From: an uncultured Hymenobacter sp.
Lineage (GTDB): Bacteria; Bacteroidota; Bacteroidia; Cytophagales; Hymenobacteraceae
Direction: 5' to 3'
Assembly: GCA_913776615.1 (NCBI GenBank)
Contig: CAJYPK010000050.1
Span: forward strand, 62,001-126,000
Length of the DNA: 64,000 nucleotides
The translations under genes were made by a program, and so were the position numbers. Positions 1 to 64,000 of this stretch are shown piece by piece. The number at the start of each line of letters is the position of its first letter. Position 1 is the stretch's first letter. The notes below the pieces were generated by a model. The model had not been told where the DNA came from and made no database searches. It saw only the letters and a program-made list of their open reading frames with translations.

Positions 1-915
1 GCCGCCGCCGAACACCGTCACAATCAGGTTCTCGCCTGCCTGGATGCGGGGCCAGATTTCAGCCAGGCCGATGGCAGCCCCCGCGCAACCGGTATTACCC
101 AGCCGCTCAATGTTGTTCACGGCACGGGCTGGATCGAGGCCCAGCTGCTTCACCACGTTGGCCGAGATGCGCAAGTTGGCCTGATGCGGAATCAAATACC
201 CCAATTCGTTTACTTTCAACCCATTCGCATCGAGCAGCTGCTGCGTAATGCGGGCCATGTAAGTGCACGCCTGCTGAAATACGTCGCGGCCGAACGGCAT
301 CACAATACCCTTCTCTACGGGCTTGAGCGTCACGGCTTCATCGGCCTTGCCCATGGGCGCGGCCCCGCCCGTAAGTACTTGCACTACGCGCAGGCTATTG
401 GCCCCCAGCGGCTCTTTGCTGAATAGCAGAGCCGCCGCGCCGTCGCCCCACAAGTGGCCCGCCATGGTGTCTTCCTCGTTGTTGTAGGCGGTGTTGTGCT
501 CGCTTACCACTACCAGCGCCCGGCTGGCTTTGCCTAGGGCAAAGTAGCCTTCCACAATCTCCACGGCGTTGAGCAGTGAGGAACAGGCCGACGAGATACT
601 TACCACCGGGATTTCGTTGATGTTCAACGCCCGCTGTACGGCGTGGGCGGCAGTATAGATGGTATCGTGAGGCGTGTAAGTACCCGCCACAATGAGGTCA
701 ATGCTGGCCGGCGCTATGTCGGGTAGCTCGGCCAGCAGAGCTTGCGTGGCCGCAATCGCCATGGTGTTGGCGTTTTCGCCCGGCCCGGCCTTGCGACGCT
801 CCCGGATGCCGGTGCGCTCGATTATCCAATCGGAGGCCAGACCATTGAGCCGGGTAAAATGTTCGTTCGTAACAACGGCCGCCGGGAGGTAGGCAGCCAC
901 GTGATGCAGGTACAC
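1..915 (-). CDS. fabH: 3-oxoacyl-ACP synthase III family (KAS III), 3' end cut by window edge
   Basis: Condensing enzyme of the FabH family, which joins an acyl-CoA primer to malonyl-ACP at the start of fatty acid (or polyene/secondary) synthesis in the cytoplasm. 305 codons are visible; the reading frame is open to base 1 and ends in the family's FGGG region, so only about ten residues should be missing. The catalytic triad is in place: Cys111 in SISSACSS, His244 in IPHQAN and Asn274 in GNTG, nearly the same numbers as E. coli FabH. That numbering supports the GTG start at 915; the frame has a stop 15 codons upstream and no ATG between. A near-consensus -7 box (GAACTTTG on the minus strand, 947-954) lies about 30 bases upstream. 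The divergent N-terminus (VYLHHVAAYLP) suggests a second KAS III paralogue rather than the main housekeeping FabH; that is inference. Confidence 0.9.
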   Translation of the reverse strand, partial: MYLHHVAAYLPAAVVTNEHFTRLNGLASDWIIERTGIRERRKAGPGENANTMAIAATQALLAELPDIAPASIDLIVAGTYTPHDTIYTAAHAVQRALNINEIPVVSISSACSSLLNAVEIVEGYFALGKASRALVVVSEHNTAYNNEEDTMAGHLWGDGAAALLFSKEPLGANSLRVVQVLTGGAAPMGKADEAVTLKPVEKGIVMPFGRDVFQQACTYMARITQQLLDANGLKVNELGYLIPHQANLRISANVVKQLGLDPARAVNNIERLGNTGCAGAAIGLAEIWPRIQAGENLIVTVFGGG

Positions 916-1111
916 GCAGTAAGTAGTGGGTGAAGAAATATCAGTACAAAGTTCCGGCTAACAACCGGTAGCCTTCGAATAAAAGCTGCAAAAGCCGGAA
1001 TCTTATACGTCGGCGGCGGCCCTGGGCAGGGGCGGGGCACTAGGTCCGGCCTACTGCGCGTTGGCACCGTAGTTGCCTTTCCGACGGGTAAACCGGCTCC
1101 TTCTGATTTTT

Positions 1112-1603
1112 ATGCACCTACGTTTTTTTCGGCTCGGCGGGTTGCTCCCGCTGGCCCTTATCTGGAGCCAGCGCGCTGCGGCTCAGAAATACAACACCGC
1201 GCTGGGCGCCCGGCTGGGGGGTGGCAACTATGGCATCACCTTGCAGCAGCGGGTAGCTTCGCGCGTTACGATCGAAGGCATTGCCGGGCTGCGCGAGCGC
1301 GAGTACAGCGGTACGGTGCTGGGGCAGTACCACTTTGGCATCCTGGGCCCCAGCCTCAACTACTACGTCGGCGCGGGCGGCCACATCGGTCACAATAAGG
1401 ACACGGGCGGCTTCAGCGGCCTCGATGCCTTGGTAGGCGTCGAGTATAAAGTAGCCTTCTTGCCGGTCGTGCTGAGCTTCGACTTCAAGCCCACGCTGGA
1501 ATTTAGCGGCGATGACTACGCTCGCTTTCCGACGGCCTTTTCCATTCGCTACGTGTTGTTTAAGCGCCGGACTAATTTGCTCGACCAGCTTCGGGGGCGG
1601 TAA
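1112..1603 (+). CDS. Small secreted protein, possible outer-membrane beta-barrel
   Basis: Hypothetical protein of 163 residues. The ATG at 1112 gives a clean signal peptide (basic start, hydrophobic core, AAAQ cleavage site near residue 27); the in-frame upstream codon at 1073 would bury it. The mature part alternates polar and hydrophobic residues and is rich in Gly and aromatics (GARLGGGNYGITLQQ, LGQYHFGILGPSLNYYVGAGG), a pattern fitting a small eight-strand porin-like barrel. It ends in basic residues rather than the usual terminal aromatic. No named family recognised. It is followed by a strong bidirectional terminator and converges with tRNA-Phe. Confidence 0.7.
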   Translation: MHLRFFRLGGLLPLALIWSQRAAAQKYNTALGARLGGGNYGITLQQRVASRVTIEGIAGLREREYSGTVLGQYHFGILGPSLNYYVGAGGHIGHNKDTGGFSGLDALVGVEYKVAFLPVVLSFDFKPTLEFSGDDYARFPTAFSIRYVLFKRRTNLLDQLRGR

Positions 1604-1630
1604 GGTTGCCCCCGAGGGATTTCTGCTAAG

Positions 1631-1667
1631 AAAAAAGGCTCCCAGCGCAATGCTAGGAGCCTTTTTT
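1631..1667. terminator. Bidirectional intrinsic terminator between convergent gene and tRNA-Phe
   Basis: A-run, GGCTCC stem (1637-1642), inner AGC/GCT stem, GGAGCC (1656-1661), then a T-run. It reads as a terminator on both strands, serving the secreted-protein gene on the plus strand and the tRNA on the minus strand. Confidence 0.85.
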
Positions 1668-1668
1668 G

Positions 1669-1741
<73 letters not shown>

Positions 1742-1774
1742 TTTTCCGTAGACCGCTGTGGCGGCTTGGGAGCA

Positions 1775-1804
1775 CAAAAGTACGTCCAGAAGCTGACGAA
1801 ACAA
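1775..1804 (-). promoter_or_regulatory. Bacteroidota-type promoter for tRNA-Phe
   Basis: On the minus strand a perfect TAnnTTTG box (TACTTTTG, 1775-1782) lies 18 bases downstream of a TTGT (-33-like, 1801-1804). This is the spacing expected for the Bacteroidota sigma-ABfr consensus. The predicted transcript start leaves a leader of roughly 28 nt before the mature tRNA. Confidence 0.75.
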
Positions 1805-1923
1805 GTCTTTCGGCAAAAAAAATTATAATTCGTAGGAGCTGGAACCAGCCAGCCGCGCAAGATAGTCGTCATGCCTACTAAATTGCGCGCCCATCCCACC
1901 CCGCCGGCTTACCTTTACCGTCT

Positions 1924-3312
1924 ATGCTCCAACCCATCCTTTTCGCACTACTCCTGCTGGCCGCTTTCGGCCTTTTCACTTGGCAGGTTCGTAAAATCAG
2001 GGCTAACATTCTTGTCGGCCGCGACCGTGACATGAGCGGTCACTTCGGCGAGCGCCTCAACAAGACGCTGCTCGTAGCCTTTGGCCAGCAGAAGATGTTC
2101 AAGCGCCTCACGCCCGCCCTGCTGCACCTGGTAGTGTACGTAGGCTTTTTGGTCATCAACATCGAGGTAATTGAAATCATCATCGACGGACTGTTTGGCA
2201 CGCACCGCTTCCTGAGCTTTCTGGGGCCGGTGTACGATGCCCTGATGGCCGTGAATGAGGTGCTGGCGGCGCTCGTTATTGTGGCGGTGGCAGCCTTCTG
2301 GTGGCGGCGCAACCACCACCCGCCGGTGCAGCGCTTCACCGGCCCCGAGCTGCGCATGTGGCCCAAGCTCGACGCCAATATTATCCTCTACATCGAGGTA
2401 GCCCTGATGCTGGCGCTGTTCTTCATGAATTCGGCCGACATCAAGCTGCACCAGCTTGAAGGCAAGGAGTTGCCGGGGACTTTTCCGGTTAGCCAGTTCT
2501 TAGCCAACCTGCTTCCGGCGGGCAGCGAAACCACGCTGCACGTATTGGAGCGGGCGGGCTGGTGGATTCACATCACCGGTATTCTACTGTTTCTCAACTA
2601 TCTGCCTAGCTCCAAGCACTTCCACATCATCATGGCCTTTCCCAATGTGTGGTATTCGCGCTTAGTGCCGCAGGGGCAGTTTTCCAACGTGGACAGCATC
2701 ACCCACGAGGTAAAGGCCATGATGGACCCCAGCTACGAGGTACCCGCCCCGGCTACCAACCCCGACGGCTCGGCGCTGGCTCCCACGCCCTTCGGGGCCA
2801 AAGACGTGGAGGACTTACCCTGGACCGCTCTCCTGAACGCCTACTCCTGCACCGAGTGCGGCCGCTGCACCTCGGTGTGCCCGGCCAACCTCACGGGGAA
2901 GCTGCTCTCGCCGCGTAAAATCATCATGGACACCCGCGACCGGGTAGAGGAAAAATATAATTCGCCGCTCATCTTTCACCCCAACGTGTATGGCCCCGAG
3001 GCCAAGCACGAGCCCGTTACCGACCTGGCCAACGCCACGCTGCTGCGCGGCAAGGTGACGCCCGAGGAGCTATGGGCCTGCACCACCTGCAATGCCTGCG
3101 TGGAAAGCTGCCCGGTCAACATCAACCCGCTCGAAAGCATCGTGGAGATGCGCCGCTTCCTGGTATTGGAAGAATCGGCCGCGCCCAACTCGCTGAACGT
3201 GATGTTTTCCAACATCGAAAACAACGGTGCACCCTGGGCTTTTTCCCCTTCCGACCGCCTCAACTGGGCCGATGACCTTTACGTGGCCGAGAAAGCGCCC
3301 GCCCGGGCGTAA
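1924..3312 (+). CDS. Membrane-bound dicluster 4Fe-4S oxidoreductase subunit (HdrD/FadF-like N-half)
   Basis: 462 residues. The N-terminal half holds about five or six membrane segments (residues 3-20, 58-80, 100-125, 155-170, 215-235), resembling the nitrate reductase gamma / heme-b type domain. A soluble ferredoxin domain follows with two 4Fe-4S motifs: Cys309, 312, 315, 319 (CTECGRCTSVCP) and Cys386, 389, 392, 396 (CTTCNACVESCP). In FadF/EMO-type ETF:menaquinone oxidoreductases this layout continues into CCG domains on the same chain. Here the CCG part is the next gene, 39 bases downstream, so the two products probably form one quinone-linked electron transfer complex. The donor (ETF or another flavoprotein) is inference. 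A TACCTTTA near-consensus -7 box precedes the ATG. Confidence 0.85.
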   Translation: MLQPILFALLLLAAFGLFTWQVRKIRANILVGRDRDMSGHFGERLNKTLLVAFGQQKMFKRLTPALLHLVVYVGFLVINIEVIEIIIDGLFGTHRFLSFLGPVYDALMAVNEVLAALVIVAVAAFWWRRNHHPPVQRFTGPELRMWPKLDANIILYIEVALMLALFFMNSADIKLHQLEGKELPGTFPVSQFLANLLPAGSETTLHVLERAGWWIHITGILLFLNYLPSSKHFHIIMAFPNVWYSRLVPQGQFSNVDSITHEVKAMMDPSYEVPAPATNPDGSALAPTPFGAKDVEDLPWTALLNAYSCTECGRCTSVCPANLTGKLLSPRKIIMDTRDRVEEKYNSPLIFHPNVYGPEAKHEPVTDLANATLLRGKVTPEELWACTTCNACVESCPVNINPLESIVEMRRFLVLEESAAPNSLNVMFSNIENNGAPWAFSPSDRLNWADDLYVAEKAPARA

Positions 3313-3351
3313 ACCGTACTTACTGATTTATAAGCTGCCGTATTTTCCGCA

Positions 3352-4251
3352 ATGACTCCTACTTCTTCCCCCGCCAAGCGCCAGCTCACCGTGCCCACCG
3401 TGGCCGATCTGGCAGCCCAAGGTAAAGCGCCCGAAATCCTATTCTGGGTGGGCTGCGCCGGCGCTTTTGACGACCGCTACAAGCGCGTAACCCGCGCCTT
3501 TGCCCGCATTCTGGAGCACGTGGGTACCAACTACGCGGTGCTGGGCCTCGAAGAAAGCTGTACTGGTGACCCCGCCAAACGGGCAGGCAACGAATTCTTG
3601 TTTCAGATGCAGGCCATGCAGAACATCACGACGATGAACGGCTACGGCATTAAAAAGATCGTGACGGCCTGCCCGCACTGCTTCAATACCATCAAGAATG
3701 AGTATCCGGCGCTGGGTGGTGATTACGAAGTAATTCACCACAGCACGTACTTGCAGCAGCTTATCAACGAAGGCAAGGTAGCCGTGCAGGGCGGCGAGAG
3801 CTATAAGGGCCGCCGCATCACTTTCCACGACTCCTGCTACCTGGGCCGGGCCAACAATATTTACGAGGCTCCCCGCGACGTGCTAGCCGCCCTCGATGCC
3901 GACTTAGTGGAAATGAAGCGCAGCAAAGCCAACGGCCTATGCTGCGGGGCCGGCGGTGCCCAGATGTGGAAGGAGCCCGAGCCCGGCAAGAAGGACATCA
4001 ACATCGAGCGCACCGAGGAAGCGCTGGCTACCCTGAGCGGTCAGGCCGCCGCCCTCGACAACCTGCGCGGCGTCGAAACTGAGCGCACGGCTCCTAGTCA
4101 GCACAGCTTGCAGGGGAGCATCATCGCCGTGAGCTGCCCTTTCTGCATGACGATGATGAGCGACGGCGTCAAAAACAAGGAGCAGGAAAGCGCCGTGCAG
4201 GTGTTTGATCTGGCCGAACTAGTTGCCAGCGCGGAAGGAATCAACGCCTAG
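3352..4251 (+). CDS. CCG-domain iron-sulfur protein, partner of the upstream membrane subunit
   Basis: 299 residues, soluble, with two cysteine-rich CCG-type modules as in HdrB, LutA and GlcF. Module 1 has Cys35, Cys70 and Cys107-x2-Cys110 (ACPHC); its central motif is SCTGD, so it lacks the double cysteine. Module 2 is complete: Cys162 (DSCYLGR), Cys197-Cys198 (LCCGAGG) and Cys262-x2-Cys265 (CPFC). In the family, module 2 can bind a noncubane 4Fe-4S cluster used for heterodisulfide or quinone-linked chemistry. Spacing to the upstream gene indicates one operon. The stop codon TAG lies at the edge of a repeat element, and the final codons are duplicated 76 bases downstream. Confidence 0.88.
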   Translation: MTPTSSPAKRQLTVPTVADLAAQGKAPEILFWVGCAGAFDDRYKRVTRAFARILEHVGTNYAVLGLEESCTGDPAKRAGNEFLFQMQAMQNITTMNGYGIKKIVTACPHCFNTIKNEYPALGGDYEVIHHSTYLQQLINEGKVAVQGGESYKGRRITFHDSCYLGRANNIYEAPRDVLAALDADLVEMKRSKANGLCCGAGGAQMWKEPEPGKKDINIERTEEALATLSGQAAALDNLRGVETERTAPSQHSLQGSIIAVSCPFCMTMMSDGVKNKEQESAVQVFDLAELVASAEGINA

Positions 4252-4388
4252 GACCGCAGATTTAACGGATTTAACGGATTTCGGGGATACGCCCGCCGGC
4301 CGGCGGCGGGCTGGAATCGACGCCTAGGACCGCAGATTCAACGGATTTAACGGATTTCGGGGATATGTCCGCCGGCCGGCGGCGGTGA
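4238..4388 (+). repeat. 76-bp tandem duplication including the end of the upstream CDS
   Basis: Two head-to-tail units with a 76-base offset. Each begins with GAATCRACGCCTAGGACCGC, runs through the AACGGATTT repeats and ends in a GC-rich palindrome. Unit 1 contains the real last codons and TAG of the CCG-protein gene; unit 2 carries a one-base variant copy of them. Confidence 0.9.
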
Positions 4389-4620
4389 GCTGATTAGCTG
4401 ACTAGGTAGGGGCTTGTTTTTGATAATGAAATTTCTGGGACGTTTACTTACTGTTGCGTCGGAATTCGCACTAAGGATACTGGCTCGTCGTTTGTACCAT
4501 TTGCTTTCCGTTGGTTTTTACTTTTGTTGGCAAGCGAGACCTATCCCCAGGTAGTCAGCTCGCCGCCGGCCGGCGAGCATATCCCCGAAATCCGTTAAAT
4601 CCGTTAAATCTGCGGTCCTA
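4251..4620. repeat. Inverted-terminal intergenic element, family 1 (AACGGATTT type), copy A
   Basis: About 370 bases without a gene. The left end has two direct copies of GGACCGCAGATTYAACGG followed by AACGGATTTCGGGGATA and a CCGGCCGG-centred palindrome. The right end (4561-4620) has the same sequence inverted. The core (4389-4560) is AT-richer and holds a TAnnTTTG promoter-like box. The left edge coincides with the upstream TAG and the right edge with the ATG of the next gene. Confidence 0.85.
4500..4526 (+). promoter_or_regulatory. Promoter-like TTTG ... TACTTTTG box inside repeat element
   Basis: A perfect TAnnTTTG match (4519-4526) has a TTTG at 4500-4503, 15 bases upstream, and another at 4491-4494, 24 bases upstream. 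It would drive the 4620 gene with an approximately 87-nt leader made mostly of the inverted repeat copy. Confidence 0.5.
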
Positions 4621-5108
4621 TGTACGTCGCCTTTGACCATCTGCCTCCCCAGGCCCGCGTGTGGATTTACCAGGCCAGCCGCCCGCTGACTGAGGAAGAA
4701 ATAGTATCCCTGCTGCCACGCATAGCTCAATTTGTCGAAGCCTGGACGAGCCACGGCCGCCAGCTGGCGGCTTCGGCGCAGCTGCTGCACAAGCAGTTTT
4801 TGGTTATTGGGCTCGATGAGCAGGTAGCGGGAGCCAGCGGCTGCTCCATTGATGCTTCGGTGCGCTTCGTGCAAGAGTTGGAGCAACTCTTAGGAATACA
4901 GCTGCTTGAGAAGTCGCGCATGGCGTTTCTGACTAACGGCGAACTGCGACTGCTCACGCGCCGTGAGCTGCGCGAAGCCATTGCAGCCGGGCAGATTCAG
5001 GCCGACACCTTGTACTTCAACAACACCTTGACCACCAAAGGACAGCTCGACGGCCAGTGGCCCGCCCCGGCCGGCCAAACCTGGCTGGCTAGCTATTTTA
5101 CCGCCTAG
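4620..5108 (+). CDS. Conserved Bacteroidota protein, often labelled 'ABC transporter ATPase' without basis
   Basis: 162 residues, cytoplasmic, no signal peptide or membrane segment. I recognise the overall pattern (MYVAFDHLPPQARVWIYQ at the start, ASGCSIDASVRF in the middle, TLYFNNTLTTKGQL and WLASYF at the end) as a short protein conserved across Bacteroidota. Databases often name it ABC transporter ATPase, but no Walker A, signature or Walker B motif is present, so the name should not be trusted. Function unknown. The start codon directly abuts the inverted repeat element, which forms the whole 5' leader. Confidence 0.85.
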   Translation: MYVAFDHLPPQARVWIYQASRPLTEEEIVSLLPRIAQFVEAWTSHGRQLAASAQLLHKQFLVIGLDEQVAGASGCSIDASVRFVQELEQLLGIQLLEKSRMAFLTNGELRLLTRRELREAIAAGQIQADTLYFNNTLTTKGQLDGQWPAPAGQTWLASYFTA

Positions 5109-5191
5109 TGCGTACCAAGGGCACTAACCCGCGGGCCGAAACGGTTGTATACTTGCTCAACTAACTACCAGATCCCGCTATTTTCGGCTGC

Positions 5192-7138
5192 ATGGCGCTC
5201 TCCACTCGATACTCGTCCTTAAAACAATTGATGGTAATGGGGGCAGCGGGCTCGGCCCTGCTGCTGAGTGGCTGTGCCTCGTCGGGCAAGCTCAGTAAGG
5301 CCGATAAGCGCTTCATGCAGGGCGAGTACGAGGCAGCTATCCCACTCTACAAAGCGCAGGTTGCCAAGGGTAAGGGCGCCGCCATTGCCAACTTCCGCAT
5401 CGGCGAGGCCTACCGCCTTTCCAACCGGCTCGACCAAGCCGAGCCTTTTTACAAGGCCGCGCTGGATGGCAACGCCCGCATCCCCGATCTCGGCTACCGC
5501 TACGCGCAGGCGCTGAAGGCCAGCGGTAAGTTTGACGAGGCGGCCAGTCAATTTTCAGCCTACGCCCAAAATGGGGCCAACCGCACGCTGGCTGCCCAGG
5601 CCGGCGCGGAAGCCCGCAACGCCACGGCCAGCAAGGCTCTGGCCGGGAGCAGCCCCAATTACACCGTGGCGCCGCTCGACGCGGTAAACTCACCTAACTC
5701 CGATTTTTCCGCGACTCGGATGCCCGGTAGCGGCGAGTTGGTATTCGCTTCCGGGCGCGACGGTAAGCCCTACCCCGGCAACGGTGAGCGCTACACGGCG
5801 CTCTACGCCCAGAAGTTTGACGACGCGGCAGCCATGACCGGCGGCACGGCCCGTAAGCTAGAGCCGCTTTTCAACAACGACAAAGAGCTGCAAGCCAGCG
5901 CCACCTACACCCCCGACGGCAAGACGATGGTCTTCGCCCGCTCGAATGACGGCTCGAAAAAGGGCTACCGTAGCGTGGATCTTTGGATTTCGTACTACCG
6001 CAACGGGGCCTGGACGGAGCCCATCCTGGCTAATATCAACGACCGCACGGCCGATGATTTTGCGCCGGCTTTTGCCCCCGATGGTACCACGCTTTATTTT
6101 GCCTCGGGGCGCCGGGGAGGGCAGGGTGGCAACGACTTGTACAAAGCTACGCTAGGGCCGAATGGTCGCTTTTCGCCGGCCGAAAATCTGGGCGAGGGTA
6201 TTAACTCGGTAGGGAACGACAACTTTCCCGGCGTAGCCCCCAACGGTACGCTGTATTTCTCTTCGGATGGACACCCGGGCTTCGGCAAGCTCGATATTTT
6301 CCAGGTGAAAGGCGGCAAGCCGGTGAATCTGGGGCCGGGCATCAACAGCGCGGCTGATGATTTTGCGCCCTTTTTTACTGGGCCTGGAGTGGGTGTTTTC
6401 TCCTCCAACCGTGATGGCGGGAAGGGCTCGGATGATTTGTATACCTTCAAGCAAAAGGCCCGCAAAACGGTCATTTTCTACGTCGATGGTACGGTGCTGG
6501 AGCGCGACGACAAGACTGGCACTACCACGCCGGTAGCCGGCGAAACGGTGACCATTACGAGCGGCAGCGGTAAGAAAGAAGACGTACGCACCGGTCCTGA
6601 CGGCAAATTCACTACCCGTCTCGATTCGGCCCAGACCTATGGCCTGTTTGCCGACCGCAACGGAGACTTTACCGCTCGCGCCAGCGTGAGTACCGTGGGC
6701 CGCTACCCCAGCCAGGAGCAGCTAGCGCAGCCGCAGAATGAAATTCGCCTGCCGGTAACGCTGACGTTGAATAAAATCATCGTGAACAAGGCCATTGAGG
6801 TAAAAGACATCTTCTACGACTACGACAAGGCCAATATTCGGCCCGACGCCGCCGTGCGCCTCGATACGCTGGTGCAAACCTTGCTTGACAACCCCAAAAT
6901 CAACATCGAGCTGAGCTCGCACACCGACCAGCGCGGTAAGGACGCCTACAACCTGAAGCTGAGTCAGCGCCGCGCCGAGGCGGCCGTGGCTTACATTGTG
7001 AGTAAGGGCGTGAGCCAGAGCCGCATTACCGCTAAGGGCTACGGCGAAACCCGGCCCATCATAAAAGACGCCAAAACGGAAGAAGAATACCAGCGCAACC
7101 GTCGCACCGAGTTCAAAGTGACGCGCATCGACAAGTAG
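5192..7138 (+). CDS. PorE-like OmpA family lipoprotein (TPR, PD40 propeller, CRD, OmpA)
   Basis: 648 residues. A lipoprotein signal peptide ends in LLLSGC, with the lipidated Cys28. Then come TPR-like helices (about 35-130), a PD40/WD40-like beta-propeller (about 160-425, repeats such as DDFAPAFAPDGTTLYFASG and DNFPGVAPNGTLYFSSDG), a carboxypeptidase regulatory-like domain (about 430-515) and a C-terminal OmpA peptidoglycan-binding domain (about 535-648, with FYDYDKANIRP, SSHTDQRG and RRTEFKV). This order matches PorE of the type IX secretion system, which ties the PorK/PorN ring to peptidoglycan. Close paralogues of unknown role also exist, so the T9SS link is inference; no other T9SS gene is in the window. 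Followed by a perfect 23-bp terminator hairpin. Confidence 0.85.
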   Translation: MALSTRYSSLKQLMVMGAAGSALLLSGCASSGKLSKADKRFMQGEYEAAIPLYKAQVAKGKGAAIANFRIGEAYRLSNRLDQAEPFYKAALDGNARIPDLGYRYAQALKASGKFDEAASQFSAYAQNGANRTLAAQAGAEARNATASKALAGSSPNYTVAPLDAVNSPNSDFSATRMPGSGELVFASGRDGKPYPGNGERYTALYAQKFDDAAAMTGGTARKLEPLFNNDKELQASATYTPDGKTMVFARSNDGSKKGYRSVDLWISYYRNGAWTEPILANINDRTADDFAPAFAPDGTTLYFASGRRGGQGGNDLYKATLGPNGRFSPAENLGEGINSVGNDNFPGVAPNGTLYFSSDGHPGFGKLDIFQVKGGKPVNLGPGINSAADDFAPFFTGPGVGVFSSNRDGGKGSDDLYTFKQKARKTVIFYVDGTVLERDDKTGTTTPVAGETVTITSGSGKKEDVRTGPDGKFTTRLDSAQTYGLFADRNGDFTARASVSTVGRYPSQEQLAQPQNEIRLPVTLTLNKIIVNKAIEVKDIFYDYDKANIRPDAAVRLDTLVQTLLDNPKINIELSSHTDQRGKDAYNLKLSQRRAEAAVAYIVSKGVSQSRITAKGYGETRPIIKDAKTEEEYQRNRRTEFKVTRIDK

Positions 7139-7157
7139 ACCAGCCGTTGCCTGAATT

Positions 7158-7210
7158 GCCAGCCCATAAAAAAAGCCTCCGGATTGCGGAGGCTTTTTTT
7201 ATGGGCTGGC
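7158..7210. terminator. Perfect 23-bp hairpin terminator
   Basis: Arms 7158-7180 and 7188-7210 are exact inverse complements, each with a GCCTCC stem next to a run of seven A or T. It sits between the OmpA gene and the downstream ATG at 7273, which shows that the longer in-frame extension back to 7147 is not coding. Confidence 0.9.
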
Positions 7211-7272
7211 ACGAGGTTTGGAAAACAAGTATTCGATCAGGCATCGCTGCCTGGCTTCTTTTTCCGTTCCTT

Positions 7273-8226
7273 ATGAAAGCGCTCCTTACGTATTGTCTGA
7301 CTGGCCTGCTCGCTCTTACCGGCATTCCCCGGAGCCAGGCCGCCGCGCCATCGGTCGTAGTCAATTTCAGCGTTGAGCGAGGACAGGCTTTCAATTTGCT
7401 GCTTGATGGTCAGACTATAGCGCATCCCACGACCCAGCAAGTGCATCTCGACGACGTAACCCCCGGCGCGCACCAGGTAGAAATCAGCTTGGTGACGGCT
7501 CAGCGCAGCCGGGGGCCGCGTGTGCAAGCAACGGTGTGGCTGGAGGAAGGACTGGAAACCAGCTTTGTACTCACCCAGCGCCCGGGCTACGGCTGGCAGC
7601 TACGCCAGGTAGGTACCACCGCCCTGCCGGGTTACGGCTACGCGGATCAGCCTGGCACCTACGGCCAGCCCATTGACCCGGCCGATGGCGGCTCGCCTAC
7701 CGATCCGGGCTACGGTGGCCAGCCCGGCAATACGCCCGCTGGCCCGACTGGCTACCCGCCCACGGCGGGAGCCACGGGCAGTTACCCTACTTATCCGCCA
7801 GCCAGCGGTACGCCGGGCTACCCGCCTGCCGGCAACTACCCACCCGGCGCTGGCTACCCCGCCCCCGGTAACTACCCAGCCCCGGGCAGCTACCCCAGCC
7901 CGGGTAGCTATGCTACTCCCGGCACCTATTTACAACCCCTCAGCCGGCAAGATGCCGCCGATCTGGTACGTACGCTACGGCAATATTCTTTCGACGACAA
8001 GCGCCTGCCGCTGTTCTACCAGGCCGTGGGGCGGACCTACGTGCGAGCCGACGACTTAGCCGCGATGGTACGCACGATGACCTTCTCCGAATCGCAGCAG
8101 AAGGTAGCCGAATTCGGCTACGCCCACCTCGTTGATCCGCAGAACTTTCACCGCGTACTCACTGCACTCACCTTCCCTACCGATGCCAGCCGGGTACTCG
8201 ATCACCTGGGCCTGCCGCGCCAGTAG
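7273..8226 (+). CDS. Secreted DUF4476 protein with Pro/Gly/Tyr-rich linker
   Basis: 317 residues. The ATG at 7273 gives a signal peptide (cleavage near SQAAA); the frame is open further upstream only through the terminator hairpin. An N-terminal beta-rich domain (about 27-125) resembles the small ligand-like domain often paired with DUF4476. A low-complexity linker (about 125-220) follows with repeated GYP, GNYP and GSYP units. The C-terminal DUF4476 helical domain (about 222-315; QDAADLVRTL, FDDKRLPLF, LTFPTDASRVL) closes the chain. Role unknown in the family; exported. Ends before a large bidirectional hairpin. Confidence 0.85.
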   Translation: MKALLTYCLTGLLALTGIPRSQAAAPSVVVNFSVERGQAFNLLLDGQTIAHPTTQQVHLDDVTPGAHQVEISLVTAQRSRGPRVQATVWLEEGLETSFVLTQRPGYGWQLRQVGTTALPGYGYADQPGTYGQPIDPADGGSPTDPGYGGQPGNTPAGPTGYPPTAGATGSYPTYPPASGTPGYPPAGNYPPGAGYPAPGNYPAPGSYPSPGSYATPGTYLQPLSRQDAADLVRTLRQYSFDDKRLPLFYQAVGRTYVRADDLAAMVRTMTFSESQQKVAEFGYAHLVDPQNFHRVLTALTFPTDASRVLDHLGLPRQ

Positions 8227-8237
8227 CGGGCGACATT

Positions 8238-8304
8238 ACAGCTTCAACAAGCAAAAGCCCCGGCCGCCAGATAGGCAGCCGGGGCTTTTGCTTGTTGAAG
8301 CTGT
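8238..8304. terminator. 27-bp bidirectional hairpin terminator between convergent genes
   Basis: Arms 8238-8264 and 8278-8304 are perfect inverse complements around a 13-base loop. AAAAGCCCCGG/CCGGGGCTTTT lies at the inner end. It separates the plus-strand DUF4476 gene from the minus-strand DUF4293 gene. Confidence 0.88.
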
Positions 8305-8319
8305 TAAAAAACTACATTA

Positions 8320-8796
8320 CTAGCGCAGGCGGTCATAGCTGTTGCGCACGTGTTGCTCGTCGCGGCGAATGAAGCGATTGGCCAGCAGGTTGAGCAGCAG
8401 GCCCAACGTGGGCAGGTAGAGGGCCGGCTGATTCTGCCCTTCGAGCTTAGGATTGAGGAAGGCCTCCCCCAGATTGGAGAAGTAGAACGCGGCTCCGAAC
8501 GTAGCTACCAGCAGCAGCAGGTTGAGCATGCCGAGCTTGAGCTGCGTGAAGCGATTACGAAATTGAAAAATTTCGTAGATGGCCACGGCGGCCGAGGCCA
8601 GCGCCAGCACGGCGATAATCCACACCGGGGCACTAGTAGTAGGCTGCGGCATATTGACCGCCCGGAAGTTGAAGGCCGTCAGGGTCAGTTCCTGGTGCGT
8701 GAGACCATCTACTTTGTGCCAGAGGGGCAGGGCCAGCAGGCTCAGCATCGCCAGCGCCAGCAGCAAGAGAAAAACGCTTTGAATTCTTTGTATCAT
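8320..8796 (-). CDS. DUF4293 four-helix membrane protein
   Basis: 158 residues from the ATG at 8796. The N-terminus MIQRIQSVFLLLL is the hallmark of the DUF4293 family of Bacteroidota. Four predicted transmembrane segments are near residues 5-25, 58-77, 88-108 and 122-140, with a basic C-terminal tail. Function unknown. A longer reading to 8844 exists but would place the start inside the promoter, since a perfect minus-strand TAnnTTTG box lies at 8842-8849. Confidence 0.88.
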   Translation of the reverse strand: MIQRIQSVFLLLLALAMLSLLALPLWHKVDGLTHQELTLTAFNFRAVNMPQPTTSAPVWIIAVLALASAAVAIYEIFQFRNRFTQLKLGMLNLLLLVATFGAAFYFSNLGEAFLNPKLEGQNQPALYLPTLGLLLNLLANRFIRRDEQHVRNSYDRLR

Positions 8797-8841
8797 CTTT
8801 GCGGTTGTGAAAAAGGCCCGCGCCAGTGCGCGTCGCCAGGC

Positions 8842-8849
8842 CAAAATTA
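8842..8849 (-). promoter_or_regulatory. -7 promoter box (TAATTTTG) for the DUF4293 gene
   Basis: Perfect TAnnTTTG on the minus strand, about 45 bases before the ATG at 8796. A near-match for the divergent thiolase gene (TAGCTTCG, 8867-8874) lies 18 bases away, so the two promoters overlap back to back. Confidence 0.6.
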
Positions 8850-8893
8850 GCCCTCAACCGGCGGACTAGCTTCGCCCCAACGATACCCTCGGA

Positions 8894-10096
8894 ATGCCTA
8901 ATGCGTATATCGTGGATGCCGTGCGCACCCCGATTGGAAAATTTGGCGGCGCGCTCAGCAGCGTCCGCCCCGACGACCTGGCCGCCCTTGTGCTGCGCGA
9001 GCTGCTCCGACGCAACCCCAGCCTCGACAAAAACGCGGTGGAAGATGTCATTCTGGGTGCCGCCAACCAGGCCGGCGAAGACAACCGCAACGTAGCCCGC
9101 ATGGCGGCGCTGCTGGCTGGCCTGCCCGTGACCGTGCCCGGCAATACCGTAAACCGCCTGTGCGCCAGCGGCATGCAGAGCATCATGGATGCTGCCCGGG
9201 CCATTAAGTGCGGCGAGGGCGATGTATTCCTGGCCGGCGGGGCCGAGAGCATGACGCGCGCGCCGTTTGTAATGGCCAAGTCATCGACGGCCTTTGCCCG
9301 CGACTTCACGGCCCACGATACGACGCTGGGCTGGCGCTTTGTGAACCCCCGGCTGGCCAAGGAGCACTACCCTTATACGATGGGCGACACGGCCGAAAAC
9401 GTAGCCCGTCAGTACGGCATCAGCCGCGAGGAGCAGGATGCCTTCGCCTTCGAAAGCCAGCGCAAGTACCACCGGGCTGCCGAAAAGGGCCGCTTCCGCA
9501 AGGAGCTGGTGCCGGTGTTCCTGCCCCAGCCCAAGGGCGACACGGCCTTGTTTGATACCGATGAGCAGCCCCGCGTTTCGACGCTCGAAAAGCTGGCGAC
9601 TCTCAAGCCCGCTTTCCAGCCCGACGGTGGCACCGTAACGGCGGGCAACGCCGCCGGCATCAACGACGGGGCAGCCGCTGCCCTGCTGGTCAGCGACGAG
9701 GCCCTGACGCGCTACAACCTCAAGCCGATGGCCCGCGTCGTTGCCTCGTCGGTGGCGGGCGTCGATCCGGCCATTATGGGTATGGGGCCGGTGCCGGCCA
9801 TCCGCAAGGTGCTGGAGCGCGCCGGCCTGACCCTGGCCGACATCGACCTGTTTGAAATCAACGAGGCGTTTGCTTCGCAGAGCGTGGCCGTGGTGCGCGA
9901 GCTGGGCATTGATACGGCCAAGCTCAACGTCAACGGCGGCTCCATTGCGATGGGCCACCCGCTGGGGTCGAGCGGGGCACGCATCATCGCCACGCTGGTG
10001 CACGAGATGCAGCGCCGCGAGGGCGTGCGCTACGGCCTGGCGGCCATGTGCGTGGGCGTAGGCCAGGGCACGGCCATGGTTTTCGAGAAAATGTAA
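8894..10096 (+). CDS. Thiolase, closest to 3-oxoadipyl-CoA / acetyl-CoA acyltransferase type
   Basis: 400-residue thiolase that should cleave 3-ketoacyl-CoA (or condense acyl-CoAs) in the cytoplasm. The nucleophile Cys90 (NRLCASGMQS), the NEAFA motif, His355 (GHPLGSSGAR) and the second active cysteine Cys386 (MCVGVGQG) are all present at expected positions. The block GAANQAGEDNRNVARMAALL is characteristic of PcaF/PaaJ 3-oxoadipyl-CoA thiolases. No other aromatic degradation gene is adjacent, so general beta-oxidation use is equally possible. A near-consensus promoter precedes it and a GC hairpin with T-run follows. Confidence 0.9.
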   Translation: MPNAYIVDAVRTPIGKFGGALSSVRPDDLAALVLRELLRRNPSLDKNAVEDVILGAANQAGEDNRNVARMAALLAGLPVTVPGNTVNRLCASGMQSIMDAARAIKCGEGDVFLAGGAESMTRAPFVMAKSSTAFARDFTAHDTTLGWRFVNPRLAKEHYPYTMGDTAENVARQYGISREEQDAFAFESQRKYHRAAEKGRFRKELVPVFLPQPKGDTALFDTDEQPRVSTLEKLATLKPAFQPDGGTVTAGNAAGINDGAAAALLVSDEALTRYNLKPMARVVASSVAGVDPAIMGMGPVPAIRKVLERAGLTLADIDLFEINEAFASQSVAVVRELGIDTAKLNVNGGSIAMGHPLGSSGARIIATLVHEMQRREGVRYGLAAMCVGVGQGTAMVFEKM

Positions 10097-10148
10097 GTGC
10101 GGCCAGGGCTACACATGTCCTGACTTTGAATAAGTTGAATCTTTCCTG

Positions 10149-10179
10149 GCGCGGGCTCTTGCGAGCCCGCGCTATTTTT
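10149..10179 (+). terminator. Intrinsic terminator / possible attenuator just before kynureninase
   Basis: Ten-base perfect stem GCGCGGGCTC / GAGCCCGCGC (10149-10158, 10163-10172) with loop TTGC, followed by TATTTTTC. It ends about 10 bases before the kynU ATG and lies downstream of a near-consensus -7 box (TGACTTTG, 10120-10127). It could end thiolase transcripts or sit in the kynU leader. Confidence 0.75.
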
Positions 10180-10188
10180 CCACCCCGC

Positions 10189-11466
10189 ATGACCTACGAC
10201 GCATCCCCCGCCTTCGCCGCCGCCCAGGACGCGGCCGACCCGCTGGCATCCTTCCGGCAGGAATTTCACATCCCGCCCGGGCCGGGGGGCCAGCCCACGG
10301 CTTACTTCTGCGGCAATTCGCTGGGGCTGCTGCCCCGCGCCGCCCGCGCCGCCGTGGAAAATGAGTTTAAGTCGTGGGAGACACAGGCCGTAGAAGGTCA
10401 TTTTCACGGGGAGTCGCCCTGGATGTTTTACCAAGATACGCTGACCGAAGCGTCGGCCCGCGTAGTAGGTGCCCGCCCCATTGAGGTGGTGGTGATGAAC
10501 ACCCTGACGGTAAACCTGCACCTGCTGCTCGTTTCCTTCTACCAGCCCACGGCCACCCGCTACAAGGTGCTGATGGAGGGCGGGGCCTTCCCGTCCGACC
10601 AGTACGCGCTCGAAAGCCAAGCCCGCCTGCACGGCCTCGACCCCGCCGAGGCCATCGTGGAAATAACGCCCCGCCCCGGCGAGCACACGCTGCGTACCGA
10701 GGACATCGAGGCCAAAATCGCCGAGCTGGGCGACTCGCTGGCCACGGTCATTTTCGGCGGCATCAACTACTACACCGGGCAGGTGTTTGACATGGCGGCT
10801 ATTACGCGGGCCGGGCACGCGGTGGGGGCTACCGTTGGCTTCGACCTGGCGCACGCGGCTGGCAACGTAGTGCTGCACCTGCACGACTGGGACGTGGATT
10901 TTGCCTGCTGGTGCACCTACAAATACCTCAACTCGGGGCCGGGCGGCACCTCAGGGGTATTTATCCACGAGCGCTTTGCCCACCGGCCCGACCTGTTGCG
11001 CCTGGCCGGCTGGTGGGGCTACGACCCCAAGGAGCGCTTCCAGATGAAGCCGGGCTTCCGGCCGTCGCCGGGCGCTTCGGGCTGGCAGCTTTCGTGCGGG
11101 CAGGTACTGCCGATGGCCGTACATCGCGCCAACCTGGAGATTTTCGACCGGGCCGGCGGAGTAGCCACTCTGCGGCAAAAAAGCGAAAAGCTCACTGGTT
11201 ACCTGGAGTTTTTGATTGAGCAGCTCAATCTGCCGAAGGAAAAACTAGAAATCATCACCCCCGCCGACCCTGCGCAGCGCGGCTGTCAGCTCTCCCTGTT
11301 GGTGCACGAGCGCGGGCGTGAGCTATTCGACTTTCTGGCCGCCCGGGGCATCATTGCCGACTGGCGCGAGCCCAACGTGATCCGGCTGGCACCCGTACCG
11401 CTCTATAATTCGTTTGAGGATGTGCGCCGGGCGGGCGCGGCCATTTCTGAGTTTTACCAGGCGTAG
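10189..11466 (+). CDS. kynU: Kynureninase
   Basis: 425 residues from the ATG at 10189. PLP enzyme converting 3-hydroxykynurenine to 3-hydroxyanthranilate plus alanine, or kynurenine to anthranilate. Family blocks include FCGNSLGLLP near the N-terminus, HFHGESPW, FGGINYYTGQ, GFDLAHAAGN and the PLP-lysine motif CTYKYLNSGPGG (Lys245). A longer frame back to 10048 would read through the terminator hairpin and is not used. The partner enzymes kmo (41.6-43.0 kb) and 3-hydroxyanthranilate dioxygenase (56.6 kb) are in the same window but not adjacent. Confidence 0.96.
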   Translation: MTYDASPAFAAAQDAADPLASFRQEFHIPPGPGGQPTAYFCGNSLGLLPRAARAAVENEFKSWETQAVEGHFHGESPWMFYQDTLTEASARVVGARPIEVVVMNTLTVNLHLLLVSFYQPTATRYKVLMEGGAFPSDQYALESQARLHGLDPAEAIVEITPRPGEHTLRTEDIEAKIAELGDSLATVIFGGINYYTGQVFDMAAITRAGHAVGATVGFDLAHAAGNVVLHLHDWDVDFACWCTYKYLNSGPGGTSGVFIHERFAHRPDLLRLAGWWGYDPKERFQMKPGFRPSPGASGWQLSCGQVLPMAVHRANLEIFDRAGGVATLRQKSEKLTGYLEFLIEQLNLPKEKLEIITPADPAQRGCQLSLLVHERGRELFDFLAARGIIADWREPNVIRLAPVPLYNSFEDVRRAGAAISEFYQA

Positions 11467-11472
11467 TAACTG

Positions 11473-11511
11473 GCGAGCAGTTGTTACCGCTGCCCCCTGG
11501 CAACTGCTCGC
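11473..11511 (+). terminator. Hairpin after kynU
   Basis: GCGAGCAGTTG (11473-11483) pairs with CAACTGCTCGC (11501-11511), starting 7 bases after the kynU stop; only a short T-run follows. A plausible weak terminator. Confidence 0.5.
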
Positions 11512-11536
11512 TGTTTAGTACCCTGCTCATCATTTT

Positions 11537-12175
11537 ATGGAAGACTACGCGGCCAAGATGGCCCTCAAGCCCTACGCCGACCTCCGCGCCTACGTGACGG
11601 ACTACGCTCAGTACCGCGAAGATGCCGTGCTGGCCGCGCTCGACGAACTGCGCCGCCGGGGCCAGCCCGCGCCCGAGGACGCTGACCTGCGCCCTGCGCT
11701 GGAGGCCGTGGTGCAGGAGCAGGCCCGGCAGGCGGCCCAGCAACCCGCCCCGGTCGAGGAGGAAGAGCTGCCGCGCCTCTATTCGCCGGCGGGCATTGTC
11801 GTAATGTCGGCGATGGTATCGGTGGTGGCGGGTGCCGTGCTGCTGGCCCTCAACATGCGCATGATGAAGCGCGGCAAGGCGGTACTGGGCCTGGCGGCCT
11901 TCGTGCTGGTGTATATGGTGGGGCGCACCTTGCTAATTACTTGGCTGGCTCGGCACAACATGATGACGCCCTTTTCTTTCATCATCGATCTGCCTATCAT
12001 CTTCGCCTACATCTGGTGGTTTTGGCCGCGCTACGTCGGCACGTATCAGTTTCAGCCGCGCAACTGGCTGCTGCCGCTCGGGGCGTGCATTCTGCTGATT
12101 ACTATATTCTTCATGCTCAATCCCGAAACGGCCAAGCTGCTACGCCAGCAGATGGAGCAGGTGCAGCGACGATAA
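11537..12175 (+). CDS. Hypothetical membrane protein with soluble N-terminal domain
   Basis: 212 residues, no family recognised. Residues 1-80 are soluble, acidic and helical (DYAQYREDAVLAALDELRRRG, then a QQPAPVEEEELP linker). Four transmembrane segments follow near 85-106, 117-136, 143-160 and 170-190. The N-terminal part resembles short helical regions often found ahead of small Bacteroidota membrane proteins, but I cannot name it. It stands alone between the kynU hairpin and a 16-bp terminator. Confidence 0.75.
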   Translation: MEDYAAKMALKPYADLRAYVTDYAQYREDAVLAALDELRRRGQPAPEDADLRPALEAVVQEQARQAAQQPAPVEEEELPRLYSPAGIVVMSAMVSVVAGAVLLALNMRMMKRGKAVLGLAAFVLVYMVGRTLLITWLARHNMMTPFSFIIDLPIIFAYIWWFWPRYVGTYQFQPRNWLLPLGACILLITIFFMLNPETAKLLRQQMEQVQRR

Positions 12176-12214
12176 AATATTCTAAAACAAACCGTTAACG
12201 GCTGGTTACAAAAG

Positions 12215-12252
12215 AAACGGCCGGCTTCTCTGGGCAGAGAAGCCGGCCGTTT
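12215..12252. terminator. 16-bp bidirectional hairpin terminator
   Basis: Arms 12215-12230 and 12237-12252 are perfect complements (GGCCGGCTTCTC stem) flanked by A and T runs. It separates the plus-strand membrane protein from convergent psd. Confidence 0.85.
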
Positions 12253-12276
12253 TACGTTGCCTGCGGCGGCAATTTA

Positions 12277-12942
12277 TCAGGCTTTAAACTGGCAGATTAC
12301 CGTTTCGCCGCCCTTCACTTTCTGACCCAGCTCTACCTTGATTTCGGCGTCGAGCGGCACGAAAATATCCACCCGCGAGCCAAATTTGATGAAGCCAAAC
12401 TCTTCCCCCTGACTCACTTCGTCGCCCTCGTTCACGTACCACACGATGCGGCGGGCCATCGCCCCGGCGATCTGGCGGAAGAGTACCAGCGGGCCAGCAT
12501 CGCTTTCCACTACCACCGTGGTGCGCTCGTTTTGGGTGCTGCTCTTGGGGTGCCAGGCCACGAGGTACTGACCAGGGTGGTATTTGAAATATTTCACGAT
12601 GCCCGACACCGGATTGCGAGTGATATGCACGTTGATGGGCGACATGAACACGCTAATCTGCCGGCGCGCATCTTCGAAATATTCGGTTTCGATGACTTCC
12701 TCGATTACCACCACCTTGCCGTCGGCGGGGGCCAGCAGGAGATCTTCGTGGGTGAGCAAGCGCCGGTAGGGCGAGCGGAAAAATTGGAGCAGCATTAAAA
12801 ACGCCACCACGGAAGCTGCCGCAAAAATGCGGTTGAATATCACGTTGGGACCGTTGTAGCGGCTCAGCAACAGGTTGAGGGCCAGCAGCACCAGCAGCGT
12901 CACGAACAGGATGCGACGGCCTTCTTTATGTATTTTTATCAC
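12277..12942 (-). CDS. psd: Phosphatidylserine decarboxylase, short (archaeal-type) form
   Basis: 221 residues. Makes phosphatidylethanolamine from phosphatidylserine at the inner membrane. Two N-terminal hydrophobic segments (about 10-26 and 36-52) precede the catalytic domain with LAPADGKVV, SPINVHITRNPVSG and WYVNEGDEVSQGEEFGFIKFGSR. Self-cleavage to form the pyruvoyl group is expected between Gly188 and Ser189 of the FGSR motif. The predicted start is GTG at 12942, and that codon lies in the terminal bases of a repeat element (AAATCTGTG on the minus strand). cdsA, also a phospholipid gene, lies upstream on the same strand beyond gdhA. Confidence 0.93.
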   Translation of the reverse strand: MIKIHKEGRRILFVTLLVLLALNLLLSRYNGPNVIFNRIFAAASVVAFLMLLQFFRSPYRRLLTHEDLLLAPADGKVVVIEEVIETEYFEDARRQISVFMSPINVHITRNPVSGIVKYFKYHPGQYLVAWHPKSSTQNERTTVVVESDAGPLVLFRQIAGAMARRIVWYVNEGDEVSQGEEFGFIKFGSRVDIFVPLDAEIKVELGQKVKGGETVICQFKA

Positions 12943-13248
12943 AGATTTAACGGATTTAACGGATTTCGGGGATAGGCCCGCTCCGCGGGCTGGCTTTAGG
13001 GGTGCGGGGTGGACGTGCCCCGTGCCTTATGGTACGTAGGGAGGCCAGGCAGAGATAAATCCTAAAAAGCTTTACGGTGCCTTGCTGCCCCAAAAATAGA
13101 AAAGCGCGGGCCAACCGGCCCGCGCCTTCCTCTAATTCGGCAAGTTGCCCGCCACATAACAAACTCAACAAACCCCAAAAGTCAGCCCGCCGCCGCAGGC
13201 CAGCGGGCGTATCTGCGAAATCCGTTAAATCCGTTAAATCTGCGGTCC
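12941..13248. repeat. Inverted-terminal intergenic element, family 1, copy B
   Basis: 308 non-coding bases. The left end (12941-12976) is in direct orientation with AACGGATTTAACGGATTT and GGGGATAGG. The right end (13209-13248) is its inverse, ending TCTGCGGTCC exactly against the gdhA stop codon. The core holds a GCGCGGGCC/GGCCCGCGC hairpin (13104-13125). Same design as copy A at 4251-4620. Confidence 0.85.
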
Positions 13249-14538
13249 TTAGTAGCCGCCGCGGTATTTGTACGTCTGGGCTACCTTATCGATAGCTACC
13301 ACGTAGGCGGCGATGCGCAGCGAAATATTGTATTTCTGGCTGGTGGCGTACACTTTCTCGAAAGCATCGGTCATGATGCGGTCGGCGCGCTCGGTTACCA
13401 TCTCGGAGCTCCACTTGAAGCCCTGCTTGTTCTGCACCCACTCGAAATAACTCACCGTCACGCCACCCGAGTTGGCCAGGATATCGGGAACTACCGAAAT
13501 ACCCTTGCCATAGATGATGGGGTCGGCCGAGGCCGAGGTAGGGCCGTTGGCACCCTCCACAATGAGCTTGGCTTGAATGTAGGGCGCGTTGTGCTCGGTG
13601 ATCACGTCTTCCACGGCGGCGGGCACCAGCACGTCAACGGCCGAGGTCAGGAGCTTGGTGGGGTCCATCGGTTCCGCACCCTCGAAGCCTTCGAGGCGGC
13701 CGCCGTGGGCGTTTTTGTAGGCGATGGCTTCGTCGATGTTGATGCCCTTATCGTTCCAGTAAGCGCCGGAGATATCCGATACACCTTTAATAGTCAAGCC
13801 TTTGTCAAACATCAGCTTGGCCGTCCAGGAGCCCACATTGCCGAAGCCCTGGATGGCCACCGAAGTCTCCTCGATTTTCATACCCAGCTTGTTCATGGCG
13901 GCCAGGCAGGAAATCATCACGCCGCGGCCGGTAGCCTCGGTGCGGCCCAGCGAGCCGCCCATTACCAGCGGCTTACCCGTAACCACGGCCGAGGAAGTCT
14001 GGCCGGCGGTCTTGGAAAATTCGTCCATAATCCAGGCCATTTCGCGCGGGCCGGTGCCCATGTCGGGGGCCGGAATGTCGCGGTCGGGGCCGAATACGTC
14101 CTTCATCGACACGGTGTAGGCGCGGGTGAGGCGCTCCAGCTCGCCCACGCTCATGGTGGAGGGGTCGCAGATGATGCCACCCTTGGCCCCACCGTAGGGA
14201 ATATCAACCACGGCGCACTTCCAGGTCATCCAGGCGGCGAGGGCTTTGACCTCGTCGAGGTTGACGTTCTTATCGTAGCGAATGCCGCCTTTGCTGGGGC
14301 CGAGGATGGTATTGTGTACGACGCGATAGCCTTCGAAAACCTGCACTTTGCCGTTGTCCATCATGACGGGCATATGCACGATAACTTGCTTATCAGGAGC
14401 TTTGAGCACTTCGTAGGAAGTGTCGTCGAGGCCCAGGATTTCGGCCGCGACGTTGAAGCGCGACATCATGGACTCAAGCGGATTTTCGGTATTTTCGACC
14501 CGGGGGGCGGGTTCTTTGTACACAGTGGTGGCTGCCAT
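13249..14538 (-). CDS. gdhA: Glu/Leu/Phe/Val-type glutamate dehydrogenase
   Basis: 429 residues from the ATG at 14538. Interconverts glutamate and 2-oxoglutarate plus ammonia. Substrate-site residues are visible: Lys107 in MTWKCAV, catalytic Lys119 in GGAKGGI and Asp159 in PAPDMGT. The Rossmann motif GFGNVGSWTA follows. The length and the NTILGPSKGGIRY block fit hexameric GDH-I. The upstream frame to 14610 overlaps the promoter and is rejected. Its TAA directly touches repeat copy B. A perfect minus-strand TAnnTTTG box is at 14608-14615, giving a leader of roughly 65 nt. Confidence 0.95.
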   Translation of the reverse strand: MAATTVYKEPAPRVENTENPLESMMSRFNVAAEILGLDDTSYEVLKAPDKQVIVHMPVMMDNGKVQVFEGYRVVHNTILGPSKGGIRYDKNVNLDEVKALAAWMTWKCAVVDIPYGGAKGGIICDPSTMSVGELERLTRAYTVSMKDVFGPDRDIPAPDMGTGPREMAWIMDEFSKTAGQTSSAVVTGKPLVMGGSLGRTEATGRGVMISCLAAMNKLGMKIEETSVAIQGFGNVGSWTAKLMFDKGLTIKGVSDISGAYWNDKGINIDEAIAYKNAHGGRLEGFEGAEPMDPTKLLTSAVDVLVPAAVEDVITEHNAPYIQAKLIVEGANGPTSASADPIIYGKGISVVPDILANSGGVTVSYFEWVQNKQGFKWSSEMVTERADRIMTDAFEKVYATSQKYNISLRIAAYVVAIDKVAQTYKYRGGY

Positions 14539-14607
14539 GTGAGGGGGTAATGGGGTGAGGGGTGGGTGGGATGCGGAAGTATTGCGCCTGCTTACGAATA
14601 AGCGCCG

Positions 14608-14615
14608 CAAAGGTA
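14608..14615 (-). promoter_or_regulatory. -7 promoter box (TACCTTTG) for gdhA
   Basis: Perfect TAnnTTTG on the minus strand. It lies two bases from the edge of the 14618-14776 inverted repeat, so any -33 element would be inside the repeat. Confidence 0.6.
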
Positions 14616-14617
14616 CA

Positions 14618-14776
14618 AGCGGTGAAATAGTGAGGGGTGAAATGGTGAGTTGAGACTAGGCCCAACTCACCATTTCACCCCTTATCCGCCGGCTCAAGCG
14701 GTGAAATGGTGAGGGGTGAAATGGTGAGTTGGGCCTAGTCTCAACTCACCATTTCACCCCTCACTATTTCACCGCT
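14618..14776. repeat. Nested perfect 65-bp inverted repeat (GGTGAAATGGTGAG words)
   Basis: Left arm 14618-14682 and right arm 14712-14776 are exact inverse complements with a 29-base spacer. Each arm is itself a hairpin: AGGGGTGAAATGGTGAGTTG, a 10-base loop, then its inverse. The unit therefore occurs four times in alternating orientation. The outer right edge contains the cdsA stop codon (TAG at 14775-14777). Confidence 0.92.
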
Positions 14777-15764
14777 AGCCCAGCAGGGCTTGCAGCAGGG
14801 CCAGCACCGGCAGCACCAGCAGGAAGGCGTCGAAGCGGTCGAGCAGGCCGCCGTGCCCGGGCAGGAAGGTGCCCGAGTCTTTCACGCCCGCGCTGCGCTT
14901 GAGCATCGACTCGGCCAGGTCGCCGAGCGGGCCGAATACCGCCACTACACCGGCCGCCACCAGCCGGTGGCTCAACGGGATATCGGGCAGAAAATAGCCG
15001 GCAGCCCAGCCCACCAGCAGCGTGAGCGCCGCGCCCCCGGCCCAGCCCTCCCAGGTTTTGCCGGGCGAGATGCTGGGGGCCAGCTTGTGCTTACCGAAGT
15101 TTTTGCCGGCGAAGTAGGCCCCAGTGTCGGCCGCCCACACGAAGAAGATGAGGCAGAAGACGCGGCCGGGTTCGAAATGGCCTGAGCCGTAGGCAATGAC
15201 GCTCAGCATAGCCATTGGCAGGCTTACGTAGAGCAAGCCAGTGATGGTAGCGCCGATATTGTTCGCGGGCTGGCCATTGTTGGGCCACAGCAGGATCTCG
15301 CGCAGCATTAGCAGCACCAATAGTACCAGCGCGCCTCCTATCCATACTGGTGCCGAAAGTATTAGCAGACTAACACCGAGCCAGCCGCCAGAGCCACCAT
15401 TTGCCACTGCCTGTGGCATTGCTGACAGGGGTGGGTAAATAGTCCAGCCAGTAGGCCAGCCAAATAGCTTGGCATAAACCAGGTAGCCTACCTCGAAGTT
15501 GACAGCCAGGAAAACGAGTAGCCCCACCACAATGCCGAGCCAGAACGCTGGCTTGGTCCCGCTGGCCCGCGTGATGCGGTAGAATTCCTTTAGAATAACC
15601 GCCTGTACCGCCGCAAAAAACAAGGCGAACGAAATAGGCCCACCAAACGTGCAGCCCACGAGCAGTGCCGCCGCCAGCGCGCCCCAGATCACGCGCAGGC
15701 GCAGGTTACTAGGGCCTTTGGGCTTGTCTTCGGAGTCGGGGGCAGGGGTAGCGGCAGGGTTCAA
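14775..15764 (-). CDS. cdsA: Phosphatidate cytidylyltransferase (CDP-diglyceride synthase)
   Basis: 329 residues. Makes CDP-diacylglycerol from phosphatidate and CTP in the inner membrane, feeding phospholipid synthesis including the substrate of Psd. About eight hydrophobic segments. The C-terminal family signature is intact: SMLKRSAGVKDSG then LPGHGGLLDRFDA, with the metal and substrate-binding Asp/Lys/His residues. An extra hydrophilic stretch near residues 100-125 makes it somewhat longer than E. coli CdsA. It lies 27 bases downstream of the CPBP protease gene, probably one operon. Its stop codon sits in the nested repeat. Confidence 0.95.
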   Translation of the reverse strand: MNPAATPAPDSEDKPKGPSNLRLRVIWGALAAALLVGCTFGGPISFALFFAAVQAVILKEFYRITRASGTKPAFWLGIVVGLLVFLAVNFEVGYLVYAKLFGWPTGWTIYPPLSAMPQAVANGGSGGWLGVSLLILSAPVWIGGALVLLVLLMLREILLWPNNGQPANNIGATITGLLYVSLPMAMLSVIAYGSGHFEPGRVFCLIFFVWAADTGAYFAGKNFGKHKLAPSISPGKTWEGWAGGAALTLLVGWAAGYFLPDIPLSHRLVAAGVVAVFGPLGDLAESMLKRSAGVKDSGTFLPGHGGLLDRFDAFLLVLPVLALLQALLG

Positions 15765-15791
15765 ATCGGGCAGAGCTAGGACGTGAAGGAG

Positions 15792-16763
15792 TTAGGGCAG
15801 TACTCGCGCGCTGGAGGCGCTGGGGTCGAGGGCCGAGGCGGCGGGGCGACGGGCGTCCCAGCGCTGATGCTGCCAGTAGAGTAGCCCCGCCGTAAGCGCG
15901 GCCGATGCCAGGACGGTAGCCCAGGGCAAAGGTTGCGTAGCGTCGGGGTCGAAGGAGCTGGGTAGGTGCTTACCTTGCGCCAGGTAGAGCAGGATGAGCT
16001 GCGAGGCGTTTTGGGTAAAATGGGCGGCCATCGGCACCAGGATATTACTGCTCCACTCGTAGAGGTAGCCCAGCACTAGCCCCAGCACGAAGCGTGGCAC
16101 GAAGCCGAAGAATTGGATGTGAATGGCCGAGAAAATGGCTGCCGCCAGCCACACGCCCACGTGCCGCGAGCCGAACCACTGCACCAGGCAGCGCTGCACG
16201 CCCCCCCGGAAGACCAGCTCCTCGGCCACGGCGGGCACGACGGCGATAACTACCAGTCCCACCAACAGGCGACCGGGCGAATTAAAATTCGTCAGAAACT
16301 TGGTGAGCTCGGCGGCTTGGTCTTCCTTGCCCCGCGCCCACTGCTCGAAGCCGTGCAACGCGCCGGGAAAATGCGCGCTGGCATTCCACGACACCAACGC
16401 CGACAGGAACGGCACAGAACAAAGAATGACCAAACCAGCAGCGCCTAGCCACCACCCAGCCCCTAGTCGACGCGGCGCAAAGTAGCTAGCCACCGATTGC
16501 CCCACTAGGCGCGGCACCAGCAACGCCCCCGCCCCCACCCCCGCCAGCGACAGCCCCTGGTAGAGCATCAGCACGCTCCACCCCTGTGGCAGGCTCTGGG
16601 GCGAGGCCGCTACCCTACCGAATTGCTCCAGCGAAAGGCCGTACACAACAGTAGCCAGTACAACGGCCACTAAGCTGGCCAGGCACAGCCCCGCCACGGC
16701 CAGCCCCAGCAGCATCAGCAGCTGCGCGGCGGGGTGCACGGAGCGAGGCGATAAACCATTCAT
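15792..16763 (-). CDS. CPBP family intramembrane glutamic protease (Rce1/Abi-like)
   Basis: 323 residues from the ATG at 16763; a TTG six codons upstream is possible. Eight or so transmembrane segments. CPBP motifs are clear: motif 1 EELVFRG (Glu181, Glu182, Arg186), motif 2 with the histidine in FSAIHIQFFG, and the late HFTQNAS motif. In this family the paired Glu and His residues form the active site of membrane proteases that may process prenylated or peptide substrates; many bacterial members are uncharacterised. Directly upstream of cdsA, so probably co-transcribed. Confidence 0.9.
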   Translation of the reverse strand: MNGLSPRSVHPAAQLLMLLGLAVAGLCLASLVAVVLATVVYGLSLEQFGRVAASPQSLPQGWSVLMLYQGLSLAGVGAGALLVPRLVGQSVASYFAPRRLGAGWWLGAAGLVILCSVPFLSALVSWNASAHFPGALHGFEQWARGKEDQAAELTKFLTNFNSPGRLLVGLVVIAVVPAVAEELVFRGGVQRCLVQWFGSRHVGVWLAAAIFSAIHIQFFGFVPRFVLGLVLGYLYEWSSNILVPMAAHFTQNASQLILLYLAQGKHLPSSFDPDATQPLPWATVLASAALTAGLLYWQHQRWDARRPAASALDPSASSARVLP

Positions 16764-16904
16764 AAGGTCAGGGGTGTTCAAGGGGGTGTAAATTTGCGCA
16801 ATAAATTCTGGCTGAGTAGCACGCTGGGTTTGCCTTCGCGCTCAACAAGTGCCCCGCCACGCCAAAAAACCCGCGCTGCCCCAGCGCGGCACTACGCTAG
16901 CATC

Positions 16905-16938
16905 CGTTTCAATCCGTTAAATCCGTTAAATCTGTGGT
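16905..16938 (-). repeat. Family 1 repeat, solo inverted end at the dusB start
   Basis: The sequence AATCCGTTAAATCCGTTAAA followed by TCTGTGG is the same terminus as in copies A and B. The GTG within it is the only reasonable start codon for dusB. No matching opposite end is visible upstream. Confidence 0.8.
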
Positions 16939-17923
16939 CAATATTCGCAACATCCAGCTCCCTGATTTTCCCTTGCTGCTCGCCCCGATGGAGGACGTGA
17001 GCGACCCGCCCTTCCGGGCCGTGTGCAAGGCCAACGGGGCCGACCTGATGTACACCGAGTTTATTTCCTCGGAGGGTCTGATCCGCGCCGCCGCCAAGAG
17101 CCGGCAGAAGCTGGACGTGTTCGACTACGAGCGGCCCATCGGCATTCAGCTGTTCGGCTCCGACGTGGAGACGATGGGCGAGTGCGCGGCCATCAGCACC
17201 GAGGCCGGACCCGATTTGATTGACATCAACTACGGCTGCCCGGTGAAGCAGGTGGCCCTGCGCGGCGCGGGCGCGGCCCTGCTGCGCGACATCCCCAAGA
17301 TGGTGGCCATGACCGCCGCCGTGGTCAAAAACACGCCCCTGCCCGTGACCGTGAAAACCCGCCTGGGCTGGGATGAGGATACCAAGAACGTGGAGGAAGT
17401 AGCCGAGCGTTTGCAAGACGTAGGCATTGAGGCACTGACGGTCCACGGCCGCACCCGCGTGCAGCTCTACAAGGGCGAGGCCGACTGGCGGCTCATCGCC
17501 AAAATCAAAGAGAACCCGCGCATTAAGATCCCGATTTTCGGCAACGGCGACATCGACTCGCCCGAAAAGGCGCTCGAATACAAAACCCGCTACGGCGTGG
17601 ACGGCGTGATGATAGGCCGGGCGGCTATCGGCTACCCCTGGATTTTCCGCGAGGTGAAGCACTTCGTGGCAACCGGCCAGCGGCTGGCCCCGCCCACCCT
17701 GGAGGAGCGCATTGCCATGTGCAAGATGCACTTCGACAAGAGTTTGGAGTGGAAGGGGCCAAAAGCCGGCATCTTCGAGATGCGGAGGCACTACGCGCAC
17801 TATTTCCGGGGGCTGGAAGGAGCCAAGCAGTGGCGCACCCGCCTGGTCGATGCTGAGAACGGCGAGCAGGTGTACGCGATTCTGGAGGAGATTGCGGCCA
17901 GCGACGCCGTGCTGGTGGGCTAG
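16934..17923 (+). CDS. dusB: tRNA-dihydrouridine synthase B
   Basis: 329 residues. FMN enzyme reducing uridines in the tRNA D-loop. Typical blocks: LLLAPMEDVSDPPFR at the N-terminus, YTEFISSEGL, the catalytic Cys102 in DINYGCPVKQV, TVKTRLGW, LTVHGRTR, IFGNGDI and MIGRAAIGYPWIF. The start is taken as GTG at 16934, inside the dispersed repeat; the conserved family start (xIxLPxFPLLLAPM) leaves almost no alternative. A perfect plus-strand TAnnTTTG box (TAAATTTG) at 16789-16796 could be the promoter but is about 140 bases away. Converges with DUF4174 across a hairpin. Confidence 0.95.
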   Translation: MVNIRNIQLPDFPLLLAPMEDVSDPPFRAVCKANGADLMYTEFISSEGLIRAAAKSRQKLDVFDYERPIGIQLFGSDVETMGECAAISTEAGPDLIDINYGCPVKQVALRGAGAALLRDIPKMVAMTAAVVKNTPLPVTVKTRLGWDEDTKNVEEVAERLQDVGIEALTVHGRTRVQLYKGEADWRLIAKIKENPRIKIPIFGNGDIDSPEKALEYKTRYGVDGVMIGRAAIGYPWIFREVKHFVATGQRLAPPTLEERIAMCKMHFDKSLEWKGPKAGIFEMRRHYAHYFRGLEGAKQWRTRLVDAENGEQVYAILEEIAASDAVLVG

Positions 17924-17950
17924 ATTTTAATAAGCGACAGGTATTCTCAT

Positions 17951-17994
17951 AATCGCCTGTCATTGCTTCGCTTCGCTCGCAATGACAGGCGATT
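17951..17994. terminator. Hairpin between convergent dusB and DUF4174 genes
   Basis: AATCGCCTGTCATTGC (17951-17966) pairs perfectly with 17979-17994 around a TTCGCTTCGCTC loop. A short partial copy (GCGACAGG) precedes it. Likely bidirectional terminator or repeat. Confidence 0.65.
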
Positions 17995-18005
17995 TTACAG
18001 TAGTC

Positions 18006-18452
18006 TTAATCCGGCCTTCCACCCCGCATTTCCCGGCGGCGCATGGGCATTTTATCGACGGTGCCGAAGAGACTGGCCGGGGCCAGCAGTTGGGTTTCGG
18101 TGCGCTTAATACCGCCGTCTTTGCCGATGAGCACGACGCGAAAGCCGGTTACTGGCTGGCCGAGCTGCTGCGTCCAGTACTGGCGGTCGGCGGGCGTGAG
18201 CTGATCGTAGGATACTTCGATGACCTTGAAATCTCGCTCGGCCAGCCCCTTGGCCTCGGCGGCCAATAGCTTTTTTTGGTGCTGGAAATCGGCTTGCTCG
18301 GCCGTAGGTGCGCCAATGAGCAGCACCCGGTGCTGCCAGCGGGCAGCGCGTAGTACCTCGGCCAGGCCGCGCGGCGCGGTGAGCTGGGTGGCGGTAAGCG
18401 GCCCTGCCGTCAAGGCCAGCAGTCCGCAAATAATCGAGTTGAAGGCGAGCAT
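18006..18452 (-). CDS. DUF4174 secreted protein
   Basis: 148 residues. An N-terminal hydrophobic signal (MLAFNSIICGLLALTAGPLTA) precedes a thioredoxin-like DUF4174 domain: HRVLLIGAPTAEQADFQHQ, FRVVLIGKDGGIKRT and the typical ending LFGTVDKMPMRRREM. The family is periplasmic or secreted, of unknown role, and lacks the thioredoxin CxxC. Convergent to dusB. Confidence 0.85.
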   Translation of the reverse strand: MLAFNSIICGLLALTAGPLTATQLTAPRGLAEVLRAARWQHRVLLIGAPTAEQADFQHQKKLLAAEAKGLAERDFKVIEVSYDQLTPADRQYWTQQLGQPVTGFRVVLIGKDGGIKRTETQLLAPASLFGTVDKMPMRRREMRGGRPD

Positions 18453-18599
18453 TTTTCAAACCTGAGAAGGTGCATTGCGCTTACGATAATCGGGCTACCG
18501 CTGGCTGGCTAGGCGGTCCCGCGTCTGCTACCAAGGCAGCCCGGCGGTCTTTTCCGCGTATAGCCTTCCTTTGCGCACTCACACCTTTTCTTTCGCACA

Positions 18600-20126
18600 A
18601 TGAGCGACACCCCCACGGACTACGCATTCGGCATGATTGGCCTCGGCACGATGGGCCGCAACCTGCTGCTGAACATGGCAGACCACGGCTTTGCCGTGGC
18701 TGGCTACGACAAAAACCAAAAGCAAGTGGACCTGCTGGGCCAGGAAGGCCAGGGCAAACCCGTGAAAGGCTTCACCGACGCAGCCGCCTTCGTAAAAAGC
18801 ATCAAAACGCCTCGCGCCATCATGATGCTGGTGCCCGCCGGCGCCATCGTGGACAGCGTAATCGCCGACATGACGCCGCTGCTCAGCCCCGGCGACATTC
18901 TCATCGACGGCGGCAATTCGTACTACCTCGATACCGAGCGCCGCGATAAGGAGCTGGACGCGAAGGGCCTGCACTTCTTCGGCATGGGCGTGAGCGGCGG
19001 CGAGGAAGGCGCCCGCTTCGGCCCCAGCATGATGCCCGGCGGCGACCGCGAAGCCTACAAAGTGATGCAGCCGGTATTTGAAGCCATCGCGGCCAAGGCT
19101 GACGGCGCGCCCTGCGTAGCCTGGATGGGACCGGGGGCGGCTGGCCACTTCGTGAAAATGGTGCACAATGGCATCGAGTACGGCCTGATGGAGCTGATTG
19201 CCGAAACCTACGGCGTACTCAAAACTGGGCTGGGCCTCGACAACGCGGCCATCGGCCAAGTATTTGCGAAGTGGAACGAGGGCCGCCTGCAATCCTTCCT
19301 GCTCGACATTACCAAGGACATCTTCGCCTTTAAAAATCCCGACAGCGACCACCTGCTGCTCGACGACATCAAGGACGAGGCCCGCGCCAAGGGCACCGGC
19401 AAATGGACCTCGCAGGTGGCAATGGACCTGCAAGCGCCCATCCCGACCGTGGACGCGGCCGTGTCGATGCGCGACTTGTCGAAGTACAAGGCGCTACGCG
19501 AGCAGCTGGCCCAGCAGTACGGCGCGGCTAGCCCGCTGGCCGGCGACAAGGAAGAGTTGCTCAAGCAGTTGGAGGAAGCCTTCTACTTCAGCATGGTTAT
19601 CACCTACGCGCAGGGCATGCACATGCTGGCCCGCGCCTCCGACGAGTTTAAGTATGACTTGCAGCTGGCGACCATCGCCAAAATCTGGCGCGGGGGCTGC
19701 ATCATCCGCTCCACGTTCCTGAACGATATCTTCAACGCCTTCGAGGGCGATAACAAGCTGGCCCACCTGCTGCTCGACGCCAACGTGCAGAAGCTAGTGC
19801 AAAGCAGCGCCGGCGGGGCCCGCGCCATCGCCTCGGCCGCCCTACTGGCGGGCCTGCCGGTGCCGGCCTACACCTCGGCGCTGGGCTACTTCGACGCCTT
19901 CCGCACGGGTCGCCTGCCCTCCAACCTCATTCAGGCCCAGCGCGATTACTTCGGCGCGCACACCTACGAGCTGATTGGTAAGGAAGGCACCTTCCACACC
20001 CAATGGACCGGCCTGCGCAGCAAGCCCGAAGCCCCGGCTGGCCCGGCCGCCAACGAAACGCCCGCCACGCCGCCCACGCCCGGCGGCAAGCAGTCGAACC
20101 AAGAGCCCACCACTACCCAAGCCTAG
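18600..20126 (+). CDS. gnd: 6-phosphogluconate dehydrogenase, decarboxylating
   Basis: 508 residues, long form. Oxidises 6-phosphogluconate to ribulose 5-phosphate and CO2. Motifs: IGLGTMGRNLLLNMADHGF (dinucleotide fold), GGNSYYLDTERR, FFGMGVSGGEEGARFGPSMMPGG and the catalytic Lys186 in KMVHNGIEYG. After the second Rossmann strand the sequence is AGYDKNQ, where NADP-preferring relatives usually have NR-S/T, so cofactor preference may differ. The last 30 or so residues are a Pro/Ala/Thr-rich tail absent from E. coli Gnd. First gene of a tight gnd-zwf-pgl operon: its TAG is directly followed by the zwf ATG. Confidence 0.95.
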   Translation: MSDTPTDYAFGMIGLGTMGRNLLLNMADHGFAVAGYDKNQKQVDLLGQEGQGKPVKGFTDAAAFVKSIKTPRAIMMLVPAGAIVDSVIADMTPLLSPGDILIDGGNSYYLDTERRDKELDAKGLHFFGMGVSGGEEGARFGPSMMPGGDREAYKVMQPVFEAIAAKADGAPCVAWMGPGAAGHFVKMVHNGIEYGLMELIAETYGVLKTGLGLDNAAIGQVFAKWNEGRLQSFLLDITKDIFAFKNPDSDHLLLDDIKDEARAKGTGKWTSQVAMDLQAPIPTVDAAVSMRDLSKYKALREQLAQQYGAASPLAGDKEELLKQLEEAFYFSMVITYAQGMHMLARASDEFKYDLQLATIAKIWRGGCIIRSTFLNDIFNAFEGDNKLAHLLLDANVQKLVQSSAGGARAIASAALLAGLPVPAYTSALGYFDAFRTGRLPSNLIQAQRDYFGAHTYELIGKEGTFHTQWTGLRSKPEAPAGPAANETPATPPTPGGKQSNQEPTTTQA

Positions 20127-21641
20127 ATGAACGCTGCCCTCAAATCCCAGCCGACGGTCTTCGTCATCTTCGGCGGTACCGGCGACCTCAACGCCCGCAA
20201 GCTGGCCCCGGCCCTCTACAACCTCTACCTCGAAGGCTGGATGCCCGAGCAGTTTGCCCTTATCGGCACCGGCCGCACCAAGCTCAGCGACGAGGAATTT
20301 CAGGGCCGGATGCTGGCCGACATCAACGAGTTTTCGCGCACCGGCAAGGTGGCCGAGGATAAGTGGGCCGGCTTCGGCCCGCACATTCGCTACCAGGCCG
20401 CCGACGTGCAGAACGCCGACACCTACCGCGAGTTTGCCAAGCTCATCAAGGGCTACGAGAAGGAGTGGAAAACGCCCGCCAACGTTATTTACTACCTGGC
20501 GGTGGCGCCCAACTTTTTCCCCATCATCGCCGAGAACCTAGCCAAGGCCGGCCTCACCGAAGACCCCGAGCGCACGCGCATCGTCATCGAAAAGCCCTTC
20601 GGCCACGACCTCGACTCGGCCAAGGAGCTGAACGCGCTGCTGGGCCGCATTTTCCAGGAAAAACAGATTTACCGTATCGACCACTACCTGGGCAAGGAGA
20701 CGGTGCAGAACATCATGGCCTTCCGCTTCGCGAACGCCATCATGGAGCCGCTCTGGAACCGCGACCACATCGAGCACGTGCAGATTTCGGTGACCGAAAA
20801 CCTGGGCGTGGGCGAGCGTACCGGCTACTACGACGGCTCGGGCGCGCTGCGCGACATGATTCAGAATCACTTGCTGCAATTGCTGTGCATTGTGGCGATG
20901 GAGCCGCCCATCAGCTTCTCGGCCGAGGAAGTGCGCAACCGCAAGGTGGACGTGCTGCGGGCCATGCGCCGCTTCACGCCCGAGAGCGTGCGCGAGCAGG
21001 CCGTGCGCGGGCAGTACGGCCGCGGCTGGATCGAGGGCGAGCAGGTGCCCGGCTACCGCGAGGAACCCAACGCAAACCCGCAGTCGAACACCGAAACCTT
21101 CGCCGCCGTGAAGTTTTTCGTGGACAACTGGCGCTGGCAGGGAGTGCCGTTTTACCTGCGTACGGGCAAGCGCCTGCACCGCACGGCCTCGGTCATCACC
21201 ATTCAGTTCAAGGACGTTCCGCACTTCATCTTCCCGCCCGAAACGGCCGATGCCATGCGCCAAAACCGCTTGGTTATCAGCATTCAGCCTGAGATGAGCA
21301 TTCGCCTGCAAGTGCAGGCCAAGCGCCCCGGCGTGGACATGATGCTCAATACCGTGGACATGGTGTTCGACTACAAGGGCACGTACCAGGCGCAGGCCCC
21401 CGAGGCCTACGAAACGCTGCTGCTCGACGTGATGATGGGCGACCAAACGCTCTTCATGCGGGCCGACCAAGTCGAGGAAGCCTGGGATCTGGTCATGCCC
21501 ATCCTGACCTCGTGGCAGAACCGCATCAGCCAGAACTTCCCCAACTACTCGGCCGACTCCTGGGGGCCGGAGGTGGCCGAGGCGCTCATCGCCAAGGATG
21601 GCTTTCACTGGTTTACCCTCCCGCTCAATGGAAAAAAGTAG
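20127..21641 (+). CDS. zwf: Glucose-6-phosphate 1-dehydrogenase
   Basis: 504 residues. First oxidative pentose phosphate enzyme, glucose-6-phosphate to 6-phosphogluconolactone. N-terminal coenzyme motif FGGTGDLNARKLAPALY. The active-site signature RIDHYLGKETVQN contains the catalytic His and substrate-binding Lys. VEKPFGHDL-type block appears as IEKPFGHDLDSAK. Zero-base junction with gnd upstream and 14-base overlap with pgl downstream imply translational coupling. Confidence 0.97.
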   Translation: MNAALKSQPTVFVIFGGTGDLNARKLAPALYNLYLEGWMPEQFALIGTGRTKLSDEEFQGRMLADINEFSRTGKVAEDKWAGFGPHIRYQAADVQNADTYREFAKLIKGYEKEWKTPANVIYYLAVAPNFFPIIAENLAKAGLTEDPERTRIVIEKPFGHDLDSAKELNALLGRIFQEKQIYRIDHYLGKETVQNIMAFRFANAIMEPLWNRDHIEHVQISVTENLGVGERTGYYDGSGALRDMIQNHLLQLLCIVAMEPPISFSAEEVRNRKVDVLRAMRRFTPESVREQAVRGQYGRGWIEGEQVPGYREEPNANPQSNTETFAAVKFFVDNWRWQGVPFYLRTGKRLHRTASVITIQFKDVPHFIFPPETADAMRQNRLVISIQPEMSIRLQVQAKRPGVDMMLNTVDMVFDYKGTYQAQAPEAYETLLLDVMMGDQTLFMRADQVEEAWDLVMPILTSWQNRISQNFPNYSADSWGPEVAEALIAKDGFHWFTLPLNGKK

Positions 21642-22368
21642 TTTCACCCTGCACGTAGCGCCCACCGCCGAGGCGGTGCTCGCGGCGCTGGCCGATTACT
21701 TCGTGGCCCAGGCCAGCCAGGCCGTGGCGGCGCGGGGTCGCTTTGCGGTGGCGCTCTCGGGCGGTAGCTCGCCCAAGAAGCTGTACGAGCTGCTGGCCTC
21801 GCCCGCCTACCGCGAGCAGGTGGCCTGGGACAAGACTTACTTCTTCTTCGGCGACGAGCGCAACGTGCCCCACACCTCGCCCGACAGCAACTACCTGATG
21901 GCCAAGAAGGCCCTCTTCGACCCGCTGGGCATCAAGCCCGGGCAGGTATTTGCCGTCGATACTGAACTGGCCCCGGCCGAGGCCGCCGCCCAATACGGCG
22001 TGGATGTCGAGGAATTCTTCGGGGAGAAAAAAGCCCGCTTCGACCTCGTGCTGCTGGGCCTGGGTGACAACGCCCATACGGCCTCGCTCTTCCCGCATAC
22101 GCCCGTGCTGCACGATAAAACCGTGGGCGTGAAAGAAGCATGGCTGCCCGAGCAGCAGGTATTTCGCATCACGTTTACCGCACCGCTCATCAACCAGGCG
22201 CGGGCCGTGGCCTTCCTCGTCTACGGCGAGGGCAAGGCCGAGGCGGTACACCAGATCCTGGAGCTGCCGCGTGATGTGGACCAGTACCCGGCCCAGCTTA
22301 TCGAGCTGCCGGGCGGGCAGGTCGATTGGTTTCTGGATGAGCCCGCTGCGAAGGCGCTGACTCGCTGA
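21628..22368 (+). CDS. pgl: 6-phosphogluconolactonase
   Basis: 246 residues from the ATG at 21628, which overlaps the last 14 bases of zwf. The frame is open back to 21598 but that part is zwf sequence. Hydrolyses 6-phosphogluconolactone. DevB-type motifs: FAVALSGGSSPKKLYELL, YFFFGDERNVPHTSPDSNY and LLGLGDNAHTASLFPHTP. Last gene of the operon; a hairpin terminator follows 18 bases after the stop. Confidence 0.96.
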   Translation: MEKSSFTLHVAPTAEAVLAALADYFVAQASQAVAARGRFAVALSGGSSPKKLYELLASPAYREQVAWDKTYFFFGDERNVPHTSPDSNYLMAKKALFDPLGIKPGQVFAVDTELAPAEAAAQYGVDVEEFFGEKKARFDLVLLGLGDNAHTASLFPHTPVLHDKTVGVKEAWLPEQQVFRITFTAPLINQARAVAFLVYGEGKAEAVHQILELPRDVDQYPAQLIELPGGQVDWFLDEPAAKALTR

Positions 22369-22386
22369 GCTGATTACAGAGTTAAT

Positions 22387-22425
22387 AAAAAAGCCGACTA
22401 ACCTCTAAGGTCAGTCGGCTTTTTT
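22387..22425 (+). terminator. Terminator of the gnd-zwf-pgl operon
   Basis: AAAAAAGCCGACT (22387-22399) pairs with AGTCGGCTTTTTT (22413-22425). Strong stem with T-run; readable on both strands. Confidence 0.88.
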
Positions 22426-22459
22426 GTTAAATCCAAAGCACTTGTGAGGTATAAGTAAG

Positions 22460-22542
22460 CGATGTAACACCAAGCTCCAGCTTGGTGATGCGTTAGGATG
22501 CGCTCGCTAAAAATTACCAAGCCGGAGCTTGGTGTTACATCG
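22460..22542. repeat. Inverted repeat, family 3 (GTAACACCAAGCTCC), copy A
   Basis: Arms 22460-22486 and 22516-22542 match in 26 of 27 positions. The single mismatch (A against C on the plus strand) becomes a G-U pair in minus-strand RNA. Lies between convergent pgl and rpiA. A second copy is at 63637-63714. Confidence 0.88.
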
Positions 22543-22630
22543 CGGAACAGGAACAAAGGATAACGCGGGGTGAACGTAGCGGGCCAGAGCCTCGCGCCAT
22601 CTTCAGCATATTATATTGCTATTCATCATC

Positions 22631-23380
22631 TTACGGTAGCTCCACAAAGTCAGCGGCGGGGCGGGCGGCTTCGCCGGGCTTGAGCACCTGCGCCACGCCA
22701 CCCTGAATGACCACGGCCGCCTTGGCCAGCCCGATAAACAGGCCGTGCTCCACGATACCGGGAATAGTTTTAAGCTGCCGACCCAGCCCTTCGGCATCAG
22801 GAATCTGGCCGAAGTGGCAATCAACGAGGAAGTTGCGCTGGTCGGAGTACACGGGGCTGGCGGGGTCGTCCTTGTGCATGCGTAGCACGGGCGCGCCGCC
22901 CAGCGCCTCTACCGCATCCAGCACCCAGGGCAGGGCGAAGGGTACCACTTCGAGCGGCAGCGGGAAGCGGCCCAGCACCGGCACCACCTTGCTCGAATCG
23001 GCAATGACGAGCAGGTAGCGCGAGGCCGTTTCGATGGTTTTTTCGCGCAGCAGCGCCCCGCCGCCACCCTTGATGAGGCGCAGCTGGCCATCGAGCTCGT
23101 CGGCCCCGTCTACGGCCAGGTCGAAGGTGAGGCCCCGGCGCGGCTCCAGTAGCGGGATGCCCAGCTCCCGGGCCAGCGCCTCGCTGGCCAGCGAGGTAGC
23201 GGTACCCTGCACTTTCAGGCCCTCCTGCACGCGGGCCCCGAGCTGCCGAATAAAGTGGGCCGAGGTGGTACCGGTGCCCAGGCCCAGCACCATGCCATCG
23301 CGCACCCAGCGCACGGCGGCGGCGGCGGCTTGCTGTTTTTCAAGTTCCTGGGGCGAGAGAATGGGCGCGGGCGCGGACAT
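22631..23380 (-). CDS. rpiA: Ribose-5-phosphate isomerase A
   Basis: 249 residues. Interconverts ribulose 5-phosphate and ribose 5-phosphate, directly downstream in metabolism of the convergent gnd-zwf-pgl operon. Motifs: GLGTGTTSAHFIRQL (phosphate loop), DLAVDGADELDGQLRLIKGGGGALLREK with the catalytic Asp and Glu region, and NFLVDCHFG. Start taken at 23380; it diverges from the EamA gene with 75 bases between. Confidence 0.95.
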   Translation of the reverse strand: MSAPAPILSPQELEKQQAAAAAVRWVRDGMVLGLGTGTTSAHFIRQLGARVQEGLKVQGTATSLASEALARELGIPLLEPRRGLTFDLAVDGADELDGQLRLIKGGGGALLREKTIETASRYLLVIADSSKVVPVLGRFPLPLEVVPFALPWVLDAVEALGGAPVLRMHKDDPASPVYSDQRNFLVDCHFGQIPDAEGLGRQLKTIPGIVEHGLFIGLAKAAVVIQGGVAQVLKPGEAARPAADFVELP

Positions 23381-23455
23381 AAGTAGGGAGTAAAATGGAA
23401 TTCGCCAACAATGTTACGCCACGCCGCCCGCTGCAGCGCAGCGTAATTTTACGTT

Positions 23456-24442
23456 ATGCCCACTCCTACCCTACCCCGCCCCACCTCCCACCCACCCGAA
23501 GACGCCGTGGCCCCCGCCGTCTCGGCCGCGCCCGAGGTCGGTCCGGCCGAGGCCGCCCCGTCGGCTGCCGCCTGGGGGTTACTCGGAGTGTTATCACTCA
23601 TCTGGGGCACCTCTTTTATCTTGATGAAGAAGGGCCTGGTAGTGTTTTCGGCCTTGGAGCTGGGGGCGGCGCGGGTAAGCGTAGCGGCGGCGCTGCTGCT
23701 GCCCTTTGCGTTGCGCGAAATCGGGCGCGTGGACCGCAGTCGCCTCAAGTGGCTGGCCCTCAGCGGCACGGTGGGTACGCTTATTCCGGCCTTTTTATTT
23801 GCCTACGCCGAAACGCGGCTGGCCTCGGGGCTGGCGGGCGTACTCAATGCCCTGACGGCGGTGTTTGCCCTGCTGGTGGGGGCGCTGCTATTCGGGCAGC
23901 GCCTTACGGGGCTGCGGGTGCTGGGCATCGGGCTGGGCCTGCTGGGCACCGTAGTGCTGATGCTACTGGGCGGCAGCGGCGACGCGGCAGCGGCCAGCGG
24001 CGCGAGCAGTGCCTGGTACGGCCTCTACATCGTGGCTGCTACGGTAGGTTACGGCCTCAGCGTGAACGTTATTAAGCACCGCCTGCATGCCCTCACGCCG
24101 GTGGCCGTGACCTCGCTGCTGCTGCTGCTCATCGGCGGGCCGGCGCTGGCTTATCTGCTGCTGGGCACGGGCTTCGTGCACAAGTTGGCTACGGTGCCGG
24201 GCGCGTGGCCGGCTTTCGGCTACATCGCCCTGCTGGCGACTATGAGCACGGCCGTGGCCACGGTGCTGTTCAACATGCTCATTCAGCGCTCGACTACGCT
24301 CTTCGCCTCTTCCAGCACTTACCTCATTCCCATCGTGGCGCTGGCCTGGGGCACGCTCGATGGCGAAACCTTCAACCTGTGGCACGCGGCGGGCATGGTC
24401 ATTATTCTGGCTGGGGTATTCATTATCCACCGGGCCCGCTAA
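23456..24442 (+). CDS. EamA/DMT family transporter
   Basis: 328 residues. After a soluble Pro/Ala-rich N-terminal stretch (about 1-38) come ten transmembrane segments in two EamA repeats. The first begins LGVLSLIWGTSFILMKKGL, the second SAWYGLYIVAATVGYGLSVNVIKHRL. Substrates in this family are metabolites such as amino acids or nucleosides; none can be assigned here. A TAATTTTA box just before the ATG is a one-mismatch -7 element. The stop codon lies in a GC hairpin (CGGGCCCGC/GCGGGCCCG, 24431-24457) that may act as weak terminator. Confidence 0.9.
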   Translation: MPTPTLPRPTSHPPEDAVAPAVSAAPEVGPAEAAPSAAAWGLLGVLSLIWGTSFILMKKGLVVFSALELGAARVSVAAALLLPFALREIGRVDRSRLKWLALSGTVGTLIPAFLFAYAETRLASGLAGVLNALTAVFALLVGALLFGQRLTGLRVLGIGLGLLGTVVLMLLGGSGDAAAASGASSAWYGLYIVAATVGYGLSVNVIKHRLHALTPVAVTSLLLLLIGGPALAYLLLGTGFVHKLATVPGAWPAFGYIALLATMSTAVATVLFNMLIQRSTTLFASSSTYLIPIVALAWGTLDGETFNLWHAAGMVIILAGVFIIHRAR

Positions 24443-24467
24443 GGGTACGCGGGCCCGGCGGGCAATG

Positions 24468-25013
24468 CTACTTATAATCGCGGGTACGGAGGCGATTAAC
24501 CACGTGGTTCGGCAAATGACCCCGCTGGTCGTATTCCAGCAGCGTCTCGAATAGCTTATCATTGCTGAAGCGCAGCAACTTACCTACCCCTACGCCACCA
24601 AACAAACCGACGAGTATGCCGTAGCCCAGGGGCGTGACATTGACCGTAGTAGTGCCCGAGCTCGTCGTTTTCGTGCCCGTCTGGCTGGCCACAAAGGCTA
24701 TCGCTACCGCGCCGGTACCCAGCCACAGCCCGCCGCCGGTTTGCTTACGGGCAAACAAGTGAATGGCGGCCTTCGCCTCCTTGTCGTGGGCGTAGCGCTG
24801 GTAGAGGTAGGCCTTGTACGATTCTTTTACTTCGTTAGGGCGTTGGAGGGCCGGTAGAGTCGCCGGAGTTTCCGACAAGGTCGTCGCGGCGGCCGCGGGC
24901 GTAACGGTAGCTGCGGGGGCACCGGGCAGCGCGGCCGGCGCTTGCGCCCAGGCCGCCGAGCCGGCCAGGCACCAGCTTCCCACTACTACCCACTTGCGTA
25001 CTACTAAAGTCAT
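24468..25013 (-). CDS. Secreted or membrane hypothetical protein
   Basis: 181 residues from the ATG at 25013. Signal peptide (MTLVVRKWVVVGSWCLAGSAAWAQ), then an Ala/Pro/Thr-rich stretch (25-55), a helical segment (KESYKAYLYQRYAHDKEAKAAIHLF), and two hydrophobic Gly-rich segments (about 95-110 and 128-147) that could be transmembrane. The C-terminus is basic. No family recognised. A perfect -7 box lies 64 bases upstream (25077-25084). Confidence 0.75.
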   Translation of the reverse strand: MTLVVRKWVVVGSWCLAGSAAWAQAPAALPGAPAATVTPAAAATTLSETPATLPALQRPNEVKESYKAYLYQRYAHDKEAKAAIHLFARKQTGGGLWLGTGAVAIAFVASQTGTKTTSSGTTTVNVTPLGYGILVGLFGGVGVGKLLRFSNDKLFETLLEYDQRGHLPNHVVNRLRTRDYK

Positions 25014-25076
25014 AAACTCACTTTTAGAGGTGCAGAAAACGGCGGTTGCTTTTTGCTTACGAAAGGCCGCACCGGT

Positions 25077-25084
25077 CAAAGGTA
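25077..25084 (-). promoter_or_regulatory. -7 promoter box (TACCTTTG) for the 24468-25013 gene
   Basis: Perfect TAnnTTTG on the minus strand; predicted leader of about 58 nt. No convincing -33 element. Confidence 0.55.
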
Positions 25085-25209
25085 GGTCTGCTGCGCCTTA
25101 CTGTCGAGGTAAACGGGCGGCAAACGAGCGCGCAACGCCGGAGCCCCGCCCCAAATCCGCCTCTACCCAGTTGGCGTTAATGCCAATGCCGCAAGCCAGG
25201 GGCAGCCAG

Positions 25210-28200
25210 TTAGCCCAGCAGTAGCTCGCCGTTTTTCTCACCCAGCAGCTCAGTTGCCACTAGCCTAGCAATCAGCGCCTCTATCAACTGCCGCTGCTCG
25301 TCGCCGGGCCGGGCGAAGCCCAGCCGCCGCGCCGTCGCCAGCACCACGGCCGCGAGCGGTAATGAGAAGCCCTCGCGCACGACGGCGAGGACCGCAGCGG
25401 TCAGCTCTTCGGGGGCCACCAGACTAAGCTTGCGAGAGCTGGCCGGCAGGGCGCTGCGGTCGCGCACGGGCACGGCCCCCACGGCCATGCTGGGCGTCCA
25501 GTAAAAATCGTCGTGCTGGCGAATGCTGCCGATTTTGACTGCCAGCCGGGCGGCCTCGGCCACGCTGGCCCGCATGCGAGCCCCCACCTGCGCCGCTCCC
25601 GTCGCCGCCGCCAGCCGCCGCGTGATTTCCTCCAGGTGCACGGGGCTTTCGACGGCTACCACCTCGGCCACCCAGGCGGCCAGCCGACCTACCGGGTGCT
25701 GGGGCAGCGCCCGCTGCCGGATGGCGGGTGGCAGTTGGGCTACCTGGTAGCGCACCGCCGCCCGCGCCGCGCCGGGGGCCGGGGGGGCTTCGCGGATCAA
25801 CCCAGTGGGCGCGACTTCAGGGACCGCCAGCCGGGGGGAGCCGGGTGGTCCCAGGCGGCGGGCCTCCTCAATGGCGGCCACGGCGCGGGCCAGGGCTGCG
25901 GCGGGGTCGCGCAGCCAGTCGGCGCTCCAGATGCGGTGCAGGCGCCAGCCCATAGCTTCGAGCAGCGCCGGGCGCAGACGGTCGCGGTCGCGGGCCGAGC
26001 GGGCCTGCTGGTACACCGCACCGTCGCACTCAATGCCCAGCACGTAGCGACTAGAATCGGCGGGATCTACCACGGCCCAGTCGAGGGAGAAGCCGGGGGA
26101 TCCCACCCGCGGGTGCAGCACGTAGCCCTGCGCCCGGAGCGCCTGGCCCACCACTTCCTCAAAAGGAGTTTCGAGCGGATGGGCTGAGCTGGTCGCCCGG
26201 GGGGGCAAATGCCCGGTTTGGGCGAAGTGCAGGAAGACGCGCAGCGCGGCCAGCCCGCTGGTTTGCGGGTTGGGATCGGCCAGGCGGGCGGGGTCAATGT
26301 CCTGGGCGGTCAGGTTGGTGAAGATTTCGCAGCGCTGCCGGGCTCTGGTTATTAACACGTTGAGGCGGCGCGCCCCACCCTCCCGACCCAGCGGGCCGAA
26401 GTTGAGCGCTACCGTGCCCGCCGCCGTGCGGCCGTAGCCGAGGCTGAGGAGGATAACGTCGCGCTCGTCGCCCTGCACGTTTTCGAGGTTTTTCAGGAAA
26501 AACGGCTCGTGCGGGTGCTGGTCGAAAAACGCCTCGGCCTCGGGCTGCTGGCGGCGCAACTGGTCGAGCGCCTCCTGAATAGCCTGGCGCTGCGCCGTGC
26601 TAAACGCCACCACGCCCAGCGTGAGCCCGGGCGTGGTACGGGCGTGGGCCAGCACGGCGGCAGCCACGGCAGCGGCTTCCCGGGGGTTGGTACGGGTGGT
26701 GCCGCGCTCGTAGTGAGCATCGGGCAGGTGGTGGTAGACCAAGCCCAGCGCGCCCGCGCCGCCGGGGCTGGGGAAGGTTCGCAGCTTATCCTCATAAAAC
26801 AGGTGATTGGCCGCCGCAATCAGCGCCGGGTGCCGCGAGCGGTAGTGCCAGCGGAGCATCAGCTCGGGCATCTGACGGGCCTGACACAGCTCCAGGATGC
26901 TGGGAATGTCGGCCGTGGCGCTGGCTTCGTCGGCGGCGTCGGGCGCGGTGAGCGAGTCGAAAAAGCTGGTGGGCGGCAGCTGGCGCGAATCGCCCACCAC
27001 CACCAGCTGCCGGCCCCGCGCAATGGCCCCCAGCGCCTCGACGGGCTTCACCTGGCTGGCCTCGTCGAAGATGACGAGGTCGAACTCCACCGCCCCGGGC
27101 GGCAGGTAGCTGGCCACCGAGAGCGGCGACATCATCATGACGGGCTTGATGGCCTGCACTGCCCGGCCCGCCCGCTCCATGAGCTGGCGCGTGGGCAGAT
27201 GACGGCTCTTTTTAGCCAACTCATTACTGATCACCAACATTTGCCCGCCCGCCTGGAGCTGGGGCAGGTGATCGAAGTGGTACCGCATGGCCCGGACGCG
27301 GTGGTGGTGCAGCGCCAGCGCATCGGCCAGCCGGAAGCGGGCGGCGACTTCCTCGTGACTGGCCCGCTCAAACTGCCGCAGGGCCGGGTACTGCGCGTAA
27401 GCCAGCCGCTGCAAGTGCGTGAGCCAGGTGTGGCGCACGGCGTGCCCGAGGTGCTGGCCGGCCTCGGGCCAGGTTTCGGCCAGGGGCAGCAGCTCAGGTA
27501 GGTTTTCGGCCTGGGCAGTGGCGGCGACGTTGTTCCACTCGGTGGTGAGGTGCAGGGCGGGCAGCTCGGCCGCCCAGGCCGCCAGCGTGGCCAGCTGCGC
27601 CGCAAACGAATGAAACTGCAAGCGCCCTGCCGGGCCGAAGCGCCGGGCTTCGTTGAGTTGCAGAGCGTCGGCCACGGCTTGCCCGGCGCGGCGGTGCTGG
27701 TCCAGCGCCTGCTCCAGCGCGGCCAGCGGCGCGGTCAAGTCGTCAGTCAGCGGTCGGGGGCGGGCCAGGTAGGCCAGCAGCGCGGCGGGCAATTCGCCCC
27801 GGGTAATGCGCTGCTGCGTGAAAGTGAGGTATTCTTGCACGCTGAGCAATGCTGCCCAGTCGGAGCGCAGCCCTTGCCAGGTAGCCCCGAATAGCTGCTC
27901 ACCCAGCGGTGCAAACTCGGCCACCGCCTGGGCGTACCGGGCCGCCGTCTGAATAGCGTCAATCGTGGGCAGTACTTCGGTGGCCGACTTGGGCAGTGGG
28001 CCGCGCCACAGACCTTGCAGGCGCTGGCGAGCGCGGCGGTAGTCAGCGATTAGAAATTTCCACCATTTACCCCCGTAAGTCAGCAAGGCCACCCGCTCGG
28101 CCAGCAGCGGCTGCGCCCAGGCCTCGGGCAGGAGCACGGGCTCGTATTGCCGCCGCAATTCCTGATAAGTTGCCCCGGCGCGCAGCGTTTCGGTTAGGCG

Positions 28201-29913
28201 GCCGGCCTGCGTCAGCCAGGCCGCGTGGGTAACGTCGGCGCCGGCCAGCGGCGGGGCCAATTGGGCGTGGCGGGCGGCGGGTAGTAGGGCCTCGGCGGCC
28301 AAGCGGCCAGCGGGTGCGGGCAGATCCAGGTGGCTGGCTAGCGTCTCCGCCGCCACTTGCAAACCCTGAACGGCGGCGATGGCTTCGGCCAAGAGGCGGG
28401 CCAGCGGGGCGTAATCGGCGGGTAGCAGCACGGTGCGCTCACTGCCCCAGAACGGCAGATCTCGGGGCGGCCCGATTTTTTGCAGGGTGGCTTGCAGGCG
28501 GGCAGCCAGCGCCTCGGCGTGGGCCGCGTCGGCGTCGGTCCAGTCGGCCAGGTGCGTCAACGGAATAGTAGGCAGCACCACCGCGCCACGCGCCGCCTCA
28601 AGCTTCAGCAGCTCGCCGGCCACCTGTTGGGCAGTGCGGCGGCTGCGCCCGAGCGGCGTGCCCACGGCCCGGGCGTAGTCGTTGAGCACCTGGCGATACC
28701 GCGGCAGCTGGGCTACCTCGTCGGCCCCGGCCAGTACGGTAGCCGGGCGGCCCAGGCCCAGGGTTTGCCGCAGCTCGTCGAGCAAGGCCTTTTTATTGAC
28801 CTGGTGGCTGTGCAGCTCTAGGCAGGCCGCGCCGAGGCCCAGCGCGTCGAGGCGGCGCTTCACCACGTCGAGCGCGGCCATCTTTTCGGCCACGAACAGC
28901 ACTTTCTTGCCGGCCCCGATGGCCTCGGCCAGCAGGTTGGCGATGGTTTGCGACTTGCCGGTACCGGGCGGCCCCTGCACCACGAGGTTGCGCCCCTCGC
29001 GCACGGCCAGCAACGCCCGCAGCTGCGACGAGTCGGCGTCGAGCACCTGGTGCAGCTCAGCGGCCGGGCTATCGGTATCGAGCAAGGTCGTTTCATCGGC
29101 CGTGGGCGGGGCATCTTGAAAGCCTGTTTCCCCCCCCAGCAACGCTTCAATGGCCGGGTGCGCCAGCAGCTCGGCGCCAGCCGGCCAAGTGGCTGGGTCG
29201 AGATCGCGGTAGAGCAGAAATTTTCCGAAGGAGAAAAAGCCCAGCGCTAACTCGTCGGCCGCTACGCGCCAGCGGGGCTGGCTGGCCACGGCCGCCGCCA
29301 CGGCTGCGTAATAAGCAACTAGCTGCTCCTCGTCGTCCAGCTCGGGCAATGGCAATACCAGGTTGAAGTCGGCCTTGAATCGGGCTTGCAGCGAGAGATT
29401 ACCGACCACCTCGGCCCCGGTGTAGCGCAGGCGGTAGCGCCCGGCGGCGGACGTACGCTCCAGCAGCACGGGCACCAGCACCAGCGGGGCTAGCCGGGGT
29501 TCGTCGGCGCGGGTCTCCTCGTACCAGGTGAGCATCCCCAGGGCCAGGTAGAGGATATTGGCCCCGGTTTCCTCGATACTCGTACGGGCGGTGTAGTAAG
29601 TTTTTTGCAGCCGGCTTTCGAGCTTGGCGAGCGGCTCGGCAGTTTGCAGCTTGCTATCGGTGAGCAGGGCCAGCCGCTCGGCCTCGGTGGACGTTGGCGC
29701 TGAGCCAACGCTCGTCGGCTCGGCCTGGAAAGCCATCGCCTTGCCCTGCCGCACCAGCACCTCAAACACCGCCGCGGCGCTCTCTTGCACCACGGTTACG
29801 CCCTGCGCCCGCAGGGGGCGGTAGTTGAGCAGCGGATTACGCAGGCTCAGATCGAGCAGTTCGTGGCGAACGGCGGCGAGACGGGCGGCGAGGGTGGAAT
29901 TATCGGCTTTCAC
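25210..29913 (-). CDS. Large DUF4011-helicase-Vsr-like nuclease-DUF3320 protein, possible defence protein
   Basis: 1567 residues, cytoplasmic. Order of parts: N-terminal DUF4011-type region (starts LAAVRHELLDLSLRNPLLNYR; about 1-290); superfamily 1 helicase core with Walker A GPPGTGKS (Lys320), Walker B FDEAS (Asp950, Glu951), NVQGDERDVI (about 1149) and LNVLITRARQ (about 1190); a Vsr/PD-(D/E)xK-like nuclease (Asp in SLDWAVVD, Glu1295 in GIECDGAVY); and a C-terminal DUF3320 winged-helix-like region. This architecture matches the DUF4011-helicase-Vsr proteins such as Hhe that were linked to phage defence. The start is a GTG at 29913 that overlaps the preceding gene by 14 bases. Defence function here is inference; no other defence gene is nearby. 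Confidence 0.9.
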   Translation of the reverse strand: MKADNSTLAARLAAVRHELLDLSLRNPLLNYRPLRAQGVTVVQESAAAVFEVLVRQGKAMAFQAEPTSVGSAPTSTEAERLALLTDSKLQTAEPLAKLESRLQKTYYTARTSIEETGANILYLALGMLTWYEETRADEPRLAPLVLVPVLLERTSAAGRYRLRYTGAEVVGNLSLQARFKADFNLVLPLPELDDEEQLVAYYAAVAAAVASQPRWRVAADELALGFFSFGKFLLYRDLDPATWPAGAELLAHPAIEALLGGETGFQDAPPTADETTLLDTDSPAAELHQVLDADSSQLRALLAVREGRNLVVQGPPGTGKSQTIANLLAEAIGAGKKVLFVAEKMAALDVVKRRLDALGLGAACLELHSHQVNKKALLDELRQTLGLGRPATVLAGADEVAQLPRYRQVLNDYARAVGTPLGRSRRTAQQVAGELLKLEAARGAVVLPTIPLTHLADWTDADAAHAEALAARLQATLQKIGPPRDLPFWGSERTVLLPADYAPLARLLAEAIAAVQGLQVAAETLASHLDLPAPAGRLAAEALLPAARHAQLAPPLAGADVTHAAWLTQAGRLTETLRAGATYQELRRQYEPVLLPEAWAQPLLAERVALLTYGGKWWKFLIADYRRARQRLQGLWRGPLPKSATEVLPTIDAIQTAARYAQAVAEFAPLGEQLFGATWQGLRSDWAALLSVQEYLTFTQQRITRGELPAALLAYLARPRPLTDDLTAPLAALEQALDQHRRAGQAVADALQLNEARRFGPAGRLQFHSFAAQLATLAAWAAELPALHLTTEWNNVAATAQAENLPELLPLAETWPEAGQHLGHAVRHTWLTHLQRLAYAQYPALRQFERASHEEVAARFRLADALALHHHRVRAMRYHFDHLPQLQAGGQMLVISNELAKKSRHLPTRQLMERAGRAVQAIKPVMMMSPLSVASYLPPGAVEFDLVIFDEASQVKPVEALGAIARGRQLVVVGDSRQLPPTSFFDSLTAPDAADEASATADIPSILELCQARQMPELMLRWHYRSRHPALIAAANHLFYEDKLRTFPSPGGAGALGLVYHHLPDAHYERGTTRTNPREAAAVAAAVLAHARTTPGLTLGVVAFSTAQRQAIQEALDQLRRQQPEAEAFFDQHPHEPFFLKNLENVQGDERDVILLSLGYGRTAAGTVALNFGPLGREGGARRLNVLITRARQRCEIFTNLTAQDIDPARLADPNPQTSGLAALRVFLHFAQTGHLPPRATSSAHPLETPFEEVVGQALRAQGYVLHPRVGSPGFSLDWAVVDPADSSRYVLGIECDGAVYQQARSARDRDRLRPALLEAMGWRLHRIWSADWLRDPAAALARAVAAIEEARRLGPPGSPRLAVPEVAPTGLIREAPPAPGAARAAVRYQVAQLPPAIRQRALPQHPVGRLAAWVAEVVAVESPVHLEEITRRLAAATGAAQVGARMRASVAEAARLAVKIGSIRQHDDFYWTPSMAVGAVPVRDRSALPASSRKLSLVAPEELTAAVLAVVREGFSLPLAAVVLATARRLGFARPGDEQRQLIEALIARLVATELLGEKNGELLLG

Positions 29914-30127
29914 GGTACCGGATACGGACGCGGCGCAACGCTAGCCACTGCCAAATCCTCACCCCAATGAGCAGCGTCAGCAGCCCAGGCAGCCCCAGCA
30001 GGAGCACCCAGGTATTAGCTTCGCAGTAAGAAGTATGAGTGAGGTTGGCCAGGTTCACCATGAAATCGACGCAGTACCAGTACGCTATGTAAACCAGATG
30101 GGCCGCGAAGTGCGCCGGCGTACTCAT
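29900..30127 (-). CDS. Small two-helix membrane protein, coupled to helicase gene
   Basis: 75 residues. Two hydrophobic segments (about 9-30 and 42-64) joined by a short loop with Cys35; the C-terminus is strongly basic (RRVRIRYRESR). No family recognised. Its ATG overlaps the upstream gene's stop in an ATGA, and its TAA lies 14 bases inside the helicase gene, so the three genes should be translated together. Confidence 0.65.
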   Translation of the reverse strand: MSTPAHFAAHLVYIAYWYCVDFMVNLANLTHTSYCEANTWVLLLGLPGLLTLLIGVRIWQWLALRRVRIRYRESR

Positions 30128-30492
30128 GGCTTGCGAGCGTACTTTAACTTACTGATAAGCTGACTATCACGCAAAGCGCCGTACGTGAGCCAGCCCAGCA
30201 GCAGTGGCAGCAGACCTAGGTAAAACCCGATGTTGACGGCCGCGTACCGACTACGCCCGCCCGCCGCTAGTGCCCGCACGGTGGCTGCGTACAAGGGCCG
30301 CAATTGGCAATACGCCGGACTATTCGCCCGCGTGACGTGTACACAGTAGTGCAAGGCGCAGTAGCGGGTACAATGGCCCGCCCGCGCCCGGCTGGGTGGA
30401 TATGGGGCGTGGGTATTGACCCAGTAACCAAAACCTAGCGGCAGCAGGGCCAGCAAGAGGGTCAGCAGCAACGGCCGGGCACGGGGCAGCAT
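30124..30492 (-). CDS. Small Cys-rich membrane protein, first gene of helicase cluster
   Basis: 122 residues. An N-terminal hydrophobic segment (7-24) precedes an extracytoplasmic loop with five Cys (GHCTRYCALHYCVHV and AYCQLR among them), enough for disulfides or metal. A second segment (about 88-107) and a short basic tail follow. No known family. Stop and the next start overlap as ATGA. It may be one of a Hymenobacter-specific group of small proteins; I cannot confirm. Confidence 0.6.
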   Translation of the reverse strand: MLPRARPLLLTLLLALLPLGFGYWVNTHAPYPPSRARAGHCTRYCALHYCVHVTRANSPAYCQLRPLYAATVRALAAGGRSRYAAVNIGFYLGLLPLLLGWLTYGALRDSQLISKLKYARKP

Positions 30493-30552
30493 AGCAACGG
30501 AGAGCCGGCAGTTGCTAACCGGCCGATAATATTCTTTACTTCAGCCAATTAA

Positions 30553-32328
30553 TTAGGCAACCGCCTTCCCCAGCTTCGAGTGCTTGTACCCGTAGCCGAA
30601 GTAAATCGCCAGCCCGATGAGCAGCCAGATCAGGAACATCGTCCAGTTGTTGATACCGAGCTGGGTCATCAGGTAGAGGTTGGTGAGCAGGCCCAGCACC
30701 GGCAGCAGCGAGAGCTTTTTCTGAAACGTGACGACCACCAGGGCCAGCGAAGCCAGCAGGAAGACCATCGTGGGGATTTGGTGGGCGAAGCCGCCGGTGA
30801 CTTTGCCCGTCAGCTCGTCGGCAATCAGCCAGCCGTGCTGCCCGCTGGCATCAAGCCAGAATTCGCGGTTACCCTCGACGTTGTAGGTCTTTATCAAGTA
30901 GATGGCCGCCACCAGCACTACCAGAATCAGCCAGCGGCCGTTGAGGTAGGGCACCCGGAAGCGGGCGTCGGATTTACCGTAGGGGTCGAGGATGAGGATG
31001 CCGCCGCACACCAGCGCGAAGGCGAACAGCGTACCGATGCTCGTGAGGTCCACCACCAGGTCCATGTTCAGAAACAAGGCCGGCACGCCCACGAAAATAC
31101 CCGTGACGATGGTGCTGAACGAGGGCGTGTGAAACTTGGGGTGCACCTTGGCAAATACCGGCGGCAGCAGGCCATCGCGGCTCATGGTCAGCCAGATGCG
31201 CGGCTGGCCCAGCTGAAACACCAGCAGCACCGAGGCCATGGCGAATACCGCGCTCACCGCCACCAGCGCCGAAAGCTTGGACAGACCCACCTTGGCAAAG
31301 ACGAAGGAGAGCGGGTCGCCCACGCCCAGCTCCTTGTAGCTCACCATCCCGGTGAGCACCAGCGTAATGACTACGTAGAGCAGCGTGCAGATGATGAGGG
31401 CAAACATCATGGCCCGGGGCAGGTCGCGCTGTGGGTTTTTGCACTCCTCGGCCGTGGTCGAGATGGCATCGAAGCCGATGTAAGCGAAGAATACGGCCGA
31501 TACGCCCTTGAGCACGCCGCCGAGGCCGTTGGGCGCGAAGGGCGACCAGTTGGCCGGCTTCACGTAGAACGCACCCACGACAATCACCACCGCCACAATT
31601 ATCAATTTTAAGATTACCAGCAAGTTGCTGGCATTCTTGCTTTCCTTGATACCCACGTACACCAGCGCCGTAATGGCCACCGTGATGAGGAAGGCCGGTA
31701 AATCGACCACCAGGCGATAGCCGCCCAGCAGCTCGGGGGCCTGCGCCCAGGCGTAGTAGCCTTCGAGCTGGGCGGGGCTAGCGGCGGCCAGCGGCTGGCC
31801 GGCCTGCATGAGGCTCAGTACGGCTTGGTAACCGGTGTGGGCGCTCTGGGTGCCCATCGTGAGCCAGCGCGGCAAGTGCAGCCCCACACCGTCGAGCAGG
31901 CCGGTGAAGTAGTCACTCCACGAAATGGCCACTACGATGTTGCCCACCGCGTATTCCATGATGAGCGCCCAGCCGATAATCCAGGCCGCGAGCTCGCCAA
32001 ACGAAGTATACGCGTAGGTATACGCCGAGCCGCTCACCGGGATGGTGGCCGCAAACTGCGCGTAGCACAAGGCCGAAAACGCGCAGGCCACCGCCGTGAA
32101 GATGAACAGCAGCGACACGGCCGGCCCACCGTTGAGGCTGGCCTGGCCGATGGTGGAAAAGATGCCGGCCCCGATAATGGCCGCGATGCCCAGGCCGGTG
32201 AGGTCGCGGACGGTGAGGTGACGGGCCAGGCCGCCGGTGCCACCGTGGCCGTCGGCATCGGCGGGCGGATTGGCTAGGATAGCCGCAATGGACTTGCGGC
32301 GGAAGAGCGAAGAATTAGTGGGGGGCAT
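30553..32328 (-). CDS. APC superfamily amino acid permease (cationic amino acid transporter type)
   Basis: 591 residues from the ATG at 32328. Twelve or more transmembrane segments. The N-terminal RHLTVRDLTGLGIAAIIGAGIFSTIG block is the APC signature, including the unwound GAGIF substrate site. The long GVLKGVSAVFFAYIGFDAISTTAEECKNPQRDLP block is typical of CAT-type members such as YfnA-like permeases. Inserted hydrophilic loops (about 160-205 and 470-500) make it longer than most bacterial homologues. Substrate not assignable. Confidence 0.93.
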   Translation of the reverse strand: MPPTNSSLFRRKSIAAILANPPADADGHGGTGGLARHLTVRDLTGLGIAAIIGAGIFSTIGQASLNGGPAVSLLFIFTAVACAFSALCYAQFAATIPVSGSAYTYAYTSFGELAAWIIGWALIMEYAVGNIVVAISWSDYFTGLLDGVGLHLPRWLTMGTQSAHTGYQAVLSLMQAGQPLAAASPAQLEGYYAWAQAPELLGGYRLVVDLPAFLITVAITALVYVGIKESKNASNLLVILKLIIVAVVIVVGAFYVKPANWSPFAPNGLGGVLKGVSAVFFAYIGFDAISTTAEECKNPQRDLPRAMMFALIICTLLYVVITLVLTGMVSYKELGVGDPLSFVFAKVGLSKLSALVAVSAVFAMASVLLVFQLGQPRIWLTMSRDGLLPPVFAKVHPKFHTPSFSTIVTGIFVGVPALFLNMDLVVDLTSIGTLFAFALVCGGILILDPYGKSDARFRVPYLNGRWLILVVLVAAIYLIKTYNVEGNREFWLDASGQHGWLIADELTGKVTGGFAHQIPTMVFLLASLALVVVTFQKKLSLLPVLGLLTNLYLMTQLGINNWTMFLIWLLIGLAIYFGYGYKHSKLGKAVA

Positions 32329-32443
32329 TCGGCCAGGGAGAGATTGGGCGCGCAAGCTAGTAAACGGCTAAGTTACGGCCGAGCCGTGTGCAATACCGGC
32401 CGGGCCAGCATCGGGGTAGAAAGCCGCTTCGACTTTCCACGCT

Positions 32444-33223
32444 ATGCCCCAGCCGACTACCACTATCCGCATCCCCCAGCCCTGCGCCGCAAGCTGGGAC
32501 GCCATGACGCCCGCCACCGCCGGCCGCCACTGCGCCGCCTGTCAGAAAACAGTGGTGGATTTTACCCGGAAGACCGACGCCGAAATCCTGCTGGCGCTAC
32601 GCCAAGCCGCAGGTGAAACCTGCGGCCGCCTGCGGGCCGACCAGGTAGGGCGGCCGCTGGTGATACCCACGGCGGCCCCGCGCTGGCGAATCTGGCTGGG
32701 GGCCGCCCTGGCCCTGGCTGGGATCCTCGGGGCGGGCCGGGTTGCCGCGCAGGCGCGGGCCAACTACTACGCCGGCCCCCAGCCGCTACCTAACGCTGCG
32801 GGCAGCGCGGCCCTCAAACCGACTAGCCCCACTCCTGCCGAGCCAGCCGAATTACCTACCGCAGCTGGCGGGCTGGTGACGATACGCGGCACCGTCAGCG
32901 ATGCCTCCACGCCCACGGGCCTGCCGGGGGCCTCGGTACAGCTGCAAGGTACCGACATCGGCACCTCGACCGATGGGGCCGGCAACTTTTCCTTGTCCGT
33001 ACCAGCCGGGCAGCCGGCGCGGCTCGTCATTTCTTCCGTCGGCTACTCCCAGCAGGAACTGCTGGTTGCAAAGCCCGATACCCAGCAATTGGCCGTGGCA
33101 CTGCACGCGCAGGTACTGGGCGCGTTGGTAATTGTGCAGCCTTGGCCCTTGCATCCACGCAGCTTCTTTGCCTGGAGCAAATACTGGCTGACCAAGCCGT
33201 TCCGCAGGGCAACAGATTACTAA
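32444..33223 (+). CDS. Cys-rich N-domain / TM / CarboxypepD_reg protein, paralogue 1 of 3
   Basis: 259 residues. The cytoplasmic-looking N-domain (1-72) carries Cys14, Trp18, Met21, Cys30-x2-Cys33 then KTVVDF, and Cys60 in TCGRLR. One transmembrane segment follows (about 82-103), then a Pro/Ala linker, then a CarboxypepD_reg-like beta-sandwich (about 147-225: TIRGTVSDAS, GTDIGTSTDGAGNFSL, SSVGYSQQ). The tail ends SKYWLTKPFR. The N-domain resembles one I have seen ahead of TonB-type and regulatory-like domains in this phylum; its function is unknown. Cys spacing suggests metal binding. First of a three-gene tandem array. Confidence 0.8.
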   Translation: MPQPTTTIRIPQPCAASWDAMTPATAGRHCAACQKTVVDFTRKTDAEILLALRQAAGETCGRLRADQVGRPLVIPTAAPRWRIWLGAALALAGILGAGRVAAQARANYYAGPQPLPNAAGSAALKPTSPTPAEPAELPTAAGGLVTIRGTVSDASTPTGLPGASVQLQGTDIGTSTDGAGNFSLSVPAGQPARLVISSVGYSQQELLVAKPDTQQLAVALHAQVLGALVIVQPWPLHPRSFFAWSKYWLTKPFRRATDY

Positions 33224-33247
33224 TAGTCGGCCAGCAAATCACCGCCC

Positions 33248-33970
33248 ATGCCCACATCCTCCCTCAAGATTTCGCGGCCCTGCGCCGAGAGCTGGGACGC
33301 CATGACGCCCGCCACCGTCGGCCGCTACTGCGCCGCCTGCCAGAAAACAGTGGTGGATTTCACGCTGAAATCCGACGCCGAAATCCTGGCTTATTTCCAG
33401 CAGGCTGGCCCCGGCAAAACCTGCGGCCGCTTCCGGCTAGCCCAGGTAGGCCGGCCCCTGCGCCCGGCTCCGCCCGCGCCCAGGCCTGCCCGCTGGCAAG
33501 CCTGGCTGAGCGGCTTGCTGGTATCCGCCGCCACCGCCCAGGGCTGCCAGCCCGCTACTCGTAGCGAACCGCACCCGCTGACCCGGAGCCCAACCGCCAC
33601 CGTCGCGCCCGATTCGCTGGTGGCGCTCGACTCAGCAGAGGTAGCATTTCCGGACGGTACTGAGCGCGTTATCTCGGGACAGGTTTACGACGTCGCCTCG
33701 CAGCGGCCAGTGAGCCAGGCGACGGTGCACTTGCTGCATACTGCGCTGGCGGCTACCACCGATGCCTCGGGCCGTTTCGCCATCAGCCTGCCCGAGGCGC
33801 AGCCCACGCCTCACGGTATTACGCTTCGCCTCACGGCCGCTGGCTATTCGCCCCAGGTACTGGCCGCTGCCACCGACCACCTGCCAACTCATGGCTTGGC
33901 CCTCGCGCATCTCAGCTACCCGCTGCCGCAGATGGTGCTGGGCGATGTGGAAGAACTCAAGGACAAGTAA
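33248..33970 (+). CDS. Cys-rich N-domain / CarboxypepD_reg protein, paralogue 2 of 3
   Basis: 240 residues, 24 bases after paralogue 1. The N-domain is conserved (Cys12, Cys28-x2-Cys31, Cys59 in TCGRF). The middle segment (about 82-98) is shorter and less hydrophobic than in paralogues 1 and 3 and ends in AQGCQP, which resembles a lipobox-like Cys but without a proper signal peptide context. The C-terminal domain (about 140-225: RVISGQVYDVASQRPVSQATVHL, TTDASGRFAISLP) is a diverged CarboxypepD_reg fold. The C-terminal SKYWLTKPF tail is missing. Confidence 0.78.
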   Translation: MPTSSLKISRPCAESWDAMTPATVGRYCAACQKTVVDFTLKSDAEILAYFQQAGPGKTCGRFRLAQVGRPLRPAPPAPRPARWQAWLSGLLVSAATAQGCQPATRSEPHPLTRSPTATVAPDSLVALDSAEVAFPDGTERVISGQVYDVASQRPVSQATVHLLHTALAATTDASGRFAISLPEAQPTPHGITLRLTAAGYSPQVLAAATDHLPTHGLALAHLSYPLPQMVLGDVEELKDK

Positions 33971-34013
33971 CAGATAGCCTCTTTCGCGCCATTAGTCAAC
34001 CTCCCACTGCCCT

Positions 34014-34799
34014 ATGCCCACCGCTACCATCCGCATCCCCCAGCCCTGCGCCGAGAGCTGGGACGCCATGACGCCCGCCATCGCTGACCGCCACTGCGCC
34101 GCCTGCCAGAAGACAGTAGTTGATTTCACCCGGAAGACCGACGCCGAAATTCTGGTGGCCCTGCGCCAAGCCGTGGGCGCAACCTGCGGCCGCCTGCGGG
34201 CCGACCAGGTAGGCCGGCCGCTGGTAGCTCCTTCCCCGGCCCCGCGCTGGCGCATTTGGCTGGGGGCCGCCCTGGCGCTGGGCGGAGCACTGGGGGCGAG
34301 CCAAGCCGCCGCCCAGGCGCGGGCCAACTACTACGCCGGGCCCCAGCCACTGACCGACCCCACGGGCAGCACCGCTCCCGAGCCCAGCCCCCACCTTGCC
34401 GGTGTACCGGCCGAGCCCGCAGCAGCGAACAATGGGCTGACCACGATACGCGGCACCGTGACCGACTCAGCTACGCACGAGCTATTACCGGGCGTAACGG
34501 TGCTAGTGAAGGGCACCGACATCGGTACCTCGACCGATAGGGAAGGTAATTTTACGCTACCCGTACCCGCCAGTAATTCAACGCTTCTCTCCTTCAGCTC
34601 CGTTGGCTTCGTTAGCCAGGAGCGGCTGGTTGCAACCACCGGTACGCAGCCGCTGGTCGTGGCTCTGGCGGCGGATACGCGCGTGTTGGGGGAGGTAATC
34701 CTAGTGGGCGGCGTGCATTTCCAACAGCCTCGGCCCTGGCATCCACGCCGCTTATTCAATTGGAGCAAGTACTGGCTGACCAAGCCATTTCGCGACTAA
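34014..34799 (+). CDS. Cys-rich N-domain / TM / CarboxypepD_reg protein, paralogue 3 of 3
   Basis: 261 residues, 43 bases after paralogue 2. The sequence is much closer to paralogue 1 than to 2: same N-domain (Cys12, Cys28-x2-Cys31, Cys58), nearly identical TM region (RWRIWLGAALALGGALGAS) and linker start (ARANYYAGPQPL), and the same C-terminal SKYWLTKPFR. The regulatory-like domain spans about 145-225 (TIRGTVTDSATHELLPGVTVLV, TSTDREGNFTLP). Arose by local duplication. Confidence 0.8.
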   Translation: MPTATIRIPQPCAESWDAMTPAIADRHCAACQKTVVDFTRKTDAEILVALRQAVGATCGRLRADQVGRPLVAPSPAPRWRIWLGAALALGGALGASQAAAQARANYYAGPQPLTDPTGSTAPEPSPHLAGVPAEPAAANNGLTTIRGTVTDSATHELLPGVTVLVKGTDIGTSTDREGNFTLPVPASNSTLLSFSSVGFVSQERLVATTGTQPLVVALAADTRVLGEVILVGGVHFQQPRPWHPRRLFNWSKYWLTKPFRD

Positions 34800-34852
34800 G
34801 CCGCCGTTGGGCACTACCTCAGTATATCGTCACTCATCATCAAGCTGTTGAA

Positions 34853-35356
34853 ATGCTAAAATTTATGCGGCGCGGGCTTAGCTTTCTGGTTCTGGCGTGG
34901 TCGTTTATCGCCCTGGGCTCAAGCAGCGGGCTGGTGGCCGAGGCGCAAACTATCTCTGCCCCTCCTTCCCCTGGCAGACACGCGCCCATCACTATCCGGG
35001 GCGTGGTGCTCGACGACTCGCTGCGCGTACCGGTGGCCGATGCCTGGCTTTTCCTCAATGACACCAAGTACGGGGCCATCTCCGACGAGAAGGGGGAATT
35101 TACCTTCACTTTCCCGCCCGACTGGAAACCGGTGCGCGGCGGTACGCTCGTGCTGGAAGTGGCGACGGCTCCCTGGACCTTTAAGCCGCAACGGGTGCGG
35201 CTAGACTGGCGCACCTACGACCCGGCTCAGGTACTTACGCTGCGGCTGGCCTCGGCCCCCGGGCGTGGCCGGCCCAACTTACTGGGTTCCCGGTTGATGG
35301 CCCGCCCGGTACCGCCGCCCGTGTACCCGACGGGCCGGCACGGTGCCCGGCCGTAG
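34853..35356 (+). CDS. Secreted single-domain CarboxypepD_reg-like protein
   Basis: 167 residues from the ATG at 34853; the frame is open to 34760 but that part overlaps paralogue 3. Signal peptide (MLKFMRRGLSFLVLAWSFIALGSSSGLVAEAQ). One beta-sandwich regulatory-like domain follows (about 44-130: TIRGVVLDDSLRVPVADAWLFL, ISDEKGEFTFTFP). The basic, Pro-rich C-terminus is unstructured. It lacks the Cys-rich N-domain. Its position suggests the same operon and a related surface or periplasmic role. Confidence 0.75.
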   Translation: MLKFMRRGLSFLVLAWSFIALGSSSGLVAEAQTISAPPSPGRHAPITIRGVVLDDSLRVPVADAWLFLNDTKYGAISDEKGEFTFTFPPDWKPVRGGTLVLEVATAPWTFKPQRVRLDWRTYDPAQVLTLRLASAPGRGRPNLLGSRLMARPVPPPVYPTGRHGARP

Positions 35357-35397
35357 CCACCCAAACTTTTTGGGGCGTAAAAGCCTTATTCCAGGGT

Positions 35398-36471
35398 ATG
35401 ATGCGCCTTTCCACTGCCCTGCTACTAAGCCTTTTCTTATCGGCCTGCTCTTCTTTCAAGCCAGTACCCACTACCCGCTTCAATCCGCCCGCCACCCGCG
35501 CCGAGCTGCCCCACGAGGAGGCCGTGCACCCCAAGAATTCGCTGGAATGGTGGTACCTCACCGGCCACCTGCGCGACCAGGCCAGCGGCGAGGAGTTTGG
35601 CATCGAGTACGTCTTTTTTCACTTCAATCTGAAGGATGGGAAGGACGACTACCAGATGGTGAACGTGGCCATCACCGACCCCAAGGGCCAGCAATTCCAC
35701 TACGACTACCAGCTCGACAAGCTGCCGCGCCTGCTCACCGACTCGCTGCCGCTGCGCCTGCGCGATAGCAAGGCCGGGCAAATCTGGAAATTCGACGGCC
35801 AGGAGGGCAAGTACCAGTTCTCAGCCGCCCTCACCGGCAAAAACAACCAGGGCTACGCCCTCAACCTCAGCACCACGCCCACTAAGCCCGTGTTGCTGCA
35901 CGGCGGCACCGGCTACGAAAACTACGGCCCGGGCATCGTGGCGGGCTACTATTCCTACCCCCGGCTGGCCACCACCGGCACCCTCACGGTGGGCGGCCAG
36001 GTGCACCAGGTAAGCGGCGAGCTGTGGTACGACCGCCAGTGGAACTGCACGTCTATCGTCGCCAAGGGCGTGGGCTGGGACTGGCTCAGCATCCAGCTCG
36101 ATCAACCGCGCGAGGAGCTGATGCTCAACACCCTGCGCAACACCGAAACCGGCCAGCAGCTCAACAACGGCTCCTTTTATGGCGCGGCCAACGAGAACGT
36201 GCACCTCAATGGCTCCGATTTTACCCTCACGCCCCTCACCTCCTGGACCAGCCCCAGGTCGAAGAAAACGTACCCGGCCAAGTGGCGCGTGCAGGTGCCC
36301 AGCCAGGGCTACGACCTCTTAGTAGAGCCCCTCGTGCCGCAACAGGAGCTGGCGCTGCGGTTTTTCCACGCTTTCACCATGTACTACTGGGAAGGCATGT
36401 GCAAGGTGACGGGCACCCACCGCGGCCAGCCCGTGACGGGTAAGGCCTACGTGGAGATTACGAACCGGTAG
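35398..36471 (+). CDS. Lipocalin-like / carotenoid 1,2-hydratase family lipoprotein
   Basis: 357 residues. Lipoprotein signal peptide with lipobox LSAC (Cys17). The mature protein is of the CrtC/AttH-like lipocalin fold family: NSLEWWYLTGHLRDQASGEEFGIEYVFFHF near the start, SGELWYDRQW and GWDWLSIQLD in the middle, KWRVQVPSQGYDL later. Members with CrtC names hydrate carotenoids, but most outer-membrane lipoproteins of this family have no tested function. The gene could alternatively begin one codon later (second Met). Confidence 0.87.
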   Translation: MMRLSTALLLSLFLSACSSFKPVPTTRFNPPATRAELPHEEAVHPKNSLEWWYLTGHLRDQASGEEFGIEYVFFHFNLKDGKDDYQMVNVAITDPKGQQFHYDYQLDKLPRLLTDSLPLRLRDSKAGQIWKFDGQEGKYQFSAALTGKNNQGYALNLSTTPTKPVLLHGGTGYENYGPGIVAGYYSYPRLATTGTLTVGGQVHQVSGELWYDRQWNCTSIVAKGVGWDWLSIQLDQPREELMLNTLRNTETGQQLNNGSFYGAANENVHLNGSDFTLTPLTSWTSPRSKKTYPAKWRVQVPSQGYDLLVEPLVPQQELALRFFHAFTMYYWEGMCKVTGTHRGQPVTGKAYVEITNR

Positions 36472-36587
36472 CGTAGGGCCGGGCGCTGGGTGGCAGGTAA
36501 GCTTGACCATAGCCCCGGCGCGGCGGCACTAGTAGCTTCGTGGCCGGAAGGCCCGCGCTCCGGCGGGCTGCAAGCCCCTTACTCTGC

Positions 36588-37331
36588 ATGCTGAAACGTG
36601 ATTTTATCAAAAACGCCGCCGCCTTTGCCCTGAGTGCGCTGGTGAGCCCCGCCGTACTGGCCCGGGCGCAGGAAGAGCGTTTCCTGCGCGAGGCCCGTGC
36701 CACGCCGCTGGCCGATGGGCCGTTTACGCTGCCGCCCCTGCCCTACGCCTTCAACGCACTGGAGCCGCACATCGACGCCCGCACGATGGAAATTCACCAC
36801 GACGCGCACCACAAAACCTACGTGTCGAAGCTGAACGAGGCCGTGGCCGGCAAGCCCCAGGAAAAGCTCCCGCTGGCCGACCTGCTCGCCACCGCCAGCC
36901 AGCAGCCCGACGCCATCCGCAACAACGCGGGCGGCCACTACAACCACTCCATGTTCTGGACCCTGCTGGCTCCCAAGGGCGGCGGGCAGCCCACCGGCGC
37001 GCTGGCTACGGCTATTACCAAGGATTTCGGCTCGTTCGAGAAATTCAAGGAGGAATTCGCCAAAGCTGCCACCAGCCGCTTCGGCTCGGGCTGGGCCTGG
37101 CTGAGCGTGGACAAGGCCGGTAAGCTCTTTATTTCCAGCACCCCCAACCAGGACAATCCGCTCATGGACCTGCCCGGCATCCAGCGCGGCACCCCCGTGC
37201 TGGGTCTCGACGTGTGGGAGCACGCTTATTATTTGAAATATCAGAACAAGCGCCCCGACTACGTAGCCGCCTTCTGGAACGTAGTCAACTGGCCCGAAGC
37301 CGACCGCCGCTTCACCACCACGAAGAAATAA
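36588..37331 (+). CDS. sodA: Exported superoxide dismutase, Mn type
   Basis: 247 residues from the ATG at 36588. An N-terminal export signal with KRDFIKN followed by a hydrophobic stretch ending ARAQ resembles a Tat signal with Lys-Arg in place of Arg-Arg. Metal ligands: His in MEIHHDAHH (70/71), His120 in [10 protein letters not shown], Asp208 and His212 in LDVWEHAYY. Gln188 in NQDNPL and the Gly pair before His120 favour manganese over iron. The catalytic domain is complete. Its stop codon is one base before a 29-bp palindrome that fills the gap to chrA. Confidence 0.93.
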
Positions 37332-37411
37332 TGTAGGGTAAGCTTTAGCTTGCCCGGCGTCGGACGAGCCGCGCCCCACCTCACGCCGGGCAAGCTAAAG
37401 CTTACCCTACA
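37332..37411. repeat. Palindromic repeat, family 2 (TGTAGGGTAAGC), copy A
   Basis: Perfect 29-bp arms at 37332-37360 and 37383-37411 with a 22-base loop. It begins immediately after the SOD stop codon and contains the chrA stop codon (37407-37409) in its other edge, so the whole gap between these convergent genes is the element. Copy B is at 48752-48826. Confidence 0.95.
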
Positions 37412-38690
37412 CCAGCAGCCCTGCTAGCAGCGCCGCCCCCACTATCACCACGCTCGGCACCTTTTCCCAGAGTAAGAGCAAGAACGTCAGCCCTACCAGC
37501 ACGGGGTTGAGCGGCAGGTGCCAGGGGGGCAACGGGCTAGGCAGGGGCAATAGGCGGTCGGGCAGCGGGTGGTAGAGCAGCAGCGCCGCTGCGCACACCA
37601 GGCCGGCGCTCACGGCGTTCACCCCTTCGAGCGAGGCTTTTACCACGCGGTATTGCCGCAGGCTGTCCCAGAAGCGGATAACGAAGAATATCAAGAAGGT
37701 ACCGGGTAGAAAAATCCCCACCGCGCCCACGGCGGCCCCCAGTAGCTGCGGGCCGGGGCCGCCCAGCGGCCGCATGGCCAGCGCCCCGATGTAGGAGGCA
37801 AAGGAGAAATTAGGCCCGGGCAGCGCCTGCACCAGCCCCAGCCCCGACAAAAACTCCGGTCCGGTGAGGTAGCGCTTGTACTCCACAAACTCGGCGAAGA
37901 GCAGCGGGGCCAGCACCTGCCCGCCCCCGAAGACCAGCGAGCCGTTGCGGTAAAAATTCTCGAATAGCCGCACCGGCAGCAGCTGCGTGTAGTGCCCCAG
38001 CAGGGCCGCCACTAAGAAGGTGCCCAACCACAGCAAGCCATTCGCCCACTCCACGCGAATGGGCTTCTTGTCGGGCACGATGGCGTGCCGGCGGTAGCGT
38101 AGCGTGGTCACGGCCCCGCCTGCCAGCAGCAACAGCGGCAGCACCCCCGGCAGCTGAAAAAAATACGCCACCATCGAGGCCACTACCATCAGGGCCACCG
38201 AGGTTTTGGTATGGATGACTTTCTCGGCGATGCGGTAGGCCGAAAACGCCACGAAGCCCACCGCCACCGGCTGCACAAACTGCACCAGCCGCGCCGTGAG
38301 CGCCGTGTCGAAGCGGGTGAGCAGCAACCCGGCCAGCGTCATGATGGTAACGGCCGGTAAACACCAGATAAACAGCGTGAGGTAAGCCAGATTAGGCCCC
38401 CCCAGCCGGAAGCCGATGGCCGTCATGGTCTGGGTGGAGGTGGGGCCGGGCAGCAGCGCGCACAGCGCTTGCAGCTCCAGCAGCTCGGCGGCGGTGAGGT
38501 AGCGGCGCTTATGCACGAGCAGCCGAAACATCATGGCCAGGTGCGCCTGCGGCCCGCCGAAGGCCGTGCAGGCCAGCGCCGCTACGTCTTTCAAAAAGAT
38601 GATGCTGCGCACCCGGCGCGTTCGCAGGCCCGAGCGCCGCGGGGGGGGCGTCAGCGATACGGGCGGGGGTGGGGTGGCGTCGGGGAGCAA
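37407..38690 (-). CDS. chrA: Chromate ion transporter (CHR) family protein, two-domain
   Basis: 427 residues, two homologous halves with about ten to twelve transmembrane segments. Each half shows the family motifs: AFGGPQAHLAMM and ALLPGPTSTQ in the first, VFGGGQVLAPLL and QALPGPNFSF in the second. The family exports chromate or transports other oxyanions; the real substrate is unknown. The start is TTG at 38690 (no ATG available); a GTG at 38612, just before the first hydrophobic region, is a good alternative. The stop codon is supplied by the palindromic element. Confidence 0.9.
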   Translation of the reverse strand: MLPDATPPPPVSLTPPPRRSGLRTRRVRSIIFLKDVAALACTAFGGPQAHLAMMFRLLVHKRRYLTAAELLELQALCALLPGPTSTQTMTAIGFRLGGPNLAYLTLFIWCLPAVTIMTLAGLLLTRFDTALTARLVQFVQPVAVGFVAFSAYRIAEKVIHTKTSVALMVVASMVAYFFQLPGVLPLLLLAGGAVTTLRYRRHAIVPDKKPIRVEWANGLLWLGTFLVAALLGHYTQLLPVRLFENFYRNGSLVFGGGQVLAPLLFAEFVEYKRYLTGPEFLSGLGLVQALPGPNFSFASYIGALAMRPLGGPGPQLLGAAVGAVGIFLPGTFLIFFVIRFWDSLRQYRVVKASLEGVNAVSAGLVCAAALLLYHPLPDRLLPLPSPLPPWHLPLNPVLVGLTFLLLLWEKVPSVVIVGAALLAGLLV

Positions 38691-38976
38691 GCAGCAGGGC
38701 GGTAAAACGGGCGTCCGAAGATAAGGAAAAGGCCTAACTATGAAACAGGCTTTTAGGCGCTAGCCTGCGGTAAGGGCCTCCCCCGCCCTTCACCTAACGC
38801 TTACCAAATCCGCCTTCTACCCGGCTTGCCCAGCTGTTCAGCCGGGATTTATACGGAGCTAAAAACGGGTACTTTCCAACTGCATTTGCGAGTAAATCCT
38901 CTCTTTATGAGTCGTATACATCACAGTGGGCTGCGGCTCTCCTTCTACCATCTTCCTTCTTTCCTTTTCCACAGCT

Positions 38977-39423
38977 ATGAAAAACAAATGGCTTTCGCTG
39001 CTGACCTGCGCGTTGTTGTGCTCGTCGGCCGCCGTCTTCACGGCCTGCGACGATGACGACGACGTAACGCCCAGCACTACGTCGGGCACCACAGCCGGTA
39101 CTACCTCGGGCACTACTGCTGGCACCACGAGCGGCACCACCGCCGGCTCAACCACGGGTACCACAAGTGGCACCACTGCTGGCTCGACCACAGGCACTAC
39201 GGCGGGTACTACGGCTGGCTCAACTACCGGCACTACGAGCGGCACTACCGCTGGTTCAACTACCGGCACTACGGCGGGTACCACGAGCGGTTCGACCACT
39301 GGTACCACGGCCGGTACCACGAGCGGCTCTACTACGGGTACCACGGCGGGCACTACGAGCGGCTCTACTACGGGCACTACCAGCGGCTCCACTACCGGGG
39401 GCAGCACCGGCGGCACAACCTAA
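38977..39423 (+). CDS. Surface lipoprotein with Gly/Thr/Ser/Ala repeat region
   Basis: 148 residues from the ATG at 38977. Lipobox FTAC with Cys24, followed by five Asp. An acidic run at positions +1 to +5 of the mature lipoprotein is the Bacteroidota lipoprotein export signal, which predicts surface exposure. The rest (about 33-148) consists only of Gly, Thr, Ser and Ala in imperfect units such as TTSGTTAG and STTGTTAG. No domain; likely a flexible surface stalk. The DNA is a degenerate minisatellite and may vary in length between strains. Followed by a strong terminator. Confidence 0.8.
   Translation: MKNKWLSLLTCALLCSSAAVFTACDDDDDVTPSTTSGTTAGTTSGTTAGTTSGTTAGSTTGTTSGTTAGSTTGTTAGTTAGSTTGTTSGTTAGSTTGTTAGTTSGSTTGTTAGTTSGSTTGTTAGTTSGSTTGTTSGSTTGGSTGGTT
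39075..39420 (+). repeat. Degenerate coding minisatellite
   Basis: About 345 bases of imperfect 12- and 24-base units (GGCACTACN, GGYACCACG and similar) encoding the Thr/Gly/Ser repeat. Synonymous differences between units show it is not freshly expanded. Confidence 0.85.
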
Positions 39424-39430
39424 GCCGGGA

Positions 39431-39488
39431 GCCATACGCAAAAAAGCGGCCCGCCTCAGTTGAAGCGGGCCGCTTTTTTGCGTATGGC
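39431..39488. terminator. 24-bp bidirectional hairpin terminator
   Basis: Arms 39431-39454 and 39465-39488 are perfect complements, with AAAAAAGCGGCCCGC/GCGGGCCGCTTTTTT at the inner end. It lies between the repeat lipoprotein and the convergent dioxygenase gene. Confidence 0.92.
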
Positions 39489-39496
39489 CTGAAAGC

Positions 39497-40474
39497 TTAT
39501 TTCTTCTTGAGGCCCAATTCGATAAGCCGCTCATTCAAGAACTCACCGGCCGTAATGTCGGCCTCCTTCTTGGGATTATCTTCCGTTACGAGGTGCGGCA
39601 GGGCGGCCAGGCTCATTTCGGAGCGCGGGTGCATGAAGAACGGGATGCTGTAGCGCGAGGTGTTCATCTTCTCGCGGGGCGGGTTGACCACGCGGTGGAT
39701 GGTGCTCTTGAGCACGCCGTTGGTGAGGCGCTGGAGCATGTCGCCCACGTTGACTACGATCTGGTCGGGCAGGGCAGTGATGCTGATCCAGGCGCCGTCG
39801 CGGCGCTTCACTTGCAGGCCGTCGGCGCTGGCCCCCATCAGCAGGGTGATGAGGTTGATGTCGCCGTGCTCGGCGGCGCGCACCGCGTCGGCGGGTACGG
39901 CGTCGGGGTCTTCGATGGGGAAGTAGTGAATGGGGCGCAGAATGCTGTTGCCGTTCTTCACTTTGTCATCGAAGTAGTTTTCCGGCAGTTCCAGGTACAG
40001 CGCGATGGCGCGCAGCACGTCCTTGCCGGCGGCTTCCAGGGTGCGGTAGGCCTTCATGGTGCTTTGCTCGAAGCGGGGCACCTCGGCGGGCCAGATGTTG
40101 GCCGGGTAGTCGTTTTTCACCGGGTCATTCTCGTCGAGCACTTCCTGGCCCACGTGGAAAAATTCCTTCAGGTCGCCGGTGTTGCGGCCCTTGGCGTGCT
40201 CTTTCCCCTTGCTGATGTAGCCGCGCTGGCCCGCTAGCTCGGGTACTTCGTAGCTCTGCTTGGCCTGGTCGGGCAGCTGGAAAAACTCTTGCACGTCGGC
40301 GTACAGCTCCTTGGTCTGGTCCTCGTTGAGGCCGTGGTTTTTGAGGGCGATGAAGCCGATGCTCTGGTAAGCATCGCCCAGCTCCTGCACAAATTTGGCC
40401 TTGCGGGCGGGGTCGCCCGAGCGGAAATCCGCCAAATCGAGTGAAGGGATGTGGTCAGGCAGGTTATCAGCCAT
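39497..40474 (-). CDS. Isopenicillin N synthase family Fe(II)/2-oxoglutarate dioxygenase
   Basis: 325 residues. The N-terminal DIOX_N region (IPSLDLADF, IGFIALKNHGL) and C-terminal jelly-roll domain are complete. Iron ligands His203, Asp205 (AAEHGDINLITLL) and His260 (KSTIHRV); co-substrate pair Arg274 and Ser276 (RYSIPFF). Such proteins hydroxylate or desaturate small molecules, and several bacterial members have no known substrate. No biosynthetic partners nearby, so the reaction cannot be assigned. Confidence 0.92.
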   Translation of the reverse strand: MADNLPDHIPSLDLADFRSGDPARKAKFVQELGDAYQSIGFIALKNHGLNEDQTKELYADVQEFFQLPDQAKQSYEVPELAGQRGYISKGKEHAKGRNTGDLKEFFHVGQEVLDENDPVKNDYPANIWPAEVPRFEQSTMKAYRTLEAAGKDVLRAIALYLELPENYFDDKVKNGNSILRPIHYFPIEDPDAVPADAVRAAEHGDINLITLLMGASADGLQVKRRDGAWISITALPDQIVVNVGDMLQRLTNGVLKSTIHRVVNPPREKMNTSRYSIPFFMHPRSEMSLAALPHLVTEDNPKKEADITAGEFLNERLIELGLKKK

Positions 40475-40679
40475 AAAATAAGTAGGGTGGTTACTTGCTG
40501 ATTAGTGACTGTTAACTACTGGTAGCGGGCCGCAACGGCAGCGGGCTTTGCGCGGAGCCCGCCGCTGGCGCAGCCTGCCAGCAGCAACCAGTAGTTACCT
40601 AATGCGAAGGTAATACAAAACCTTATGCCCATCGGTTCGCGTAATGGGCCAGTTACTCACCTTCTTCTGTTTCTTTCAC

Positions 40680-41549
40680 ATGCCTCGCCTCACTGCTCCG
40701 TTTACCGGCTCACTGGCCCTGGCTGCGCTGGCCTTCCTGGCTAGCTGCAGCGCTTCCCAACAAGCTGAAACCACCACTACCGGCCCCGCCGACCGCCCCG
40801 AAGCCATTGGGGCGCAGCGCACTACTTCTACCGTTTCGGGCCAGGCCCAGGCCAAGGGTGGCATTACGCTCACGCCCTACAACGACTCGCCCAAGTTCCC
40901 CACGGCCCAGTTGCGCGTCAACGCGCCCATCGACGGCTCCACGGTACCCAGCGGCGAGGTGGCGTTTTCGTACGACCTCACCAACTTTCAGCTGACCAAG
41001 ATGACGGACAGCGACCACGCCATGCAGATGGCCAACTCGATGAAGGGCCAGCACATCCACAACATCGTGGACAACCAGCCCTACACCGCCCACTACGACA
41101 CCAAGTTCACCAAGCCCATCGCCGACGGTCAGCACGTCATCCTGTCCTTCCTGTCGCGCTCCTACCACGAAAGCCTCAAGCACCGGGGCGCCTACGACCT
41201 GCGCACCATCACGGTGGGCACGCCGGCCCCCGGCACCCCGCCCATGGCCTTCGACGCCAAGGCTCCGCACCTGTTTTATAGCCGCCCCAAGGATAAGTAC
41301 GAAGGCAAAGACGCCCAGAAGATTATGCTGGATTTCTACCTCGTGAACACTACCCTGGCCCCCGACGGCAACAAGGTGCGCGCCACCATCAACGGCAATG
41401 AGTTCATGCTCGACCAGTGGCTGCCCTACATGATGGAAGGCCTGCCCGCTGGCCAGGCAACCATCAAGCTGGAGCTGCTCGACAGCAGCGGCAACCTCAT
41501 CCCCGGGCCGTACAACTCGGTGACGCGGACCATTACGGTAGCGCCCTAA
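40680..41549 (+). CDS. Hypothetical lipoprotein
   Basis: 289 residues from the ATG at 40680. Lipobox LASC (Cys23) followed by a Gln/Thr-rich spacer. The mature part is beta-rich, with an Ig-like pattern (LRVNAPIDGSTVPSGEVAFSYDLTNFQL, then TIKLELLDSSGNLIPGPYNSVTRTITV) and a His-rich stretch KGQHIHNIVDNQPYTAHYD. Conserved-looking but I cannot name a family. It stands alone between divergent and convergent neighbours. Confidence 0.8.
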   Translation: MPRLTAPFTGSLALAALAFLASCSASQQAETTTTGPADRPEAIGAQRTTSTVSGQAQAKGGITLTPYNDSPKFPTAQLRVNAPIDGSTVPSGEVAFSYDLTNFQLTKMTDSDHAMQMANSMKGQHIHNIVDNQPYTAHYDTKFTKPIADGQHVILSFLSRSYHESLKHRGAYDLRTITVGTPAPGTPPMAFDAKAPHLFYSRPKDKYEGKDAQKIMLDFYLVNTTLAPDGNKVRATINGNEFMLDQWLPYMMEGLPAGQATIKLELLDSSGNLIPGPYNSVTRTITVAP

Positions 41550-41583
41550 GCTCTGCATGACAAACGCTTTTTTTAAGCTTTTT

Positions 41584-42969
41584 CTACCCTATTAGCTTCG
41601 TTACCAACGCCTGCACCTCCGGCTTGTCGTAATCCGCTTCTTCCTGAATGTGCGGCATCAGCTGCTGCATGGTCGCCTCCTGCCGCTGGCCCGCCGCCCA
41701 GGCCTCGGCGTAGGGCGTATCGGGCGAAAACGTGACGCGTGAGTACAGCGGCAGCCACTGCCCCGGAAACTGTGCCGCGATTTTGCTTTCGATGCGCTTG
41801 CGGAGTAGGAAGCGCGGGTCAGCCACGTGATCACGCATCTCCACGAAGTTGTAGAGGGCCAGCTCGGCCATCGCGTCGGTGTTGGGCTTGCGCAGGCGCT
41901 CAAACTGGTCGAGCACCGCGCCCCAGTTGTCTTCGCCCAGCTCGTCGAGCAGGCGGTCGAGCACGGTGCAGTCTTCGAAGCCCGCGTTCATACCCTGGCC
42001 GTAGAACGGCACGATGGCGTGGGCCGCGTCGCCGAGCAGCAACACCGAATCCTGGTAGCTCCAGGGCCAGCAGCGAATCGTGACGAGCGAGCCCGTGGGA
42101 TGATCGAAAAACTCGGTGTCGAGCTCCGGCATCAGCGGCACCACGTCGGGAAACACCTCGTCGAAAAACTTCTCCACTTCCTCGGGCGTGCGCAGGCTGT
42201 CGAACGAGAGCTTGCCCTCATAAGGAAAAAACAGCGTAGCGTTGAACGAGCCGTCGAGGTTGGGCAGGGCAATCATCAGGTAATTGCCCCGGGGCCAGAT
42301 GTGCAGCGCGTTCTTTTCCAGCTGCCAGGTGCCGCCCGGCCCCGCCGCGATGGTCAGCTCCTTGTAGCCGTACTCCAGGTACTGCTGCGAATAATCGGCC
42401 CGGTCGAGGCGCTGCATGGCCCCGCGCACCGCCGACCACGCACCATCGACCCCAAACAGCCGCTGGTACGGCACGTCGTACTCGCGGGCGCTGGCCACGT
42501 CGCGCAGGTGCAGCCGGCGACCGGGCAGGTCGAGCCCCGTTAGCTTCTGGCCGAAGGTAATTTCTACGTTGGGCCGGGCCTCTACCAAGTCGAGCAGCGT
42601 GCGGTTGAGGCTGTCGCGGCTCACCGAGAAAATCGCCTGCCCCTCCTGCCCGTAGGGCTGGTAGGTGAGTTGCCCGTGCTGGTCGTGCATCACGCGGCGA
42701 TACATCGGAATGCCCACCTTGCGAATATCGTCGGTAATGCCCACCCCCGCCAGCCCGCGCCAGCCCCGGTCCGAGAGCGCCAGGTTGATGGAGCGAGCCT
42801 CGCGCAGCCCACCCCGGCGGGGGTCGGGCAGGCGTTCGTAGATATGCACCGGGTGGCCCCGCCGCGTGAGGTAGAGGGCCAGCAGCGTGCCCACCAGGCC
42901 CGCGCCCATGATAACGAGCGGCTCGGCCGCGGGTGGCGCGGCGGCGGAGGTAGCGAGAGAAGAATCCAT
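41584..42969 (-). CDS. kmo: Kynurenine 3-monooxygenase
   Basis: 461 residues. FAD/NADPH enzyme hydroxylating L-kynurenine to 3-hydroxykynurenine. FAD-binding GxGxxG motif VIMGAGLVGTLLALYL; RSINLALSDRGWRGL is a KMO hallmark; late FAD motif LLLGDAAHAIVPFYGQGMNAGFEDC; a C-terminal hydrophilic region replaces the eukaryotic membrane anchor. Its product is the substrate of KynU (10.2 kb). Stop codon lies 35 bases from the convergent lipoprotein gene with little room for a terminator. Confidence 0.96.
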   Translation of the reverse strand: MDSSLATSAAAPPAAEPLVIMGAGLVGTLLALYLTRRGHPVHIYERLPDPRRGGLREARSINLALSDRGWRGLAGVGITDDIRKVGIPMYRRVMHDQHGQLTYQPYGQEGQAIFSVSRDSLNRTLLDLVEARPNVEITFGQKLTGLDLPGRRLHLRDVASAREYDVPYQRLFGVDGAWSAVRGAMQRLDRADYSQQYLEYGYKELTIAAGPGGTWQLEKNALHIWPRGNYLMIALPNLDGSFNATLFFPYEGKLSFDSLRTPEEVEKFFDEVFPDVVPLMPELDTEFFDHPTGSLVTIRCWPWSYQDSVLLLGDAAHAIVPFYGQGMNAGFEDCTVLDRLLDELGEDNWGAVLDQFERLRKPNTDAMAELALYNFVEMRDHVADPRFLLRKRIESKIAAQFPGQWLPLYSRVTFSPDTPYAEAWAAGQRQEATMQQLMPHIQEEADYDKPEVQALVTKLIG

Positions 42970-43009
42970 GCGAGGAAGGTAGCCGCAATGCCAGCGGCCG
43001 AATGGGTCG

Positions 43010-43420
43010 CTATTTCAGGCTGGCGAGCGGGTAGATGAAAGACTGGGAGCTGGAGCCATTACGCGGCGACGTGAGGCTGCGCCGGAAGGTAGCCTGGGCG
43101 CTCACCGCCTGGTAGCTGGCCGGCTGGGCCAGGTCGGCTACCAGCAGGTGCGCCAGCTTGCGCATGCGCTGCCTGAGGCTATCGGGCTGCTGCTCGGGCG
43201 AGCCGGTGGGATTGATGACCTCCAGCGTGAGCACCGCCGGCGCGCCGGCGCTGGCCTCGGTGGCCGCAACTTTCACTTGCTCGGCGTGCAGCAGCTGCGC
43301 CTGCCGCTCGAAAGCGGTCCGGTGCTGCTGCGTCAGGGCCACGCTAGGCGCTATTTCTATCTGTGAGCCGCAGGCCGTTAGGCCAGCCGCCAGCAACCCC
43401 AGCCACCAAGGCATTTTCAT
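43010..43420 (-). CDS. Small hypothetical lipoprotein
   Basis: 136 residues from the ATG at 43420 (43432 and 43414 are also possible starts). Lipobox LTAC. The mature part is short and mixed alpha/beta (VALTQQHRTAFERQAQLLHAEQVKV, AVLTLEVINPTGSPEQQPDSLRQRMRKLAHLLVADL) with a Ser-rich tail. No family recognised. Seventeen bases downstream of msrC and probably in its operon. Confidence 0.72.
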   Translation of the reverse strand: MKMPWWLGLLAAGLTACGSQIEIAPSVALTQQHRTAFERQAQLLHAEQVKVAATEASAGAPAVLTLEVINPTGSPEQQPDSLRQRMRKLAHLLVADLAQPASYQAVSAQATFRRSLTSPRNGSSSQSFIYPLASLK

Positions 43421-43437
43421 CTTAGTACCCATTATTT

Positions 43438-43920
43438 TTAAAACCAAGTGGCCGCCAGCTGCACCAATTGCTCTAACGCCTGCTGATCGTCGTGGTCAAA
43501 GTCATTCAGTTTGTCGCTGTCCACGTCGAGCACGGCCACTACTGCGCCGTTTTTGATGATGGGAACTACGATTTCTGATTTCGAGTCGGAGCTACAGGCG
43601 ATGTGGCCGGGGAAGGCTTCCACGTCGGGTACCAGCACGGTGCGGGCCTCGGCCCAGCTCGTGCCGCACACCCCGCGCCCGCGCCGGATGCGGGTGCAGG
43701 CTATCGGCCCCTGAAACGGCCCCAGCACTAATTCTTCGCCCTGCACCACGTAAAATCCGACCCAGAAAAACCCGAAAGCCTGCCGCAAGGCGGCGGCAGT
43801 ATTGGCCAGATTAGCCGTGCGGTCGGACTCGGAAGCAGTGAGTGCCACTAGCTGCGGGTGCAGCTCGGCGTAGCGGGCGGCCTTGGGCTGGCCGGGCGTT
43901 AAAAGCAAGGATTCAGACAT
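43438..43920 (-). CDS. msrC: Free methionine-(R)-sulfoxide reductase (GAF domain)
   Basis: 160 residues, a single GAF domain. Reduces free Met-R-sulfoxide. The three conserved cysteines of fRMsr are present: Cys75 (GPIACTRI), Cys85 (GRGVCGTSW) and catalytic Cys109 (GHIACSSDSKSEIVVP). VLDVDSDKLNDFD near the end is also typical. Length is normal for the family. Upstream neighbour is the MscS channel on the same strand with a 30-base gap. Confidence 0.93.
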   Translation of the reverse strand: MSESLLLTPGQPKAARYAELHPQLVALTASESDRTANLANTAAALRQAFGFFWVGFYVVQGEELVLGPFQGPIACTRIRRGRGVCGTSWAEARTVLVPDVEAFPGHIACSSDSKSEIVVPIIKNGAVVAVLDVDSDKLNDFDHDDQQALEQLVQLAATWF

Positions 43921-43950
43921 AACGAAGCACCAAAATGGACGTCGGCTGGC

Positions 43951-45093
43951 CTACGCCGTAGCCGGCGGGACAACTGTGGTAGAACTAGCAAAGCTACCGC
44001 CCTGGTGCTCGACCGCCTCCACGAGCCGGTAGTTGAGCGACTCCTTCACGTCGAGATACTCATCGTAGCTGGTAGTTTCGACGAAGTATTGCACCGTTAC
44101 TTCCTTGCCCGCCGGCGTGATGGAATTGAATTTCATCTGCACGTCCTTGGTCACGAGCGGGTGGGCCAGCATGGCCTCCACTGCCTCCGCGATAATGGCC
44201 TGGAGCTGGCTGCTGGTCGTTTTCTGGTCGAAATAAATGGTGAAGCCCACCCGCCGCGCCGTGCGCAGGCTCAGGTTGTCGAGGGGCTTGTCGATCATGC
44301 TTTTATTAGGTACCGTGAGGTAGCTTTTCTCGGCCGTGCGCAGGCGCGTGCTGCGGAAGCCAATTTTCTCCACCGTGCCGCTCACCGTACCGGCCGTCAC
44401 GAGGTCGCCCACCCCGAAGGGCTGGTCGATGAAGATGGTAAAGGAGGCCAGCAGGTTTTCCAGGCTTTCCTTGGCGGCAAAAGCCACGGCCAGGCCCCCG
44501 ATGCCCAGGCCCCCGATCAGCGCCGTTACGTTTACCCCGAATACCTGCCCCAGCGCTATCAGCAGGCCGATCACCACCACGAATACCTTGAGCAGATCCT
44601 TGGCAAAGGGTAAAAACTGATTGTCGAGCCGGCGCGTGCCCAGCGAGGCCGTTAGCTCGGCCCGGCGCTGCACTACGAGTAGGGCAAAGTCTACGAGACT
44701 AATAACCACCCACACCACCGTGGCAATCACTCCCAGGTGAAACAACCCCAGGAGCGCCACCTTGGGCCAGGGCTCCACGCCCTTTACCGCCATCACAGGC
44801 AGCGGGTACCGCAATACACTGAATGCCAGATAGAACGAAATCAAGAACAACAGCGCCCCCAGCGGCTGGATGAGCAGATCGTGCAGCTCGCCCTCCGTTA
44901 CGCCGGCCGTGTAGCGCTTGGTAAGCCGAAAGAGCCCCTTGCTCAGCAGGCGCGAGAGTAGTCGGTTGAGCAAAGCACCCAGCAGCAGGATGACGCCGGC
45001 TATTATGTAATCAATCAACTCATTGCCCAATATTTCCCGACGTAAAAAGGCGGGTACCGCGGCAGCTAAAACAGATTCTTGCATAGACAGCAT
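43951..45093 (-). CDS. MscS-type mechanosensitive ion channel
   Basis: 380 residues (377 if the ATG at 45084 is used). About five transmembrane segments (28-45, 75-95, 112-135, 168-185, 190-210). The pore-lining MscS helix is recognisable as TALIGGLGIGGLAVAFAAKESLENLLASFTIFIDQPF, followed by the beta domain (VGDLVTAGTVSGTVEKIGFRSTRLRT) and the C-terminal alpha/beta cage (about 285-365). Releases solutes under membrane tension. Probably first gene of an operon with msrC and a lipoprotein. Confidence 0.93.
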   Translation of the reverse strand: MLSMQESVLAAAVPAFLRREILGNELIDYIIAGVILLLGALLNRLLSRLLSKGLFRLTKRYTAGVTEGELHDLLIQPLGALLFLISFYLAFSVLRYPLPVMAVKGVEPWPKVALLGLFHLGVIATVVWVVISLVDFALLVVQRRAELTASLGTRRLDNQFLPFAKDLLKVFVVVIGLLIALGQVFGVNVTALIGGLGIGGLAVAFAAKESLENLLASFTIFIDQPFGVGDLVTAGTVSGTVEKIGFRSTRLRTAEKSYLTVPNKSMIDKPLDNLSLRTARRVGFTIYFDQKTTSSQLQAIIAEAVEAMLAHPLVTKDVQMKFNSITPAGKEVTVQYFVETTSYDEYLDVKESLNYRLVEAVEHQGGSFASSTTVVPPATA

Positions 45094-45497
45094 AGAAAAC
45101 AGGGAAAAAGCAAGCCTTCTCGATACGCAGGGCCGCCCCCGTCGTTGGCTGGCCAGACCGGCCGCCCAATCCCGATTCTACCCGGCACTAGTGAGGTCTC
45201 GATGAGCTCACCCGCCGCCTTATAGCAGCTTTTCAACATTCAAGAACTAAAAAAAAATAAAAAAATTGAACCTAAGTTTTACGCCCGATAAAAGTAAAAA
45301 AGGGCCAATGCAGGCCGTATGGCCATAAATTGTATTTACCCAAGCAAGCAAGCCTTTCTTTTAATCCGTTTTTTATGTGACTTAATTGTTCTACAATAGT
45401 CTTCTTTGGTTTACTTTGCAGCGCCAACATACTAGTACTAAGATGTTGGTTTCATTCTTCTTCTTCCCCTTCTACCATTTCTTATTTTAAAGTTATC
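45094..45497. other. 404-base AT-rich intergenic region upstream of the ArsR-type regulator
   Basis: Divergent region between mscS and the HTH gene. The stretch 45230-45480 is clearly more AT-rich than the window average, with A-runs (45248-45267). No ORF or hairpin of note. It probably carries both promoters. Confidence 0.6.
45386..45418 (+). promoter_or_regulatory. Promoter-like TTG ... TTACTTTG for the ArsR-type gene
   Basis: One mismatch from TAnnTTTG (45411-45418) with TTG 22 bases upstream (45386-45388). Would give a leader of about 75 nt. Confidence 0.4.
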
Positions 45498-45818
45498 ATG
45501 AAACCATTGCACACCCGCGTTGAAGCGGAACAGTTGGACCGCGCCGCCGCCATGCTCAAAGTGCTCTCGCACCCCAAGCGTCTGGCCATTGTTGACCTGC
45601 TCGGCAAGAGCAAGTCGAAGGAGCACCAGATGTCAGTAACCGAAATCTACCAGGCGCTGGATATCCCCCAAGCAATTGCTTCGCAACACCTTATCACCCT
45701 CAAAGACCGGGGCGTACTGAAGTCGAGCAAAGTAGGTACCAAGATCTACTACTCGCTGGCTGTACCGCAACTGCTAAAAATCATCGACACGCTCGAAGAT
45801 TATTCGGGCCGTATCTAA
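45498..45818 (+). CDS. ArsR-family winged-helix transcriptional regulator
   Basis: 106 residues. Dimeric winged-helix DNA-binding fold: AAMLKVLSHPKRLAIVDLLG (helices 2-3), SVTEIYQALDIPQAIASQHLITLKDRGVLKSSKVGTKIYYSL (recognition helix and wing). No Cys anywhere, so it cannot be a classical metal-thiolate sensor; its signal is unknown. It stands alone with its own AT-rich promoter region and terminator, suggesting a stand-alone or global regulator. Confidence 0.9.
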   Translation: MKPLHTRVEAEQLDRAAAMLKVLSHPKRLAIVDLLGKSKSKEHQMSVTEIYQALDIPQAIASQHLITLKDRGVLKSSKVGTKIYYSLAVPQLLKIIDTLEDYSGRI

Positions 45819-45831
45819 GCAAAAAAATCTC

Positions 45832-45878
45832 GTGCGTGCATAGAAACCCCTTTTGGGGCCTATGCACGCACTTTTTTT
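45832..45878 (+). terminator. Terminator after the ArsR-type gene
   Basis: GTGCGTGCATAG (45832-45843) pairs with CTATGCACGCAC (45860-45871) followed by seven T; the loop itself contains CCCC/GGGG. Confidence 0.9.
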
Positions 45879-46008
45879 GAAGCGATTTTGAGCGAATTTT
45901 GTATTCTAGCTGACCAAGGTAGGTACATCTAATTACGGCTAAGTAGGAGTTTTAAGGGAAATTTCATCTACCGCCTAATTGCTCAGCTCAATTTTTGCCA
46001 GCGACAGC

Positions 46009-46063
46009 GCCAAAAGCTCGACGGGCTACCAGCACTAAGCTGGTAGCCCGTCGAGCTTTTGGC
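46009..46063. terminator. 24-bp hairpin at the 3' end of hemA
   Basis: Perfect arms 46009-46032 and 46040-46063 with CACTAAG loop. Lies 20 bases beyond the hemA stop and on the far side of the ArsR terminator; likely terminates hemA. Confidence 0.8.
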
Positions 46064-46083
46064 GTTAATAGCAGCGCGTAGAA

Positions 46084-47364
46084 TCAGGCCACGGTGGGCT
46101 GGTGCTCCAAATCGAAAATATTCGTCAGCAGGGGCAGCAGTTGCTCGGCCTCGTCGCGGCGGCAGGCAGCCTTGAGGTGCAGCACGTGTTGCTTGAGCAC
46201 TTTCTGCATGAAGGCACGAGTGGCCTCATCCAGTAGCTTGGCTTCGGCGGGGGTAGCTTTCTTCTGGAAGCGGTCCAGCTCCTGCTGGCGCAGCTGCTCC
46301 AGGCCGGCTTTCATGCGCTGGATAAGCGGCGACACCATCATCTCGCGGCTCCAGTCGGCAAAGTCGGACAGGCTCTCGGCAATGATGGCCTGCACCTGCG
46401 GCACGGCGGCCAGGCGCTGCTCCAGCGCGGCCGAGGCTTTGCTCTGGATGGTATCGACGTTGTACACCAGCACGCCGGGCACCTGCTCCACGTCGGCGGC
46501 CACGGAGCGCGGCACCGAGAGGTCGATGAAGAACTTATAGCTCAGCACGTCGAGGTTGGCCACTAGATCGTGGGTGAAGAAGGGCGTTTCGCGGTTGATG
46601 GACGAGATAATCACATCGGCCTCTCGCAGCGTTTCGGCCAGATCTTCGAAATTGGCGATACGCAGCTGGCCGGGGGCAAACTCCGCGGCCAGCACTTCGG
46701 CCTTCGAGCGGGTGCGGTTGCAAAGCGTGACGCTGGCAAACGCCTTGCTGTCGGCCAGGTGGCGGCACACATCGCTGCCGATTTCGCCCAGGCCCACCAC
46801 CAGCACGCGCGGGCTGGCTACGTCGGCCGTCAGCTCTTCAACCAGCTCCAGGGCGGCGTAGCTCATGGAAGCGGCGCCGTCGCGAAAGCGCGTTTCCTGC
46901 TGCACGCGCTTATTGGCGAAGAAGATGGTGTGCAGCAGGCGGTGCAGGAAGGGGCCAGCCGCATCGGCGTCGGCGGCCCACTGATAGGCTTGCTTTACCT
47001 GGTTGATAATCTGCATGTCGCCCACTACCTGCGCGTCGAGGCCCAGGGCTACCTCAAACAAGTGCCGCGTGGCCGCGTCGGCGTCGGGGTAGAGGTCGAA
47101 ATAAGCGGCGAAGCTACCGGCATCGGGCCGGTGCTTGAGCTCGCCCAGCGCCCGGATGATGGCGGCCGAATAGTCGTCGTCGTGCGCGTAGTAGATTTCG
47201 GTGCGGTTGCAGGTGCTGAGCACGAGCACATCACCCAAGTGAAGCTCGGTGCGCAGTTGCTCCAGAAAGCGGCGGCAGGCGGCCTCGTCCAGTGCCAGCA
47301 GCTCGCGGATGGCGAGCGGGGCATTACGGAAAGATAAACTAACGGCCTTAAACGGATGGGACAT
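46084..47364 (-). CDS. hemA: Glutamyl-tRNA reductase
   Basis: 426 residues from the ATG at 47364; the frame is open to 47481 but passes the promoter. Reduces Glu-tRNA to glutamate-1-semialdehyde, first committed step of C5 heme synthesis. Catalytic Cys52 in LSTCNRTEIY, the tRNA-binding block GDMQIINQVKQAY, the NADPH motif VLVVGLGEIGSDV and the dimerisation helix at the C-terminus are all present. A perfect minus-strand TAnnTTTG box is at 47394-47401. Divergent from the histidine kinase gene. Confidence 0.95.
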   Translation of the reverse strand: MSHPFKAVSLSFRNAPLAIRELLALDEAACRRFLEQLRTELHLGDVLVLSTCNRTEIYYAHDDDYSAAIIRALGELKHRPDAGSFAAYFDLYPDADAATRHLFEVALGLDAQVVGDMQIINQVKQAYQWAADADAAGPFLHRLLHTIFFANKRVQQETRFRDGAASMSYAALELVEELTADVASPRVLVVGLGEIGSDVCRHLADSKAFASVTLCNRTRSKAEVLAAEFAPGQLRIANFEDLAETLREADVIISSINRETPFFTHDLVANLDVLSYKFFIDLSVPRSVAADVEQVPGVLVYNVDTIQSKASAALEQRLAAVPQVQAIIAESLSDFADWSREMMVSPLIQRMKAGLEQLRQQELDRFQKKATPAEAKLLDEATRAFMQKVLKQHVLHLKAACRRDEAEQLLPLLTNIFDLEHQPTVA

Positions 47365-47393
47365 AGCACGGGCCGGCCCAAGGGACCGGCCTG

Positions 47394-47401
47394 CAAAATT
47401 A
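47394..47401 (-). promoter_or_regulatory. -7 promoter box (TAATTTTG) for hemA
   Basis: Perfect TAnnTTTG on the minus strand; leader of about 22-25 nt. Confidence 0.6.
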
Positions 47402-47538
47402 CGGTATAAACAGCTGGCACGGAAACAGAAAACCAAGCCATTGGGTTCGGGCGGCCGGCGCGGCGCACAAACCCGCGCCATTCTTCGTTGAACGCGCTAA
47501 CTCGCGCTCCGGGCTCCGCGCCCGACCTTTACCGTTCT

Positions 47539-48747
47539 ATGCTGCCGCCTCTTTACGACCAAAAAGCCCGCATTAAGCTCGCAGTCTTGCTTATGGCCCT
47601 GCTCATTGCCGGGGCTACCGTGGTATACACCAACGTGTTGGTACAGCGCCTTTCGGAGCAGGAGCAGCACCAGATTGATTTGTACGCCAAAACGCTGCGC
47701 TACCTCATTAGTACCGAGGACACGAAAAATCTTCAGTTTTTGACGGAGCAGATCATTGAAGCCAATAAGACCATCCCCGTTATTTTGACCGACGGCGAGA
47801 ATATCAACGATGCCAAAAACCTGGGGCTGGGTAAAAACCTGCCGGCCGCCGACTCGGTGCAGCGCATGAACAGCGTGCTGCTCGACATGCAGAAACGCCA
47901 CCCCCCCATCGTAATTGAGCTGCCCGGCGGCGTACGCAACTATATTTTCTACCAGGATTCGCGGTCGCTGCGGCAGCTACGGACCTACCCGCTGGCGGCG
48001 CTGGCCGTTATCGCCTCACTTTCGATGATGGCCTACATTGCCTTCAGCTACTCCCGGCGGGCCGAGCAAAACCGGGTGTGGGTGGGCCTGGCCAAGGAAA
48101 CCGCCCACCAGCTGGGCACTCCGCTCAGCTCGCTCGTGGGCTGGCAGGAGTACCTGCGGCAGTCGGACCGCTTTCGCGACGAGCCCATCGTGGAGGAATT
48201 GGGCAAGGATATTAAACGTCTGGAAATCATCACGGAGCGGTTCAGCAACATCGGCTCGGTACCGGTGCTCAAGGCCGAAAACCTTTATCACACCACCCGC
48301 AACGCCATTGCCTACCTCGAAAGCCGGGTGTCGCGCAAGGTCAAGTTCAGTATCGAAACCGACCTGCCGCTCGACACGCCCGCTTGCCTCAACGTGCCAC
48401 TCTTCGACTGGGTGGTGGAAAACATCTGCAAAAACGCGGTCGATGCCATGGACGGCCGCGGCTCCATCACGCTGCGGCTGCGGCGCGTGAAACGGCGGCG
48501 CGAATGGTGGCGCTGGCGCAAGCCCGGCCCCCAGGTGGCCATCGACATCACCGACACGGGCAAGGGCATCCCTAAAAACAAGCTCGAAAACGTGTTTCTC
48601 CCCGGCTACACCACCAAAAAGCGCGGCTGGGGCCTGGGCCTGGCGCTGGCCCGCCGCATCATCGAAAACTACCACGAAGGGCGGCTCTTCGTAAAATGGA
48701 GCGAAGTAGGCAAAGGCACCACGTTTCGCCTGATTCTGAATCAGTAA
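47539..48747 (+). CDS. Membrane sensor histidine kinase, orphan
   Basis: 402 residues from the ATG at 47539; a TTG at 47488 is an upstream option. TM1 (about 14-33), periplasmic sensor region (about 34-150), TM2 (about 155-175), then H-box LAKETAHQLGTPLSSLVGW with His190, N-box VVENICKNAVDAM, G1 DITDTGKGIPK, G2 GWGLGLALARRII. The TAHQLGTPLSSL form of the H-box is typical of a Bacteroidota HK group. No HAMP domain is obvious and no response regulator is adjacent. Its stop is 4 bases before palindrome copy B. Confidence 0.92.
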   Translation: MLPPLYDQKARIKLAVLLMALLIAGATVVYTNVLVQRLSEQEQHQIDLYAKTLRYLISTEDTKNLQFLTEQIIEANKTIPVILTDGENINDAKNLGLGKNLPAADSVQRMNSVLLDMQKRHPPIVIELPGGVRNYIFYQDSRSLRQLRTYPLAALAVIASLSMMAYIAFSYSRRAEQNRVWVGLAKETAHQLGTPLSSLVGWQEYLRQSDRFRDEPIVEELGKDIKRLEIITERFSNIGSVPVLKAENLYHTTRNAIAYLESRVSRKVKFSIETDLPLDTPACLNVPLFDWVVENICKNAVDAMDGRGSITLRLRRVKRRREWWRWRKPGPQVAIDITDTGKGIPKNKLENVFLPGYTTKKRGWGLGLALARRIIENYHEGRLFVKWSEVGKGTTFRLILNQ

Positions 48748-48751
48748 TAGA

Positions 48752-48826
48752 TGTAGGGTAAGCTTTAGCTTGCCCGGCGTCAGGGATGCGTCACCTCACG
48801 CCGGGCAAGCTAAAGCTTACCCTACA
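48752..48826. repeat. Palindromic repeat, family 2 (TGTAGGGTAAGC), copy B
   Basis: Arms 48752-48780 and 48798-48826 are perfect 29-bp complements, identical to those of copy A at 37332-37411; only the loop differs (17 bases). It fills the gap between convergent histidine kinase and rfbA genes and supplies the rfbA stop codon (TAA, 48817-48819). Confidence 0.95.
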
Positions 48827-49692
48827 ACCAGCTGCTCGGGCAGGCGCAGCAGGTAATCGCCGTAGCCGCTTTTACGTAGTGGCTCGGCGATTTTGCGCAG
48901 CTGTTCAGCGTCGATAAAGCCCTGGCGGAAAGCCGCTTCTTCGATGGAACCCACTTTGAGGCCCTGGCGCTGCTCTAGCACCCGCACAAACTCCCCGGCC
49001 TGCATCAGGCTCTCGAAGGTGCCGGTGTCGAGCCAGGCGGTACCCCGGCCCAGGATGCCCACTTTGAGCTTGCCCCGGCGCAGGTACTCCCGGTTTACAT
49101 CCGTGATTTCGTACTCCCCGCGGGGGCTGGGCTCCAGGTTTTTGGCAATTTCTACTACGTCGTTGTCGTAGAAATACAGGCCGGGGACGGCGTAGTTGCT
49201 CTTGGGCTGGGCCGGCTTTTCCTCAATGCTGAGGGCCACTTTGTTAGCATCAAATTCGACCACGCCGTAGCGCTCGGGGTCGTGTACGTGGTAGGCGTAT
49301 ACCACCCCACCGTCGGGGTTACTGTTGGCCTTCAGTAGCTCTTCCATGCCTTCACCGTGGAAGATATTGTCGCCCAGCACGAGCGCCACTTTATCCTGGC
49401 CGATAAAATCGGCACCCAGCACGAAGGCCTGGGCCAGCCCGTTGGGCACTTCCTGCACCACGTACTGAAAGTTGCAGCCCAGATTTTGGCCGTCGCCGAG
49501 CAGCTTCTTAAACTGCGCCTGATCGTGGGGAGTGGTGATAATCAGGATTTCCCGAATACCCGCCATCATCAGGATCGACAGCGGATAATAGATCATCGGC
49601 TTGTCGTAGACGGGCATGAGCTGCTTGCTCACGGCCAGCGTGAGGGGGTGCAGCCGGGTGCCGGAGCCGCCGGCGAGAATGATGCCTTTCAT
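48817..49692 (-). CDS. rfbA: Glucose-1-phosphate thymidylyltransferase
   Basis: 291 residues. Makes dTDP-glucose for deoxysugar synthesis. N-terminal nucleotidyltransferase motif [18 protein letters not shown], then [27 protein letters not shown], and [22 protein letters not shown]. Length as in RmlA. Nine bases downstream of the epimerase gene. The last codons and TAA come from the palindromic element, giving a C-terminus LVVG. Confidence 0.96.
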
Positions 49693-49701
49693 GAAAGTAC
49701 C

Positions 49702-50709
49702 TTAGTTACGCTCTTTAATAAACTCCTGATTGGCCTTGAACCACGCCAACGTCTTTTGCAGGCCCTCGCGGATTCGCACCTGCGGCGCGTAGCCCAGCCG
49801 GGTTTCGGCCTTGCTGATGTCGGCCAGCGAGTCGCGAATGTCACCCGCCCGGTTGGGGCCAAACTTGGGCTCCAGGGTCGAGTGGGCTTCCTCGCGCAGA
49901 ATGTCGTACATCTGCACCAGCGAGGTGCGGTCGCCCACAGCGATGTTATACACTTGATTTACCGCCTCGGGGTTGGTCGTGAGGGCCGCCCGGATGTTAG
50001 CTTGCACGCAGTTGGCCACGAAGGTAAAGTCGCGGGTTTGCCCCCCGTCACCGTTGAGCGTAGGCGCATTGTCCTGCAGAATGGCGTCGATGAAAAGCGG
50101 AATCACGGCCGCGTAGGCTCCGCCGGGGTCCTGACGCGGACCGAAGATGTTGAAGTAACGCAGGCCGATAATTTCCATGCCGTAGGTGCGGGCAAACACG
50201 TCGGCGTAGAGCTCGTTGGCATACTTGGTTACGGCGTAGGGCGACAAGGGCTTGCCGATGCGGTCCTCTACCTTGGGCAGGCCGGGATGGTCGCCGTAGG
50301 TCGAAGAAGATGCCGCGTATACGAAGCGCTTGATCCCCGCCTCCTTAGCAGCGAACAACATTTTTACGAAGCCGCCCACATTTACCTCGTCGGTCGTCAC
50401 GGGGTCGTTGATGGAACGCGGCACCGAGCCCAGCGCCGCCTGGTGCAGCACGACATCCATACCCTCGCAGGCGCGGGCGCAGGCCTCGCGGTCGCGAATA
50501 TCACCTTCCTGCACTTCGAGGGCGGCATGGCCGTCGAACAAGCGCAGGTTTTTCCGGAAACCGTTGGAGAAGTTATCCAGCACGCGCACCTTTTTGGCGC
50601 CGTGCTTCAGCAAATACTCCACGAGGTTGGAGCCAATAAAGCCCGCCCCACCGGTTACGAGAAAGCTAAGCTCGGTGATGGGCTGGTCGGTAAAAGGAGT
50701 TTCGTACAT
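49702..50709 (-). CDS. wbpP: UDP-N-acetylglucosamine 4-epimerase (WbpP/TviC type)
   Basis: 335 residues, SDR extended family. Rossmann motif FLVTGGAGFIGSNLVEYL, catalytic triad with SSSTYGD and YAVTKYANE. The block HQAALGSVPRSINDPVTTDEVNVGG is typical of WbpP/TviC epimerases acting on N-acetylated UDP-hexoses rather than of GalE. With the UDP-HexNAc dehydrogenase at 53079 it would supply UDP-GalNAcA for a surface polymer. Upstream is an ATGAATT-word repeat. Confidence 0.9.
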   Translation of the reverse strand: MYETPFTDQPITELSFLVTGGAGFIGSNLVEYLLKHGAKKVRVLDNFSNGFRKNLRLFDGHAALEVQEGDIRDREACARACEGMDVVLHQAALGSVPRSINDPVTTDEVNVGGFVKMLFAAKEAGIKRFVYAASSSTYGDHPGLPKVEDRIGKPLSPYAVTKYANELYADVFARTYGMEIIGLRYFNIFGPRQDPGGAYAAVIPLFIDAILQDNAPTLNGDGGQTRDFTFVANCVQANIRAALTTNPEAVNQVYNIAVGDRTSLVQMYDILREEAHSTLEPKFGPNRAGDIRDSLADISKAETRLGYAPQVRIREGLQKTLAWFKANQEFIKERN

Positions 50710-50717
50710 CTTCTTTT

Positions 50718-50812
50718 GAATTATGAATCATGAGTTATGAATTATGAATTTGATTGCAACGAGCTTATCGTCAGAGCAATTCATAATTCATAACTCATAA
50801 TTCATAATTAAA
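50718..50812. repeat. Word repeat, ATGAATTATGAGTT type, inverted pair
   Basis: Left part (50718-50757) is an imperfect tandem of ATGAATTATGAGTTATGAAT-like words; right part (50777-50812) is its inverse. It starts 8 bases from the epimerase ATG and ends exactly at the rfbB stop (50813-50815). Confidence 0.85.
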
Positions 50813-51865
50813 CTAAACACTGTATTGCTTGGCGTTATACTCCTGGTAGGCACCGCTGGTCACGTGGTCGAGCCACTCCTGGTTGGCCAGGTACCAATCG
50901 ACAGTTTGGCTCAGGCCCTGCTCGAAGGTTACGCTGGGCTTCCAGCCGAGCTCATTCATAATTTTGCTGGAATCGATGGCGTAGCGCATGTCGTGGCCCG
51001 CCCGGTCGGTTACGAAGGTGATAAGCTGGCGCGAGGTGCCGGCCGGCTGGCCGGTTTTTTCGTCCACCACGTCGCAGAGCAGTTCAATAAGCTTGAGGTT
51101 CTGCCACTCGTTGACGCCGCCGATATTGTAGGTATCGCCCAGCTTACCCTGGTGAAACACCGCATCGATGGCCGTAGCGTGATCTTTCACGAACAGCCAG
51201 TCGCGCACATTTTCGCCTTTGCCGTACACGGGCACCTTCTGGCCGGTGCGCAGGCGGTGAATGGCCAGCGGGATGAGCTTTTCGGGGAAGTGATTGGGAC
51301 CGTAGTTGTTCGAGCAGTTGCTCAGCTTGACGGGCAGGCCGTAGGTGTGGTGCCAGGCCCGCACGAAGTGGTCCGACGCGGCTTTAGAGGCCGAGTAAGG
51401 CGAGCGCGGGTCGTAGGGCGTTTCCTCCGTAAACATCTCGGGGCCAAAGTCCAGCGAGCCGTATACCTCGTCGGTGCTCACGTGGTAAAACGTGTGGCCT
51501 TCGTAGCCCTTGGGCTTCCAGAGGTTTTTGGCGGCGTTGAGCAGGTTGACGGTGCCAATAACGTTGGTTTTTACAAACGCCATCGGGTCGGTAATGCTGC
51601 GGTCGACGTGGCTCTCGGCCGCGAGGTGAATTACCGCGTCGGGCTCCTCGTGCGCAAAAAGCTGGTCGATGAATGCCTGGTCGGCAATATCGCCCTTGAC
51701 AAACTGGTAGTTCGGAGCCTGTTCGATGTCGCGCAGATTCTCCAGATTGCCCGCGTACGTGAGGGCGTCAAGGTTGAGAATCTGGTACTCGGGATACTTG
51801 GTCACAAAAAGCCGCACCACGTGCGAGCCAATAAAGCCGGCGCCGCCGGTGATAAGGATTTTCAT
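50813..51865 (-). CDS. rfbB: dTDP-glucose 4,6-dehydratase
   Basis: 350 residues. Converts dTDP-glucose to dTDP-4-keto-6-deoxyglucose. ILITGGAGFIGSHVVR, HLAAESHVDRSITDP, the dehydratase-specific STDEVYGSL (with catalytic Asp and Glu) and the YSASKAASDHFVRAW catalytic Tyr/Lys are all present. rfbC and rfbD for L-rhamnose are not in the window, so the end sugar is open. Flanked on both sides by word repeats. Confidence 0.96.
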   Translation of the reverse strand: MKILITGGAGFIGSHVVRLFVTKYPEYQILNLDALTYAGNLENLRDIEQAPNYQFVKGDIADQAFIDQLFAHEEPDAVIHLAAESHVDRSITDPMAFVKTNVIGTVNLLNAAKNLWKPKGYEGHTFYHVSTDEVYGSLDFGPEMFTEETPYDPRSPYSASKAASDHFVRAWHHTYGLPVKLSNCSNNYGPNHFPEKLIPLAIHRLRTGQKVPVYGKGENVRDWLFVKDHATAIDAVFHQGKLGDTYNIGGVNEWQNLKLIELLCDVVDEKTGQPAGTSRQLITFVTDRAGHDMRYAIDSSKIMNELGWKPSVTFEQGLSQTVDWYLANQEWLDHVTSGAYQEYNAKQYSV

Positions 51866-51960
51866 AAGGTGAACTGGTGATTGGTGAACTAGTGAGGGAT
51901 GAACTGGTGAGGGGTGAAATGGTAAAGCCTGCTAGCTCACCATTTCACCGTTTCACTAGT
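51866..51960. repeat. Word repeat, GGTGAAATGGTGAG type, imperfect inverted pair
   Basis: GGTGAACTGGTGATTGGTGA-like words (51868-51923) face CTCACCATTTCACCGTTTCA (51936-51955). Begins one base after the rfbB ATG and includes the galE stop (51956-51958). Same words as the 65-bp repeat at 14618. Confidence 0.82.
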
Positions 51961-52978
51961 TCGCCAGTGTCTGCTGCCATTTCCAGGCGCTGGCCAGCGA
52001 GTCGTAGAGGGAGGTCTCGGTTTTGAAGCCCAGCACTTCGGCGGCCTTGGTGGCGTCGGCGTAGATGGCGGGCACGTCGCCGGGGCGGCGCGGGCCGATG
52101 ACGTAGTTGAGTTTCTGGCCGCTGGCCTGCTCGAAGGTTTGCACCACTTCGAGCACCGAGTTGCCGTGGCCGGTGCCCACGTTGAAGGTCTCGACCGCGT
52201 CGCTGGCCTTGCGGTCGAGCAGGCGCTGCACGGCGGCGATGTGCGCCTTGGCCAGGTCCACCACGTGGATGTAGTCGCGCACGTTGGTACCGTCGGGCGT
52301 GTCGTAGTCGTTGCCGAAGATGGTCAGCTTGTCGCGCAGGCCAGCTGCCGTCTGCGTGATAAAGGGCACCAGGTTGTTGGGCACGCCCAGCGGCAATTCG
52401 CCAATCTTGGCCGACTCGTGCGCCCCCACGGGGTTGAAATAGCGCAGCAGAATGGTGCGGGTCTTGTTGTCGGGCGCGCCAGCCGCGTCATGCACTATGT
52501 CTTCGCACATTTGCTTGGTGCGTCCGTAAGGCGAGCTGGCGGGCTTAGTGGGCGTGGCCTCGGTGACGGGCAGGTGGTCGGGTACGCCGTAGACCGTGCA
52601 CGACGACGAGAACACCAGGTTCTCGACTCCTTCCGCTTGCATCACCTCCAGCAGCGTAATGAGCGAGCCCACGTTGTTACGGAAATAAGCCAGCGGCTTG
52701 CGCACCGACTCCCCTACGGCCTTGAAGGCCGCGAAGTGAATGACTCCGGCAATGTTGCCTTCCGTCTTGAAAACCTGACGCAGCGCCTCGGCATCGCCGC
52801 AATCGATGCGGTGACACGGTACCTCCCGCCCCAAAATATCCTGGATGCCCGCCAGCGCCGATTCCTGCGAATTGCTAAAATCGTCGATGATAACGGGTTC
52901 GTAGCCAGCTTGCGCCAGCTCTACCACGGTGTGCGAGCCAATGTAGCCGGCCCCGCCGGTGACGAGAATCTTTTTCAT
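51956..52978 (-). CDS. galE: UDP-glucose 4-epimerase
   Basis: 340 residues from the ATG at 52978; the frame is open to 53023 but runs into the word repeat. Interconverts UDP-glucose and UDP-galactose. MKKILVTGGAGYIGSHTV, HFAAFKAVGESV, SSSCTVYG, the catalytic YGRTKQMCE and GTNVRDYIHVVDLA identify GalE. Normal length. The last codons (LAN, stop) are in a word repeat. Confidence 0.96.
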   Translation of the reverse strand: MKKILVTGGAGYIGSHTVVELAQAGYEPVIIDDFSNSQESALAGIQDILGREVPCHRIDCGDAEALRQVFKTEGNIAGVIHFAAFKAVGESVRKPLAYFRNNVGSLITLLEVMQAEGVENLVFSSSCTVYGVPDHLPVTEATPTKPASSPYGRTKQMCEDIVHDAAGAPDNKTRTILLRYFNPVGAHESAKIGELPLGVPNNLVPFITQTAAGLRDKLTIFGNDYDTPDGTNVRDYIHVVDLAKAHIAAVQRLLDRKASDAVETFNVGTGHGNSVLEVVQTFEQASGQKLNYVIGPRRPGDVPAIYADATKAAEVLGFKTETSLYDSLASAWKWQQTLAN

Positions 52979-53081
52979 AGGTGAGATAGTGAACTGGTGA
53001 GAAGTGAGTTGGTGAGTCCGCAAATTGATATAACAGCCATTCTACTGCTCACCAACTCACTATCTCACCAGTTCACCGCTA
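52979..53081. repeat. Word repeat, GGTGAACTGGTGAG type, inverted pair
   Basis: Left words 52979-53016 (GTGAGATAGTGAACTGGTGA and onward) and right inverse 53047-53078. Begins at the galE ATG and ends with the stop of the dehydrogenase gene as TAGCGGTGAA on the minus strand, the same junction seen at cdsA. Confidence 0.85.
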
Positions 53082-54380
53082 TAGGCTCCAGTAGTGAAGT
53101 TGCTCCATCGGCTTATTACGGTACAAGCCTTTGATATCGACCAGCACGGCATTGTCGGCGGTAATGGACTGGAAGTAGGCCTCATCCTTTCCGAGGTAGG
53201 GCTTGTGGCTCACGGCTACGATTACGGCGTCGTAGTCAGTACGGATTTTATCCGGCGCAGTGAGGCGGAAACCATACTCGTGGTGCAACTCGTCGGAACT
53301 GGCGTGCGGATCCACGATGTCCACGTTTACCGAGAAGTTTTTGAGCTCCTGAATCACGTCGGCCACTTTCGAGTTGCGGATGTCCTCCACGTTTTCCTTG
53401 AACGTGGCACCCATTACCAGCACCCGGCTCTTGGCTACGTCCTTGCCGCGCTTGATCATCATCTGCACCGTTTTACGGGCGATGTAGGCACCCATGTTAT
53501 CGTTGGTGGTGCGTCCGCTCAAAATCACTTTGGCGTCGTAGCCCAGCTCTTTAGCCTTGTAAGTCAAGTAATAAGGATCGACACCGATGCAGTGACCGCC
53601 CACCAGGCCGGGGCTGAATTTGAGGAAGTTCCACTTGGTACCCGCCGCTTCGAGCACTTCGTAGGTATTGATGTTCATGCGGTCGAAAATCATCGACAGC
53701 TCGTTCATGAGGGCGATGTTGACGTCGCGCTGGGTATTTTCAATAATCTTGGCGGCCTCGGCCACCTGAATGCTGCTGGCCCGGTGCACGCCGGCTTTCA
53801 CCACCAACTCGTACACCTTGGCGATGGTATCGAGGCTTTCCTCGTCGCAGCCCGCCACTACTTTTACGATGCTCGTGAGCGTGTGCTCTTTATCGCCGGG
53901 GTTGATGCGCTCGGGCGAATAGCCCACTTTGAAATCCCCCTTGGCGAAGCTCAGGCCCGAGAGCTTTTCCATGACCGGAATGCAGTCTTCCTCGGTGCAG
54001 CCGGGGTACACGGTGCTTTCAAACACCACGTAGTCACCCTTTTTCAACACCTTACCCACCGACGACGAAGCGCCGAGCAGCGGCTTGAGATCGGGCTGGG
54101 CGTGCTCGTCGATGGGCGTGGGCACGGCCACGATAAAGAACCGGGCTTCGCGCAGCACGTCGAGCGAGTCGGTAAAGGTGATGTCGGTACCCTCAAAGGC
54201 ACTAGCGTCGAGCTCGCCGCTGGGGTCCTGGTGGTTGCGCATCATCTCCACGCGGCCCGCGTTGATGTCGAAGCCGATAACCGAGAGTTGCTTGGCAAAT
54301 TCGAGGGCGATGGGCAGGCCCACGTAACCGAGGCCAATCACGGCCAGCTTGGCTTCTTTGCGGAGGAGTTCGTCGTACAC
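53079..54380 (-). CDS. tviB: UDP-N-acetylhexosamine 6-dehydrogenase (TviB/WbpO type)
   Basis: 433 residues. Oxidises UDP-GalNAc or UDP-GlcNAc to the uronic acid. N-terminal Rossmann AVIGLGYVGLPIALEFAK, VPTPIDEHAQPDL, FESTVYPGCTEEDCIPVME, YSPERINPGDKEH, the catalytic cysteine in GLVGGHCIGVDPYYL and the C-terminal ATFKENVEDIRNSK. The SPERINPGD form is that of TviB/WbpO, distinct from UDP-glucose dehydrogenase. Pairs with the WbpP-type epimerase three genes downstream. Confidence 0.93.
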   Translation of the reverse strand: MYDELLRKEAKLAVIGLGYVGLPIALEFAKQLSVIGFDINAGRVEMMRNHQDPSGELDASAFEGTDITFTDSLDVLREARFFIVAVPTPIDEHAQPDLKPLLGASSSVGKVLKKGDYVVFESTVYPGCTEEDCIPVMEKLSGLSFAKGDFKVGYSPERINPGDKEHTLTSIVKVVAGCDEESLDTIAKVYELVVKAGVHRASSIQVAEAAKIIENTQRDVNIALMNELSMIFDRMNINTYEVLEAAGTKWNFLKFSPGLVGGHCIGVDPYYLTYKAKELGYDAKVILSGRTTNDNMGAYIARKTVQMMIKRGKDVAKSRVLVMGATFKENVEDIRNSKVADVIQELKNFSVNVDIVDPHASSDELHHEYGFRLTAPDKIRTDYDAVIVAVSHKPYLGKDEAYFQSITADNAVLVDIKGLYRNKPMEQLHYWSL

Positions 54381-54383
54381 TTG

Positions 54384-54420
54384 TTGAGGAATTATAAGTT
54401 ATGAATTATGAGTTATGAGT
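54384..54420. repeat. Word repeat, ATGAATTATGAGTT type, single-sided
   Basis: TTGAGGAATTATAAGTTATG followed by AATTATGAGTTATGAGTT. Lies between the dehydrogenase ATG and the acetyltransferase stop, which is inside it (TAA, 54413-54415). Confidence 0.8.
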
Positions 54421-55048
54421 TGGCCGTTAGCGAGCTAACCTGTTCGCTCATAATTGATACCGTTTTTTTATCGGGGCTGAGCTGATAGCGCTGGCCGGTG
54501 GCGGGGCAACTGGCCTGGCCCGTGGCGTCAAACGTCAATTTTTCGCCGTGGGCGCTTAGCCAGCCGCGCTGGCGGGCGGGGTTACCGTACACCAGGGCGT
54601 GGGCCGGCACGTCGCGCGTCACCACGCTCCCCGCGCCCACGAAGGCGTAGCGGCCCAGCCGGGTACCACACACAATGGTAGCATTAGCCCCAATGCTGAC
54701 ACCTTGCTCCAGGTACGTGGTCAGATAATGACCCTCGCCCCGGCGCGGCACGGCACTACGCGGGTTTTTCACGTTGGTAAATACTACCGACGGCCCCAGA
54801 AACACGTCGTCTTCGCACACCACGCCACTGTAGAGGCTCACGTTGTTTTGCACCTTCACGTTGCGACCCAGCGTTACGCCGTCGGCCACGAATACGTTTT
54901 GACCCAGCGAACAGCCTTCGCCGAGCACTGCCCCCGCCGCCAGGTGGCAGAAATGCCAAATGCGGCTCCCCATCCCCACGCGGCAGCCCGCGTCGAGCAC
55001 GGCGGTAGGATGCGCATAAAAGGCGGTAGCGGGGTCGGCCACGGGCAA
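54413..55048 (-). CDS. Left-handed beta-helix acetyltransferase (WbpD/WlbB-like)
   Basis: 211 residues. Hexapeptide-repeat acyltransferase: YAHPTAVLDAGCRVGMGSRIWHFCHLAAGAVLGEGCSLGQNVFV is nearly diagnostic for the WbpD group that N-acetylates UDP-3-amino sugars. The conserved NVKNPRSAVPRR and catalytic region near VCGTRLGRYAFVGAGSVVTRDVPAHALVYGNPAR follow. A C-terminal extension (about 170-211) with two Cys is not typical. The matching aminotransferase and oxidase are not in the window. Stop codon lies in a word repeat. Confidence 0.88.
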   Translation of the reverse strand: MPVADPATAFYAHPTAVLDAGCRVGMGSRIWHFCHLAAGAVLGEGCSLGQNVFVADGVTLGRNVKVQNNVSLYSGVVCEDDVFLGPSVVFTNVKNPRSAVPRRGEGHYLTTYLEQGVSIGANATIVCGTRLGRYAFVGAGSVVTRDVPAHALVYGNPARQRGWLSAHGEKLTFDATGQASCPATGQRYQLSPDKKTVSIMSEQVSSLTANS

Positions 55049-55473
55049 CGAATTGAGATTGGGACAGGCAAAGGTAACAAGCTAAATGAGCTTGCGCGGG
55101 AAAGCGCACCCGGAGAAATATTCGGCCGTTAGTCCCGGCTGATAGTCCTCGGGGCTATTACTAGCCTTTTGCCTTCACGCGGCCCGTCGGGCAACGCAGC
55201 CAGTTTTTCTCGCTGAGCAACGACTACCTATTCCAACCTGCGAAGCCGCTGCTATACCATACTGACCTGAGAGCTCAGCAAGAGAAGCTGCAATCTGCCG
55301 TATTGCGTAGAAGTTAGCACTTTACCGCCCTAACGCACGCCGCGCCGCGGCTGAGATAGCCGGTAATATACTCTCCACTACATTACAGTAGCGGAGAGCA
55401 TGGCTCATAGTATAGAACGCCAGCGATACCGCTGACTCAGTACACAGCTGGCCGGCGGGGGATAGCGTTTCGC
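55049..55473. other. 425-base intergenic region, nothing recognised
   Basis: No convincing ORF, RNA gene or strong hairpin. Short frames here have no homology pattern that I recognise. It may hold the acetyltransferase promoter and the GT2 terminator. Confidence 0.55.
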
Positions 55474-56199
55474 TTAGCGGCCCAGCAGACCGTACTTGAT
55501 AATGCAGTAGATTGCCCGGAAGCCGTCGCGCCACCCGATTTTCTTACCTTCGGCGTACGTGCGGCCGTAGTAGCTGATCCCGACTTCGTAGATGCGCACA
55601 TTGGGGACGCGGGATACCTTGGCCGTCACCTCGGGCTCGAAGCCAAAGCGCTTCTCTTCCAGCTTCAGACCCTGCACGATGTCGCGCCGAAACAGCTTGT
55701 AGCACGTTTCCATGTCGGTCAGGTTGAGATCCGTCGCCATGTTCGACAAGAAGGTGAGAATCCCGTTGCCGATGCTGTGCCAGAAGAACAGAATACGGTG
55801 CGGCTGCCCACCCATGAAGCGCGAGCCAAATACTACGTCGGCAGCTCCCTTCAGGATGGGCTTGATCAGGAAATTATATTCCTCGGGGTCGTATTCGAGG
55901 TCGGCATCCTGAATGATGACGTAGTCGCCGGTAGCTTCCCGGATACCGGTGTGCAGAGCGGCCCCTTTACCTTGGTTTACGGTATGCTCGAGCAGCCGCA
56001 GGCCCATGTCGGGATAGCGTGCAGCGTAGGCCCGGATGGTAGCGGCCGAGTCGTCGGTCGAGCAATCGTTCACAAGGATGATTTCCTTGGCAATGTCGTT
56101 GGTAAGGCGCAGCTCACGCAGTAAGTCCAGAATCTGGTGGATAGTACGCGCCTCGTTGTACACGGGTACTACGATGGACAAGGTGTCGAATTTAACCAA
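55474..56199 (-). CDS. Family 2 glycosyltransferase (dolichol-phosphate-mannose synthase-like)
   Basis: 241 residues with a TTG start at 56199. GT-A fold: [44 protein letters not shown], and the metal motif [15 protein letters not shown]-terminal [25 protein letters not shown] and [23 protein letters not shown] match polyprenyl-phosphate sugar transferases. No membrane anchor. The frame stays open to 56544, but a perfect TAnnTTTG promoter box at 56223-56230 lies inside that extension, and the conserved domain begins right after the TTG, so the short form is preferred. Confidence 0.9.
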
Positions 56200-56222
56200 A
56201 ATCGTAGGTAGGTTAGGTAGCC

Positions 56223-56230
56223 CAAAGATA
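56223..56230 (-). promoter_or_regulatory. -7 promoter box (TATCTTTG) for the GT2 gene
   Basis: Perfect TAnnTTTG on the minus strand, predicted leader of about 17 nt to the TTG at 56199. This box decides the start of the gene. Confidence 0.7.
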
Positions 56231-56489
56231 GCTGTGCCCCGGCCATATCCGCTAATTAACAGTGGAGATAGCCGATAAGGCCACCGCTGCAATCCCCGGC
56301 ATAGCAGTGCCTCTAAATACTTATCAGTTGATAGATGAGCGACTTTCCAGCGACTAGTCCCCGCAGATTTCCGCCCCATCATGACGACTGAGTACCGGAA
56401 AACAATGCCGCGCGAGCTAGCCCGGTCGGGTTGGCCCGAGCCGAAAAAGAAAGGGCAGGCGCGAAGAAAAACCAGCCAACCTACTGGTC

Positions 56490-56525
56490 TTGGCAAAAGT
56501 AGCCGCAGCCCGGTGGCTAGCTTTG
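56490..56525 (+). promoter_or_regulatory. Promoter (TTGG ... TAGCTTTG) for the 3-HAO gene
   Basis: Perfect TAnnTTTG at 56518-56525 with TTGG at 56490-56493, spacing about 24. Predicted leader of about 22 nt to the ATG at 56554. Confidence 0.65.
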
Positions 56526-56553
56526 CATTTGGCTCTTTTTTCAATTATCCTGC

Positions 56554-57087
56554 ATGCCCGTTGCCCGTCCCTTCAATTTTCAGCAGTGGATTGCTGAGCA
56601 CCGCCACCTGCTGAAGCCGCCCGTCGGTAATCAGCAGGTTTTTAAAGACAATAAAGACTTTATCGTGATGGTAGTGGGGGGCCCCAACGCCCGCAAAGAC
56701 TACCACGTCGATGAGGGCGAAGAGCTATTCTGGCAACTTGAGGGCGAGATCACCGTCAAGATTATCGAAGATGGCCAGCCCGTTGATATAGTAATTGGCC
56801 CGGGCGACATGTTTCTTCTCCCCCCCGGCGTGCCGCACTCGCCTCGTCGCCCGGCGGGCACAGTGGGCCTGGTACTGGAGCGCTACCGCACGGCGGGCGA
56901 GCTCGACGGCTTTCAGTGGTACTGCGAAAAATGCGGTCATAAGCTCCACGAAGAATATGCCGAGATTACCGACATCGTCGCCCAGCTGCCGCCCATCATG
57001 AATCGCTTCTGGGCCCACGATGAGCTACGCACCTGCTCAGTATGCGGCACTTATATGGAAGCCCCGGCCAGTGTGCCGGCTGCTTAG
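56554..57087 (+). CDS. nbaC: 3-hydroxyanthranilate 3,4-dioxygenase, bacterial type with rubredoxin-like site
   Basis: 177 residues, cupin fold. Opens the ring of 3-hydroxyanthranilate, giving the precursor of quinolinate. Active-site iron ligands His51, Glu57 (DYHVDEGEELFWQLEG) and His95 (GVPHSPRRP). The C-terminal rubredoxin-like iron site typical of bacterial enzymes is present as Cys124-x2-Cys127 and Cys161-x2-Cys164. Third kynurenine-route enzyme in the window. A membrane protein gene follows after 25 bases and is probably co-transcribed. Confidence 0.96.
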   Translation: MPVARPFNFQQWIAEHRHLLKPPVGNQQVFKDNKDFIVMVVGGPNARKDYHVDEGEELFWQLEGEITVKIIEDGQPVDIVIGPGDMFLLPPGVPHSPRRPAGTVGLVLERYRTAGELDGFQWYCEKCGHKLHEEYAEITDIVAQLPPIMNRFWAHDELRTCSVCGTYMEAPASVPAA

Positions 57088-57112
57088 CGCAATCTTACCC
57101 ACTTTCTTTTCG

Positions 57113-58414
57113 ATGAAATCACGTTTAGTCTTTTGGCTAGCCGCCCTGCTGCTGTTTCTGGCGCAAGCTTATTCCAAGCCCTGGAAACGGCTCGAAACAT
57201 TTGACTGGGATCAGGGAGGTTACTTTTCCTATTTGCCCGCCCGGTTTTTGTACGGCGACCCCGGCCGCCCCGACTCCCTGGCCAAGCTAGTGGAGCGGCA
57301 CTGGTCGCAACCCGATCCCCATCCCATGAACTCCTTGGGCATGAGCAAGCTACCCAATGGCAAGTTTATCACGAAGTATCCCATGGGCGTTGCCGTGAGC
57401 GAGCTGCCGTGGTTTGCGGGAGCGCACCTCTACGCCCGCGTTCACGGCGACCCACTCGACGGCTTCTCGCGGCCCTACCAGCACGCCGCCATGCTGGCCG
57501 GCCTCTTTTATGCGGTACTGGGGCTGTGGGTACTGCGCACGCTACTGCTGCGCTATTACAGCGACGAGGTGGCGGCCTGGACGCTGGCCGGCATTGGACT
57601 GGGCACCAATTTCTTCAACTATTCCAGCTACGAAGCGGCGCATTCGCACGCGGTGCTTTTCCTCTGGCACGCCTTACTGCTTTATTGCACGGCGTGCTGG
57701 TACGAGCGGCCCCGGCTACGCTGGGCGCTGGGCATGGGGCTATTCCTGGGGCTAGCCGTGCTGTGCCGGTTTACCGAGGCCATTTACGTGCTCATTCCGC
57801 TCACTTGGGGGCTGAGCAGCGGGGCCGCGCTCCGGGACCGCCTGCCCCTGTGGGGGCGGCATTTTGGCCAACTGGCGCTGGGGGCCGGGCTGGGGGCTTT
57901 GGTCATTAGCGCCCAGCTTTTCTTCTGGCACTCGGTAAGTGGCATGTGGGTAATCAACGGCTACTACGGCGAGTATTTCGATTTCAGCCGGCCGCACATC
58001 TGGGAAGGCTTGATGAGCATTGAAAAGGGGTGGTTTATTTACACGCCGATCATGGCCCTGACCATCCTGTTTGGCATTCCGCTGCTGCGCCGCAGCGTAC
58101 CGGCGGCCCTGACGCCCACCGTGCTCATGCTACCGGTAGCGATTTACCTTACCTTCAGCTGGGAGCAGTGGGGCTACGGCTGGACGTTCAGTGCCCGCCC
58201 GCTCATCAGCATCTACCCGCTGATGGCCCTGTCGCTGGCGGCGCTGCTGAAGGCCGCCCTGCGGTCGAATGCGCTGGGCGTCACGACGCGTACGCTGGTG
58301 GCCGCCTGCGTACTGCTCAACCTCGTGCAAACCTGGCAGTATCGCAAAGGCTTTATCCCGGGCGTGGGCGAAACGGCTGAGCGCTACCGGGAGTTTTTCT
58401 TCCGGCTCAACTAG
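57113..58414 (+). CDS. Polytopic membrane protein, GT-C glycosyltransferase-like
   Basis: 433 residues from the ATG at 57113. About ten transmembrane segments. The N-terminal periplasmic loop has ETFDWDQGGYFSYLPARFLYGDP and HPMNSLGMSKLPNGKFITKYPMGVAV, similar to the first-loop Asp region of GT-C enzymes, but I cannot assign a subfamily. A catalytic role is therefore inference. The 3-HAO gene lies 25 bases upstream; a long hairpin begins 25 bases after the stop. Confidence 0.78.
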   Translation: MKSRLVFWLAALLLFLAQAYSKPWKRLETFDWDQGGYFSYLPARFLYGDPGRPDSLAKLVERHWSQPDPHPMNSLGMSKLPNGKFITKYPMGVAVSELPWFAGAHLYARVHGDPLDGFSRPYQHAAMLAGLFYAVLGLWVLRTLLLRYYSDEVAAWTLAGIGLGTNFFNYSSYEAAHSHAVLFLWHALLLYCTACWYERPRLRWALGMGLFLGLAVLCRFTEAIYVLIPLTWGLSSGAALRDRLPLWGRHFGQLALGAGLGALVISAQLFFWHSVSGMWVINGYYGEYFDFSRPHIWEGLMSIEKGWFIYTPIMALTILFGIPLLRRSVPAALTPTVLMLPVAIYLTFSWEQWGYGWTFSARPLISIYPLMALSLAALLKAALRSNALGVTTRTLVAACVLLNLVQTWQYRKGFIPGVGETAERYREFFFRLN

Positions 58415-58438
58415 GCGCTCGCGCTTAGTCTGCCACAA

Positions 58439-58506
58439 CTAGAGGCGCTGTTTCGCCTGGCGGTAATGGGCTAGCCCGTTACTGCCAGGTGAAACAGCGC
58501 CTCTAG
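58439..58506. repeat. 34-bp hairpin overlapping the STAS-like gene 3' end
   Basis: Arms 58439-58472 and 58473-58506 with almost no loop. Three of 34 positions are not Watson-Crick, and all three are G-U pairs in plus-strand RNA. The right arm encodes the C-terminus of the minus-strand STAS-like gene, whose stop is at the centre. Confidence 0.9.
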
Positions 58507-58776
58507 GCGTAACAGCCGCAAGCAGCGGCGCAGGGGCGCGTTCACGTTGCGCAACCAGATGCGGGCACCCGCCCGGTGCAGCAGCAAGAGCTGCGAAACC
58601 ACGTGGCTGACGCCAAGTGCCCGCTGGCACGCAAGGTTGCCGCAATCAATGTATAGCGGCGGGCAGCCGGCCCGGGCGCACAAGCGCTGCACGGCATCGG
58701 CGTCGTCGAGGTTGACGGTAGCAATCCGCGCAATCGGGCCGGGAGGCATGGCGTAGAGCTGGGTGGTCGGGTTCAT
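58471..58776 (-). CDS. Small STAS-like domain protein
   Basis: 101 residues. The pattern TVNLDDADAV, PLYIDCGNLACQRALGVSHVVSQLLLLHRAGARIWLRNV and LRLLRLEALFHLA resembles the beta-alpha core of STAS/anti-sigma antagonist domains. The conserved Asp-Ser phosphorylation motif is replaced by DCGNL, so it may not be a phosphorylated switch. No partner kinase or phosphatase adjacent. The last ten codons are within a palindrome. Confidence 0.65.
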   Translation of the reverse strand: MNPTTQLYAMPPGPIARIATVNLDDADAVQRLCARAGCPPLYIDCGNLACQRALGVSHVVSQLLLLHRAGARIWLRNVNAPLRRCLRLLRLEALFHLAVTG

Positions 58777-59313
58777 AGCTGAAAAAGGAATGAAGTACTT
58801 GCAGGATAGGAATTACTCACGGGTAGGGCGGCCATCCTCAGGAGTGGCTAAGCCTGACACGGCCAAGGCAGCGATGGCTCCGCGCGGCGGTAGTTGCCTG
58901 AAATTGCCGCGTCGCCGCTACCGCAGCCCGGTGGCAGGCGGCACGGGGCTACGGTAGCGTAGCGCGCTCGCGATGAGGCTACCGGGCACGCCCCCGTAGC
59001 ACCCCTCGCTTGCCAGGTCGTACGTGAGCCGGGCCCGGCTCGGTAAGCGACCAGCGAACAGGAAAAAAACCAGTCCGACGCAGATATTCTACTAGCGTAT
59101 TACTCACTGCCTGAAGGTGTAGTGAGTAGTAGCAAAGTTCGGGCAGGGTGCTACGCCATGCGCTCGGCACAAATGCGTAACTGTTGCGCTGAGAGTACGG
59201 ATTTTACCATTCGGTATTTTCGCTGGCTAGCGTTGCTTACGCCGGCTACACCTTACGGCAGCCGGGCTACTTACCTACTGCCGCATGTAGTGGTGATCCC
59301 CCCGACCCGGCAC
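58777..59313. other. 537-base intergenic region
   Basis: No gene recognised. It contains short hairpins: CGCTACCG/CGGTAGCG (58916-58958) and TACTCACT/AGTGAGTA (59099-59126). The reading frames here show no familiar protein pattern. Possibly a degraded gene or regulatory leader of the STAS-like gene. Confidence 0.5.
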
Positions 59314-60006
59314 CTATGCTCTGGGCTGGGGTACGGCCCCAGCAGCCTCGAACGTAGCCCGCAGCTGCTCGGGCGCGAGTTCGGTGAAGTCGCGGATGAC
59401 GAGCAGCGGCGCCTGAAAGTCGCGCCCCGGCAGCGTGGAAGCCACGGCCACGCAGCGCATGTGGGCGCGGTAGGCGGCCTGCTCACCCAGCAGCGCATCT
59501 TCGAACACCACGCAGTGGGCTGGCTGCACACCCAGCTTCTTGGCTGTTACGGAGTAGGTATCGGCGTGGGGCTTGCCCTGGTCCACGTCGTCCTTGGTAA
59601 TCACCACGTCGAAGAAGCGGCGCAGGTTGAGGTCGTCGAGCAGGTAGCCGATGGTCTCCTGGCCCGAGCCGGTACCCAGCCCGATTTTGAGGCCGGCGGC
59701 GCGGGCCGCTTCCAGAAACTCGACCAGGCCGGGCAGGGGGCGGCGGTCGTCCCAGTAGAGGGTGCGGTAGAGAAATTCGCGCTGCCCGGCCAGCTCCTCG
59801 AGCTTATCGGCCGGCAGGGATTTGCCAGCGAAAGCTTCTTTTAGAATCTCGGCGGCCGGAGCCCCGTTGAGACGACGCAGCAGCTGGGTGGCATCGGCCT
59901 GCACGCCCTGATCACGGAAAAGGAGTTGAAAGGCGCGGGCCTGCACGGGCGTGTTATCGACCAGCACGCCATCCATATCGAAGATGAGGGCTTGTAAATC
60001 GGGCAT
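59314..60006 (-). CDS. HAD-superfamily phosphatase, beta-phosphoglucomutase-like
   Basis: 230 residues. HAD motifs: I LIFDMDGVLVDNTP (nucleophile Asp and general-acid Asp), II GLGTGSGQET, III KPHADTY with Lys, IV VVFEDALLGEQAA. The helical cap (about 17-85) is subclass I as in beta-phosphoglucomutase, YniC and related sugar-phosphate phosphatases. Substrate not assignable. Its ATG touches a purine-rich word repeat shared with the divergent pafA promoter region. Confidence 0.9.
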   Translation of the reverse strand: MPDLQALIFDMDGVLVDNTPVQARAFQLLFRDQGVQADATQLLRRLNGAPAAEILKEAFAGKSLPADKLEELAGQREFLYRTLYWDDRRPLPGLVEFLEAARAAGLKIGLGTGSGQETIGYLLDDLNLRRFFDVVITKDDVDQGKPHADTYSVTAKKLGVQPAHCVVFEDALLGEQAAYRAHMRCVAVASTLPGRDFQAPLLVIRDFTELAPEQLRATFEAAGAVPQPRA

Positions 60007-60210
60007 TTAGGGAATGTGGGAAATGTGTTGAATGGGGGAGATGTATTGAATGTGGGAAGCAGGGACGAGGGTGGTGGAGATGGGCAGATGTAGGCTGTAG
60101 TGAGCTGATGTCGAGCTGCCCAAAGCAGGCAGCAACGCCTTCATTTTCTACATCTTCCGCATTTCTTTTATCCCGCACATCTCCACATCTCCCGCATTCC
60201 CCGCATTCCG
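60007..60210. repeat. Word repeat, GGGAATGTGGGAAATG type, imperfect inverted pair
   Basis: The left side (60008-60080) has purine-rich words such as GGGAATGTGG and GGAAATGTG; the right side (60145-60210) has the inverse (CATCTCCACATCTCCCGCAT, CCCCGCATTCC). The centre has no ORF. It begins at the HAD gene ATG and ends beside the pafA -7 box. Confidence 0.7.
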
Positions 60211-60216
60211 GCACGG

Positions 60217-60224
60217 TATCTTTG
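60217..60224 (+). promoter_or_regulatory. -7 promoter box (TATCTTTG) for pafA
   Basis: Perfect TAnnTTTG, predicted leader of about 20 nt to the ATG at 60250. Any -33 element would fall in the word repeat. Confidence 0.65.
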
Positions 60225-60249
60225 TCGGTCTCTCTTTACCGGCTTTTGC

Positions 60250-61950
60250 ATGAAAAAGATATTGTTGCTCACGCTGCTGGCACTTCCGGCCGCGGCCCAG
60301 AAAAAAGGCCCGGCGCTGGCCCGGCCCAAGCTGGTAGTGGGCATTGTGGTAGACCAAATGCGCTACGACTACCTCTACCGCTACTGGGATAAGTTCGGCA
60401 GCGGCGGCTTCAAGCGGCTGCTGGGCGAGGGCTTTAGCTACGAAAGCTGCCACTACAACTACGTGCCCACCTACACTGGGCCGGGCCACACGAGCGTCTT
60501 TACGGGCACCACGCCAGCCACCCACGGCATCGTGGGCAACAACTGGTTTGAGCGCGAAACGGGCAAAACCACCTACGTCACCGAAGACAAAACCGTGCAG
60601 CCAGTAGGCGGCACGCTGGCCGCCGGCCAGATGTCGCCGCGCCACAACCTGACCACCACCATCACCGACGAGCTGCGGCTGGCCACTAATTTTCAGAGCA
60701 AGGTCATTGGTGTGTGCATCAAGGACCGGGGCAGCATCCTGCCCGCCGGCCACGCGGCCAGTGCCGCGTACTGGTACGACGGCTCCAACGGCGGCTTTAT
60801 CACGAGTACCTTCTACACCCAAGCCCTGCCCGACTGGGTGCAGAAATTCAACGCCGCCGGCCACGCCGCCGAGTATTTGAGCCAGCCCTGGAATACGCTG
60901 CTGCCCATTGCCGAGTACACCGAGAGCACGCCCGACGACGTAACCTGGGAGTCGGCGTTTAAGGGCGAGGATAAGCCCGTGTTTCCGCACGACTTGCCCA
61001 AGCTGAGCGCCACGCCGTCTGCTGCCGTGAAAGCCACCGAGAAAGCCTCGGGCGAAAAGCAGCCCCTTGCCCCCGTCCGCAACCTCGACCTTATCCGCTG
61101 GACGCCCTTCGGCAACTCGCTCACCGCCGACTTCGCCCTCGAAACCCTGCGCCAGGAGCAAATGGGCCAGCGGGGTCAAACCGACTTCCTGACCATCAGC
61201 TTCAGCAGTACCGACTACGTGGGGCACCAGTTTGGCACCACGGCCATTGAAACCGAGGATACTTACCTGCGCCTCGACCGCGATCTGGCCAGGGTGCTCG
61301 ACGCCCTCGACAAGCAAGTGGGCAAGGGCCAGGCGCTCGTCTTCCTCACCGCCGACCACGCCGCCGACCAGGCCGCCGGCTTCCTGGAGGCGCACCGCCT
61401 GCCGGGCGGCGGCCTGGGCGTGGCCCCCCTGCGCGATTCGGTGCAGCAGGCGCTCGTGCGCTTGCACGGCCCCGGCAAGTGGATCCTCGATTTTGAAAAT
61501 CAGCAGGTGTATCTCAACCGCGAGCTGCTGACCGAGAAAAAGCTGGAGATGGCCAAGGTGCAAAACGAGGTAGCCGAAATTCTGCGCTTGCAGCCGCACA
61601 TCGCCCAGGCCATCTCGGCCACCGACTTGCAGCGCAACGCCTGGCCGGTGGGCCTGAGTATGTACCAGGCCAACGGCTTCTACGCCCCCCGCTCGGGCGA
61701 CGTACTCTTCGTGATGTCGCCGGGCTGGCTCGAAGCCTACTCCTACCCCGTCATAAAGGGCACCACCCACGGCGCCTCCTGGGCCTACGATACCCACGTA
61801 CCACTGCTATTCTGGGGCTGGCACGTGCGCCGGGGCGAATCGAATGCGGAAGTTAAAATCGTGGATATTGCTCCCACCGTGGCCCGCTTCCTGCACATTC
61901 AGGAGCCCAGCGGATGCAGCGGCGTGCCGCTTACGGAGGTCATGAAGTAG
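60250..61950 (+). CDS. pafA: PafA-type alkaline phosphatase
   Basis: 566 residues, signal peptide MKKILLLTLLALPAAAQ. Periplasmic phosphomonoesterase of the calcium-tolerant PafA group. Active-site residues align with the Elizabethkingia enzyme: nucleophile Thr76 (TYTGPGHTS), Asn97 (VGNNWF), Lys158 and Arg160 (IKDRGS). Metal ligands are in IVVDQMRYD, SFSSTDYVGHQFG and FLTADHAAD. Family insertions around 200-270 are retained. Own promoter, no Pho box recognised. Confidence 0.95.
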   Translation: MKKILLLTLLALPAAAQKKGPALARPKLVVGIVVDQMRYDYLYRYWDKFGSGGFKRLLGEGFSYESCHYNYVPTYTGPGHTSVFTGTTPATHGIVGNNWFERETGKTTYVTEDKTVQPVGGTLAAGQMSPRHNLTTTITDELRLATNFQSKVIGVCIKDRGSILPAGHAASAAYWYDGSNGGFITSTFYTQALPDWVQKFNAAGHAAEYLSQPWNTLLPIAEYTESTPDDVTWESAFKGEDKPVFPHDLPKLSATPSAAVKATEKASGEKQPLAPVRNLDLIRWTPFGNSLTADFALETLRQEQMGQRGQTDFLTISFSSTDYVGHQFGTTAIETEDTYLRLDRDLARVLDALDKQVGKGQALVFLTADHAADQAAGFLEAHRLPGGGLGVAPLRDSVQQALVRLHGPGKWILDFENQQVYLNRELLTEKKLEMAKVQNEVAEILRLQPHIAQAISATDLQRNAWPVGLSMYQANGFYAPRSGDVLFVMSPGWLEAYSYPVIKGTTHGASWAYDTHVPLLFWGWHVRRGESNAEVKIVDIAPTVARFLHIQEPSGCSGVPLTEVMK

Positions 61951-62019
61951 GCACTTCGGTCCCGGACCGTTTCTTTGCGTCACTTATTGTAGTTCCATTT
62001 CATTCCCCTACCAAAAAAC

Positions 62020-62574
62020 GTGGCCCATTTTAACCCCTGGCACGACATATCGGCCGGCGACAACATTCCGCAGACCGTAACCGGCGTCATCGAAATTCCC
62101 AAAAACAGCAAGGGCAAGTTTGAGCTTGATAAGGACAGCGGCCTGCTGAAGCTGGACCGCGTGCTGTTCTCGGCCGTGCACTACCCGGCCGCCTACGGCT
62201 TCATTCCGCGCACCTACTGCGACGACAAAGATCCGCTCGACATTCTGGTACTGTGCTCGGTCGATATCCCGCACATGTGCCTCGTAGAGGCCAAGGTTAT
62301 CGGTGTGATGCAGATGCTGGACCAAGACGAGGAAGACGATAAAATCATCGCCGTAGCCGCCCACGACGTGAGCGTGAACCACTACAACGAGCTCGGCGAC
62401 CTGCCGCCCTACATGATGCGCGAGATGCAGCGCTTCTTCGAAGACTACAAAGCTTTGGAGAATAAGCAAGTAGTGGTAAAGCAGTTCCTGGGCCGCGACG
62501 ATGCCTACCGCATCATCAACGAGAGCGTCAAGCTTTACGAAGCGACCTTCCCCGAGCACGCTGACGGTAAATAG
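62020..62574 (+). CDS. ppa: Inorganic pyrophosphatase, family I
   Basis: 184 residues with GTG start at 62020. Hydrolyses PPi to phosphate in the cytoplasm. Conserved Lys/Glu/Asp metal and substrate residues: [48 protein letters not shown] includes the signature D-x-[32 protein letters not shown] is typical for the Bacteroidota/plant-like branch. A TTTCTTTG near-consensus -7 box is about 43 bases upstream. Confidence 0.95.
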
Positions 62575-62608
62575 CCTAAGCCTACTTAGCGCTTTTCTGA
62601 CTTATTCC

Positions 62609-62708
62609 AGAACGTCATGCTGCGCTTGCCGGAGCACTTTGCTCGCCTCCTCAGGTTAGTACCTGGCGAGGTGAACAAGGTACCCCGGCAAGCGCAGCAT
62701 GACGTTCT
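62609..62708. repeat. Inverted repeat (AACGTCATGCTGCGC)
   Basis: Arms 62609-62632 and 62685-62708 are perfect 24-bp complements. A nested stem (CTCGCC/GGCGAG with AGGT/ACCT) fills the loop. Lies between ppa and the UbiA-like gene, which are co-directional. Confidence 0.88.
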
Positions 62709-62732
62709 GCTATAGCATTACCTCCCGTTCGT

Positions 62733-63593
62733 ATGCCCGCCGCCCGCCGCGCCCTACCCCTGCGCCTGCTCGATGCGCTGCTTTTCAGCAGCGTGTGGCT
62801 GGCCGCCGCTGCCGCCGCCCAAACGGCTTCCACCCTCCGCCTGTGGCCGGGGCAGGCTAGCGGGGCGGCCGGGCTGCACGTGGTAGTACTGGTTTTTGCG
62901 GCGACGCTGCTCACGTATAACCTCGACGCGGCGCTGCCCTTCAAATACCGGCAGCCGGCCGGTACTTCGGGGCGCAAGGCCTGGCAGCAGCAGCACCGCC
63001 CGGCGCTGGTGGCGCTAGCGGGAGCCGCGGCCCTGTCGGGAGCTTACTTACTGCTCGCCGATGGCTGGGTACATTTCCTGCCGGTGCTGTTGCCGCTGGC
63101 GGCGCTGGCCATCGGTTACTCGTGGCCGGTGCTGCCGTGGCGAGGCCGCTGGCGGGCCATTCGCGAAGTGCCGCTGCTCAAGGTGTTTCTTATTGCGGGG
63201 GTGTGGACGGCCGTCACGGTGGGCCTGCCCGCGCTGGCCCAGCACCAGCCGCTGGCCTCGGTGCTGGGGCTGGCGGGCCAGCGGTTTTGCCTGGTCACGG
63301 CACTGGCCATCGTTTTCGACATCCGCGACTACAGCCGCGACCGGGCGGTGGGGCTGCGTACCTTCCCGGTGCTGCTGGGCGTGGCCGGGGCCAAAGCCGT
63401 ATCGTTGGCCTTTCTCGCGGCCGAGCTGGTTTTAGGGATAAGCCGCGGGGCGAGCCCGCTAGCTGTCCTGCTATCCACGGCTACGGCCGGGACTGTCGTA
63501 CTGGCGGCGCGGGAAACGCGGGGCGACTATTTTTTTGCCCTCGTTACCGATGGGGTACTACTGGTACCGCCGCTGCTGTACCTATTTTTCTAG
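62733..63593 (+). CDS. UbiA-like prenyltransferase family membrane protein
   Basis: 286 residues, eight or nine transmembrane segments. The second Asp-rich motif is well kept (VFDIRDYSRDRAVGLRTFPVLLG). The first is divergent: TYNLDAALPFKYR instead of NDxxDxxxD. The family transfers prenyl groups to aromatic or other acceptors; with the altered first motif the substrate and even activity are uncertain. No quinone or heme gene is adjacent. Confidence 0.8.
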   Translation: MPAARRALPLRLLDALLFSSVWLAAAAAAQTASTLRLWPGQASGAAGLHVVVLVFAATLLTYNLDAALPFKYRQPAGTSGRKAWQQQHRPALVALAGAAALSGAYLLLADGWVHFLPVLLPLAALAIGYSWPVLPWRGRWRAIREVPLLKVFLIAGVWTAVTVGLPALAQHQPLASVLGLAGQRFCLVTALAIVFDIRDYSRDRAVGLRTFPVLLGVAGAKAVSLAFLAAELVLGISRGASPLAVLLSTATAGTVVLAARETRGDYFFALVTDGVLLVPPLLYLFF

Positions 63594-63636
63594 CTTCAAG
63601 GCAGCTTAGTAGCGCGCTCCTCAACCTAGCGCACTG

Positions 63637-63714
63637 ACGTAACACCAAGCTCCGGCCTGGTGAGACACCTGGCGAGCGTACCCAGACGCCGCACCAAGCC
63701 GGAGCTTGGCGTTA
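63637..63714. repeat. Inverted repeat, family 3 (GTAACACCAAGCTCC), copy B
   Basis: Arms 63637-63661 and 63692-63714. Two non-Watson-Crick positions on the plus strand (A/C and C/A) are both G-U in minus-strand RNA. Lies between convergent UbiA-like and nnrD genes, as copy A does between pgl and rpiA. Confidence 0.87.
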
Positions 63715-63769
63715 CAACAGTACTCCAACCCGAGAGCTGCTGTAAAGTCGTATTCGTCAAATCCGCTGC

Positions 63770-64000
63770 TTATTCTTCCAGATTGCGCAACGCTGGGCCG
63801 ATATGCTGCACCAAATCGCCCGCTACGAGGCCGGCCTCGCCGGTGGCAGCGGCGGCCAGGTCGCCGGCCAGGCCGTGGGCCAGCACGGCCAGCCGGGCAG
63901 CGCGCAGCGCATCGAGGCGCTGGTCGGCGCGCAGGGCCAGCGTGAGGCCGGTGAGCACGTCGCCGCTACCGCCGGTACCCATGCCAGGGTTGCCAGTGCT
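63770..64000 (-). CDS. nnrD: ADP-dependent NAD(P)H-hydrate dehydratase, C-terminal part (5' end beyond window)
   Basis: 77 codons visible; the frame is open to base 64000. The catalytic block [23 protein letters not shown], with the GGSGD nucleotide/catalytic Asp, and the following [35 protein letters not shown] are standard for the C-terminal half of NnrD (YjeF C-domain). Repairs hydrated NAD(P)H. In Bacteroidota it is usually fused to the NnrE epimerase; the visible part cannot show whether it is here. Confidence 0.92.

Follow-up and report, generated by a model that had tools for sequence, protein, structure and literature searches.

Elements and flanking genes

The window, a stretch of 64,000 nucleotides from an uncultured Hymenobacter sp., contains two palindromes that lie between convergent genes. 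Both are REPINs, small mobile elements of a long-known kind that are linked to a transposase. The genes were called with a home-made codon model, in which stops are firmer than starts, and the features are as follows.

36588..37331, plus strand: Fe/Mn superoxide dismutase (sod) gene (Pfam/NCBIfam); its stop abuts REPIN copy 1
37332..37411, no strand: REPIN copy 1, with arms 37332-37360 and 37383-37411 and spacer 37361-37382 (22 nt)
37333..37354, plus strand: left REP of copy 1, a GTAG tag and an 18-nt imperfect hairpin
37389..37410, minus strand: right REP of copy 1, inverted
37407..37409, minus strand: chrA stop codon TAG, inside the REP tag of copy 1
37407..38612, minus strand: chrA, chromate transporter gene (Pfam/NCBIfam); start codon uncertain
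47539..48747, plus strand: sensor histidine kinase gene with a histidine-kinase ATPase domain (Pfam/NCBIfam); its stop lies 4 nt before REPIN copy 2
48752..48826, no strand: REPIN copy 2, with arms 48752-48780 and 48798-48826 and spacer 48781-48797 (17 nt)
48753..48774, plus strand: left REP of copy 2
48804..48825, minus strand: right REP of copy 2, inverted
48817..48819, minus strand: rfbA stop codon TAA, inside the arm of copy 2; the protein ends in ..V-V-G-stop
48817..49692, minus strand: rfbA, glucose-1-phosphate thymidylyltransferase gene (RfbA; Pfam/NCBIfam)

In both elements the REP consists of a GTAG tag and an imperfect hairpin, GTAGGGTAAGCTTTAGCTTGCC, with a loop of 4 nt according to folding, and two inverted REPs flank the spacer. 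A first-pass annotation of this DNA had reported identical perfect arms with different loops, one edge 1-4 bases past the plus-strand stop, and the minus-strand stops within the right arm in different frames. All of this was confirmed: the 29-nt perfect inverted arms are the same in both copies and the spacers differ (22 vs 17 nt), the sod and histidine kinase stops end at 37331 and 48747, and the chrA TAG and rfbA TAA are located at 37409-37407 and 48819-48817. The palindrome was correctly described there, while its identity as a transposase-linked REPIN was overlooked. A search of the window with Rfam at gathering thresholds gave a single tRNA and no known structured RNA family at the elements.

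Copy number and gene context

Across the genome, 130 forward and 116 reverse arms (246 in total) were found at ≤3 mismatches and a reversed-pattern control gave 0 on both strands, so that the abundance of the arm is far beyond chance. As the first-pass annotation had suggested, copies were also classified by gene orientation, using 66 stretches with 151 arms at ≤4 mismatches. Due to the fact that these were drawn from about 100 best of the 246 arms, exact matches first, the 68 REPINs classified are a sample only. The sample comprised 68 doublets and 15 singlets, and the commonest REPIN length from tag to tag was 78 bp (30/68).

The genes on either side of the REPIN are co-directional in 42 of the 68 cases, convergent in 17 and divergent in 9. 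Both window copies occupy convergent gaps, as described in the first pass, whereas most classified copies do not. Compared with the counts of gaps (12.4 convergent, 40.4 co-directional and 15.2 divergent expected) the classes did not differ (p=0.12); compared with the expectation from gap lengths they did (p=0.004). The earlier reading was to be given up if copies lay mainly within genes or between divergent ones; in the sample none of the 68 REPINs, and none of the 83 elements including singlets, was located within a called gene, and 9 of the 68 were divergent cases. The proposed position at gene 3′ ends, with the ability to supply stop codons, was borne out: of the 76 gene 3′ ends that face a REPIN, 69 lie ≤15 nt from it, and 29 have their stop within the arm (12 TAG, 17 TAA). 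Among the 42 co-directional REPINs, 30 are closer to the upstream gene end and 8 to the downstream start, with 4 ties (p=0.0005).

This position, together with the fold, makes the description of the elements as terminator-like plausible, and it could be argued that the palindromes are bidirectional transcription terminators of the host, selected and spread as such. Folded as RNA, whole elements reach z-scores of -10.6 to -15.2 and form very stable hairpins whichever way they are read (-59 to -66 kcal/mol). Among the 17 convergent REPINs, 15 are ≤15 nt from both stops, and relatives free of the REPIN often carry other palindromes in the corresponding gap, some with a T-run as judged by eye. The lone 22-nt arm folds modestly (z -1.9; 11/200 shuffles equally good). 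A tract of at least 5 T in 8 nt directly follows the hairpin at just 24 of 136 exits, and 20-30 nt further out such tracts number 13 of 136 (p=0.076); within the window one of four exits is T-rich, that of copy 1 towards chrA (TTATTTCTT); most REPINs are therefore not canonical intrinsic terminators. The sigma-70/terminator scan had a loop limit of 8 and was blind to REPIN hairpins. Moreover, 9 of the 68 REPINs lie between divergent genes, the repeats also flank a transposase gene, and in other genomes the same gap is filled by other REP families. Selection and spread as host terminators are very improbable.

RAYT transposases and REP families

A RAYT gene is located on the same contig, 28.9 kb beyond the window (G000:C50:154866-155474). 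A REPIN lies on each side of it, and one of them supplies the stop codon of the RAYT itself. The protein matches Pfam Y1_Tnp, the TnpA_REP structure PDB 4er8 (E=1.2e-6) and, just above the cutoff, NCBIfam NF047646 (83 bits vs 80); the IS200 model stays below its cutoff. It contains the motifs NHVH, FWQ and YVLNNP, and no REP lies inside the reading frame. This C50 RAYT is likely the transposase of the REPINs. The genome holds three RAYTs, each flanked by its own REP family (246, 192 and 90 arms), and a fourth Y1_Tnp gene (C22) with no evident REPs around it. In an alignment of 32 RAYTs, comprising the three from this genome and the 29 best same-genus loci with the C22 gene excluded, NHVH and NPVKAGL are kept in ≥90%.

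Among 120 genomes of the genus, ≥20 arms at ≤2 mismatches were present in 6 of 7 genomes with a close RAYT, defined as ≥57% identity over most of the length, versus 6 of the remaining 113 (Fisher p=1.7e-6; the threshold was chosen with the data in view). When a 94-residue fragment in G042 is counted as a RAYT, the figures are 6/8 versus 6/112 (p=6.5e-6). The genomes with ≥20 arms yet no close RAYT are G058, G072, G073, G079, G091 and G105; G099 has a RAYT at 57% identity but 3 arms. Among the matches listed, a compensatory swap of the outer pair from G-C to C-G (GTAGCG...TTGCG) occurs in eight genomes (G012, G031, G032, G041, G053, G063, G065 and G069), and one match in G050 (GTAGCG...TTGCA) has a broken outer pair. 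The tag frequencies over 136 arms are G 0.96, T 0.96, A 0.94 and G 1.00, these arms having been picked at ≤4 mismatches by a pattern that itself contains GTAG; in G009 and other genomes the variants GTGC and GTGA, unlike GTAG, are found.

Comparison with the sister species G107

At 12 REPIN sites shared with G107 the arms are 96.2% identical (508/528), the flanks 89.3% (2482/2779) and the spacers 85.1% (331/389), the arm value being skewed upward because only arms ≤4 mismatches from the consensus were recognised. These differences support the view that the arms are under constraint. Of the two explanations first offered for the identical arms, recent copying or strong constraint, the latter is the one supported. 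Recent duplication or gene conversion between the two window sites, for which the identical 29-nt arms would speak, was rejected and is hardly credible: the spacers differ, no DNA outside the arms is common to both sites, and the rfbA copy is also present in G107 with a flank identity of about 88% (212/240). In addition, the arms are perfect at all of the about 100 best of 246 places, exact matches having been taken first.

The stretch between the REPs is inverted at 3 of the 12 shared REPINs, in the rfbA case as an exact 29-nt reverse complement. Inversion was seen at 3 of 4 convergent sites, all 4 of which were fetched via chosen genes and not blindly, and at 0 of 8 other shared sites.

Stop codons supplied by the arms

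Read inward, the arm carries TAG at its bases 2-4 and TAA at bases 7-9, which closes two of the three frames. In the first-pass annotation the element was said to write a stop codon in each window gap, and the C-termini of relatives lacking it were to be compared. For rfbA this stood, the C-terminus being unlike that of relatives without the element. For chrA it is doubtful: the last residues and the TAG are the same in 98%-identical G107, which has no REPIN there but GTGTAGGG, a sequence that could represent either the empty site or a scar left when a copy was lost.

A gene-end cassette selected to provide stop codons and C-termini would agree with the 29 of 76 facing ends that stop within the arm, with the absence among all 76 of genes reading through the arm in the third, open frame, and with the RAYT stops, which overlap their own repeat in 12 of 32 genes and precede it by 0-12 nt in another 13. 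Nevertheless, 40 of the 76 facing genes retain their own stop 1-13 nt ahead of the element, in nearly equal phases (11/13/16), the C-termini of relatives differ by a few residues whether or not the element is present, and the chrA end is unchanged in element-free G107. Such a cassette is very improbable.

GTAG as a mere pre-existing target site that doubles as a stop was rejected as a general account because stops of the TAA class (17), which sit further into the element, are no rarer than those of the TAG class (12); for chrA the idea may apply.

Relation to known systems

The elements agree with REPINs as described by Bertels and Rainey 2011 (PMC3116915) in the two conserved, mutually inverted REPs that flank a variable spacer, the hairpin, the extragenic position (246 repetitive arms, 0/83 elements in genes), the excess of doublets over singlets (68 to 15) and the matching set beside a RAYT. 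They differ from those described there in arm sequence, in the Bacteroidota host and in the commonest length of 78 bp. With the GTAG REPs of Di Nocera 2013 (PMC3733652) they share the 5′ GTAG tag followed by a short-loop palindrome, head-to-head dimers and location near gene 3′ ends. According to that account, GTAG termini often supply a TAG stop, and in two species examined REPs between convergent genes are mostly <20 bp away from either ORF. The gene-end and stop-codon arrangement, though well documented here, is ordinary, since it has already been described in other bacteria; differences are that the arm also yields TAA (17/29 cases) and that related genomes have variant tags (GTGC/GTGA).

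The C50 RAYT, an HUH/Y1 protein with a REP-type signature, partly resembles TnpA_REP subclass 2.4 as outlined in PMC6006769 (NH[IFV]H, WQ, YIxNNP, frequent in-frame REP insertions), a subclass recorded there from Cyanobacteria, Bacteroidetes and further phyla. NHVH, WQ, Y-x-x-NNP and flanking REPs are shared, but the protein has YVLNNP instead of YIxNNP and the gene no in-frame REP. The REP/TnpA_REP pairs of E. coli, S. maltophilia and Marinomonas presented in PMC8266576 likewise combine a GTAG tetranucleotide and palindrome with an HUH transposase, and the TTTA loop recurs in the Marinomonas REP; their stems are different. A literature search for such palindromes in Hymenobacter found no paper.

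Proposed mechanism and implications

Both palindromes are very probably non-autonomous REPINs made of two inverted GTAG REPs and spread in trans by the C50 RAYT, a TnpA_REP of the HUH/Y1 single-strand transposases. The RAYT would recognise each REP as a single-stranded hairpin, then cut and join it; the sites differ between species in the presence of the REPIN. Insertions may persist mainly at gene 3′ ends since a hairpin of 80 bp would be least costly there, and perhaps also because it protects the transcript or brings it to an end. Where an element lands within or immediately past the last codons, the protein would terminate at once, as the arm has stops in two of three inward frames. The coincidence with stop codons would then be a by-product of the arm sequence and purifying selection, with no dedicated gene-ending device.

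That the REPIN flips in place, and that its arm is a portable stop-codon end used by the RAYT gene itself, is a tentative and rather unlikely proposal. If the flip were real, it might proceed via a cruciform, via single-strand processing by the RAYT or via replication template switching; if it were general, a REPIN located between convergent genes would be an invertible hairpin whose sequence records that hairpins form in vivo.

For genome annotation, the findings are a warning that a C-terminal V-G ending can derive from a mobile element. They extend REPIN/RAYT biology to a genus of Bacteroidota in which one genome has three RAYT-REP pairs and a further 119 were searched for comparison, and provide a natural experiment in which elements settle at gene ends, shift C-termini by a few residues and may also flip where they stand.

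The two palindromes and their repeat family

The first-pass annotation had described identical 29-bp palindromes in two convergent gene gaps. Both are REPINs, i.e. two inverted REPs (arms) around a spacer:

37332-37360 and 37383-37411: arms of REPIN copy 1, spacer of 22 nt, gap between sod and chrA
48752-48780 and 48798-48826: arms of REPIN copy 2, spacer of 17 nt, gap flanked by a histidine kinase gene and rfbA

The description was accurate: the 29-nt arms are perfect and identical between both copies, the spacers differ, and both gaps are filled. Each arm starts with one T, which is followed by the tag GTAG and by an imperfect hairpin of 18 nt (loop, 4 nt). In the 6.08-Mb own genome, 130 + 116 arm matches were found at up to 3 mismatches, and 0 + 0 matches to the pattern read backwards.

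Four genes with a Y1_Tnp domain, the Pfam domain of the REP-associated tyrosine transposase (RAYT, TnpA_REP), were above the Pfam cutoff in this genome. The gene at C50:154866-155474, on the contig carrying the window and 28.9 kb beyond the window end, has a window-type REPIN on either side, narrowly passes the NCBIfam REP-associated tyrosine transposase model (83 vs. a cutoff of 80 bits), lies below the cutoff of the NCBIfam IS200 model and resembles the TnpA_REP of PDB 4er8; its best match from a named organism, among the matches listed, is Hymenobacter rigui (51%). The genes on contigs C1 and C49 are bordered by GTAACACCAAGC repeats (192 arms) and GTTGCGCGGAC repeats (90 arms), respectively. 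Since these three genes are each flanked by distinct repeats, they represent three RAYTs with their own REP families at the borders, which is a known arrangement. Around the matched part of the fourth gene, on contig C22, no evident REPs were found within the 150-170 nt inspected.

Two window copies, 22464-22538 and 63639-63715, both between convergent called genes, belong to a second family of REPs (GTAACACCAAGCTCCAGCTTGGTG) that has 192 arms in the genome. Its RAYT is located at G000:C1:79823-80392, and its tag GTAA also terminates that RAYT gene (TAA). Moreover, the window contains several copies of a dispersed inverted repeat, CCGCAGATTTAACGGATTTAACGGATTT (4249-4393, 4556-4620, 12942-12994, 13191-13254 and 16911-16948), a perfect inverted repeat with 65-nt arms built of GTGAAATGGTGAG-like units (14618-14776), similar units at 51869-51944, and a 145-nt segment present three times at 83-86% identity, including a 300-nt pair at 84% (32446-34315).

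Position relative to genes

From 66 stretches of the own genome, 68 doublets (REPINs) and 15 singlets (lone arms) were classified by gene orientation; none lies inside a called gene. Doublets occupy 42 co-directional, 17 convergent and 9 divergent gaps, and singlets 8, 3 and 4, respectively, so that a predominance within genes or between divergent genes was not found. The numbers per orientation class agree with how many gaps of each kind are available (p=0.12) but not with the lengths of these gaps (p=0.004). Of the 76 gene 3′ ends that face a doublet, 69 are no more than 15 nt away from it, as are 22 of the 60 facing gene starts, and 15 of the 17 convergent doublets are this close to both genes.

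Stop codons and C-termini

The stop codons of chrA (TAG) and rfbA (TAA) are located inside the right arm of the respective REPIN, and 29 of the 76 facing genes have their stop inside an arm (12 TAG, 17 TAA). None of these 29 reads through the arm in its third, open frame, for which the chance is (2/3)^29 = 8e-6 assuming random independent frames. Among the 40 genes stopping 1-13 nt ahead of the element, the phases are 11 TAG, 13 TAA and 16 open. Selection against read-through would explain both the in-arm frame bias and the phases of the earlier-stopping genes. An automatic count for RAYT genes gave overlap of the stop with their own flanking repeat in 12/32, a stop 0-12 nt ahead in 13/32 and neither in 7/32, the C50 gene being assigned to the second class though its TAA is within the REP.

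Four convergent loci (chrA, rfbA, amine oxidase/LysR and coaE, the latter two named from Pfam) were set against relatives. At chrA, arms are present in the own locus alone (1/30; sod adjacent in 5/30), and in the sister-species genome G107 (98% identical) the element is absent, yet the C-terminus and TAG are unchanged. At rfbA, arms are present in 3/30 loci (own, G107 and G081; histidine kinase gene adjacent in 16/30), those of G081 being a separate insertion that yields ..RSV-TAG, and the protein ends in VVG in the own genome vs. VMGG, VMGA, VIGE etc. in the nearest element-free relatives. Arms were found in 3/14 loci (own, G107 and G102) both at amine oxidase/LysR, where two of the other genomes, G079 and G028, carry a different REP family in this gap, and at coaE, where the G102 arms are in another frame. 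The proposal that the palindrome writes a stop in each gene is supported only in part: at rfbA the end differs from that of element-free relatives, and at chrA the end in element-free G107 does not. With shifts of a few residues, the element rewrites C-termini to a modest extent.

In G107, GGTAGGAGGGTAAGAGGG-type units arranged as a long inverted repeat fill the sod/chrA gap (L110). In further species, REP-like palindromes of other kinds are located in these convergent gaps (L253, L254 and L276); the palindrome tag provides the TAG of the gene in L254 and L276, and in L253 the gene ends earlier with TAA.

Comparison with relatives

For 12 REPINs common to the own genome and G107, identity was 508/528 in arms, recognised only at up to 4 mismatches from the consensus, vs. 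2482/2779 in flanks and 331/389 in spacers, in agreement with the constraint on arms suggested earlier. At 13 sites comparable by flanks, coaE being compared separately, G107 has a REPIN at 11, a single arm at one and nothing at one; these counts give no unbiased rate because some sites were fetched through chosen genes. The spacer is inverted at three of the 12 shared REPINs (L108 vs. L140, L081 vs. L250, L101 vs. L264) and direct at nine, the call for L059 being weak (3.5 against 0.0). Inversions occurred at 3/4 convergent vs. 0/8 other sites (p=0.018, post hoc).

Among 120 genomes of the genus, own included, at least one arm at up to 2 mismatches was found in 38 and a RAYT homologue (E≤1e-20) in 87. 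At least 20 arms were present in 6/7 genomes with a RAYT that could be matched along most of the protein at 57% identity or more vs. 6/113 others (p=1.7e-6, with the cut picked after inspecting the data), or in 6/8 vs. 6/112 (p=6.5e-6) when G042, with a 94-residue fragment at 64% and zero arms, was included. In the six arm-rich genomes without a close RAYT, the REPs may be an orphan population, the RAYT may have diverged, or the assembly may be incomplete.

Predicted RNA fold and function

The elements had also been called terminator-like. Their predicted RNA fold is stable (-59 to -66 kcal/mol), but a T-tract follows the hairpin at only 24 of 136 exits, which disfavours intrinsic termination. 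We infer 3′-end protection or trimming after upstream termination as the function instead (cf. PMC13289151).

REPs at gene ends that give stop codons are already known: PMC3733652 reports that flanking ORFs often obtain their stop codon from GTAG REP termini and, for two species, that convergent REPs are mostly <20 bp from both ORFs, and PMC2817692 describes that the rayt stop codon is in many cases directly followed by a REP or has one very near it. This REPIN family and its host add to the known examples.
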